A stretch of DNA of 37,602 nt from Bacteroidota bacterium (GTDB lineage: Bacteria > Bacteroidota > Bacteroidia > Flavobacteriales > Flavobacteriaceae), in assembly GCA_029561105.1 (NCBI GenBank), contig JAKQJQ010000048.1:1-37602 (forward strand). Direction: 5' to 3'. Positions within the stretch are counted from its first letter, which is position 1, and each line of letters opens with the position of its first letter. The position numbers were made by a program, and so were the translations under genes. The notes beneath the pieces are model-generated. The model searched no databases. It worked only from the letters and a program-made list of their open reading frames with translations, and was not told the DNA's origin. Below are positions 1 through 37,602 of this stretch, piece after piece.

Positions 1-27
1 TACCGGCAGGAAGATTTTCTTAATCAT
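1..27 (-). CDS. 5' end of an exported or membrane protein gene (partial, runs off the window)
   Basis: Reading the minus strand, an ATG lies at 25-27 and opens a frame that begins MIKKIFLPV before the window ends. The ATG sits inside the last codons of coaX, with an 8-base ATGATTAA overlap that contains the coaX stop, so the two genes are probably translationally coupled. The Lys-Lys followed by hydrophobic residues looks like the start of a signal peptide. Nine codons are too few to name the product. Confidence 0.5.
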
Positions 28-754
28 TTTTGATTTTGTGTTGAAACGTTTGGTTGAGGCTTTCTAAAAGAAAAATTGAATTGGCAAATATGGTATTTTT
101 TAATCGGTTAGCCAAAAATTCGGCATCACCGCCAGTTAAAATTATTATAAATTTTGGATAGCGTTCACGGTACTGCCCAATGAATCCGTCTATTTCATGG
201 GCCAGTCCCTGTACCACTCCCGAGTGGATGGATTGATTGGTGGTGTTGCCGATGAAATCCTGTGGCGCCTCCTTTCCCAGCAACGGCAACCTGGCCGTAA
301 AGCGGTGCAGCGATTCATAGCGCAGCCGCAATCCGGGCGAAATCGCGCCACCCCAATACTTATTGTCTGCATCGATGAAATCATAGGTCACGCAGGTACC
401 GGCGTCGATGACCAGGCGGTTTTGACCCGGATATTGCCAAACGGCACCAGCGGCCAACACCATGCGGTCTATACCCAAGGTTTGCGGCGTGGCGTAGCGG
501 TTCTCAAACGGGAAAGCGTCCTGGTGCGAAACAAAGTGGATGTTGGCCCTCGAAGCAAACGTCAAAAACACCTCTTTTTCTATCCCGCCTACCGAAGCCA
601 CGACCCAATCGCGGCAATCGGGGTAGGTCTGTGAAATTTTTGACAAATAAATTTCGAGCTCGGATTTGTCAAAAACAAACGACCCCAAAATGGTATCGTG
701 CTTAAAGACAGCAGCTTTAATCCTGGTATTTCCGATATCAACAGCGAGCAGCAT
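20..754 (-). CDS. coaX: Type III pantothenate kinase
   Basis: This enzyme phosphorylates pantothenate with ATP in the first step of coenzyme A synthesis, in the cytoplasm. The 244-aa protein opens with the phosphate-binding motif DIGNTRIK. It then carries GIDRM (about residue 95), the second ASKHA-fold nucleotide motif DAGTCVTYDF (about 117-126), the GGAISPG loop, and a late LTGGDAEFL adenosine motif. These are the signatures of the CoaX family, and the length is normal. The frame stays open upstream to a TTG at 853, but that would add 33 residues unrelated to the family, so the ATG at 752-754 is chosen. The stop overlaps the start of the next gene. Type III kinases are not feedback-inhibited by CoA, unlike type I. 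Identification is firm. Confidence 0.93.
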   Translation of the reverse strand: MLLAVDIGNTRIKAAVFKHDTILGSFVFDKSELEIYLSKISQTYPDCRDWVVASVGGIEKEVFLTFASRANIHFVSHQDAFPFENRYATPQTLGIDRMVLAAGAVWQYPGQNRLVIDAGTCVTYDFIDADNKYWGGAISPGLRLRYESLHRFTARLPLLGKEAPQDFIGNTTNQSIHSGVVQGLAHEIDGFIGQYRERYPKFIIILTGGDAEFLANRLKNTIFANSIFLLESLNQTFQHKIKND

Positions 755-806
755 ACGATGGGTTTGAGCCCGCGAAGTTACGAATTGATTTTTTTTAATA
801 TTTGTT

Positions 807-836
807 TTGGATAAATTAAAAATCGTCCTATATTTG
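807..836 (+). promoter_or_regulatory. Promoter of tRNA-Phe (TTG-N19-TATATTTG)
   Basis: A TTG at 807-809 is followed 19 bases later by TATATTTG at 829-836, an exact match to the Bacteroidota vegetative promoter consensus. The tRNA begins 18 bases after the -7 element. Confidence 0.8.
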
Positions 837-854
837 CAGCCGCTGAGAAGCAAT

Positions 855-927
855 GGTACCTTAGCTCAGATGGTAGAGCAATGGACTGAAAATCCATGTG
901 TCCCTGGTTCGATCCCTGGAGGTACCA
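855..927 (+). tRNA. tRNA-Phe (GAA)
   Basis: The 73-base sequence folds as a full cloverleaf. The acceptor stem is GGTACCT (855-861) paired with AGGTACC (920-926), with discriminator A927. The anticodon stem ATGGA/TCCAT encloses the loop CTGAAAA, giving anticodon GAA, and the T-arm contains GGTTCGATCC. CCA is not encoded. It has its own promoter and terminator. The accessory primase/RT module lies immediately downstream, but I found no copy of the tRNA 3' end at the far side of that module, so there is no evidence of integration into this tRNA. Confidence 0.97.
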
Positions 928-930
928 CTT

Positions 931-959
931 AAACCCGAAGTTTTGGCTTCGGGTTTTTT
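931..959 (+). terminator. Rho-independent terminator after tRNA-Phe
   Basis: A 10-bp stem AAACCCGAAG/CTTCGGGTTT with a 6-base loop is followed by a T run (954-959). It starts 4 bases after the tRNA. The same stem may also stop the convergent primase/RT transcript, though the T run on that strand is only three long. Confidence 0.9.
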
Positions 960-988
960 GTTTTTTGTTGTTACGTTGGTGGCGGCTG

Positions 989-2905
989 TTAGCCGTTCGC
1001 CTTTCTTTGTCGCTCTAAAATTTGATAATAATAGCTAAACGGTTTATTATATTTAATTACCTGTCTATCTTCTACTTCTTTAAATTCAATCTCCGGTTCT
1101 TCAATTTCTTTTAATAATTTGTAATACAGTTTATTTCTATTCCTGTCTAGTTGCTTAATTTGTCTAGTAGAATGTTCATTTATTGTTAATTCTCTAAAAC
1201 CATTTTTCCAACATAGGTCAGTTGAAACTTCCTCGAAATTATCAAGACCAATTCTTCCAACTGACATTCCGATCAATCTATTTATCGCAGATTCCGTTGC
1301 TGTTCCTTTTGGTTTTCGCATATTTACTTGAATCGCATTTTTAATTTCTTTTACAATTGTTTTTTGTTTTTGCAACTCTTTTTCAAATGACTTTTTCCGA
1401 ACTCTGATTTTGCCCTTATAATTTATTTCATAACCTACAAAACCAATCCAAGGAAATGATTTCTCTTCTAACTTACCCCATTTATATGGGCCTTTTGATT
1501 TACCATTCCAAAATGGTTTGTAAGTTAATTTATCATCCCAAATTGTCATAAGTTCAGACTCATTTTTAAATTTATGAGGAAATAGTTTTAAATTCATTAA
1601 CGCCTCTTCATACAGGTTTTTTGCTTTAGTACAATTTTCCAAATTATCAGAAATAATAATCATATCATCACAAAATCTCTGATATAAGATATTTTTATCA
1701 GTTATTGTTAAGTCTGCTTGATTAAGATAAATATTTGCAATTAAACCTGAAAGTGCTCCACCTTGAGGAACACCAATTCTTTCGTTTGAAATGTCAGTAT
1801 AGTGTTCGGAAATTGATGATTCAATCCAACTAAATTCACCGTTTATAATTTTATATGATTTCCAATATTCTGAATCATCCGATTTGGGGATGTTAATATT
1901 AAATGCGAAGGATCTAAGATAACTTTTGAAAATAAATTTTGGAACTTCAACATTCAATTCAGGAAAATCCTTATTTACTTTACTTATGAGTTCTTCAAAC
2001 AAAGACTCTGCTATTTTGTGATTTACTGTATCGTAAAATTTCTTCATATCGCATTCTGCAACATAAAGTTCTTTATCAATATGTTTATTTCTAAATTTAA
2101 GAATATCAATTATGCAATCGTGATGGGAAAGTATTTTATTGTTGTCGTTCTTTTTAGACCTAAACGCATATGAGGAATCTTGAAAATAGTCATCAAATAA
2201 TCTAGTTAAAAATTTATTTGTTATACTTAATATGATTCTGTCTTTTAGGTTAAAAATACATATAGGTCGGCATTCATTGACACCTTCTTTTTTTAATTTT
2301 TCCTTTAATTTCGGAAAAATCAAAGGTGTTTTAACTAAATAATGTTGATTACTACTTTCTCGAATAATCTCATTTATAAATATTTGTAAATCAAGATACC
2401 ATTGCTCTTTAACTTCTTTTCCCTCCTGCAATTTGATTGTTTTTAGCAAAGAATAGAAGTTGACATCATTTGAAGTCAATTTTTCATTTCTAATTTTTGA
2501 TTTCATTCTTGATGCAGAACCTAGCCTAACCCATTTTTTTCTTCCCGGTAAAATACTTGATAGAAATTGTGTTAATTCAAAATTGTACTCCTCAAATTCA
2601 TTTGTAGGTTTTTTTAAGGAATTTAGATGATAATTGTATTTAACGTTAGAAGTTAACAAATGAAGCAAATGCTTTTTAGATTTAGTTTTAGCCATTTTGA
2701 CACGAATCTTACAGATTTGTCTCAAGATTTCATTTTCTGTAAAATAGGTTTCAAATTGTTTCATAGTCATATAAAAAAATGGGGTTCCTGTATAGTGATT
2801 GCTCACATATTGACAAAGATACTGACATAGAAGTCTTATACCGTTTAAGCTCTCTGGTTTTAAGCCATTTGGCAGTATTATACCGTTTTCGAGAGTGATA
2901 TTCAC
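989..2905 (-). CDS. Reverse transcriptase of unassigned class (RVT_1 fold), partner of a primase-like protein
   Basis: This 638-aa protein is an RNA-templated DNA polymerase by its motifs. RPICIFNLKDR (about 215-225) precedes the palm. Motif A is ECDMKKFYDTVNH with Asp286. Motif B is GVPQGGALSGLIANIYLNQ. Motif C is FCDD, with the catalytic aspartates at 413-414 and Cys412 where most bacterial RTs have Ala, Val or Ser. GFVGYEINYKGKIRVRKKS follows as the motif E/thumb region. The catalytic aspartates are intact, so it should be active. About 200 residues precede the palm and about 140 follow it. I see no group II intron maturase X or HNH zinc motif, no protease, and no CRISPR or retron neighbourhood. 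The start is GTG, 7 bases after the primase stop; a small hairpin (2919-2932) lies just before it. The DNA is AT-rich unlike both flanks. An anti-phage or mobile-element RT is likely by analogy with UG/DRT families, but the class is not known to me. Confidence 0.85.
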   Translation of the reverse strand: MNITLENGIILPNGLKPESLNGIRLLCQYLCQYVSNHYTGTPFFYMTMKQFETYFTENEILRQICKIRVKMAKTKSKKHLLHLLTSNVKYNYHLNSLKKPTNEFEEYNFELTQFLSSILPGRKKWVRLGSASRMKSKIRNEKLTSNDVNFYSLLKTIKLQEGKEVKEQWYLDLQIFINEIIRESSNQHYLVKTPLIFPKLKEKLKKEGVNECRPICIFNLKDRIILSITNKFLTRLFDDYFQDSSYAFRSKKNDNNKILSHHDCIIDILKFRNKHIDKELYVAECDMKKFYDTVNHKIAESLFEELISKVNKDFPELNVEVPKFIFKSYLRSFAFNINIPKSDDSEYWKSYKIINGEFSWIESSISEHYTDISNERIGVPQGGALSGLIANIYLNQADLTITDKNILYQRFCDDMIIISDNLENCTKAKNLYEEALMNLKLFPHKFKNESELMTIWDDKLTYKPFWNGKSKGPYKWGKLEEKSFPWIGFVGYEINYKGKIRVRKKSFEKELQKQKTIVKEIKNAIQVNMRKPKGTATESAINRLIGMSVGRIGLDNFEEVSTDLCWKNGFRELTINEHSTRQIKQLDRNRNKLYYKLLKEIEEPEIEFKEVEDRQVIKYNKPFSYYYQILERQRKANG

Positions 2906-2912
2906 GAAAGAA

Positions 2913-3938
2913 CTAGCCTTCCGCCTTCGGAACCCCGTTTTTTTGCTTTTTTGTTTTATATCCTTTTAGATTTGCTAAATAAACTATACTATTAAAGTTT
3001 ACTTTTCCTTTTCTTGTTTCATAACAGTTGTATAAAAAGGTTGTACAAGTCACTTCATTAAACTTTTCACCGTCTAACATAGATAACTTTAAGAAGTACT
3101 TGATTCCAATATCATAAGTAAATGTGTTTGAAATTGCCATCCCAACTTTACACCATTCTTCGTATTTGTTAGTAATTGATAAATTTTTATTTCCCAAAAA
3201 CCTTATAATATCAGTCATTATTTTTCTATCAAACTGATTGTTTCTATCAGACGGATTGTAAAGAGCATCTCGATTGCTTGCAAAAGTAATCGAGATTTTG
3301 TCTTTTGTTTTTGATTTGACAGTTACAAAAATATCCTCATCCGAAATTATGAATTTAGTTGATTTTGATTTTAAAACTAATTCATTGTCAAAGGACAAAA
3401 AACAAAGCCTAGTTATATCATTACCGCTTACGTCTAATTCTATATTATACTTTTCTAAAAAATAAAGTGATAATTTTTTAAAAGCACTCTTATGAATCGT
3501 ATCAATGTCAATTTCGTTGTTTTCTAGCTGATAGTCAATGCTAATTAATCCTTTGAAACCGTTATTTGATGGAGAACGCCAAAAAGAAATAACGTATTCA
3601 TCGTGATTTAGATTTTCAAATGTGTTTTTTAATTGTAACTCATCAAGTTTATCAATATCAATAACAATAATTGGATTGTAATTTTTTAGATTTTCACCTG
3701 TTCTTTTAGTACTGAACGTTGCGCTAAAAGTTACGGCAGGTAATTTTTTCTTAAAGTTGTCGTAGTATTCTTTATTTCCTTTTTTTAGTTGTTCTCGTAA
3801 ATTTTCAACTTGTATTTTGTGTTTGTCTGATTTGATATCACTTAAAATTTCTTCTATTGTTGTGTCAAAAGCAATTTCAGACCAAGTGTTTTCTTGATAT
3901 GATACTTTTGTTTGCAAGAAATCCACAACTGTTGTCAT
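2913..3938 (-). CDS. BT4734-like (VirE N-terminal type) primase-like protein with PriCT-2 C-terminal domain
   Basis: The 341-aa protein matches the archaeo-eukaryotic primase-like proteins common in Bacteroidota mobile DNA. Residues about 60-190 carry IVIDIDKL (acidic pair Asp94/Asp96), SPSNNGFKG (the family's second motif, with Lys129 where classical AEP primases have His), and DVSGNDITRLCFLSFD (Asp169, Arg177, Asp184). Residues about 235-330 resemble the PriCT-2 domain: EEWCKVGMAISN, then a Phe/Tyr-rich helix and a final INFNSIVYLANLKGY-like block ending the domain. No helicase domain is fused, unlike many longer homologues. It is the first gene of a two-gene unit with the RT 7 bases downstream, so primer or nucleic-acid synthesis feeding or following the RT is a plausible role. 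That role is inference. ATG start at 3936-3938. AT-rich composition suggests transfer. Confidence 0.82.
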   Translation of the reverse strand: MTTVVDFLQTKVSYQENTWSEIAFDTTIEEILSDIKSDKHKIQVENLREQLKKGNKEYYDNFKKKLPAVTFSATFSTKRTGENLKNYNPIIVIDIDKLDELQLKNTFENLNHDEYVISFWRSPSNNGFKGLISIDYQLENNEIDIDTIHKSAFKKLSLYFLEKYNIELDVSGNDITRLCFLSFDNELVLKSKSTKFIISDEDIFVTVKSKTKDKISITFASNRDALYNPSDRNNQFDRKIMTDIIRFLGNKNLSITNKYEEWCKVGMAISNTFTYDIGIKYFLKLSMLDGEKFNEVTCTTFLYNCYETRKGKVNFNSIVYLANLKGYKTKKQKNGVPKAEG

Positions 3939-3963
3939 TATATACGGTTTTTCGTAAGGTTAT

Positions 3964-4016
3964 AGCTAACTGCGAGAGATGTAAGAATTATTCATACAAA
4001 CGAACGCCCGTTAAAA
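3964..4016. repeat. 53-bp imperfect palindrome, attC-like, at the upstream edge of the primase/RT pair
   Basis: The plus strand reads GCTAAC at 3965-3970 and GTTAAA at 4010-4015, and TAAC can pair with GTTA. Inside them GCG (3972-3974) pairs with CGC (4005-4007), and the core GTAAGAATTATTCATAC (3981-3997) is almost self-complementary. The three paired blocks share nearly the same centre with single unpaired bases between them. That is the layout of integron attC sites, but the outer boxes do not fit the RYYYAAC/GTTRRRY consensus exactly. It also lies inside the probable 5' leader of the primase transcript, so an RNA hairpin is the alternative reading. Confidence 0.4.
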
Positions 4017-4036
4017 AATACCTGCTTGTACCAACC

Positions 4037-4070
4037 CAAATATATAACTTTCCCACAACCCCCACCACAA
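4037..4070 (-). promoter_or_regulatory. Candidate promoter of the primase/RT operon
   Basis: On the minus strand TTG (4070-4068) is followed after 23 bases by TATATTTG (4044-4037). The -7 element is perfect and the spacing is at the long end of the accepted range. Transcription would start near 4030, giving a leader of about 90 bases before the primase ATG. Confidence 0.5.
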
Positions 4071-4110
4071 ATCCCAAAATTATTCACGTTGCACAGCTAT
4101 CCTTTCACCT

Positions 4111-4159
4111 CTGTTACAAAATCCCTGTTACAAAATACTTATAACAAAAATTTTGTAAC
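4111..4159. promoter_or_regulatory. Repeated operator-like sites (two direct, one inverted) before the XRE regulator
   Basis: CTGTTACAAAAT occurs twice in direct orientation, at 4111-4122 and 4125-4136 (14-bp period). ATTTTGTAAC, the exact reverse complement of GTTACAAAAT, lies at 4150-4159. The last copy also forms ACAAAA-A-TTTTGT with adjacent bases (4145-4156) and overlaps the TTG element of the regulator's promoter. The arrangement fits autoregulation by the XRE protein encoded 40 bases downstream. Confidence 0.5.
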
Positions 4160-4182
4160 AAAACCCAAATCCCCTAAATTTA
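4153..4182 (+). promoter_or_regulatory. Candidate promoter of the XRE regulator
   Basis: TTG at 4153-4155, 19 bases, then TAAATTTA at 4175-4182, one mismatch from TAnnTTTG. The ATG follows 16 bases after the -7 element, giving a very short leader. Confidence 0.5.
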
Positions 4183-4198
4183 CAACAAACCACCCACC

Positions 4199-4726
4199 AT
4201 GAAAAAACGCAATTCCCTCCGCACCGCGCTCAACCTCAAACAAGAAGACATCGCCATGTTATTGGGTGTGAGCCGCGCCCACTGGGGCATGTACGAAATC
4301 GGCAAGCGTGACCTCCCGCCACGCGCCTCACAATTGCTTTTTGAAATGCTTGAGACGCTTGAGACGCCAAAGGCTATGACCACCTTAACAGCAGCCCAAC
4401 GCAAACAACAAAACGAAACAGAACAGCAACTTTTAGCGCAACTACTCCGCGAAAACGAATACCAGCAGCAGCTTCTCACCAGAGCAATGGCTGCTACCCA
4501 GACCAAAGAGTCGGCGCAGCTCAGGCTGTCTATACTTGCCGATCATTTTGGCAGTACCAATAGTGGTAAACCTAAAAACGCCGAAGCCGAACGCTCGCAT
4601 AAAGTCCTCAAAACCCTTCATAAGCCAACCGCCCACCACACCGCCACCCTCCTCCAACAACAAATCAAACTCCAAACCCTACAATTCGAACAACAGCTCC
4701 TCGAATCCAAAATCAAAGACCTTTAG
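4199..4726 (+). CDS. XRE-family helix-turn-helix transcriptional regulator with glutamine-rich C-terminal region
   Basis: The first 50 residues of this 175-aa protein form a Cro/CI-type helix-turn-helix: LKQEDIAMLLGVSRAHWGMYE followed by IGKRDLPP, where GVSRAHWGMYE is the recognition segment. The rest, about residues 60-175, is rich in Gln, Leu and Glu, with predicted long helices and probable coiled coil (for example QQNETEQQLLAQLL and QQQIKLQTLQFEQQLL), suited to dimerisation. No sensor or peptidase domain is seen. It points away from the primase/RT operon and sits directly behind repeated operator-like sites, so it probably regulates itself and might also control the divergent module. That link is inference; many flavobacteria carry similar solitary regulators. 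Its composition is like the chromosome to the right, not the AT-rich module to the left. Confidence 0.8.
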   Translation: MKKRNSLRTALNLKQEDIAMLLGVSRAHWGMYEIGKRDLPPRASQLLFEMLETLETPKAMTTLTAAQRKQQNETEQQLLAQLLRENEYQQQLLTRAMAATQTKESAQLRLSILADHFGSTNSGKPKNAEAERSHKVLKTLHKPTAHHTATLLQQQIKLQTLQFEQQLLESKIKDL

Positions 4727-4773
4727 TTTTAAAGAAATCACAAATGCACTACCCACACCGCGATTTATGCCTA

Positions 4774-4795
4774 CATTTAGTAGACAAGCTAAATG
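4774..4795 (+). repeat. Inverted repeat over the start of the AsmA-like gene
   Basis: CATTTAG (4774-4780) and CTAAATG (4789-4795) are perfect complements separated by 8 bases. The second arm contains the first in-frame ATG of the downstream gene, so the hairpin could hide that start. The first arm overlaps a -7-like TACATTTA (4772-4779), but no TTG is well placed upstream. Confidence 0.35.
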
Positions 4796-4798
4796 TGC

Positions 4799-6343
4799 AT
4801 GGAAAAGCGAAAAAAAATCCTCCTCGGTGTCCTCATTGCTATAGGCCTTTTACTCCTACTGGGTATCGGCGTCAATGTCTGGGTGAAGACCCAACTGCCC
4901 AAGCTCCTCAACAAACAGAGCGATACGTACGCGATTGCCTATAAGGACATTGATATTGCGGTGTTTTCGGGCAATGTTGACATTACCGACGCCACGATTG
5001 TGCCACGCGCTACCCTTCGGGACACCGCCAACAAGGCCGGGATTTATGCCAAGGTGAAAAAAATCCAAATCCGCAATTTTAAAATCCTGAGTGTGATTTT
5101 CTCGGATAGGATTTCGGCGCGCAGCCTCTCGCTCACCTCGCCCCAGGTTACGCTGTACCAGAAAGAGGCCGGCGACAAGACGAGGGACAACGCGATCCGG
5201 TCGCTCGAGAAAATCATTTCGGTATCTGACTTTTTTGTCTACAACGGCGATTTCAGGATCATGGCGGCACAAGAGGGAAAACCCAAGCTCAGCCTCACCA
5301 ACATCCGCCTGGCTGTCGATGGGATTACCGTAACCGATGCCCACCTCAAAAGCAAGATCCCTTTCGGTTATGAAAAATACCGATTCTCGTGCGACAGCAT
5401 CTACTTCAACGCAGGGAAGTTCTACGATGTCATCTCGCGCAACATCCAATCCACCGATAACGATTTGAGCATTGCCGATATCCGTATGGTGCCCAAGCAC
5501 ACGCGCCGCGAATTCGTTACGATCCTCACGCACGAGAAAGACCAGTTCAACCTATCGGCACAAAGCATCAGGCTGCAAAACCTCGACTGGGGCTACAAGG
5601 GCGATGATTTGTTTGTGCGTACCGCACTGGCCACCATAGGCAACTGCCACGCAGACATCTACCGCAACAAACTGCCCGCAGACGACCTCACCAAAAAACA
5701 CCTCTACAACAAACTGCTGCGCGACCTCGATTTTGAGCTTCAGGTAGACACCTTAAAGATCAAAAACTCGCTGGTGGTGTATGAGGAGGAAAAGTCTTTT
5801 GACAAAGGCTCGGGCAAGATCGTATTTGACCGTTTCAACCTCACGGCCACCAACCTCTGCAGCGGGTTCAAGCGCAACAAGGCCGATGACCTCAAGATCA
5901 AGATCAATTGCCTGTTTCAGGGCGCCTCGCCGCTCGATGTAGACTGGTCGCTCAACATCCTCGACAAAACCGACGGCTTTCGCATCATGGGAACGGTTCG
6001 CAACTTTAAGGTAGAAAAAATAGACCCTTTCCTTAAACCGTATATGAATGTGTCGGCCCAAGGTACCCTTGACCGGGTGCATTTTAAATTCAAGGGGAAT
6101 GACCTGCGCGACTCGGGGCAGTTTGCCATCCAATATGACAATCTCAAACTCAAGATTTACCAAAAAGACGACCGCAACAAAGTCAACAAACTCCTCACGG
6201 CGGTGGGCAATCTGCTCGTCAAGAATGACAGCAAAGGTGAGGTGAAAAGTGCCGATATAGCGCTCGAACGCATCCCGGAAAAGTCGTTTTACAATTTTTT
6301 GTGGCGCAGTGTGGCCGAGGGTTTGAAAAAGACATTGATTTAA
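4799..6343 (+). CDS. AsmA/DUF748-like membrane-anchored periplasmic protein
   Basis: The 514-aa protein begins MEKRKK followed by one hydrophobic membrane segment (about residues 6-27), then a long beta-rich periplasmic region with no further membrane span. Phrases such as YKDIDIAVFSGNVDITDATI near the start, and a C-terminal ERIPEKSFYNFLWRSVAEGL, resemble the AsmA-like/DUF748 group. Members of this group are large inner-membrane-anchored, lipid-handling or envelope-assembly proteins. The specific job cannot be read from sequence. An alternative ATG two codons earlier (4793) is also possible; the MEKRKK start is the more usual one. The gene starts 72 bases after the XRE gene stop, in the same direction, so the two may share a transcript. 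Confidence 0.65.
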   Translation: MEKRKKILLGVLIAIGLLLLLGIGVNVWVKTQLPKLLNKQSDTYAIAYKDIDIAVFSGNVDITDATIVPRATLRDTANKAGIYAKVKKIQIRNFKILSVIFSDRISARSLSLTSPQVTLYQKEAGDKTRDNAIRSLEKIISVSDFFVYNGDFRIMAAQEGKPKLSLTNIRLAVDGITVTDAHLKSKIPFGYEKYRFSCDSIYFNAGKFYDVISRNIQSTDNDLSIADIRMVPKHTRREFVTILTHEKDQFNLSAQSIRLQNLDWGYKGDDLFVRTALATIGNCHADIYRNKLPADDLTKKHLYNKLLRDLDFELQVDTLKIKNSLVVYEEEKSFDKGSGKIVFDRFNLTATNLCSGFKRNKADDLKIKINCLFQGASPLDVDWSLNILDKTDGFRIMGTVRNFKVEKIDPFLKPYMNVSAQGTLDRVHFKFKGNDLRDSGQFAIQYDNLKLKIYQKDDRNKVNKLLTAVGNLLVKNDSKGEVKSADIALERIPEKSFYNFLWRSVAEGLKKTLI

Positions 6344-6371
6344 TCGCGACTGTCCCTTTTGATTTTGGCGT

Positions 6372-6429
6372 GCCGCAAGCGGCCAGGCTGTACGCTCTTA
6401 TCTTTTTACCCTGCGGGATAAAAAGGATA
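6372..6429. repeat. Structured intergenic element with two hairpins between convergent genes
   Basis: GCCGCAAGCGGC (6372-6383) forms a short hairpin. It is followed by a T-rich/A-rich stem with CCC-TGC-GGG at its tip (about 6399-6429), in which TTTTTA pairs with TAAAAA. It separates the AsmA-like gene (+) from queG (-) and probably ends transcription from one or both. The compact two-hairpin layout resembles interspersed intergenic elements of flavobacteria, but one copy in one window cannot prove that. Confidence 0.4.
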
Positions 6430-6465
6430 ACCGCTGCCATCCTTCACGCGGGCGTCACCGGTGGC

Positions 6466-7389
6466 TTACCTCAAGAAATCGATGTTGCGCTGCAGCCCCG
6501 AAAACTTGGTGCGCTTCACCGCCGAATCCTTAAAGACCTTATTGAAAGTTTCCTGTGTAATCTCCTCCCAATCCTTCTTGCTCATCCACAGCAAATCAGG
6601 GTTCGGGTCAAACAACGGTTCACTGTGCGGTTTAGAGAAGCGGTTCCAGGGGCAAACGTCCTGGCAGACATCGCAGCCAAACGCCCAATCATCGAATTGC
6701 CCTTTCATTTCTATGGGTAAATTGTCCTTGAGTTCAATGGTGAAATACGAGATGCATTTGCTGCCGTCTACCACATAGGGCGCTACGATGGCTTGGGTGG
6801 GACAGGCGTCGAGACAGGCCGTACAAGTACCGCAGTGGTCGGTTACAGCGTGGTCGTAGTCTAGCTCAAGGTCTACGATGAGTTCGGCGATGAAGTAAAA
6901 CGAGCCGGTTTTTTGGGTGAGCAGGTTGCTGTTCTTGCCAATCCAACCCAGCCCGCTTTTGGCTGCCCAGGCTTTATCCAACACGGGCGCCGAGTCTACA
7001 AACGCGCGGCCATGGACTTCGCCTATTGTTTCGCCAATCGAATGTAGCAATTCCCTCAACTTCTCCTTAATCACGAAATGGTAATCCTGTCCGTAAGCAT
7101 ACTTGGATATCTTGTAGCTCTCGGGGTTTTGGGTTTGGGAAGGGTAATAGTTGAGCAGCAACGAGATGACACTTTTGGCACCGTCTACGAGCAAAGTCGG
7201 GTCGAGCCGCTTGTCGAAATGGTTTTCCATGTACGACATTTGGCCGTGCATTTGTTGGTTGAGCCAGCGTTCTAAGCGCGGTGCCTCCTGCTCAAGGAAA
7301 CCCGCGCGCGAAACACCACACGACAAAAAGCCGAGGCGTTGGGCTTCGGATTTGATGAAAGCGGTGTATTTCTCTTTGTTGTTGATCAA
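6466..7389 (-). CDS. queG: Epoxyqueuosine reductase
   Basis: QueG is a cobalamin-dependent iron-sulfur enzyme that reduces epoxyqueuosine to queuosine at position 34 of tRNAs with GUN anticodons, the last step of queuosine synthesis. The 307-aa protein has the N-terminal DUF1730 region, for example [17 protein letters not shown] at about 49-65. It also has two 4Fe-4S clusters of the ferredoxin type, [12 protein letters not shown] and [11 protein letters not shown], with the additional Cys in [11 protein letters not shown]. Length is standard for the short form without a HEAT-repeat tail. The only in-frame start is TTG at 7387-7389, because a stop lies just upstream; the encoded [16 protein letters not shown] matches the usual N-terminus. 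It is convergent with the AsmA-like gene and 110 bases downstream of the P450. Confidence 0.93.
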
Positions 7390-7402
7390 GATTGGGTTTT
7401 AC

Positions 7403-7430
7403 GGCAAAGTTCGCAAAGATTTTCGCAAAG
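7403..7430. repeat. Three short repeats of (C/G)GCAAAG
   Basis: GGCAAAG (7403-7409), CGCAAAG (7412-7418) and CGCAAAG (7424-7430) lie between the P450 and queG. They are small and AT-flanked. No promoter match is seen in this 110-base gap. Confidence 0.4.
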
Positions 7431-7499
7431 TCGACCGGGTTTTTTACGTAATGTGTTTGGCATTGGTTGCAGGTTGCTTTTCGCCTTGTGGATTGGGGC

Positions 7500-8834
7500 T
7501 TATCGCGCAGAAAAAGTCACTTCGGCCCCGACCGGTTTCAACGTAATCAACGGATTGAACTGCACGGTTGGGCTGCAGCTTTTGATGTGGTATTTCCCCA
7601 CAAGGTAAGACAGGGCCAATCCCATTTCATACATCGCAAATCCCATCCCGATACACATGCGCGGCCCGGCGCCAAACGGATAAAAATACTGCATCGACTG
7701 TTTGCGTTGCGCGCCTAAAAAACGTTCGGGATTAAAGCGTTCGGGGTTTTCCCAGTATTTGGGATTGCGGTGCAATTCGTAGAAAGACACGCCAATCAGG
7801 GTACCTTTTTGAATGGAATAGCCCAAAAGGGTGTCATCCACGATATTTTCACGGTCGGTAATCCAGGCAGGCGGATAAAGTCGCATCGATTCATTGATGA
7901 CCGCATTGGTGTAGGTCATTTGTTGGAGTTGCTCCACGAGGTTTGGGGTTTGTGAGGCAATCGCGGTCACTTCCTCGAACACCTTTTGTTGGATTTCGGG
8001 ATGGTTGCCCAACAAATGCAAGGTAAACGTGAGCGCGTTGGCAGTGGTTTCGTGGCCGGCAATAAATAGGATTTTGATTTCGTCTATGAGTTGTTGCGTG
8101 GCCATCGGCTCGCCGGTATCTTCATAACGGGTGTCGAGCAACATGTCAAGCAGGTCACCTGGTTTGCTGCCCGATTGGAGGCGCTGTTCAATGATTTCCC
8201 GGATGATGGCATCGGTTTCGAGTGCCATGTGTTGGTGTTTTTTGACCTGTCCGCTGAGTTTGTACCACCAGGCTTTGTAGGGCGTCCGGATTTCCTTGAT
8301 CAGGAACTCCTGTACTTCGCTGATGATCACTTTGAGCCGGTCCATTTTAAGGTCATCCGCCGAAAGCCTAAACAGGGATTTGGCCACCACGTTAAAGGCC
8401 AGTTGGTTCATCACCGGGAAAAGGGCCACGGCTTGGTCCTGGGGCAAATCTTTGAGTTCCCACAAGATGGTCTGTTGCATGTTCCCCGTGAGCTGGTTCA
8501 TTTGCTGCTTGTGGAATGCGGGCTGGATGAGCCGGCGTTGCTTGAGCCAAAAATCGCCATTGACCGTGAGCAACCCGTGCCCGAGGTATTTGGAGATGAA
8601 CTTGGTCTGCAATTCTGATTTCTGGTAGCTTTTCTGCTGTTGTTGCAGGATGTGCAAGGCCACATCATTGTCGCGCGAGAGGATGACGTGTTTGCCACGT
8701 CCGATCCTGAGCGAAAAGGTATCGCCAAACTTATCGAAAAATTCCTTGTGGAACGGGATGGGGTTCTTACGGATGCGCTCGGCCTTTAACAAGAAATGCA
8801 CTATCGAGAGTTGCTTGGGATAGTTGTATTTCAT
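7500..8834 (-). CDS. Cytochrome P450
   Basis: This is a haem-thiolate monooxygenase of 444 aa. The I-helix oxygen-activating motif AGHETTANALTF lies at about 265-276. The K-helix ExxR is ESMRLYPPAW. The meander/PERF region reads FNPERF. The haem-binding loop FGAGPRMCIGMGFAMYE supplies the Cys ligand. The I-helix HETTA and the overall length resemble the bacterial class related to CYP102/eukaryotic-type P450s rather than the short soluble CYP105 type. There is no fused reductase and no adjacent ferredoxin or reductase gene, so redox partners must come from elsewhere. The substrate cannot be inferred. A TTG three codons upstream is open, but the ATG at 8832-8834 is the better start. Confidence 0.92.
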   Translation of the reverse strand: MKYNYPKQLSIVHFLLKAERIRKNPIPFHKEFFDKFGDTFSLRIGRGKHVILSRDNDVALHILQQQQKSYQKSELQTKFISKYLGHGLLTVNGDFWLKQRRLIQPAFHKQQMNQLTGNMQQTILWELKDLPQDQAVALFPVMNQLAFNVVAKSLFRLSADDLKMDRLKVIISEVQEFLIKEIRTPYKAWWYKLSGQVKKHQHMALETDAIIREIIEQRLQSGSKPGDLLDMLLDTRYEDTGEPMATQQLIDEIKILFIAGHETTANALTFTLHLLGNHPEIQQKVFEEVTAIASQTPNLVEQLQQMTYTNAVINESMRLYPPAWITDRENIVDDTLLGYSIQKGTLIGVSFYELHRNPKYWENPERFNPERFLGAQRKQSMQYFYPFGAGPRMCIGMGFAMYEMGLALSYLVGKYHIKSCSPTVQFNPLITLKPVGAEVTFSAR

Positions 8835-8946
8835 GCGATTCAAATTTTAGATTGGTGTCGATTGTTGGCCGAAATTAAAGATCGTTCCTCTTTGCTTTCA
8901 ATGGGTCTATTGCCATTACTTGGGACGTTACCTGCCATGACCTCAA

Positions 8947-9014
8947 AAATCCAAAATCCAAAATCCAAAATCTGAAATCTAAAATCTGAAATCTAAAATC
9001 TGAAATCTAAAATC
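8947..9014. repeat. Tandem heptad repeats (AAAATCC / AAATCTGAAATCTA) ending in the ruvB stop codon
   Basis: The region is made of 7-base units, first AAAATCC copies and then alternating AAATCTG and AAATCTA copies. About nine units run without a break up to the last codons of ruvB, so the ruvB TGA lies in the repeat. Such low-complexity runs are common between flavobacterial genes and expand by slippage. The rest of the 178-base gap upstream of the P450 holds no feature I can support. Confidence 0.7.
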
Positions 9015-10035
9015 AAAACAGTCCGCCCTGCAAGTTCGTATTGATTTTACCAAGGTGCCTATAGGCTTTCTCAGTGACTTCGCGGCCGCGCGGCGTACGC
9101 ATGATAAACCCCTCCTGGATCAGGAACGGTTCGTAGACTTCCTCGATGGTCTCGGCACTTTCTGAAACGGCGGTGGCCAGCGTAGAAATCCCAACCGGCC
9201 CTCCTTTGTATTTGTCTATGATGGTGCCCAGGATCTTGTTGTCCATTTCATCAAGCCCGTGGGCATCTACATGGAGCGCCTTGAGAGCGTAGCGGGCAAT
9301 CTCGATCTCGATTTTCCCGTTGCCTTTGATTTGGGCGAAATCGCGTACGCGGCGCAAAAGTGAATTGGCGATACGCGGTGTACCCCGGCTGCGTCCGGCG
9401 ATTTCTATGGCGGCTTCCATGGTGATGGGCATCTTTAGGATTGCGGCGGAGCGCTGCACGATGGTGGTGAGCAATTCGGTGGTGTAATATTGCAATCGGC
9501 TTTGGATACCAAAACGCGCGCGCATCGGGGCGGTAAGCAAGCCCGAGCGCGTGGTGGCGCCAATCAGCGTAAACGGATTGAGGTTGATTTGTACCGTACG
9601 GGCGTTGGGACCTGATTCGATCATGATATCGATCTTGAAATCTTCCATAGCCGAATACAGGTATTCTTCGACTATTGGACTCAAACGGTGGATCTCGTCA
9701 ATGAAAAGCACATCGCGGTCATCGAGGTTGGTGAGCAAACCCGCTAGGTCGCCTGGCTTATCCAAGACGGGGCCTGATGTGATTTTGATGCCTACACCCA
9801 GTTCGTTGGCCAGGATGTTGGCCAAAGTGGTTTTCCCCAGCCCCGGCGGCCCATGGAACAACGTATGGTCGAGTGCCTCATTGCGTTGGTTGGCTGCCTG
9901 TACAAACACCTTAAGGTTTTCCAGGATCTGGTCCTGTCCGGCGAAGTCGTCAAAGGAAAGCGGCCTGAGCCTTTTTTCAAGATCGAGTTCTTCGGGTTTG
10001 AAGTGTTGGTTGGTGGGATCGAGGTTTTCGTTCAT
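9013..10035 (-). CDS. ruvB: Holliday junction branch migration ATPase RuvB
   Basis: RuvB is the hexameric AAA+ motor that drives branch migration with RuvA during recombinational repair. The 340-aa protein has [12 protein letters not shown] at the start and Walker [13 protein letters not shown] (about 62-73). Walker B is LFIDEIHRL, and sensor 1 is [18 protein letters not shown]. Arginine-rich sensor 2 [18 protein letters not shown] and a C-terminal winged helix ending in [17 protein letters not shown] complete it. The frame is open for 20 codons upstream, but family alignment and a -7 element just before the ATG (10033-10035) fix the start at MNENLDPTN. ruvA and ruvC are not in the window. 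Confidence 0.96.
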
Positions 10036-10039
10036 GCTA

Positions 10040-10065
10040 CAAATATAGCTAAATGTGTGGTGCAA
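10040..10065 (-). promoter_or_regulatory. Candidate ruvB promoter, probably leaderless
   Basis: On the minus strand TATATTTG occupies 10047-10040, only 4 bases before the ruvB ATG, so the transcript would start at or within the start codon. The nearest TTG (10065-10063) is 15 bases away, slightly short of the usual spacing. Confidence 0.45.
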
Positions 10066-10098
10066 ATAAAAATGCCTTTCGTTTCGGAAAGGCATTTT
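10066..10098 (-). terminator. Terminator of the act-cox operon
   Basis: A 12-bp perfect stem AAAATGCCTTTC/GAAAGGCATTTT with loop GTTTCG (10069-10098) lies 11 bases after the coxA stop. On the minus strand it runs into a T-rich tail. It ends the long respiratory transcript just before the ruvB promoter. Confidence 0.85.
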
Positions 10099-10109
10099 CT
10101 ATGTTTTGA

Positions 10110-11918
10110 TTAGTGATGTAATTCTTCTTCACCGGGCATCATCGGGACGTTTTGAGGAACAAAGTCTTCTTCATGACCAGGTTTGCTGTAATCGTATGGC
10201 CAACGGTGTACGTGAGGGATTTCTCCTTCCCAGTTTCCGTGGATGTGTTTGATGGGTGCGGTCCACTCTAAGGTAGTAGAACGCCATGGATTCTGTACGG
10301 CGCGTTTTCCGTAGAAGATGCTCACGAAAAAGTTGTAAAGGAACACCAATTGGAAGGCTCCACCTACCAGAGCGAAAGTAGTCATCAACACGTTTACGTT
10401 TTGCAAGTCGTCGAACAACGGGAAGTTGGTGTTGGTATAGTAACGTCTTGGGAGACCCGCCAGCCCAATGAAGTGCATCGGGAAGAATACTCCGTAAGCA
10501 CAAACCGTAGTAACCCAAAAGTGTACAAACCCTAGATTCTTGTTGAGCATCCTTCCAAACATTTTAGGGTACCAGTGATAGATTCCGGCAAACATTCCGT
10601 AAAGGGCAGAGATACCCATTACCAGGTGGAAGTGCGCTACTACAAAATAAGTATCGTGAACGTTGATGTCAAGGGTAGAGTCTCCGAGGATAATCCCGGT
10701 AAGACCTCCGGTAATGAAAGTTGAAACGAATCCGATTGAATACAACATGGCCGGGTTCATTTGCAGATTACCTTTCCATAAAGTGGTAATCCAGTTGAAA
10801 GCTTTTACCGCGGATGGAATCGCAATCAACAAAGTCGTAAAGGTAAATACAGATCCAAGGAACGGGTTCATACCCGACATAAACATGTGGTGCCCCCAAA
10901 CGATCGTTGAAAGGAACGCGATGGCTAAAATTGACATAATCATCGCACGGTAACCGAAGATCGGTTTACGCGAATTGGTTGCCATAATTTCTGAAACCAA
11001 TCCCATCGCCGGAAGGATTACGATGTAAACTTCGGGGTGCCCCAAGAACCAGAACAAGTGCTCGAAAAGTACCGGTGAACCACCTTGGTAGTGCAATACT
11101 TCTCCGGCAATGTAAATGTCTGAAAGGAAGAATGAAGTTCCGAAGCTTCTGTCCATGATTAACAATAGCGCGGCCGACAAAAGTACCGGGAACGATACGA
11201 TACCAATCACCGCGGTGATGAAGAATGCCCAAACGGTAAGTGGCAATCTGGTCATCGACATTCCTTTGGTTCTCAGGTTGATTACAGTTACCACGTAATT
11301 CAACGATCCCAAAAGTGAGGAGGCGATGAATACGGCCATAGAAACCAACCACAAAGTCATACCGGTTCCTGATCCGCCAATAGCTTGGGGTAAGGCGCTT
11401 AGTGGCGGATAAATCGTCCATCCTGCCGAAGCTGGTCCAGATTCAACGAACAACGAAGAAACCATGATACAGCTCGAGGTAAAGAACAACCAATACGAAA
11501 CCATGTTCAGGAAGCCTGACGCCATGTCTCGCGCGCCGATTTGAAGCGGAATCAAGAGGTTGCTGAAAGTTCCCGACAAGGCTGCCGTCAATACAAAGAA
11601 TACCATGATGGTTCCGTGTATGGTAACCAGCGCCAAATAAATGTCATTGGTCATTACGCCGTTAGGCGCAAACTTGTCTCCTAAAAGGAAATTGAAGATT
11701 TTAAACGATTCTTCTGGCCAGGCCAATTGCATCCTGAAAAGCATTGACATTCCAACCCCGATAATTCCCATGATAATACCTGTGATGAGGTATTGCTTGG
11801 AAATCATCTTATGATCGATCGAAAAGATATATTTGGTGATGAAAGTATCTTTATGGTGGTGTTCATGATCGTGATCATGTGCGTGGTCGTGAGCGTGATC
11901 GTGAGCTTCTGCTGACAT
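10110..11918 (-). CDS. coxA: Cytochrome c oxidase subunit I (aa3 type)
   Basis: This is the catalytic haem-copper subunit that reduces oxygen to water and pumps protons in the inner membrane. The 602-aa protein has 12 or more membrane helices. Metal ligands are visible: the low-spin haem a His in TIHGTIMVFF (about 100), the CuB and cross-linked Tyr motif GHPEVYIVILP (about 295), the CuB pair GHHMF (about 340), and VAHFHLVMG (about 430) with both haem ligands. The His-Pro-Glu-Val-Tyr of A-type oxidases is complete. The N-terminus is an unusual His/Asp run, HDHAHDHAHDHDHEHHH, before the first helix. It is last in the act-cox operon, 40 bases after coxB; no subunit III or IV gene follows here. 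Confidence 0.96.
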   Translation of the reverse strand: MSAEAHDHAHDHAHDHDHEHHHKDTFITKYIFSIDHKMISKQYLITGIIMGIIGVGMSMLFRMQLAWPEESFKIFNFLLGDKFAPNGVMTNDIYLALVTIHGTIMVFFVLTAALSGTFSNLLIPLQIGARDMASGFLNMVSYWLFFTSSCIMVSSLFVESGPASAGWTIYPPLSALPQAIGGSGTGMTLWLVSMAVFIASSLLGSLNYVVTVINLRTKGMSMTRLPLTVWAFFITAVIGIVSFPVLLSAALLLIMDRSFGTSFFLSDIYIAGEVLHYQGGSPVLFEHLFWFLGHPEVYIVILPAMGLVSEIMATNSRKPIFGYRAMIMSILAIAFLSTIVWGHHMFMSGMNPFLGSVFTFTTLLIAIPSAVKAFNWITTLWKGNLQMNPAMLYSIGFVSTFITGGLTGIILGDSTLDINVHDTYFVVAHFHLVMGISALYGMFAGIYHWYPKMFGRMLNKNLGFVHFWVTTVCAYGVFFPMHFIGLAGLPRRYYTNTNFPLFDDLQNVNVLMTTFALVGGAFQLVFLYNFFVSIFYGKRAVQNPWRSTTLEWTAPIKHIHGNWEGEIPHVHRWPYDYSKPGHEEDFVPQNVPMMPGEEELHH

Positions 11919-11958
11919 AATTGTTTACTTTATATGTTTTTACTTTAATTCTGGAGAT

Positions 11959-13104
11959 CTATTTTGCCGCAACTGCGGTAGCCATTTTAGAAGTGTCGGC
12001 CGGTTTGGCAGGAGCATCAGCTGGTGCATCTGCCGCAGCCGAAGCTTTCACTTCTTCGACAATTGTTGGTTTTGAGGCCAACCATTTTTTGTATTCGGCT
12101 GGCGTGTCTACAACAATTTTCATTTGCATATTGTAGTGTGAGGAGCCGCAAATTTTGTTACAAAGCAATAAATAATCGAAAGTGTAAGGATCTAAGGCTG
12201 GTTCGCCTTTGGCTACCAACTCAGTACTTTTCTTGGCGCGAATCGCATTGATATTGGCAACTTTCTCTTGCATGAAAGTCATGTCGCGCATTTCCTGGGT
12301 GGTGTAAATAGGCTCGAATGCAAATTCGGTTACCATTCCGGGAACGCAGTTCATCTGTGCGCGGAAGTGTGGCATGTAAGCCGAGTGCAATACATCTTGC
12401 GAACGGATTTTGAAGTGAACCTTCTTACCTTTTGGCAAATGAAGTTCGGTTACTACCTTATCATCTTGCGCATATTTGTCTCCCATGTCTACTCCTAGCG
12501 AATTGACACCGTCGATATAACGTACGTTGGCTTTTCCCAGAACATCATCATCACCGGCATATCGGGCAGTCCATTTGAATTGTTGGGCATAAATTTCTAC
12601 AACCACGGTATCTTCATCATCTTCTACAAACATGATGTTGGTCCAGGCGTACAGTCCGTAAAGAATCAAACCAGCCAAAACAATAGCCGGGATAACACTC
12701 CAGATAAACTCAAGCCTATTGTTGTCGGCAAAATACAAAGCTTTTTGTTCTTTTCTTCCTCTATATTTGAAAGCAAAATAGTGGAGTAAGGCCTGGGTAA
12801 TGGTTTGTACCGTGAAAATCAGCACCCAAGTTATATTCATAAGGTTATCCACAAGGCTACCGTGTGCAGAAGCCGGAGTATGCAAAACCAAATGACCCCA
12901 TTTGAGCAAACTGTAAATGGTCAGGATGTAGATGAATCCCAAAAAGGCAAACATCAAATAACCCTGAAGGTTATTGTCCTTGTCATCGGCTACCTGAGAA
13001 TCGTTAGATTGGGCGCCTACCTGAGTTAAATCGAATATTTTAGTCAATTGCCATAGTGCAACAGCCAATAAAACTAAAACTATAATTACCAACAAACTTG
13101 TCAT
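11959..13104 (-). CDS. coxB: Cytochrome c oxidase subunit II (CuA subunit)
   Basis: Subunit II accepts electrons from cytochrome c through the binuclear CuA centre. The 381-aa protein has a hydrophobic N-terminal segment (residues 2-22), two further transmembrane helices (about 48-70 and 90-112), and a periplasmic cupredoxin domain. The CuA motif CNKICGSSHYNM supplies Cys315, Cys319, His323 and Met326. The chain ends in a flexible Ala/Pro/Lys tail of about 35 residues and has no fused cytochrome c domain (no CxxCH). The enzyme is therefore aa3 rather than caa3, and its electron donor must be a separate haem protein such as the N-terminal domain of ActA or ActE. The first hydrophobic segment is additional to the usual two helices. 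Confidence 0.95.
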   Translation of the reverse strand: MTSLLVIIVLVLLAVALWQLTKIFDLTQVGAQSNDSQVADDKDNNLQGYLMFAFLGFIYILTIYSLLKWGHLVLHTPASAHGSLVDNLMNITWVLIFTVQTITQALLHYFAFKYRGRKEQKALYFADNNRLEFIWSVIPAIVLAGLILYGLYAWTNIMFVEDDEDTVVVEIYAQQFKWTARYAGDDDVLGKANVRYIDGVNSLGVDMGDKYAQDDKVVTELHLPKGKKVHFKIRSQDVLHSAYMPHFRAQMNCVPGMVTEFAFEPIYTTQEMRDMTFMQEKVANINAIRAKKSTELVAKGEPALDPYTFDYLLLCNKICGSSHYNMQMKIVVDTPAEYKKWLASKPTIVEEVKASAAADAPADAPAKPADTSKMATAVAAK

Positions 13105-13122
13105 CTGTTTTTGCTTTAAATA

Positions 13123-14673
13123 TTAATAATGAAAATGTTTACTTTCCTCAATGTATGGATTTCTCTTAGGCAATAACGGCGCTTTGGTCAAAGCGGTAAA
13201 GACCACAAAAATGAACAATCCAAGGAAGAACAATACCGAACCTATCTCGGCAGCGCCGATAAACCATTGGTCACCCACCGTTCCTGGCATAATCATATTG
13301 AAGAAATCGATATAATGACCCAACAAAATCACAGTTCCAGCCATCACCAATACCCAGGTAATTCTCTTGAAATCGGTGTTGATCAAAATCAAAATCGGAA
13401 ATACAAAGTTCATGACAACCGCGCCAAAGAATGGCAAGTTGTACAATTCGATTCGGGTCACGAAATAAGTGACTTCTTCAGGAATGTTAGCATACCAGAT
13501 CAACATGAATTGTGAGAACCAAAGGTAAGTCCAGAATACACTGATACCAAACATGAACTTGGCCAAATCGTGGATGTGGCTGGTGTTCACGTGCTCTAAA
13601 TATCCTTTACCCTTAAGGTATAAAGTAACCATACAAATCGTGGTGATACCGCTCACAAAGAAACTCGCAAACACATACCAACCAAACAAGGTACTAAACC
13701 AGTGTGGGTCTACAGACATGATCCAGTCCCATGACATGATAGACTCGGTTACGATAAAGAACACGAGGAATCCGGCAGACATCTTGAAGTTTTTCTTGTA
13801 GAAAGAATCATCGTTTGATTCATCCTGCGCCAAGCAGTTCTTTCTTGAGAAGTGACGGTACAAATTCCAACCGATCAGGAATATGGCAGCCCTTGCAATC
13901 CAGAAACCAAAATTGAGGTAACCTGATTTGTTGGCGATAATATGATCGTAATTGGCATGTTTTGGATCGGTAACACCTTCTACCATCCAAGGGAACAGGT
14001 GGTTCATATGCATTCCGCAAAGGATAAGCACCACAAAGAAAATCACCGAACCTACCGGAAGGTAAGCTGTAATTCCCTGCATCACCCTAAACAATACCGG
14101 AGACCAGCCAGCCTGTGCAACCTGTTGGATTGCGTAAAATGCCAAAACACCCATCGCAATCAACATAAAGAAAATACAAGCAACGTACAATGCAGCCCAA
14201 GGCTTGTTTTGCAATTGGGTCAATACGTGTTTCAAATGGGCTTCGTGCTCGGCATGGGCGTCATGCACTTCTGCTTTCTTTTCGTGTACGGAAGGCGCTT
14301 CCGCAGCGGCGATTTCTGTAGCAGGAACAACTGAAATTGTATCGGCATGCATCGTATCAAGATTTTTCTCTGCTACGTTGGCTTCTGCATGGGCTGCAAC
14401 AGTTGCGACAGTATCAGTCTTAGCTTCGTGGGCATCGTGAGTCTCGGTTGCAGGAGCTGCTTGGTGGGCTTGAGGACCTGCAGCTTCATGACCTGCGGCT
14501 TCGAGACCGCCAGCTTCGTGTCCTCCGCCGTGTCCGTGGCTTTGGGCGGCGAGGATTTGCTCCACTTCCTTAATATCTTTTGGTGCAGTTAAAAAACCAT
14601 ATCCAATCCCAAGGATACCAAGAACCATCAGGATAAAAGAAAATGTTTTTAATTTACTTGAAAATGTGTACAT
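13123..14673 (-). CDS. actF: Alternative complex III membrane subunit ActF
   Basis: ActF is one of the two large integral-membrane, NrfD-like subunits of alternative complex III, the quinol:electron-acceptor oxidoreductase that replaces the bc1 complex. The 516-aa protein has a first helix at about 8-28. An insert of about 110 residues rich in Ala, His and Glu follows (SHGHGGGHEAGG through HDAHAEHEAHLKH), and then about nine more helices from residue 160. Large aromatic-rich segments such as SIMSWDWIMSVDPHWFSTLFGWYVFASF match the family. Order and spacing (30 bases after actE, 18 before coxB) place it in the act operon. The low-complexity insert is poorly conserved in such families and may simply be a flexible loop, but its histidines could bind metal. 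Confidence 0.9.
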   Translation of the reverse strand: MYTFSSKLKTFSFILMVLGILGIGYGFLTAPKDIKEVEQILAAQSHGHGGGHEAGGLEAAGHEAAGPQAHQAAPATETHDAHEAKTDTVATVAAHAEANVAEKNLDTMHADTISVVPATEIAAAEAPSVHEKKAEVHDAHAEHEAHLKHVLTQLQNKPWAALYVACIFFMLIAMGVLAFYAIQQVAQAGWSPVLFRVMQGITAYLPVGSVIFFVVLILCGMHMNHLFPWMVEGVTDPKHANYDHIIANKSGYLNFGFWIARAAIFLIGWNLYRHFSRKNCLAQDESNDDSFYKKNFKMSAGFLVFFIVTESIMSWDWIMSVDPHWFSTLFGWYVFASFFVSGITTICMVTLYLKGKGYLEHVNTSHIHDLAKFMFGISVFWTYLWFSQFMLIWYANIPEEVTYFVTRIELYNLPFFGAVVMNFVFPILILINTDFKRITWVLVMAGTVILLGHYIDFFNMIMPGTVGDQWFIGAAEIGSVLFFLGLFIFVVFTALTKAPLLPKRNPYIEESKHFHY

Positions 14674-14703
14674 AGCTAATTCAGATCAGTTTGTTCTACA
14701 ATT

Positions 14704-15249
14704 TTAATTACCGTTTTTGAGTTTCATCACATAAGCTGAAACCAACCAACGCTCGTGCGTGTTCAATTGGTTGGCATAAGAACCCATTGAATTAAGCCCG
14801 TATGTTTGCACATGAAAGACACTGCCTTCAGTAATCGGACGATCCTTATAACTAGGAACTCCGAGGAATTTGCCTTGTGTCACCAGCTTGCCTTTTCCGT
14901 CTCCGGCATTGCCGTGGCAAATCCCGCAATAGATTTCGTAAAGCTGTTTGGCATTGTCCATATCGACTGCCGTAGAATCAAGTGGCGATTTAAGGCTGGC
15001 TCTTGCCGCTTCTAGGCCTGCGGTGGTATTTGGATACTCATAAACCTCATATCCGCGGTTGATGGTTCCCGCCACCGGAAGTTGTCCTTCTTTACCGTTT
15101 TTGAAAGCACCCGACTCTGAGTAAGTCTCATAACTAACGCCTTCATACATATTGGGCATGTATTGGTAATTTGGCTGCGACTTGTCATGACAAGAAGAAA
15201 CTAAAATAGCCAGGCAAACTAAAAGTGATATTTTATATACGCTTTTCAT
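14704..15249 (-). CDS. actE: Alternative complex III monohaem cytochrome c lipoprotein ActE
   Basis: ActE is the periplasmic monohaem cytochrome of alternative complex III. The 181-aa protein starts with a lipoprotein signal MKSVYKISLLVCLAILVSSC, so the mature N-terminal Cys is lipid-anchored. The haem site YCGICHGNAGDGKG follows at about residue 100, and LNSMGSYA offers the likely axial Met. Two upstream ATGs in the same frame (15261 and 15276) overlap actD. The one at 15261 repeats the ATGAGTAAT found at the actD start and may be used, but the ATG at 15247-15249 gives the cleanest signal peptide. It is tightly packed behind actD. Confidence 0.9.
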   Translation of the reverse strand: MKSVYKISLLVCLAILVSSCHDKSQPNYQYMPNMYEGVSYETYSESGAFKNGKEGQLPVAGTINRGYEVYEYPNTTAGLEAARASLKSPLDSTAVDMDNAKQLYEIYCGICHGNAGDGKGKLVTQGKFLGVPSYKDRPITEGSVFHVQTYGLNSMGSYANQLNTHERWLVSAYVMKLKNGN

Positions 15250-15253
15250 AGGA

Positions 15254-15793
15254 TTACTCATGATCGTGCTTTTCAATTACTTTAACTTCTACCGCTCCGG
15301 TGTTTTGGAAGAATGAAACCATATCTGATTCATTGTCTTTACCGCCAACCGAAACCTCCATTAAGAAATGGTCGTCTGTGGTTCTCACATCAGGATTTTC
15401 TGCTTTTTTGAATGGCCACAACCTACTTCTCATGTAGAAAGTGATTACCATTAAGTGCGCTGCAAAAAATACGGTCTCTTCAAACATAATCGGTACAAAC
15501 GCCGGCATGTTCTGGATGTAGCTAAAAGATGGCTTACCCCCAATGTCCTGCGGCCAATCCTGGATCATTACGAAATCCATCAATGTGGTTCCGAAAGTAA
15601 GCCCGCACAACCCATAGATGAAAGCACAAATTGCGATTCTGGTTGTAGCCAATCCCATTGCCTTATCAAGGCCGTGAACCGGGAAAGGGGTAAAAACTTC
15701 TTCAATATGGTGATGCGCGGCCCGTGTTTTTTTCACGGCGTCCATCAATATTTCATCGTCATTATAAATGGCGTAAATAACTTTATTACTCAT
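15254..15793 (-). CDS. actD: Alternative complex III membrane subunit ActD (DUF3341)
   Basis: This small membrane subunit has 179 aa. It starts with a soluble region, VIYAIYNDDEILMDAVKKTR, rich in acidic residues. Two transmembrane helices follow (about 55-77 and 95-118) around the conserved FTPFPVHGLDKAMGL and FGTTLMDFVMIQDWPQDIGGKPSFSY regions, the hallmark of DUF3341/ActD. A soluble tail completes the protein. The start overlaps the actC stop by 8 bases (ATGAGTAATAA), indicating translational coupling. The frame is open 26 codons further upstream inside actC, but that extension is not part of the family. Confidence 0.92.
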   Translation of the reverse strand: MSNKVIYAIYNDDEILMDAVKKTRAAHHHIEEVFTPFPVHGLDKAMGLATTRIAICAFIYGLCGLTFGTTLMDFVMIQDWPQDIGGKPSFSYIQNMPAFVPIMFEETVFFAAHLMVITFYMRSRLWPFKKAENPDVRTTDDHFLMEVSVGGKDNESDMVSFFQNTGAVEVKVIEKHDHE

Positions 15794-17183
15794 GGTGTGA
15801 ATGTTTTTGTCTTTCTCTAATGTAATTTTCTCCGGTGGCTTTGAGGATTGTCTTAACCTCCGCTTGCGCAATCACTGGGAATGTCCTGGCGTAAAGAAGG
15901 AACAATACAAAGAAGAAACCGATCGTACCAATGAAGGTCCCGATATCGACAAATGTTGGTGAAAACATCGTCCATGATGACGGAAGGTAATCCCTGTGCA
16001 ACGAAGTCACGATAATTACGAAACGCTCGAACCACATACCGATGTTTACTACAATCGAGATGATAAAGGAGAACATGATACTGGTCCTTAATTTTTTGAA
16101 CCACATGAATTGTGGAGAGAATACGTTACAGGTCATCATCGACCAATAAGCCCACCAGTAAGGTCCTGTGGCACGGTTAAGGAAAGCGTACTGTTCATAC
16201 TCTACTCCAGAATACCAAGCGATGAACAACTCGGTGATATAAGCCACACCAACGATAGATCCTGTAATCATGATGATGATGTTCATGAGTTCAATGTGTT
16301 GGATGGTGATGTAGGCTTCTAAATTAGAAACTTTTCTCATGATGATGAGCAGTGTGTTTACCATCGCGAATCCTGAGAATACCGCACCCGCAACGAAGTA
16401 AGGCGGGAAGATGGTGGTATGCCAACCCGGAATCACCGAGGTGGCGAAGTCCATCGATACGATGGTGTGTACAGAAAGTACCAGTGGTGTTGCAAGTCCT
16501 GCAAGAACGAGGGAAACCTCTTCAAAACGCTGCCAGTCTTTGGCGCGCCCACTCCAACCGAAGCTCAGGATGCTGTAAATTCTTTTTTGAAAAGGATTGA
16601 TGGCACGGTCGCGAATCATGGCGAAATCTGGCAAAAGTCCCGTCCACCAGAAAACAAGTGATACTGAAAGGTAAGTCGAAATCGCAAACACGTCCCATAA
16701 AAGTGGCGAGTTGAAATTGACCCAAAGCGAACCGAATTGGTTCGGGATTGGCAATACCCAATAGCCTAACCACGGGCGACCCATGTGGATGATTGGGAAC
16801 AAACCTGCCTGGATTACCGAGAAAATCGTCATCGCTTCTGCAGAACGGTTGATGGCCATTCTCCATCTTTGACGGAACAATAAAAGTACGGCCGAAATCA
16901 GCGTTCCTGCGTGACCGATACCTACCCACCAAACGAAGTTAGTGATATCCCAAGCCCAACCTACTGTTTTGTTCAATCCCCAGGTTCCGATTCCCGTAGA
17001 AATGGTGTAGATGATACAACCCAATCCCCAAAGGAACGCGGCTAATGCAATTGAAAATACAATCCACCAGTGTTTATTGGCTTTACCTTCAATCGGCGCG
17101 GCAACATCTACTGTTACGTCGTGATAGGTTTTATCGCCTATTACTAAAGGTTTTCTAATACTTGAGTCGTATATATGAGACAT
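15786..17183 (-). CDS. actC: Alternative complex III quinol-binding membrane subunit ActC (NrfD family)
   Basis: ActC is the NrfD/PsrC-like integral membrane subunit, with about ten helices, that carries the menaquinol site next to the iron-sulfur subunit ActB. The 465-aa protein begins with a short soluble stretch ending in HWWIVFSIALAAFLWG. It contains the family segments NFVWWVGIGHAGTLISAVLLLF, FPIIHMGRPW, FNSPLLWDVFAIS and DFATSVIPGWHTTIFPPYF. The second and last include conserved His and Asp/Glu residues implicated in quinol chemistry and proton transfer. It lies 27 bases after actB and overlaps actD. Confidence 0.94.
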   Translation of the reverse strand: MSHIYDSSIRKPLVIGDKTYHDVTVDVAAPIEGKANKHWWIVFSIALAAFLWGLGCIIYTISTGIGTWGLNKTVGWAWDITNFVWWVGIGHAGTLISAVLLLFRQRWRMAINRSAEAMTIFSVIQAGLFPIIHMGRPWLGYWVLPIPNQFGSLWVNFNSPLLWDVFAISTYLSVSLVFWWTGLLPDFAMIRDRAINPFQKRIYSILSFGWSGRAKDWQRFEEVSLVLAGLATPLVLSVHTIVSMDFATSVIPGWHTTIFPPYFVAGAVFSGFAMVNTLLIIMRKVSNLEAYITIQHIELMNIIIMITGSIVGVAYITELFIAWYSGVEYEQYAFLNRATGPYWWAYWSMMTCNVFSPQFMWFKKLRTSIMFSFIISIVVNIGMWFERFVIIVTSLHRDYLPSSWTMFSPTFVDIGTFIGTIGFFFVLFLLYARTFPVIAQAEVKTILKATGENYIRERQKHSHHE

Positions 17184-17210
17184 AATCCTTTATATTGTTT
17201 TTAATTTTTC

Positions 17211-20200
17211 TTAAGTATTTCTAACTTTTACGTGGTAAAACACGTTTGGCTTGGTTCCGACATGCTCCAATAAATGGTACATCCTGTCATCTTCGGCAAG
17301 TTCAGCTACTTTGCTTTGTTTGTCATTCACGTCACCAAAAATCATGGCCCCAGAAGAACAAGCTGCAGAACAAGCTGTTTGGAATTCACCGTCTTTAACG
17401 GCTCTTCCTTCGCGTTTGGCTGTCAGGATAGTCAATTGCGTCATTTGGATGCACATTGAACATTTCTCCATAACCCCACGCGAACGAACGTTAACATCCG
17501 GATTCAAAACCATACGGCCCAAATCGTCATTCATATGATAATCGAATTCGCTGTTCTTGTTGTATAAGAACCAGTTGAAACGACGTACTTTATAAGGACA
17601 GTTGTTGGCACAATATCTCGTACCCACACAACGGTTGTAAGCCATGTGATTTTGCCCTTGACGCGAGTGCGACGTTGCAGCGACAGGACAAACCGTTTCA
17701 CAAGGTGCATGATTACAATGCTGGCACATTACCGGTTGGAATGAAACCTGTGGATTGTCATTGGCTTCTTCCATTTGACCAAATCCGCCCAATGAACCCT
17801 TATCACCCCACAAACCTTTGAAACTTTCTTTTTTCTCGTTGTCGTGCTCAAAGGTATCTTCGGAAGAATAATACCTGTCGATACGCAACCAGTGCATGTC
17901 ACGGCTTCTTCTTACTTCTGATTTCCCTACCACGGGAACGTTGTTCTCGGCGTGGCAAGCGATAACGCAGGCACCACAACCCGTACAGGCATTCAAGTCG
18001 ATAGATAAATTGAAATGATGTCCGACAGAGCGATCGAAAGAATTCCACAGATCTACCTTAGTAGCCTCTACTTCCTGGTGATCTAAAGATACCATCGGTA
18101 CTTCGTTCCACTCTTTGGCGTCCTGGGTATTGAAAATAGTAAGTGTAGTTTCTTTGATGATATCGCCCCTACCCATCAAGGTCTTTTGTCCTTGTACACA
18201 GGCAAATTCGTGCATACCGGCACCTTTTTTCAAGGTTACAGTCTGCACATCGTTGAAATCTTTATAAAAAGCGTAGGCATTTACTCCTACCTGCATTTCT
18301 TCTTTTAAGGCAGCTTTCTTACCATAACCAAAAGCAAGACCTATAGTACCTACGGCTTGTCCTGGCTGAATAATCACCGGAACATTGTCAATGCTCACAC
18401 CGTTTACGGTAAGTGTCGCGTAACTTCCGTCTAAACCTCCGTTGGCTACGATGGCATTTTCCAAGCCCCATTTCTCAGCATCAGCTCTTGAAACGGTAGC
18501 GTAGTTGTCCCAGGAGACTCTTGTAATCGGATCCGGGAATTCCTGCAACCAAGGGTTGCCCGCTTGTTGCCCGTCGCCCAAACCGGTTTTGGTATACATG
18601 ACGAGTTCGGTTCCGCTGGCTTTTGACGCAGCCAATTCGCTTGCGGCACGACCAATGTCTCCGGTCACTCCACCAGCTGCCGCTGTCATTGTTCCAACAA
18701 CGAAACCGTCGTGCAATACTTTATTCCATGAAGCGCCTGCCATGTTTACACCTGCATTTGCTTTTAGATAATCGTAGAAAGTTCCGCCTTGACCATTCCA
18801 TGACATTAGAGCATCCTGGAATTGTTTGGTATCAAATAAAGGACGGATAGTCGGCTGCGTCAAAGAATAAGTCCCTTTGGTAATCACTACGTCACCCCAA
18901 GACTCAAGATAATGTGGTGCCGCTGCCGCGATAGTGGTAACCGAAGCGGTTTCGTCTTCCTTCAAAGAAAACGCAACTGACAATTTGGTTTTTTTCAAAC
19001 TGTCGACGAAATCTTTCCCGTTTGGTAAGGTGTAAACAGGGTTGACACCACTCATGATAAGTGTGTGTACACTTCCTGCTTTCATATCGGCTAAGAATTG
19101 GGCCATCTTTTCATTCGAACCTTTTCTGATCTGTCGGGTTCCGACAGTTGAAAACGCCGCACTGTTCAACGCCTGGTTGATGGCAAGCACCAACAATTGC
19201 GCATTTTTATCTTGGATTCCACAAACCAAAACGCCATTGCTTCCGGCTTGTTTGAGTTGTTGGGCAGCTTTCATCACCGCCTCTTCGTTGGCGATTTTCG
19301 AAGTCCCGATGGCACTTCCCGAAATCACGTTATAAATTTTAACCAAAGCTTGTTTTTGCTCGGCAACGGTCATCGGGATGCGTTTGTCGGCAGCGGCTCC
19401 AGACAAAGTCATATTGGCTTCGATTTGGAAATGCTTAGACATCTTTCCGTTTTTCGGAACGCGCCCTTTGGCGTAACCTGAGTCGTAGCTTCCGCCCTGC
19501 CAGTCTCCTAAGAAATCAGCACCAACAGAAACGATTACGGAAGCTTTTGAGAAATCGTAATCCACTAAAGCTCTTTCACCATAAACCGTCTCGAAAGCAT
19601 CTAAGGCAGCCGAAGAAGAAACCGCATCATAAACCACGTGTTTCGCGTTTGGGTTCTTCGCGATAAATTCGGTGATTAGCTTTTCTGTAGATGGGCTCGC
19701 CAAGGTATTGGTAAGCAAAACAACCTGTCCACCTTGCGCTTTCGCATCGGCAATACTGGCTTTTATTTTTGAATCGACTTCACCCCAAGTTGCAGCTTTA
19801 CCAGAAATCTTGGGTTGCTTGAGACGCATGCTGTCGTACAATGACAACACAGACGCATGAACCCTTGCATTTGCTGCAAATTTAGCACCTGGCAAAGTAT
19901 TGTTCTCTATTTTGATAGGACGGCCTTCACGGGTTTTTACCAAGACATTGGCAAAATCGAACCCATCAAATACGGTAGTTGCGTAAAAATCGGCAACTCC
20001 GGGAATGATATTTTCTGGCTGAACTACATAAGGAATCGACTTGTGTACCGGACCTTCACAGGCTGCAAGCGTGGCTGCTGCAGTTGAAAATCCAACGTAC
20101 TTCAAGAAATCACGACGAGTGGTTGAACCCGATAAGTTTTCCTTGTTGCCAAGAAATTCATCGGTTGGGATTTCTTCCACGAATTCGTTATTTCTAAGCG

Positions 20201-20267
20201 CCTCAACAATAGAACTATTTTCGTTTAGTTCTTCAACACTTTTCCAGTATTTTTTGTTTGATGACAT
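17211..20267 (-). CDS. actB: Alternative complex III iron-sulfur subunit ActB (fused molybdopterin-like and ferredoxin domains)
   Basis: ActB is the large periplasmic subunit. The 1018-aa protein has a twin-arginine motif TTRRDFLKYVGFS (Arg51-Arg52) followed by LAAC (about 67-70), which could act as a lipobox. The next 650 residues resemble the molybdopterin oxidoreductase fold. In this family no molybdenum cofactor is bound, and no classical N-terminal 4Fe-4S set is seen here. Residues about 760-1000 are the ferredoxin part, with CTGCGACVIACH, CQHCNHAPCETVCP, CVGTRYCANNCPYKVRRFNW and CSMCIQMTQ. These bind three 4Fe-4S clusters and one 3Fe-4S cluster in characterised ActB. Such fused ActB1-ActB2 proteins are typical of Bacteroidota. 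It follows actA by 32 bases. Confidence 0.95.
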   Translation of the reverse strand: MSSNKKYWKSVEELNENSSIVEALRNNEFVEEIPTDEFLGNKENLSGSTTRRDFLKYVGFSTAAATLAACEGPVHKSIPYVVQPENIIPGVADFYATTVFDGFDFANVLVKTREGRPIKIENNTLPGAKFAANARVHASVLSLYDSMRLKQPKISGKAATWGEVDSKIKASIADAKAQGGQVVLLTNTLASPSTEKLITEFIAKNPNAKHVVYDAVSSSAALDAFETVYGERALVDYDFSKASVIVSVGADFLGDWQGGSYDSGYAKGRVPKNGKMSKHFQIEANMTLSGAAADKRIPMTVAEQKQALVKIYNVISGSAIGTSKIANEEAVMKAAQQLKQAGSNGVLVCGIQDKNAQLLVLAINQALNSAAFSTVGTRQIRKGSNEKMAQFLADMKAGSVHTLIMSGVNPVYTLPNGKDFVDSLKKTKLSVAFSLKEDETASVTTIAAAAPHYLESWGDVVITKGTYSLTQPTIRPLFDTKQFQDALMSWNGQGGTFYDYLKANAGVNMAGASWNKVLHDGFVVGTMTAAAGGVTGDIGRAASELAASKASGTELVMYTKTGLGDGQQAGNPWLQEFPDPITRVSWDNYATVSRADAEKWGLENAIVANGGLDGSYATLTVNGVSIDNVPVIIQPGQAVGTIGLAFGYGKKAALKEEMQVGVNAYAFYKDFNDVQTVTLKKGAGMHEFACVQGQKTLMGRGDIIKETTLTIFNTQDAKEWNEVPMVSLDHQEVEATKVDLWNSFDRSVGHHFNLSIDLNACTGCGACVIACHAENNVPVVGKSEVRRSRDMHWLRIDRYYSSEDTFEHDNEKKESFKGLWGDKGSLGGFGQMEEANDNPQVSFQPVMCQHCNHAPCETVCPVAATSHSRQGQNHMAYNRCVGTRYCANNCPYKVRRFNWFLYNKNSEFDYHMNDDLGRMVLNPDVNVRSRGVMEKCSMCIQMTQLTILTAKREGRAVKDGEFQTACSAACSSGAMIFGDVNDKQSKVAELAEDDRMYHLLEHVGTKPNVFYHVKVRNT

Positions 20268-20299
20268 CGTATATAAATATTAGCTTCTTAATAAATTGA

Positions 20300-21628
20300 C
20301 TAGTAGTGGCATTTACCGCATTCCAAACCACCCATTTGCGCAGCAGTAAGTTTGTCTACGCCGTACTTTTTGGAAAGTTCTTCGTGAATTTTAGTATAAT
20401 ATTCGTTGCCTTCCATTTTCACGTCGGTTTTGCGGTGACAATCGACACACCAGCCCATTGTCAAAGGAGAAAATTGCTTCATAACCTCATAGGTCTGAAC
20501 CGGACCGTGACAAGTCTGACATTCAACTCCGGCAACGGTAACGTGCTGAGAGTGGTTGAAGTAAACAAAATCTGGAAGGTTGTGGATGCGAACCCATTTC
20601 ACCGGCTGGGTTTTACCGGTATATTTTTGTGTGGCCTGATCCCAACCCACAGCAGCATATAGCTTTTGAATCTCTCCGTCGTAGAACGCTTTTGAATGCT
20701 CGGCAGTAGCTGTGGTATCAGAAACCTCTGCAATGTTTTTGTGGCAATTCATACAAATATTCAACGATGGAATACCTGCGTTTTTGCTTACGCGCGCTGC
20801 TGAGTGGCAATATTTACAATCGATACCGTTGCTTCCGGCGTGGATTCTGTGAGAATAATGGATTGGCTGGATTGGCTCATAGTCTTGATCCACCCCGATT
20901 TGCATGAGGTAACCGTATACAAAATACCCACTAGCCAACAACAAAAAGATCGAAGTAACTAAAACCAAAAACTGATTCCTTGCAAACGCTTGCCAAATTG
21001 GTATGGTCGGCTCTTTTGGACTCATTTCGATTCCGTTGCTTTTCGCTACCCTGGTCAACACATTGTTTACCATAAACAACATCACAACCAGAATCAGCAT
21101 AACCACCGACAAGGCACCAAGAACGACATTGTTTGAAACACCACCTTCGGCAGCTGCTTCTGTTCCCGGAGGCCCAGCTGTAGGCTTAGCAGGTTCAGCT
21201 TTAGGTTCCGAAGTATAAGCAACGATGTTATCGATATCAGCATCCGACAATTGTGGAAATGGTGCCATTACCTTCTGCCCATTGTCAGCAAACAATTTCA
21301 CCGCCACCGGATCGCCAGATTTGATCATAGCCGAACTGTTTTTTACCCATTTGTAGAGCCAAGCCATCTCGTACTTTTGGGCAATTCCCCGTAAAGCAGG
21401 ACCGGTAGAAGCTCCATCAAGCTTGTGACAAGCCGCACAATTGGAATTAAAAAGTTCCTTTCCTTTGACAGGATCTCCGCCCGAAGTAGCAGCGGGAGCC
21501 GCAGCGGCGGGAGCTTCGGCTGCCGGAGCAGCGGTTTGAGCAATTGAAGTTAAGGAGAAAGTCAGAACGAATGCCAGACTAAAAATAAAGATCCTTGAAA
21601 TCGAATTATGGTTACCCACTTTTTTCAT
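20300..21628 (-). CDS. actA: Alternative complex III pentahaem cytochrome ActA fused to an N-terminal monohaem cytochrome c domain
   Basis: The 442-aa protein starts with a signal peptide (about 10-30) and an Ala/Pro linker. A class I cytochrome c domain follows with NCAACHKLDGASTGPAL (about 58-74) and a Met-containing VMAPFPQLSDADIDNIVAYT tail. A second transmembrane helix lies at about 168-190 and another at about 218-240. The C-terminal part has five haem motifs: CKYCH, CMNCH, CQTCH, CVDCH and the terminal CGKCH. Six haems in one chain are therefore predicted. ActA relays electrons from the iron-sulfur clusters of ActB; the fused cytochrome c could pass them on to CuA of the oxidase encoded by the same operon. 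It is the first gene of the operon, behind a good promoter. Confidence 0.94.
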   Translation of the reverse strand: MKKVGNHNSISRIFIFSLAFVLTFSLTSIAQTAAPAAEAPAAAAPAATSGGDPVKGKELFNSNCAACHKLDGASTGPALRGIAQKYEMAWLYKWVKNSSAMIKSGDPVAVKLFADNGQKVMAPFPQLSDADIDNIVAYTSEPKAEPAKPTAGPPGTEAAAEGGVSNNVVLGALSVVMLILVVMLFMVNNVLTRVAKSNGIEMSPKEPTIPIWQAFARNQFLVLVTSIFLLLASGYFVYGYLMQIGVDQDYEPIQPIHYSHRIHAGSNGIDCKYCHSAARVSKNAGIPSLNICMNCHKNIAEVSDTTATAEHSKAFYDGEIQKLYAAVGWDQATQKYTGKTQPVKWVRIHNLPDFVYFNHSQHVTVAGVECQTCHGPVQTYEVMKQFSPLTMGWCVDCHRKTDVKMEGNEYYTKIHEELSKKYGVDKLTAAQMGGLECGKCHY

Positions 21629-21714
21629 ATTATCTAATGATTATCGACTAAATTTGATTGGATTTATCTTACAAATAAGCACAATAAACCCAGTCTTGTT
21701 TTTAAAAACCTGCA

Positions 21715-21743
21715 CAAAAATACGACTTAAGAATTATTCTCAA
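21715..21743 (-). promoter_or_regulatory. Promoter of the act-cox operon
   Basis: On the minus strand TTG (21743-21741), 18 bases, then TATTTTTG (21722-21715) match the Bacteroidota consensus. The start of transcription would be near 21708, leaving an A/T-rich leader of about 80 bases before actA. Confidence 0.65.
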
Positions 21744-21792
21744 AACCTTAAAATACTCTTAAATATCAATTTATATCAATTCTAAATAATAT

Positions 21793-21828
21793 TTGCTGGC
21801 CGCGTTAATTCTAGAAATATTACATTTG
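21793..21828 (+). promoter_or_regulatory. Candidate promoter of the SPOR-domain gene
   Basis: TACATTTG at 21821-21828 matches the -7 consensus and lies 18 bases before the ATG. The best upstream TTG (21793-21795) is 25 bases away, slightly longer than usual. Confidence 0.4.
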
Positions 21829-21846
21829 TATTAAAATCACTGCTTT

Positions 21847-22236
21847 ATGAGAATTTTAAGAAACCAAACCTGCATTTTAGTTCTTTTTGCCTCAGCGTTT
21901 TGGGCTACAGATTTGTCTGCTCAGACGGGAAATATCACTTTGATGCAAGACCCAAAATTCGAGCAATTATTGAACGAAAAGCGAAAAATCAACGCGTCGA
22001 TTACCATCAACGACCGATATAAAATCCAAATCTTTAGCGGCGAAAGTGAAAACGCCAAGAAAGCGCTCGCCGAGTTCAGAAAAAACAGTTTAAACTATGA
22101 CGGCACGATTGTTTTTAACACACCGGTTTACAAGGTCTGGATTGGCAACTTTAAAACCCGAATTGAAGCCGAACGCAACCTTGCTGAGTTTAAAAAGAAG
22201 TATCCGAATGCGTTGTTGATTAAGCCTAACAAGTAG
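21847..22236 (+). CDS. Exported SPOR-domain protein
   Basis: The 129-aa protein has a signal peptide ending near ATDLSAQ (about residues 1-26), a short helical region, and a C-terminal SPOR domain (about 55-127). YKIQIFSGESENAKKALAEF and VYKVWIGNFKTRIEAERNL are the two repeats of the SPOR fold. SPOR domains bind peptidoglycan glycans stripped of peptide stems, usually at division sites, so a role at the cell wall is likely. There is no catalytic domain and no lipobox. It stands alone between the act promoter and the infB end, with its own terminator. Confidence 0.85.
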   Translation: MRILRNQTCILVLFASAFWATDLSAQTGNITLMQDPKFEQLLNEKRKINASITINDRYKIQIFSGESENAKKALAEFRKNSLNYDGTIVFNTPVYKVWIGNFKTRIEAERNLAEFKKKYPNALLIKPNK

Positions 22237-22261
22237 TGCCCGAGTGCAAAAGCAATAGAGC

Positions 22262-22291
22262 AAAAAAGCGTCCCAATTGGACGCTTTTTTT
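22262..22291. terminator. Bidirectional terminator between the SPOR gene and infB
   Basis: The stem GCGTCC/GGACGC with loop CAATT is flanked by A6 on the left and T7 on the right, so it works on either strand. It ends the SPOR gene 25 bases downstream of its stop and can end the rimP-nusA-infB transcript about 50 bases past the infB stop. Confidence 0.9.
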
Positions 22292-22342
22292 ATTCATAAA
22301 TCATAAACAAATCAGGTGACAAGGCACTCGTTCTTCCAGACA

Positions 22343-25120
22343 TTATTTCAACTTCTTCTTAACCGCTACTTCCTGGAACGCTTCAATCAAATCAAGCTGT
22401 TCAATGTCGTTATAACCTTTGATCTGAATCCCACAATCGTAACCTTTAGAAACTTCCTTGACATCGTCTTTAAAGCGCTTTAAGGCCGTCAATTCTCCGG
22501 TGAATACTACCACGCCTTCGCGGATGACACGGATTTTTGAGTTCCTGAAGATTTTTCCGTCGGTAACCATACACCCAGCAATCGACCCGACTTTTGAAAT
22601 CTTGAAGATCTCTCGGATTTCGGCCGTTCCTGTGATTTCTTCCTTCATTTCCGGAGAAAGCATGCCTTCCATCGCGTCCTTCAAATCGTCGATAGCATCG
22701 TAGATGATCGAGTAGTGACGGATATCGATTTCTTCTTTATCGGCGAGCTGTTTTGCATTTCCAGCCGGACGCACGTTGAACCCTATAATGATTGCATCCG
22801 AAGCCGAAGCAAGCATAACGTCAGATTCTGTAATGGCACCAACGCCTTTGTGGATAATGTTGATTTGGATTTCCTCGGTTGATAGTTTTGAGAACGAATC
22901 GGTAAGCGCTTCCACAGAACCGTCGACATCTCCCTTGATAATGATGTTGAGTTCCTTAAACTGCCCAAGCGCGATACGGCGACCGATTTCGGCTAGGGTA
23001 ATGTGGCGCTGCGTCCTAACCGACTGCTCGCGCTGCAATTGCGTACGTTTTACCGCAATCTGCTTGGCCTCGCGCTCGTCATCATAGATATTGAACTTAT
23101 CTCCGGCGGTTGGCGCACCGTCAAGTCCCAGTACGGACACCGGAGTCGACGGACCAGCTTCTTTGATCGTGTGTCCACGCTCATCATGCATGGCACGGAT
23201 TTTTCCGTGGTTTTTACCTGCCAGCATGTAATCCCCGATGCGCAAGGTCCCGTTTTGAACGAGAATCGTAGCGACATATCCTTTTCCTTTATCGAGCTGT
23301 GCTTCAACTACAGTTCCAGATGCCAGACGATCCGGATTGGCCTTTAGGTCTAGGATTTCTGCTTCGAGCAACACCTTTTCGAGCAATTCCTTCACGCCTG
23401 TTCCAGCTTTAGCCGAAATATCATGCGATTGGATTTTTCCACCCCAATCTTCAACAAGCAAGTTCATACCGGCAAGCCTTTCTTTGATTTTGTCAACGTT
23501 GGCGTTGGGTTTATCGATCTTGTTGATGGCAAAAATGATTGGCACATTGGCGGCTTGCGCATGGCTGATGGCCTCCTTGGTTTGCGGCATGATGTCGTCG
23601 TCGGCAGCGATTACGATGATGGCGATATCGGTCACCTGAGCACCACGCGCACGCATCGCCGTAAAGGCTTCGTGACCTGGTGTATCGAGGAAAGCGATTT
23701 TCTGTCCGTTATCTAAAGTCACTCCATAAGCACCGATGTGCTGGGTGATTCCACCCGATTCGCCGGCGATTACATTTTCTTTACGGATGTAATCCAAAAG
23801 CGAGGTCTTACCATGATCCACGTGACCCATTACGGTAACTATTGGCGCACGGGTAACCAAATCTTCTTCGCGGTCTTCTTCGACCACCATGTTTTCCTCT
23901 AGATCGGTGGTGATGAATTCTACTTCATAGCCAAATTCGTCGGCAACGATACTCAACGTTTCTGCATCGAGACGTTGGTTCATGGTTACCATGATTCCCA
24001 GTGACATACAAGTTCCGATGACTTTGGTTATCGGCACGTCCATCATTGTTGCAATTTCACCTACTGTTACAAATTCGGTTACCTTGATGGTTTTGCTACC
24101 TTCTTCGATAGAACGTTGTTCGTCTTCTGACTTCTGACGGTGCGTATCTCTCTTGTCGCGACGGTATTTTGCCGCTTTCGACTTTCCGCCTTTGCCTTGG
24201 AGTTTTTCCAGGGTTTCGCGGATTTGGTTTTTCACCTCTTCCTCTGTCGGCTCTACTTTGGCAACAATCGCCGGACGGTTTCCTTTGACAAACCCCGGAC
24301 GTGGGGCTCCTGGTTTGGCACCTGGGCCACCTGGCTTATTGCCTTGGTAACCTCCAGTGGATCCAACCGGGCGGCTCTCACCTGGCTTGGTAGGAATACG
24401 CTTGCGTTTGTTTTTATTGGCCGCGTTGTTGGCTGCTGCCGGATTGGTTCCTGCGGCCGCCTTCGGGTCTTCTTTTTTCTTCTTTGGCTTGTCGAACTGT
24501 GACAAGTCTATGGTTTGTCCGGTTAGGGTCGCACCTGATAATTTTTGATACTGTGTTGTAAACTCGTCTGGCGCCTGCTCTTCGGCCGCTGGTTTGGCTC
24601 CTCCGGATTCGGCAGCAGCCTGGCTTGAGCCCGCAACGGCAGGTGCTTCTGGTTTGGCCTCATTTGATTCTGCTTTGACGCCGTTTGCCGCAGGAGTTTC
24701 TGCAGATTTAGCTGCGCTCAGTTCGGCTGCGCCTCGGGTTGGCTCGGCAGGCTTGGCGGGATTCAAATCAATTGTCCCAACCTGTTTAAGTCCGGTAACT
24801 GTAGCTTTGGCTTTGATTACTTCGAGTCTTTGACGCTCTTCATCGAGTTTGCGCTTGTCTTCAATTTCCTTTTCCCGCTCAATGCGCAGCGCTTCCTTTT
24901 CCTTGCGCTTTTCCTCGCCCACTTCTTTAGAAGCCTCTTTATTCCCTTTGTCGCCGGCAAATTGGCTTTGCAGGATTCCATATTCCTTGTCAGAGATCTT
25001 CGCGTTCGGATTGGACTCAATGGCAATGCCCTTGTCCTTAAGGTACTCGACGGCCCGATCCAATGAAATATTGAATTCCCTTAAAACCTTGTTTATTCTT
25101 ATTATTCTTTCTTCAGACAT
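22343..25120 (-). CDS. infB: Translation initiation factor IF-2
   Basis: IF-2 is the GTPase that places initiator tRNA on the 30S subunit and promotes subunit joining. The 925-aa protein starts with the IF2-N helix bundle (about 1-55), then a long charged and Ala/Pro/Gly-rich linker (about 60-330) including a basic [10 protein letters not shown] patch. A second IF2-N-like domain precedes the G domain. The G domain contains GHVDHGKTS (G1, about 435), DTPGHEAF (G3) and NKIDKPNAN (G4). Domains II-IV follow, ending in the fMet-tRNA binding C2 region ([14 protein letters not shown]). Length is normal for the phylum. It is the last gene of the rimP-nusA-infB operon. Confidence 0.97.
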
Positions 25121-25174
25121 AAAATCTTTTTGTTGTTACTTGAGTTGCGTTGTTGTATGTTGTGGTAAAGATCG

Positions 25175-26419
25175 TTAGCTGTTGAATTCTTCTTTTAAAA
25201 TACGCATGACGTCGAGGATGGTTTCTTCTTCAAGATCGGTTCTTCTCACCAGGTCATTCACATCTTGTTTGAGGATGCTTCGGGCGGTGTCCAATCCAAT
25301 TTTAGCGAATTCATCGATTACCCATCCATCGATCTCATCCGAGAATTCTGTTAATTCTACGTCATCCTCCTCTTCTGCAATGTTACCTTCACGGATAACA
25401 TCAAGTTCATAACCGGTTAATAATCCGGCGAGTTTGATGTTGTGTCCGCCGCGGCCAATGGCTTTTGAAACCTCTTCCAACTTCAAGAAAACTTCGGCCC
25501 TTTTGGTCTCTTCGTTGATTTTAATCGAAGACACTTTTGCCGGACTCAGTGCCCTTGTGATGTACAACTGGTTGTTGGTCGTGTAATTGATGACATCGAT
25601 ATTTTCGTTGCCCAACTCGCGAACGATACCGTGGATACGCGAGCCTTTCATCCCAACGCAGGCTCCAACAGGGTCGATGCGGTCGTCATAAGAATCTACG
25701 GCTACTTTCGCTTTTTCGCCCGGAATGCGCACTACGTTTTTCACCATAATTAATCCGTCGAACACTTCTGGGATTTCCTGCTCGAACAATTTTTCGAGGA
25801 ATTTCTCTGAGGTCCTTGACATGATAATCTGCGGCTTATTGCCTTTAAGCTCTACGTTTTCAATGATTCCGCGTACGTTATCGCCTTTGCGGAAGAAGTC
25901 TGACGGGATTTGTTTCTCTTTTGGAAGTACAATCTCGTTGCCTTCGTCGTCTACCAAAATTACAACTCTTGGTCGAACATGATGTACTTCGGCGGTATAA
26001 ATTTCACCGATTAGGTCTTTGAACTGTTTGTACAGGTTGGTATTGTCGTGCTCATGGATTTTAGAAATCAGGTTCTGGCGCAAGGCCAAAATCGCCCTTC
26101 TTCCTAAATCGATGAGTTTTACTTCTTCTGAAACTTCTTCGCCGATTTCAAAATCGGGTTCGATTTTCCTGGCTTCGGTTAGCGTAATTTCTTCGTTCTC
26201 GAGGTCGAGATCGTCATCGGCTACAATGACGCGTCTTCTCCAGATTTCCATATCGCCTTTGTCTGGATTGATGATGATGTCAAAGTTATCATCCGATCCG
26301 AATTTTTTCTTCAATGCATTTCTAAATACATCCTCCAAAATCGCCATAAGCGTTACCCGATCAATGAGTTTATCGTCTTTAAACTCTGAAAATGATTCGA
26401 TTAATGCCAAATTTTCCAT
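25175..26419 (-). CDS. nusA: Transcription termination/antitermination factor NusA
   Basis: NusA binds RNA polymerase and nascent RNA to control pausing, termination and antitermination. The 414-aa protein has the N-terminal polymerase-binding domain (about 1-125, including LMAILEDVFRNALKKKFG). The S1 domain follows (about 130-200, GEIYTAEVHHVRPRVVILV). KH1 (DPVGACVGMKGSRIHGIVREL, about 265-285) and KH2 (SKAIGRGGHNIKLAGLLTGYELDV, about 330) come next. A short acidic tail follows with one helix-hairpin-helix-like repeat. It lacks the two long acidic repeats of Escherichia coli NusA, as is usual outside Gammaproteobacteria. It lies 13 bases after rimP and 54 bases before infB. Confidence 0.96.
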   Translation of the reverse strand: MENLALIESFSEFKDDKLIDRVTLMAILEDVFRNALKKKFGSDDNFDIIINPDKGDMEIWRRRVIVADDDLDLENEEITLTEARKIEPDFEIGEEVSEEVKLIDLGRRAILALRQNLISKIHEHDNTNLYKQFKDLIGEIYTAEVHHVRPRVVILVDDEGNEIVLPKEKQIPSDFFRKGDNVRGIIENVELKGNKPQIIMSRTSEKFLEKLFEQEIPEVFDGLIMVKNVVRIPGEKAKVAVDSYDDRIDPVGACVGMKGSRIHGIVRELGNENIDVINYTTNNQLYITRALSPAKVSSIKINEETKRAEVFLKLEEVSKAIGRGGHNIKLAGLLTGYELDVIREGNIAEEEDDVELTEFSDEIDGWVIDEFAKIGLDTARSILKQDVNDLVRRTDLEEETILDVMRILKEEFNS

Positions 26420-26432
26420 GTCAACTCTCTAT

Positions 26433-26897
26433 TTAAAATGTTACTGTAACAATTGCTTCTTTTATGTCTGAATACGGTAGTTCTAGTGTTTTTTGTACCG
26501 TTTCTTTTCCTTTTCCTATTTTTTTAGGCTCACGTGCTTCCCAAGCTAAAGTGATGGATTCATCGGTAGCGTGGGTAAGTTCGGCTTCGATGGTCTCGGT
26601 GGCCGTTTTCACAATCAGCGTACGCCCGATATTTTTCTTGTATTGTCTGGTTTGCTTTAGCGGAGAACCTACTGAAAACGAGGCAACTTCTAGCGAAAAA
26701 TCTTGTTCTTCACGATCGAGATTGTGTTCAATCGCACGGCTGATGTCGATACAATCCTGCAACGACACGCCGTTGTCGCCGTCTAAAGTTACGATAATTT
26801 TGAACGCGTCGGTAATGGTCAGGTCAATTAGAAAAACCGATGGCTTTTCTTTCAATCCTTCGCTGAGCAATTCGCTTACCTTTTCTTTAAATATCAT
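26433..26897 (-). CDS. rimP: Ribosome maturation factor RimP
   Basis: RimP assists late assembly of the 30S ribosomal subunit. The 154-aa protein has the N-terminal alpha/beta domain with [37 protein letters not shown] (an acidic GDxGVSLxDC-type motif). [22 protein letters not shown] follows, the conserved linker to the C-terminal SH3-like domain. The shape matches the family, including the position directly upstream of nusA and infB, an arrangement conserved across bacteria. It is preceded by a leader with a terminator-like hairpin and a strong promoter. Confidence 0.94.
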
Positions 26898-26902
26898 ATT
26901 GT

Positions 26903-26932
26903 GTATAAAAAGAGGGAAGCATTGCTTCCCTC
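26903..26932 (-). terminator. Terminator-like hairpin in the rimP leader (candidate attenuator)
   Basis: On the minus strand a 9-bp perfect stem GAGGGAAGC/GCTTCCCTC (26932-26912, 3-base loop) is followed directly by TTTTTATA and then, within 15 bases, the rimP ATG. It lies downstream of the rimP promoter, not at the end of any gene. It looks like an intrinsic terminator placed to control entry into the rimP-nusA-infB operon. The T run is on the minus strand only. Confidence 0.6.
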
Positions 26933-26961
26933 ATTATCTAACGTTTGCATAAATAACGGCG

Positions 26962-26989
26962 CAAATATAGTCTTTTTTTTGTAATTCAA
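26962..26989 (-). promoter_or_regulatory. Promoter of the rimP-nusA-infB operon
   Basis: On the minus strand TTG (26989-26987), 17 bases, then TATATTTG (26969-26962), a perfect match. Transcription would start near 26955, giving a leader of about 58 bases that contains the hairpin at 26912-26932. Confidence 0.75.
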
Positions 26990-26995
26990 AAATGA

Positions 26996-27026
26996 TTGGA
27001 GATGTAAAAAAAATACAGTACCTTTA
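26996..27026 (+). promoter_or_regulatory. Candidate promoter of the UspA gene
   Basis: TTG (26996-26998), 20 bases, then TACCTTTA (27019-27026), one base from consensus. It lies back to back with the rimP promoter and leaves a leader of about 45 bases. Confidence 0.4.
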
Positions 27027-27075
27027 TTGTATCATTTTAACCCTAATATTTATACAATTTCTTACACTTCTTATT

Positions 27076-27900
27076 ATGAAAAGAATTTTAGTTCCTACAG
27101 ACTTTTCCAAACATGCCGAATACGCTCTCAAAGTGGCCGCACAGATTGCCCGGGAAAATGACAGTGAAATCATTTTGCTTCACATGCTCGAATTGCCGCA
27201 TCAGGCTGGAGATGCAATAGGTAGCGGACACCAAATTCCAGAAATCATGTTTTACAAAGACCAGGCGATCAGAAACCTGGAAGATTTAATGGATGTGGAT
27301 TATTTGAGCGGACTCAACGTTTCTGAAATTATCCAGTTTGAAAAAGCATTCGAAGGAATTCTAACGGTAAGCAAAAAAAATAATATTGATTTGGTAGTCA
27401 TGGGTTCTCACGGAACCAGCGGATTCCAGGAAATGCTCATCGGATCTAACACTGAAAAAGTAGTTCGCTTTTCTGAAGCTCCTGTGTTAGTGATAAAAAA
27501 TGAACACGATAATTTTAAGGCCGCCAATTTTGTATTCGCGTCCGATTTCTCAAACGAAATTAAAAAGCCTTTCAGACAATTGCTTGAATTTGCAAAGGCG
27601 TTCAAAGCCAATTTAAGCTTGGTAATGATCAATACACCTAACAGCTTTAAGCCAACCCACGTTGCCGAGAAAATCATGACCGATTTCATGAAAGAGTTTG
27701 ACTATCCCAACCACAGTCTGCATATCTACAACGATGTGAATATAGAGAAAGGCGTACTCAATTTCGCTAACAGTGTATCTGCAGATTTGATCGGCATGTG
27801 TACCCACGGAAGAACTGGCTTCTCTCACTTTTTTAACGGAAGCATCAGCGAAGACCTCGTAAATCATGCGGTAAGACCGGTGATTACCTTTAAGATATAG
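27076..27900 (+). CDS. Universal stress protein with two UspA domains
   Basis: The 274-aa protein is a tandem of two UspA (Rossmann-like) domains, about 1-145 and 150-274. The first has ILVPTDFS at its start and the ATP-loop GSHGTSGFQEMLIGSNTEKVV, followed by APVLVIK. The second has FVFASDFS and THGRTGFSHFFNGSISEDLV, then RPVITFKI. Both loops keep the G-x2-G-x9-G(S/T) spacing of ATP-binding Usps. Such proteins protect cells in growth arrest and stress; the specific trigger is unknown. The frame is open upstream to 26992, but the ATG at 27076 begins the canonical MKRILVPTDFS. Confidence 0.9.
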   Translation: MKRILVPTDFSKHAEYALKVAAQIARENDSEIILLHMLELPHQAGDAIGSGHQIPEIMFYKDQAIRNLEDLMDVDYLSGLNVSEIIQFEKAFEGILTVSKKNNIDLVVMGSHGTSGFQEMLIGSNTEKVVRFSEAPVLVIKNEHDNFKAANFVFASDFSNEIKKPFRQLLEFAKAFKANLSLVMINTPNSFKPTHVAEKIMTDFMKEFDYPNHSLHIYNDVNIEKGVLNFANSVSADLIGMCTHGRTGFSHFFNGSISEDLVNHAVRPVITFKI

Positions 27901-27918
27901 GTTTCTCTCATAAAATTC

Positions 27919-27962
27919 AAAAATCCCAAACTCCATGCAAAAATGGAATTTGGGATTTTTTT
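27919..27962 (+). terminator. Terminator of the UspA gene
   Basis: AAAAATCCCAAACTCCAT and ATGGAATTTGGGATTTTT pair with one mismatch around a short A-rich loop, followed by a T run ending at 27962. It begins 18 bases after the stop codon. Confidence 0.85.
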
Positions 27963-28030
27963 ATTGGACTCTAGTCAAAACCAAAGAAAGAATGGATGTG
28001 AGCAAATTTTGCAATTTAACCACCTTAAAA

Positions 28031-28062
28031 TAATAATCCCCGATCATTGCTGATCGGGGATT
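28031..28062 (-). terminator. Terminator of tRNA-Gln
   Basis: A 12-bp perfect stem AATCCCCGATCA/TGATCGGGGATT (28035-28062) with loop TTGC. On the minus strand it is followed by TTATTATTTT. It starts 5 bases after the tRNA 3' end. Confidence 0.85.
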
Positions 28063-28066
28063 GAAG

Positions 28067-28137
28067 TTGGCCCACTAGGACTCGAACCTAGAAAGACGGC
28101 ACCAAAAACCGTAGTGTTACCATTACACCATGGGCCA
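28067..28137 (-). tRNA. tRNA-Gln (TTG)
   Basis: The minus strand folds as a cloverleaf of 71 bases: acceptor TGGCCCA/TGGGCCA with discriminator A, and D-stem GTGT/ACAC. The anticodon stem ACGGT/GCCGT encloses TTTTGGT, giving anticodon TTG. The T-stem is CTAGG/CCTAG around TTCGAGT. CCA is not encoded. It has its own promoter and terminator. Confidence 0.95.
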
Positions 28138-28161
28138 ATTCCATTGCTGCTTTAGCGAGTG

Positions 28162-28191
28162 CAAATTTAAAACAAATTTTATTTTCAGCAA
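28162..28191 (-). promoter_or_regulatory. Promoter of tRNA-Gln
   Basis: On the minus strand TTG (28191-28189), 19 bases, then TAAATTTG (28169-28162). The tRNA begins 24 bases after the -7 element. The remaining bases to the DUF2723 gene hold nothing else I can support. Confidence 0.75.
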
Positions 28192-28370
28192 GTATTTCTT
28201 ATTTTTTCTTCAAAATAATTTTAGTGTAACACGTTTACACTTGCAAAGTCTTTTGCAGCAGGAATCAAAAAGTCTGAGCGCTAAACAATCGCATAGAATT
28301 TTTGTTAATGCTTATAGCGTTCGGTAAAAAAATAGTTTCTTTGTATCACAAAAAAATATCCTGAATCCGT

Positions 28371-31300
28371 ATGATGACATTTAATTTCAATAAATGGAAT
28401 ACAATTGCCGGCTGGACAGCTTTTGCCGTCGCTTTGGTTACCTATACCCTCACCGTAGAACCCACTATGAGTTTCTGGGATTGCGGCGAGTACATTGCTA
28501 CGGCAGCCAAGTTAGAAGTGGGTCATCCGCCAGGCGCGCCGCTGTTCCAGATGATGGGAGCCTTTTTTGCAATGTTTGCCACAGATAAAAACCAAGTGGC
28601 ATTGATGGTCAACATGATGTCTGTTTTTTCGAGCGCGTTTACCATCTTATTCATGTTCTGGTCGTCGACGATGATTCTCAAAAAAATCATCTCACGATTC
28701 TCAGAGATCAATAACAACAATGCATTGGTGATCCTTGGCGGTTCTTTTGTAGGCGCTTTGGCTTACACTTTTTCGGACAGCTTTTGGTTCAATGCCGTAG
28801 AAGCAGAAGTCTACGCCATGGCAACACTTTTCATTTCATTGATGTTTTGGCTTGGGCTAAAATGGGAGGAAGACATGGATACACCAAGAGGCAATAAATG
28901 GCTTTTGATTATCTGCCTGGTTACCGGACTTTCTTTTGGCGTGCATTTCATGGCATTGCTTACGATCCCATCAATAGGTTTCTTGTATTATTTCAAACAT
29001 TACAAAACCATCACAATCTCTAATTTCATTGTTGCCAATGTGGTAGTGGTAGCCGTATTGTTATTTATTTTTAAATTGTTATTGCCCTGGACTATGGCTT
29101 TCTTTGGGAAAACAGAAATATTCGCAGTCAATAGCCTCGGCCTTCCATTTGACTCGGGAACTGTTCTCGCCACTTTATTAATTGTCGCCTTCTTTTATTT
29201 TGGACTGCGTTATACCAGAAAGAATGGTTATGTTTTTTACAACACTATTATCCTTTGCATCCTTTTCATTTTCATTGGGTTCTCTACCTGGATGATGCTC
29301 CCTATCCGTGCCAACGCCAACACGCCCATCAATGAGAACAAACCCTCAGATGCAGCCGAAGTTCTTGCTTATTACAACCGTGAGCAATATGGCGTAAACC
29401 CTTTGTTCTACGGTCCGCAGTACACCGATTCTTTTGTCGGATTGGACGCAGACACGCCATACCTCGACAAAGCACCCAACTATGAAAGGGACTATAAAAC
29501 CGGCAAATACGTCATCACCAACAACTACAAAAATGCAGAGCAAAACTCTGATGACAACCAAAAAGCCATCTTGCCACGTTTGTGGAGTACCGAACACATC
29601 GAAAACTACATCAATTTTACGCGTGTCCCTGAGTTCAGGATCAAGCCCGAATACTCTGAAGAACAAGAACTCATTGATGTCATTGCCGAATTTAGAAAAG
29701 CGTATGCCCAACAGCAAATAGATACCGAAGGCTACATTACTTTCCTCAAAAGCTACGGAGAATACCTCGTAATTGAAAAACCAAGTACCTGGGACAATAT
29801 AAGCTTCATGTTTGAATACCAGTTTGGTTATATGTACTGGCGTTACCTGATGTGGAATTTCACCGGCAGGCAAAACGACATCCAGGGCAAATACGACAAT
29901 CTCGACGGCAACTGGCTCAGTGGCATTAAGTTCATCGACGAGTCGCATTTGGGATCACAGGAAAATCTACCAGACGATGTCCTGAACAACAAAGGGCGTA
30001 ATGTATATTACTTTTTACCATTCATTTTGGGATTGATTGGATTGTTTTACCACGCCAACAAAGACCTCAAAAGTTTCTATGTCCTTTTTACGCTATTCCT
30101 TTTCACTGGAATCGCACTCAAGATTTACCTCAATGAACGCCCGTTCGAGCCACGCGAACGCGATTATGCGCTCGTAGGTTCGTTTTATGTGTTTGCCATT
30201 TGGGTTGGGTTCGGAGTCTACGCGATATACGACACGCTCAAAAACTTCATACAACCCAAAATTGCAGGACCGACCATTATTGCAGCGAGTTTGCTGGCCG
30301 CTCCGGTTTTAATGGCGTCGCAAAACTGGGACGACCATGATCGTTCTAACAAATACACTGCAATTTCTATGGCCAAGAGCTATCTGAATTCGTGCGAGCC
30401 CAACGCCATTTTATTCACCATTGGCGACAACGACACCTTCCCGCTTTGGTACGCTCAGGAAATAGAAGGCGTGCGAACCGACATCAAGATTGTCAACACC
30501 AGCCTTTTTATGACCGATTGGTACATCGACCAGATGAAAATGAAGACTTATGAGGCTGATGGTGTCCCGATTTCATTCACCCACGACCAATATGTAGGTG
30601 ACAAACTCGACTACGCGGTGTACAACGCCAAAACCGAGGCGCGATGGAATATCAAGGACTTAATTGATTTCATCCGCAGCGACGATCCGCGCACCACCGT
30701 AGAAATGCAAAACGGCCAAAAAATACATTTCTATCCCACCAATAAGGTTAGGATTCCGATCGACAAGAATACCATCATACAAAATAAGGTGGTTGCTCCT
30801 AAGTATTACGATTCTATTGTACCCTACATTGACATTGAAATCAAAGGGCCAGCCTTGTACAAAAACCGATTGATGATGCTCGACGTACTTGTAAACAACA
30901 ACTGGAAAAGACCCATCTATTTCACCGGAGGCAGCTTTGGCGATGACGATTATTTATGGATGAAAGATTATTTGCAGCTCGACGGAATGGTTTACAAACT
31001 CGTTCCCATTCGCACAGCCATCCCAAAAGACGGTAGCCCGCTGGATATGGGCCAAATCGACTCTCAAAAAATGTACAACATTGTCATGAAATGGGATTGG
31101 GGCAATGGCGAACTCAACACCATTTACCACGATCCAGAAACCCGCAAGAACAGCATCTCATCGCGTACCAACATGTCGCGCCTTATGGAACAGCTCATCA
31201 ACGAAGGCCAAAAGGAAAAAGCCAAAAAAATCATTGATCTGGCAATGACTAAAATGCCGTTGGAATATTTTGGGTATTATTCGTTACTGGATCCATTTGC

Positions 31301-31574
31301 TGGCGGTTACTATGAAGTTGGTGAAAAAGCAAAGGCCAGGCAGTTGCTGGATCAACTCATGACCAAATACAAACAAAACCTGACTTATTATCGCGGCTTG
31401 ACCGCGTCGGAGCAAAATGACATCATGATTGACATCATCACAGACATTGAGCGCTACAGGGGATTGCTTGAAGTCATGAAAGATCGAGGCGATATCGATT
31501 ATTACAACCAGAACAAGAAAGTCTTTAACTCTTACAACGAAATGTTCCACCGTTTCGGACGGGACAACGAATAA
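28371..31574 (+). CDS. DUF2723 polytopic membrane protein (GT-C glycosyltransferase-like)
   Basis: The 1067-aa protein has about twelve hydrophobic helices in its first 640 residues and a soluble C-terminal region. The N-terminus reads VTYTLTVEPTMSFWDCGEYIATAAKLEVGHPPGAP, the DUF2723 signature; an acidic motif (Asp-x-x-Glu) just after the first helix is typical of GT-C enzymes such as protein O-mannosyltransferases. The second half has NDTFPLWYAQEIEGVRTDI and TGGSFGDDDYLWMKDYL, also family features. Proteins of this family are nearly universal in Bacteroidota and are suspected to transfer sugars from lipid carriers in the periplasm; a link to the phylum's protein O-glycosylation is plausible but is inference. 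Two ATGs in a row open the frame. Confidence 0.85.
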   Translation: MMTFNFNKWNTIAGWTAFAVALVTYTLTVEPTMSFWDCGEYIATAAKLEVGHPPGAPLFQMMGAFFAMFATDKNQVALMVNMMSVFSSAFTILFMFWSSTMILKKIISRFSEINNNNALVILGGSFVGALAYTFSDSFWFNAVEAEVYAMATLFISLMFWLGLKWEEDMDTPRGNKWLLIICLVTGLSFGVHFMALLTIPSIGFLYYFKHYKTITISNFIVANVVVVAVLLFIFKLLLPWTMAFFGKTEIFAVNSLGLPFDSGTVLATLLIVAFFYFGLRYTRKNGYVFYNTIILCILFIFIGFSTWMMLPIRANANTPINENKPSDAAEVLAYYNREQYGVNPLFYGPQYTDSFVGLDADTPYLDKAPNYERDYKTGKYVITNNYKNAEQNSDDNQKAILPRLWSTEHIENYINFTRVPEFRIKPEYSEEQELIDVIAEFRKAYAQQQIDTEGYITFLKSYGEYLVIEKPSTWDNISFMFEYQFGYMYWRYLMWNFTGRQNDIQGKYDNLDGNWLSGIKFIDESHLGSQENLPDDVLNNKGRNVYYFLPFILGLIGLFYHANKDLKSFYVLFTLFLFTGIALKIYLNERPFEPRERDYALVGSFYVFAIWVGFGVYAIYDTLKNFIQPKIAGPTIIAASLLAAPVLMASQNWDDHDRSNKYTAISMAKSYLNSCEPNAILFTIGDNDTFPLWYAQEIEGVRTDIKIVNTSLFMTDWYIDQMKMKTYEADGVPISFTHDQYVGDKLDYAVYNAKTEARWNIKDLIDFIRSDDPRTTVEMQNGQKIHFYPTNKVRIPIDKNTIIQNKVVAPKYYDSIVPYIDIEIKGPALYKNRLMMLDVLVNNNWKRPIYFTGGSFGDDDYLWMKDYLQLDGMVYKLVPIRTAIPKDGSPLDMGQIDSQKMYNIVMKWDWGNGELNTIYHDPETRKNSISSRTNMSRLMEQLINEGQKEKAKKIIDLAMTKMPLEYFGYYSLLDPFAGGYYEVGEKAKARQLLDQLMTKYKQNLTYYRGLTASEQNDIMIDIITDIERYRGLLEVMKDRGDIDYYNQNKKVFNSYNEMFHRFGRDNE

Positions 31575-31582
31575 CAAAAAAC

Positions 31583-31615
31583 AAAGCAGTACCCTCAAAA
31601 CGTACTGCTTTTTTT
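31583..31615 (+). terminator. Terminator after the DUF2723 gene
   Basis: The stem AAAGCAGTAC/GTACTGCTTT (31583-31611) with a 9-base loop is followed by T residues to 31615. It ends only 12 bases before the ATG of the deacetylase gene, leaving no room for a separate promoter, so that gene must depend on read-through or on a promoter inside DUF2723. Confidence 0.85.
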
Positions 31616-31627
31616 AATTGCAACAAT

Positions 31628-32263
31628 ATGGGATTCTATTGGATAAAGACCAACCGCCTCATTAAGAAGGTATTCCCTAACTATGTTTGGGACATTCCCA
31701 ACGACTCGAAAAAGGTTTTCCTTACTTTCGACGATGGCCCCACACCCGAAATTACCCAATGGGTCTTATCCCAACTCAAACAACACCAAGCCAAAGCTAC
31801 CTTTTTTTGTATCGGCAATAACATTGAGAACCATCCCGAGCTATTCCAAAAGATTTTAGCCGACGGGCACCTCATTGGCAACCATACCTTCGACCACCTT
31901 AACGGCTGGAAGCAAGAAAACGGGAAATACCTTGAAAATGTAGCCGCTTGCGCCGAATCCATCAAAAAACGAACAGAAAGTAACGACTTGTTTCGCCCGC
32001 CTTATGGCAAAGTCAAACGGTCACAAACAAAAATGCTAAAAGCGTTGGGGTATAAAATTGTGATGTGGGATATCCTGAGCGCCGATTTTGACCACCGAAT
32101 TACACCGCAGCAATGCCTGGACAACGTGATCAAAAACGTCCAATCGGGTAGTGTGATAATTTTTCACGACAGTGTGAAAGGTTTCAAGAACCTTGAATAC
32201 GCCCTGCCAAAAACACTGGAGTTTTTAAAAGAAAATGGTTTTGAATGTGCGGCAATCGACTAG
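31628..32263 (+). CDS. Polysaccharide deacetylase (NodB homology, carbohydrate esterase family 4)
   Basis: The 211-aa protein is a metal-dependent N-deacetylase of sugar polymers. All five family motifs are visible. Motif 1 is TFDDGP (catalytic base and metal-binding Asp), motif 2 is GNHTFDH (the two metal His), and motif 3 is RPPYG. Motif 4 is the MWDILSADFD region, and motif 5 is IIFHDS with the catalytic His. No signal peptide or membrane anchor is evident, although the first 15 residues are weakly hydrophobic and basic. The likely substrate is peptidoglycan or another N-acetylated glycan. Its stop TAG forms half of a CTAG shared with the opposite thioredoxin-like gene. Confidence 0.9.
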   Translation: MGFYWIKTNRLIKKVFPNYVWDIPNDSKKVFLTFDDGPTPEITQWVLSQLKQHQAKATFFCIGNNIENHPELFQKILADGHLIGNHTFDHLNGWKQENGKYLENVAACAESIKKRTESNDLFRPPYGKVKRSQTKMLKALGYKIVMWDILSADFDHRITPQQCLDNVIKNVQSGSVIIFHDSVKGFKNLEYALPKTLEFLKENGFECAAID

Positions 32264-32556
32264 AGTTGCTCCTGCACCAAACCGATGATGGTGTTGGCGT
32301 CTAATTCACCGGATTGCCTCCAGATCATTTGACCTTCCTTGTAAATCATTAAGGTAGGTAAACCTTTGATGCGAAGCGCATCGGCAAGTTCCTGGTTTTT
32401 ATCCACATCAATCTTGATTACTTTGGCTTTATCGCCCAAAGCGGCAGCAACATCGCGTATTACCGGATGCATCGACACGGATGACTCGTTCCAATCGGTG
32501 TAGAAATCAATCAAGACCGGAACTTGAGCATTAATAAGTTCTCCAAATTTTGACAT
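32260..32556 (-). CDS. Thioredoxin-fold protein lacking the active-site cysteines
   Basis: The 98-aa protein aligns with thioredoxin: VPVLIDFYTDW (strand and Trp22), IKIDVDKNQELADALRIKGLPTLMIYKEGQ with the cis-Pro, and the closing helix. Where thioredoxins have WCGPC this one has WNESS, so Asn23 and Ser26 replace both redox cysteines, and there is no Cys anywhere in the chain. It cannot act as a disulfide reductase and probably serves as a binding or scaffold protein. The fold and length are otherwise intact and the reading frame is clean, so it is not a decayed pseudogene. It is convergent with the deacetylase, with stops sharing CTAG. Confidence 0.85.
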   Translation of the reverse strand: MSKFGELINAQVPVLIDFYTDWNESSVSMHPVIRDVAAALGDKAKVIKIDVDKNQELADALRIKGLPTLMIYKEGQMIWRQSGELDANTIIGLVQEQL

Positions 32557-32595
32557 AAACTAATTCTTTAGTCTTCTGGTTGAGATATTAAGATA

Positions 32596-32603
32596 CAAAT
32601 GTA
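32596..32603 (-). promoter_or_regulatory. -7 element before the thioredoxin-like gene
   Basis: On the minus strand TACATTTG fits the -7 consensus 39 bases before the ATG, but no TTG is suitably placed upstream, so the promoter is only partly supported. Confidence 0.35.
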
Positions 32604-32629
32604 GCATTTTTAACTAATTATGCTAATTT

Positions 32630-33850
32630 TTACCTTTTTTTTAGTTGAATGACCGTTATTTCGGGCATAATACCCACCCGTCCCGGATAGGCATGAAATC
32701 CGAAGCCGCGATTCACATAAATGTACCTGCCAAACTCTTCATACAACCCTGCCCATTGCTTGTACATGTATTGCGCCAGGCTCCATTTAAACCCAGGGAT
32801 CTCAATCCCAAACTGCATGCCGTGCGTATGACCCGACAAGGTCAGGTGGAAATGCTTTTCATGTTGCTTGACCTCATACTCCCAATGGCTCGGGTCATGG
32901 CTCATCAACACTTTGAAATCGTATTTTGACAGTTGTTGGGCCGCCTTTTGCAAATCGCCAGCCTGTTTGAAATTCTTGCCCCAATTTTCTACGCCAACCA
33001 AGGCAATCTTTTCATCTCCCTTTTGAATATAGGTATGCTCGTTTAGCAACAACTGGAAACCGATGTCGCCATAGAGCTTTTTGATTGCAGTAAAATTTTC
33101 TTCTTTTTCCCGCTGGGTTGGCCAGTCGATATATTCGCCATAATCGTGGTTGCCCAAAACTGAGTATTTACCATAAGCATGCGGCTTGATCCGATTGAAG
33201 GTATCAATCCACGGATGCATTTCTGTAGCGTGTGTATTGACAATATCTCCGGTAAACAAAATGATATCCGAATCCTGCTCGTTGACCAGGTCGATTGCGT
33301 AATTGATTTTTTCGGGATTATCAAAACTGCCAGAGTGGATATCAGAAATGTGCGTAATGGTAAAGCCGTCGAAGGCATCTGGCAAATCAGGGAAGAAAAT
33401 GCGTTGCTTAATCACCTTATAGTTGTATTTGCCAATCGTCATTCCGTAAATCAATGACAAAAACGGGACGGCCGCCAAACCCAGTGCAATCTGGCTGATG
33501 AACTTTCGCCTGCCCGGAAGAAAATCCCTCGTCGTGTCGGATTCGATAAAATAACGCGCCGCTCCAAAAACCACTCGGTAAATGTCTTCTCCAAACAAAA
33601 TAAGCGTCGCAACAATTTTAGGGATATAAACCAGCAACAACAGACCCATTGTCAAAAGGGTTTGTCTGGTTTGGCCCACAGAACGGTCAAATTGCGTGAA
33701 CGAATAAACAATAAACGCAAAAAGTAATAAACTGATAATCTGGTATAAAGTCAACGCCCACCGCAACCTGAACACGGTTTTAAACGCCTGAAAGGCATAC
33801 AATTCTATAACGCCAAGAATAAAACACAGGAGTAAAAGTCGAAAGACCAT
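32630..33850 (-). CDS. Membrane-anchored metallophosphoesterase (calcineurin-like)
   Basis: The 406-aa protein has four hydrophobic helices in its first 130 residues (MVFRLLLLC onward), then a twin-Arg-like FLPGRRKFISQIALGLA, then a cytoplasmic or periplasmic phosphoesterase domain. Metal-binding motifs are complete: HISDIHSGSF, LFTGDIVN, LGNHDYG, LMSHDPSHWE and SGHTHGMQFG. This is the arrangement seen in YaeI/YkuE-type phosphodiesterases that act on phospholipids or UDP-sugar lipids; the substrate is not deducible. The frame extends to a TTG at 33871, but the ATG at 33848-33850 is chosen. It ends 73 bases before the start of the downstream thioredoxin-like gene. Confidence 0.88.
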   Translation of the reverse strand: MVFRLLLLCFILGVIELYAFQAFKTVFRLRWALTLYQIISLLLFAFIVYSFTQFDRSVGQTRQTLLTMGLLLLVYIPKIVATLILFGEDIYRVVFGAARYFIESDTTRDFLPGRRKFISQIALGLAAVPFLSLIYGMTIGKYNYKVIKQRIFFPDLPDAFDGFTITHISDIHSGSFDNPEKINYAIDLVNEQDSDIILFTGDIVNTHATEMHPWIDTFNRIKPHAYGKYSVLGNHDYGEYIDWPTQREKEENFTAIKKLYGDIGFQLLLNEHTYIQKGDEKIALVGVENWGKNFKQAGDLQKAAQQLSKYDFKVLMSHDPSHWEYEVKQHEKHFHLTLSGHTHGMQFGIEIPGFKWSLAQYMYKQWAGLYEEFGRYIYVNRGFGFHAYPGRVGIMPEITVIQLKKR

Positions 33851-33920
33851 TCTGGAAAAAAATTTACACAAAATAACGAATTACCCAAACGCAAGGGCGT
33901 TTTATTATCATAAATTTAAC

Positions 33921-33939
33921 TTGCGCCAAACCGGCGCAA
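33921..33939. terminator. Hairpin between the metallophosphoesterase gene and a small ORF
   Basis: TTGCGCC/GGCGCAA, a 7-bp GC-rich stem with loop AAACC. It lies 10 bases after the stop of the minus-strand 30-aa ORF. T residues beyond it are broken (TTAAATTT on the minus strand), so the terminator call is moderate. Confidence 0.5.
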
Positions 33940-33949
33940 AATCTGCTTG

Positions 33950-34042
33950 TTAATTCCAGAAAATATTGTAGATGTTTAGGCTGATGACGGTAAGGACAAT
34001 CGCCGCGAAAAACAACAGTCGTACATTGTAGATTTTAATCAT
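33950..34042 (-). CDS. Possible 30-aa single-pass membrane peptide
   Basis: An ATG at 34040-34042 opens a frame that begins MIKIYNVRLL, continues as an uninterrupted hydrophobic segment (about residues 9-22), and ends NIYNIFWN before TAA. The pattern of a basic start, one membrane helix and an aromatic end is that of small bacterial membrane proteins, and a hairpin follows the stop. No good promoter is visible upstream on the minus strand. The 375-base gap between the metallophosphoesterase and the kinase otherwise contains only the hairpin and the kinase promoter. It could be a chance ORF; comparison among relatives would settle it. Confidence 0.45.
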   Translation of the reverse strand: MIKIYNVRLLFFAAIVLTVISLNIYNIFWN

Positions 34043-34174
34043 GCCATAAAGTTTTAAAGGTTTTGATTTACTTACGTTGAATTGAAGAATACGGTTTTGA
34101 GTGCTTTCTTTTTAAATTTTGCGGCAAATTCGGGCGCGTTTTGCCTTTCAAAACAAACAATCGAACCAAAAGCA

Positions 34175-34203
34175 TTGTTGTCTCATAAATTTTTATAGAT
34201 TTA
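34175..34203 (+). promoter_or_regulatory. Promoter of the histidine kinase-LytTR operon
   Basis: TTG (34175-34177), 18 bases, then TAGATTTA (34196-34203), one base from TAnnTTTG. The kinase start follows 22 bases later. The same 8-mer TAGATTTA recurs before the 67-aa gene at 36780-36787. Confidence 0.5.
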
Positions 34204-34225
34204 AACGTTTTTTAACAACTATGCG

Positions 34226-35977
34226 GTGAATTTTTTCTTAAACAAGGCCCTGACCTTACTTTTACTGTGTTTCTTCGCTCAGTGCGCCACAGCACAATCG
34301 GTTCCGAAGTCTGTGTCGGGACGGCAGGAAGAGCAATTGAAACTGTTGCTCGACAAAGCTTTTCGCTTTATCGAGAACGATAGCGACAGCGCCACCCTTT
34401 TCATCAAACAGGCGCGCGAATTTTCTAAAAAACACCAACTCAATCTTGGCGAAGTCAAAGTACTTGAAGCCGAAGGCAGTTATTACGGATTGGTAAAAAA
34501 CGACTACAACAAAGCCACCGAATGTTTTCACAAAGGCGTATCGCTCTGCGAGAAAAACCAGCTCAACTACACCAAAAATCTCTACCATTCACTCGGCGTT
34601 ATGTTTCATGTGACCGATAATTACGAAAAAGCCAAATCGTATTATCTCAAGGCTGTTCCGCTCGAGCGCAAAGAGAAAGATACATTGCTGCTCGTACGCA
34701 GTCTCATCAACCTGGGCTCCATCTGTTCTACCAATGGCGATTACACAAAAGCCGAGCAGTACTTTCTGGAAAGCCTGAGTTACCCAAGCAATTTCGAGGT
34801 GCGTCGTACCACTTTTGCCAATCTCGGAAACATGAAAATCCGTGAAAAAAAATTCGCCGAGGCGTTGCTCTACCTCAACCGCGTCGTTCAAATAGATCCC
34901 GAAACCCAGTTGGGCGGAGACGCCATAGAATATTCGTTTCTGCTCGATGCCAAGTCGGCTGCACGCGATTTTACCGGTCTCGATACAATCCTGCCTCACG
35001 CCAACCAATTGTATCGGGAATGTCCAGACCTGCGTGACAAAAGCATACTGCTCAAGTCTATCGGGAACAGCTATCAGTCAATGGGCAATTTCGAGAAAGC
35101 CGCCAAGCTCAAAGACGAGTACCTTGCCATATACGACAGCCTCAAGTCTAAACAACGCGATGAAGTCGTTTATGAAATGGAGGCCAAATACCAAACTCAA
35201 AAAAAAGAAGAAGAGATTGCAAAACAAAAGAAAGAAAAGAATCGGCTGCGGCTTTTTTTCACTATTGCCTGTTTTACCATTGCCTTGCTTTGCTTTCTGG
35301 TCTATCAGTTCTTCACCCAAAAAAACAAACTCAACAAACAAAAACAGCTGCTGGAAATTGCCGTGGATGAAAAGAATATACTACTCAAAGAAACGCACCA
35401 TCGGGTGAAGAACAGTTTCCAGATCGTATCGAGTTTGCTCTATTTGCAATCAGAAAACATGAAAGACAAAGAGGCGGCCTTGGCGGTAAAAGAGGCGCAA
35501 AACCGTGTCAAATCGATGGTGCTCATCCACCAAAAATTGTACAGCAAAGACCAATTGATTGGTATTGAAACCAAAGAATACATTGAAGATTTGGTCAACG
35601 ACATCATAGAAAACCAAACCGATACGATCCCAAACCTAACCACACAAACAGACGTTGAAAGCACTGTTTTTTCTGTCGATTCTGTTACGCCGTTGGGACT
35701 GATCATCAACGAACTGATTACCAATTGTATCAAGCACGCTTTTGCGTCGGGCGTGAAAAACCCAAAGATTACGCTCGAATTTAAAAAACATGGCGATGGC
35801 TACCTTTTGAAAGTCAGCGACAACGGCATTGGGTTCTCGAATGAAATCAACGAGAACTCGTTTGGCATCAAACTCATCCATGCCTTGGCCAAAAAACTCA
35901 AAGGGAAAATTGTGTTCGAGAACAACGGCGGCACCCATTTCACGATGGAAATTGTTAAATTTGAACAAATGTCTTAA
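34226..35977 (+). CDS. TPR-containing sensor histidine kinase (HisKA_2 type)
   Basis: The 583-aa protein has a signal peptide (residues 1-23, ending CATAQ), then a periplasmic array of about six tetratricopeptide repeats (about 35-300). One membrane helix follows (about 345-365, LFFTIACFTIALLCFLVYQFF region), then a short coiled coil and a HisKA_2 dimerisation domain. The phosphoacceptor lies in KETHHRVKNSFQ (His391/392). The HATPase domain has N-box NELITNCIKHAF, G1 DNGIGF and G2 SFGIKLI. The start is GTG; the ATG five bases before is out of frame and stops at once. The LytTR regulator begins 4 bases after the stop, so they form a two-component pair. No small-molecule sensor domain is present; the TPR array is the probable sensor. 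Confidence 0.9.
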   Translation: MNFFLNKALTLLLLCFFAQCATAQSVPKSVSGRQEEQLKLLLDKAFRFIENDSDSATLFIKQAREFSKKHQLNLGEVKVLEAEGSYYGLVKNDYNKATECFHKGVSLCEKNQLNYTKNLYHSLGVMFHVTDNYEKAKSYYLKAVPLERKEKDTLLLVRSLINLGSICSTNGDYTKAEQYFLESLSYPSNFEVRRTTFANLGNMKIREKKFAEALLYLNRVVQIDPETQLGGDAIEYSFLLDAKSAARDFTGLDTILPHANQLYRECPDLRDKSILLKSIGNSYQSMGNFEKAAKLKDEYLAIYDSLKSKQRDEVVYEMEAKYQTQKKEEEIAKQKKEKNRLRLFFTIACFTIALLCFLVYQFFTQKNKLNKQKQLLEIAVDEKNILLKETHHRVKNSFQIVSSLLYLQSENMKDKEAALAVKEAQNRVKSMVLIHQKLYSKDQLIGIETKEYIEDLVNDIIENQTDTIPNLTTQTDVESTVFSVDSVTPLGLIINELITNCIKHAFASGVKNPKITLEFKKHGDGYLLKVSDNGIGFSNEINENSFGIKLIHALAKKLKGKIVFENNGGTHFTMEIVKFEQMS

Positions 35978-35981
35978 ACCC

Positions 35982-36695
35982 ATGTCGATCAAGATTTACA
36001 TCATAGAAGACGAGCCGCTAATTGCCGAAACCATCAAAACAGCCCTAGAAAAAGTGGGTTACACCATCATTGGGATGACCGACAACGGCAAAGAAGCCCT
36101 ATTCGATATTGAAGAACTACAACCCGATCTGATTTTGGTTGACATCACCTTAGACGGCAAAATGGACGGGATTGAAATGGTAACGTATCTGAGAAAAAAA
36201 TCAGAAGTGCCGTTTATTTTCCTGACCTCGCACTCCGACGACCAAACCTTAGAGCGTGTCAAACAAACCGACCCGGCCGGATTCATTGTAAAACCGTTCA
36301 ACGAAAAAACACTACAGTCTAATATTGAATTGGCGCTGTACAAGCACAAAATGCAAAAGCAGGTGGTTTCTGCAAACGAAGAATTCAACTCGTTTTTTGT
36401 AAAGAACAAAGGAGAACTCATCAAAATTGAACTGGACGATATTTTGTATCTCGAGGCTTTCGATAACTATTGCAACCTGTACACTTCGTCTCAAAAACAC
36501 CTCATCAGCCACACGCTCAAAAGTGTCGAGGAAAAATTACCGGCGCACAATTTCATTAGGGTACACCGGTCTTATGTCATCAACGTTTCTAAAATCAAAT
36601 CACTCCAGGACGGTTACATCTACATCGAAAAAAACAAGGTTCCGATGAGTGCTTCAAACAAAGAAGAACTCATGAAACACATCAACCTGCTCTAA
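35982..36695 (+). CDS. LytTR-family response regulator
   Basis: The 237-aa protein has a receiver domain (about 1-120) with acidic pocket Glu9-Asp10-Glu11, phosphoacceptor Asp54 in LILVDITLDG, Thr in FLTSHSDD, and the switch Lys in GFIVKPFNE. A LytTR DNA-binding domain follows (about 140-237) with IELDDILYLEAFDNYCNLYT and the HNFIRVHRSYVIN core. The frame is open 51 codons upstream inside the kinase gene, but the ATG at 35982 begins the canonical MSIKIYIIEDEPL. It is coupled to the kinase and lies directly upstream of a 21-bp-period direct repeat, which is the expected geometry of a LytTR site. Confidence 0.93.
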   Translation: MSIKIYIIEDEPLIAETIKTALEKVGYTIIGMTDNGKEALFDIEELQPDLILVDITLDGKMDGIEMVTYLRKKSEVPFIFLTSHSDDQTLERVKQTDPAGFIVKPFNEKTLQSNIELALYKHKMQKQVVSANEEFNSFFVKNKGELIKIELDDILYLEAFDNYCNLYTSSQKHLISHTLKSVEEKLPAHNFIRVHRSYVINVSKIKSLQDGYIYIEKNKVPMSASNKEELMKHINLL

Positions 36696-36719
36696 TTTCC
36701 CTACTCTAAAAAACGCCGC

Positions 36720-36750
36720 ATTCACTAAATTTTTAGCGGGATTCACCAAA
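36720..36750 (+). promoter_or_regulatory. Direct repeat with 21-bp period, candidate LytTR binding site
   Basis: ATTCACTAAA (36720-36729) and ATTCACCAAA (36741-36750) differ in one base and start exactly 21 bases apart, two helical turns. LytTR regulators bind pairs of about 9-bp direct repeats with a 12-13-base spacer. The site lies 24 bases after the LytTR gene and just upstream of a -7-like TAGATTTA at 36780-36787. Confidence 0.5.
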
Positions 36751-36798
36751 AACACCTTCAGGTAAACTATTCATTGGGATAGATTTACCAAAAAAACC

Positions 36799-37002
36799 AT
36801 GTTTCCCAACCAGCAAAAAAAGCAAATCATCTTGCCTATCGCAACAGAAGGCGTGTATGAAATTACCATCACTTCTAAAGACAATAAAACGGTCTTTTCT
36901 GACTGTATGATTTCAGATAATAAAAAAATAATCCTAACCGGATTCTCGAGGCATTTGTACAACGTATCGGTTTTGCCCATTCTACTTCATAAAACCATTT
37001 AA
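36799..37002 (+). CDS. Small protein of unknown function (67 aa)
   Basis: The product has 67 residues with no signal peptide or membrane helix. It reads as a compact beta-rich chain: EGVYEITITSKDNKTVF, then SDNKKIILTGFSRHLYNVSVLPI. I recognise no family. Support for it being real comes from a -7-like element 11 bases before the ATG, the direct repeat upstream, and the exported-protein gene that starts 10 bases after its stop, suggesting a two-gene unit controlled by the LytTR regulator. The single Cys in SDCMIS has no obvious partner. A chance ORF cannot be excluded. Confidence 0.6.
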   Translation: MFPNQQKKQIILPIATEGVYEITITSKDNKTVFSDCMISDNKKIILTGFSRHLYNVSVLPILLHKTI

Positions 37003-37012
37003 AATCTGCGCC

Positions 37013-37602
37013 ATGAAAAAAATCATACTTCTCTTTTTATTAGTGGTAACTGCCATCGGACGAGCCCAGGTTGGCGTGAACACGACCAATCCGCACGCCT
37101 CATCGATACTGGATATCTCGGCTACCAACAAAGGCGTTTTGGTACCGCGCGTGAGTTTGGCCAACGTCACCACAACCATGCTTGACGGCACCAACACCGC
37201 CGCAACCGGACTGTTAATCTGGAACACCAATGCCGCAACAGTCGGCGGAAACGGCATCGGCTTTTACTTTTTCAACGGTACGCAATGGATGCCGATTACC
37301 CAAACGAGCACCGCAGACCATGACATTTATGAAGTGGGTTCTACCAATCCGCCCAACGCCATCACCGACAATAAATTTACCCAAGGTAGTCTCAACATCG
37401 GATCGAGCACCGCAGCAAATGGTGTTTTGGATATTGACAACGCGACCAAAACAACCAGTTTAAACGTCAGTAATACCTATACAGCGAATCCGGTGGGAAT
37501 TGATGTCGACTTGAACACCACTTCAGGTGGCAAAACCGGAATCAACATCGCACAAAGCGGCACATTCGCGGGGTACGGAGGAGTTGGCGCTATGATTAAA
37601 AC
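37013..37602 (+). CDS. Exported surface-type protein, N-terminal part (runs off the window)
   Basis: An uninterrupted frame of 196 codons starts at the ATG at 37013 and continues past the window end. Residues 1-19 form a signal peptide ending GRAQ. Then come VGVNTTNPHASSILDIS and GVLVPRVSL, the repeat-like opening typical of Bacteroidota secreted proteins that resemble tail-fibre or adhesin heads. A region rich in Asn, Thr and Gly follows, including GLLIWNTNAA and GFYFFNGTQWMPI. The C-terminus, where a type IX secretion signal or an intramolecular chaperone would be, is beyond the window. Likely cell-surface exposed; the role is unknown. Confidence 0.75.
   Translation, partial: MKKIILLFLLVVTAIGRAQVGVNTTNPHASSILDISATNKGVLVPRVSLANVTTTMLDGTNTAATGLLIWNTNAATVGGNGIGFYFFNGTQWMPITQTSTADHDIYEVGSTNPPNAITDNKFTQGSLNIGSSTAANGVLDIDNATKTTSLNVSNTYTANPVGIDVDLNTTSGGKTGINIAQSGTFAGYGGVGAMIK

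What the first reader, a model, noticed from the sequence alone, without database searches (positions are those of the whole stretch)
989..3938. Two-gene primase-like plus reverse transcriptase module
A BT4734/PriCT-2 primase-like protein and a 638-aa reverse transcriptase are encoded on one transcript with a 7-base gap, in strongly AT-rich DNA between a tRNA gene and chromosomal genes of more balanced composition. Both proteins keep their key acidic residues. Primases make primers and RTs use them, so the pair could be a self-contained DNA synthesis system, perhaps anti-phage. Bacterial UG/DRT reverse transcriptases are known defence proteins, and at least one class carries a fused primase-polymerase domain, but I do not know a described system with this two-gene layout. 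Defence is inference from analogy and location.
Basis: partly seen in the sequence, partly recalled or inferred. Interest (0 to 1): 0.85.

Follow-up and report, generated by a model that had tools for sequence, protein, structure and literature searches.

The report
Reverse transcriptase, primase and hidden RNA
A bacterial gene pair for a reverse transcriptase and a DNA primase, already catalogued as a candidate anti-phage system, turns out to have a third part, a structured RNA just in front of the reverse transcriptase gene that probably serves as its template, which suggests a three-part machine that writes short DNA to stop viruses.

Summary
Both genes are real, but the RT start and the "7-base gap" are wrong. 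The conserved start is ATG 2764 (591 aa); 148 nt separate it from the primase. That gap and the last 31 nt of the primase gene hold a structured RNA (2773-2943, minus strand). In 19 relatives, 19 of 28 pairs changed on both sides yet stay paired (0/500 shuffles). A covariance model gives 32 matches in 80 sources, each directly before the RT; the other 48 sources, divergent and primase-less loci among them, rest on other evidence.

The pair is not new: PADLOC lists RT_UG39 and RTasVirE-PriCT2 under DRT. No paper I could search mentions an RNA for UG39; the founding survey is not held.

66 of the 79 best relatives carry the primase (49 co-directional, 17 divergent). The tree fits one acquisition, moderately supported. 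The RT model's best Foldseek match is DRT9 RT-ncRNA.

Best reading: a Class-2-like, RNA-dependent DRT that recruited an AEP primase, perhaps to start the second DNA strand. Template, product, primase role and defence are inferred.

The parts
989..2764 (-). UG39-type reverse transcriptase, 591 aa, from the conserved ATG 2764 (not GTG 2905)
2913..3938 (-). stand-alone VirE_N/PriCT-2 (AEP-type) primase, 341 aa
   Evidence: PADLOC RTasVirE-PriCT2 E 9.5e-131; Pfam BT4734-like_N and PriCT_2; model pLDDT 90.1, AEP-type matches
2773..2943 (-). structured non-coding RNA, about 171 nt; its first 31 nt overlap the end of the primase gene
   Evidence: covarying helices, covariance-model match 135.5 bits (the window is in the training set), fold z -3.29, 1 of 200 shuffles as good, RT-sense strand by G-U versus A-C count
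2929..2936 (-). 5' arm of the closing helix, GGGGUUCC
   Evidence: pairs with 2781-2788; the helix varies by compensatory change among relatives; the window's own contiguous helix taken alone is not beyond chance (p 0.12)
2781..2788 (-). 3' arm of the closing helix, GGAACCCC
2811..2827 (-). candidate template loop UGUCAGUAUCUUUGUCA with two UGUCA copies 12 nt apart
   Evidence: unpaired in the consensus and conserved; CAGUAU in 35 of 50 co-directional loci against 112 of 3631 control stretches; the repeat itself is not significant in the window, p 0.196
1664..1669 (-). RT active-site D366-D367 (RFCDD)
   Evidence: identical in 70 of 70
1031..1036 (-). C-terminal S577-Y578, candidate protein primer
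   Evidence: S577 in 67 of 70, Y578 in 64 of 70 rows; analogy to C-terminal priming residues reported for DRT9 and DRT10
855..928 (+). tRNA-Phe beside the element (context, not a part of the system)
   Evidence: ARAGORN, Rfam

Best explanation
This is a UG39-type defence-associated RT locus with three parts: a structured RNA (2773-2943), a Class-2-like RT that most likely binds that RNA and copies a short loop of it into DNA (probably starting from a hydroxyl residue of its own C-terminal tail, as reported for DRT9 and DRT10), and a stand-alone AEP-type primase carried by most of the relatives examined. Most likely role of the primase: to start a complementary strand on the RT's single-stranded product so that the system makes double-stranded DNA. 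Infection would release or stabilise the product and stop the phage or the cell. Shown here by comparison: the RNA and its strand, the conserved active sites, the linkage. Inferred: RNA as template, protein priming, primase role, trigger, defence.
For: RT and primase each match a dedicated PADLOC DRT model; 10 of 10 further RTs tested have RT_UG39 as best match. RNA: 19 sequences, 28 pairs, 91.7% of cells paired, 19 pairs with both-side changes, 0/500 shuffles as high, 42-62% paired when slid; 32 model matches, each directly before an RT gene, 13 of them outside the training set; an added helix crossing stem 2, own partner 13.2 against 10.6 with swapped partners, p 0.0005; divergent loci: 51 predicted pairs, 12 with both-side change, in 6 sequences; strand by G-U to A-C cells 70:12 and 43:1; closing helix above the 95th percentile of 572 controls in 50 of 77 loci. 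RT model: DRT9 RT-ncRNA complexes are the four best Foldseek matches, best E 4.4e-15. The next named DRT models after UG39 are Drt2, Drt9 and UG17, systems reported as RNA-templated. Catalytic residues identical in 70 of 70 RTs and 64 of 64 primases. Tree. Defence neighbourhood.
Against: No expression, binding or phage data. The window's own closing helix taken alone is not beyond chance (p 0.12). Model R1 misses 48 of 80 sources. In 7 primase-less loci RNAalifold gives only 5 pairs and no compensatory change, so their RNA rests on a shared conserved stretch. By VIA-align Z, G2L4 (22.1), DGR (21.9) and GsI-IIC (21.5) RTs tie with DRT9 (21.0). No DRT9 or DRT10 sequence was available for the tree. 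The repeat pattern expected for telomerase-like templates is significant in only 9 of 57 loci. The second-strand role is analogy alone.
Confidence: 0.7

Rival explanations
1. Retron-like tripartite toxin-antitoxin: the RT-RNA-DNA complex holds the primase-like protein inactive, and phage interference releases it as the effector.
For: RNA directly before the RT with a closing helix, and a partner gene that differs between loci: OLD-type ATPase-nuclease genes stand upstream in L064, L066 and L070 and a PD-(D/E)XK nuclease in L059 where the primase is absent.
Against: Retron RT motifs (recalled: VTG, NAxxH) occur in 1 and 3 of 70 RTs and neither in the window; retron-type models score far below UG39 (673.6 bits): PADLOC RT_II-A 26.7 (that it is a retron model is recalled), NCBIfam retron_St85_RT 32.2 against a cut-off of 235; the primase keeps its catalytic residues and is not shown to be toxic.
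Confidence: 0.15
2. The primase supplies the primer for the RT's first strand on the RNA.
For: CRISPR RT-primase fusions exist (CaCART-CAPP; abstract and outline of PMC10415136); the genes are tightly linked.
Against: UG39 RTs without the primase exist (13 of 79, one of them cut by its contig start) and those aligned keep the RT catalytic residues; DRT9 and DRT10 are reported to prime from the RT itself, and UG39 has a conserved C-terminal Ser-Tyr.
Confidence: 0.2
3. Group II intron or DGR remnant with a passenger primase.
For: The RT core resembles group II and DGR RTs in fold and weakly in sequence (group_II_RT_mat 96.8 bits, cut-off 300).
Against: Separate branch in the tree, 93/91; no Rfam intron match in window 1-6000; no direct repeat of 40 or more in window 1-12000; dedicated UG39 model at E 6e-203.
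Confidence: 0.03
4. The conserved RNA is a regulatory leader of the RT mRNA (attenuator or RT-binding autoregulator), not a template.
For: It ends within about 20 nt of the RT start in the matched loci.
Against: A structure stays with the RT when the primase is divergent and a conserved stretch when it is absent; the DRT9 template RNA lies in the same place, immediately upstream of its RT (passage); a conserved unpaired core.
Confidence: 0.12

Closest known systems
PADLOC RT_UG39 + RTasVirE-PriCT2 (candidate DRT; from the UG/Abi survey, recalled as Mestre et al. 2022, not held)
   Same: Both proteins match these two models; same two genes.
   Different: These are protein models, with no RNA part; the structured RNA, the divergent layout and the primase-less branch come from the calls here.
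myRT class UG28b (PMC8934634, passages)
   Same: RT class split off UG28 (= DRT9), of which 45-46% co-occur with VirE_N; very likely the same group under another name (inference).
   Different: No RNA in the passages seen; naming not cross-checked by sequence.
DRT9 (UG28)
   Same: RNA directly upstream of the RT, near full-length fold match, C-terminal tail with conserved hydroxyl residues.
   Different: DRT9 has a poly-U template and no primase; the UG39 loops aligned are not poly-U.
DRT10 (UG17 + SLATT + 137-nt RNA)
   Same: Three-part layout of RNA, partner protein and RT; template loop after a stem-loop.
   Different: Partner is SLATT, not a primase; its A-B-A' pattern is reported for 85-95% of RNAs there, here it is significant in only 9 of 57 loci (different test).
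DRT7 (UG10) RT-primase-polymerase fusion
   Same: RT and primase-polymerase in one system.
   Different: Fusion protein, reported as protein-templated in preprints; here separate genes and an RNA.
CART-CAPP (CRISPR RT - primase-polymerase)
   Same: RT coupled to an AEP primase-polymerase; its RT domain 8bgj aligns to the model, Z 18.3.
   Different: CRISPR adaptation, fused (abstract and outline only).

Membership tests
UG39 DRT (PADLOC) | RT matches RT_UG39 best | tested here: met
   673.6 bits against 79.2 for the next model; 10 of 10 other RTs checked also
UG39 DRT (PADLOC) | adjacent VirE-PriCT2 primase | tested here: met
   434 bits; present in 66 of 79 best relatives
UG39 DRT (PADLOC) | protects against phage | not testable with these tools
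   only neighbourhood evidence
Class 2 DRT (RNA-templated UG RTs) | structured RNA encoded next to the RT | tested here: met
Class 2 DRT (RNA-templated UG RTs) | RT groups with DRT2/DRT9/DRT10 in a tree | tested here: inconclusive
   only 2 Drt2 rows and no DRT9/DRT10 rows could be placed; fold match to DRT9 best by Foldseek but tied by Z
Class 2 DRT (RNA-templated UG RTs) | RNA serves as template for repeat cDNA | not testable with these tools
   repeat pattern significant in 9 of 57 loci only
Retron | RT motifs VTG and NAxxH (recalled) | tested here: not met
   in 1 and 3 of 70, neither in the window
Group II intron | intron RNA around the RT | tested here: not met
   no Rfam intron match in window 1-6000 up to E 1
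DGR | template and variable repeats | tested here: not met
   no direct repeat of 40 or more in window 1-12000; diverged repeats could be missed
AEP primase | catalytic acidic and basic residues conserved | tested here: met
   D94, D96, K129, D169, R177 in 64 of 64; that these are the AEP motifs is recalled
AEP primase | AEP fold | tested here: met
   S-2L PrimPol Z 8.2, rmsd 3.5 over 135 residues, and mostly AEP enzymes below it at Z 4-7; Foldseek alone gave nothing at E <= 0.001

The most novel reading that the evidence does not exclude
UG39 is a three-part DNA-writing immune machine of a kind not yet described: an RNA-templated, self-primed RT makes short-repeat single-stranded DNA, and a separate AEP primase starts the second strand, giving double-stranded repeat DNA from one RNA loop. 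The template would differ by subclade: GUAUCA units, two in L007 and three in L009; a 12-nt UGUCA...UGUCA unit in the window group; and a 5-nt GAUUC unit in the primase-less branch, where nuclease genes often stand next door.
Probability: 0.3. Interest if true: 0.85.

Novelty: new variant of a known kind. Interest (0 to 1): 0.62.

Why it matters
Few RNA-templated DRTs are described (DRT2, DRT3, DRT9, DRT10 in the papers seen), and each makes its own kind of DNA. A conserved RNA in the UG39 group would add one whose partner is a primase, so that which protein starts which strand can be tested gene by gene. The RNA coordinates also mean that constructs built only from the annotated proteins, or with a shortened gap, could lack or damage an essential part. 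The two orientations and the primase-less branch give natural controls.

Tried and rejected
Integron-like cassette: the two ends of the element looked like attC halves (recalled consensus). AACGGCTAACAGC occurs once in the genome, and CGGCTAACAGC once in the window, as chance allows; the downstream one is a terminator-like hairpin. Dropped.

Phage-borne origin: the IMG/VR scan gave 72 distant RTs (best E 5e-8), none UG39-like; the scan depends on peptide patterns.

Telomerase-like A-B-A' as a general rule: 9 of 57 loci at p <= 0.05 (20 of the 77 loci had no anchor motif), and the anchors included CGATTCGATT, which favours the primase-less rows; L059, L065 and L068 were centred on another motif. 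In the window p is 0.196. Kept only in the novel case.

Reference tree with DRT9 and DRT10: searches for Drt9 and UG17 in 148 genomes each returned weak matches (best 130 and 175 bits), taken to be mostly group II introns and RT fusions from their lengths and scores, not tested, so these families could not be placed. L158 (a Drt2 match with stops), L163 and one viral row (L131) that the final script named did not enter the 46 rows.

Solved structures by sequence for the primase: nothing beyond chance (best E 0.18). One weak R1 match in genome G016 (31.9 bits, E 0.001) has neither UG39 RT nor primase in its 3.1-kb locus; judged chance. G154, whose UG39 locus is divergent, had no R1 match.

Insertion site: panK with tRNA-Phe is matched in the genus (61 of 61 genomes match some part), but the two genes on the other side of the element were not found in 19 relatives' loci of about 3.9 kb, so an empty site was not shown.

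Rows left out: primase alignment A8 has the window plus 63 of 66 loci (L007, L013, L019 cut or frameshifted); RT alignment A9 has the window plus 69 of 79 (L013, L019, L027, L038, L045, L051, L053, L069, L074, L080 out); RNA training set 19 rows (L019, near-copy of L017, out). RT starts: 76 of 79 located (not L051, L069, L083). Neighbour test: 10 loci judged near-copies left out, 129 of 332 flanking ORFs sampled, from 60 of 66 loci; controls are 129 ORFs from 10 stretches of four genomes, G142, G154, G012 and G364.

Script faults: and 72 rows of an alignment file replaced seven loci (L059, L064, L065, L066, L068, L070, L080); the helix test was rerun on the right sequences, and six of the seven RTs, with L083, were added by hand to A9. 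One search failed and was repeated in changed form.
Full report
Observation. The minus strand of 989-3938 carries a primase-like gene (2913-3938) and an RT gene. Pfam finds BT4734-like_N and PriCT_2 in the first and RVT_1 in the second. A tRNA-Phe gene lies at 855-928. The element has 28.5% GC against 44.9% for the rest of the window; the two other contigs of the same genome that could be read (two more were masked) have 44.7% and 47.2%, so the host DNA is not AT-rich and the element is probably acquired. The RT gene is also lower in GC than its locus in each of nine relatives checked, by about 0.5 to 12 points.

Correction of the gene model. The 638-aa reading starts at a GTG whose first 47 codons have no counterpart. 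Four relatives found with the UG39 model start at the equivalent of ATG 2764, and of 76 relatives with a located start none has 47 or more open codons upstream. The RT is therefore 591 aa, and 148 nt separate its start from the primase stop. In 48 of the 49 co-directional relatives this distance is 64 to 227 nt; in L058 the genes overlap by 17 nt.

The RNA. The stretch folds with z -3.29 against its own shuffles, one of 200 being as good. Nineteen sequences align. For the consensus of 28 pairs, 91.7% of cells pair, 19 pairs have changes on both sides, none of 500 shuffles reaches these values, and sliding the partner by 1 to 3 columns drops pairing to 42-62%. Related sequences can exceed shuffles without structure; the slid controls and the wholesale change of the closing helix between subfamilies speak against that. 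A further helix between the loop of stem 2 and the strand after it would make a pseudoknot: mean helix score 13.2 with the own partner against 10.6 with swapped partners (p 0.0005), though L008, L009 and L027 show no good helix.

A covariance model from these 19 searched 80 sources, 1.14 Mb: 32 matches at E up to 1, 29 of them at E 0.013 or better, each directly before an RT gene and none elsewhere; 13 are outside the training set, 10 of these at E 0.013 or better. The other 48 sources have no match. In 247 whole genomes the model hits the window's genome and G142, both at UG39 loci, and one weak place without RT or primase.

In the divergent loci the same position holds another closed structure; in six of them RNAalifold predicts 51 pairs, 12 with both-side changes. 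G-U cells outnumber A-C cells 70 to 12 in the first set and 43 to 1 in the divergent set, which places the RNA on the RT strand. Across 77 RT starts the best contiguous closing helix has a median score of 27 against 18 upstream of 572 other ORFs; 50 of 77 exceed the control 95th percentile and 20 the 99th. The window itself does not (score 22, shuffle p 0.12). No Rfam family matches this place in window 1-6000, and ten relatives' loci gave only a tRNA.

In the primase-less branch, seven loci (L059, L064, L065, L066, L068, L070, L080) share a conserved stretch before the RT, with TTTCCAT, ATACAA and ATTCGATT, but RNAalifold finds only five pairs there and no compensatory change; 5 of 11 primase-less loci with a located start exceed the closing-helix 95th percentile of 24 (L059, L070, L080, L075, L081). 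The RNA is thus well supported for the window's group and the divergent six, and only likely for the rest.

The proteins. PADLOC gives RT_UG39 (673.6 bits) for the RT and RTasVirE-PriCT2 (434 bits) for the primase; after a generic RT model (79.2) the next named DRT models are Drt2 (75.4), Drt9 (75.1) and UG17 (73.5). RT D239, D245, D366 and D367 are identical in 70 of 70 rows, and a C-terminal Ser-Tyr (S577 in 67, Y578 in 64 of 70) nearly so. Primase D94, D96, K129, D169, D174 and R177 are identical in 64 of 64. The RT model (pLDDT 90.3) has DRT9 complexes as its four best Foldseek matches, best E 4.4e-15; by VIA-align Z a G2L4 RT (22.1), a DGR RT (21.9), a group II RT (21.5) and DRT9 (21.0, the longest alignment of these four, 428 residues) are about tied. 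The primase model (pLDDT 90.1) aligns best to the S-2L PrimPol AEP domain (Z 8.2) and then mostly to other AEP enzymes; Foldseek alone gives nothing at E 0.001 or better.

Distribution. The UG39 model is found in 5 of 395 genomes sampled from the phylum, the window's own included. Of these, 66 have the primase next to the RT (49 co-directional, 17 divergent) and 13 do not, one because its contig begins inside the RT; the more distant relatives were not examined. In a 46-row tree UG39 is one side of a branch (93/91); co-directional primase-bearing rows (15) group at 100/99, divergent ones (4) at 99/97, both together at 86/67, and the 7 primase-less rows lie outside. One gain of the primase and one change of orientation fits this, with moderate support and an unknown root.

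Neighbourhood. Of nine upstream proteins of primase-less RTs, three are OLD-type (L064, L066, L070), one a PD-(D/E)XK nuclease (L059) and one BrxL (L080). Among 129 flanking proteins 121 PADLOC models are matched at E 1e-20, against 4 models among 129 control proteins. These are counts of models, many of them redundant (methyltransferases), not of proteins.

What is known. The review PMC13213688 (part 1 of 2 read) lists DRT2, DRT3 and DRT9 as RNA-containing and DRT7 as an RT-primase-polymerase fusion; PMC12632851 (sections 6, 8, 9 and part of 15 read) adds DRT10; a passage of PMC12489045 names UG2, UG3+UG8 and UG28 among RNA-bearing groups. [quoted passage not shown] Searches for UG39 with reverse transcriptase, and for RTasVirE and similar names, found no paper on this RT. 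The survey behind the PADLOC names (recalled as Mestre et al. 2022) is not held, so an RNA reported there cannot be excluded.

Mechanism. By analogy with DRT9 (RNA immediately upstream, C-terminal tyrosines as likely primers; passages) and DRT10 (template loop after a stem-loop, C-terminal serine), the RT would bind the RNA and copy its conserved unpaired loop. In the window this loop reads UGUCAGUAUCUUUGUCA (2811-2827), with UGUCA at both ends, 12 nt apart; CAGUAU occurs in 35 of 50 co-directional loci (window included), 3 of 16 divergent and 0 of 11 primase-less ones, against 112 of 3631 control stretches. L009 carries three GUAUCA units where L007 has two, and the seven primase-less loci carry ATTCGATT. 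Yet direct repeats reach p 0.05 in only 9 of 57 loci, and not in the window, so repeat synthesis is a proposal. The primase would start the second strand; DRT3, which makes double-stranded repeat DNA with two RTs, is the nearest parallel.

Verdict. A known candidate two-gene DRT, misread at its RT start, with a structured RNA that I have not seen described. The RNA is well supported; its function is inferred.

Noticed in passing
L071:8001-14736: In Flavobacterium difficile the UG39 pair lies about 4 kb from a panK/tRNA-Phe stretch similar to window 61-933 (66% identity), so this tRNA site may be a recurrent insertion place.
   Followed up: partly
L064:6028-7782, L066:6044-7804, L070:55-1488: OLD-type ATPase-nuclease genes stand directly upstream of three primase-less UG39 RTs, a possible alternative partner.
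   Followed up: partly
L009:7926-8000 against L007, L008 and L027: The presumed template loop has three GUAUCA units in L009, two in L007, and a partly altered first unit in L008 and L027.
   Followed up: partly
window:22346-25120: Translation initiation factor IF-2 gene; the strong AT skew at 23500-25500 (to -0.44) falls mostly on it. Ordinary.
   Followed up: no
window:8946-9018: Short tandem array, period 7, 10.4 copies of AAAATCT, beside ruvB.
   Followed up: no
L080:8001-9494: The UG39 RT match of this Aliifodinibius MAG has stops inside (L006) and a shortened frame, probably a decayed copy; BrxL lies upstream.
   Followed up: no
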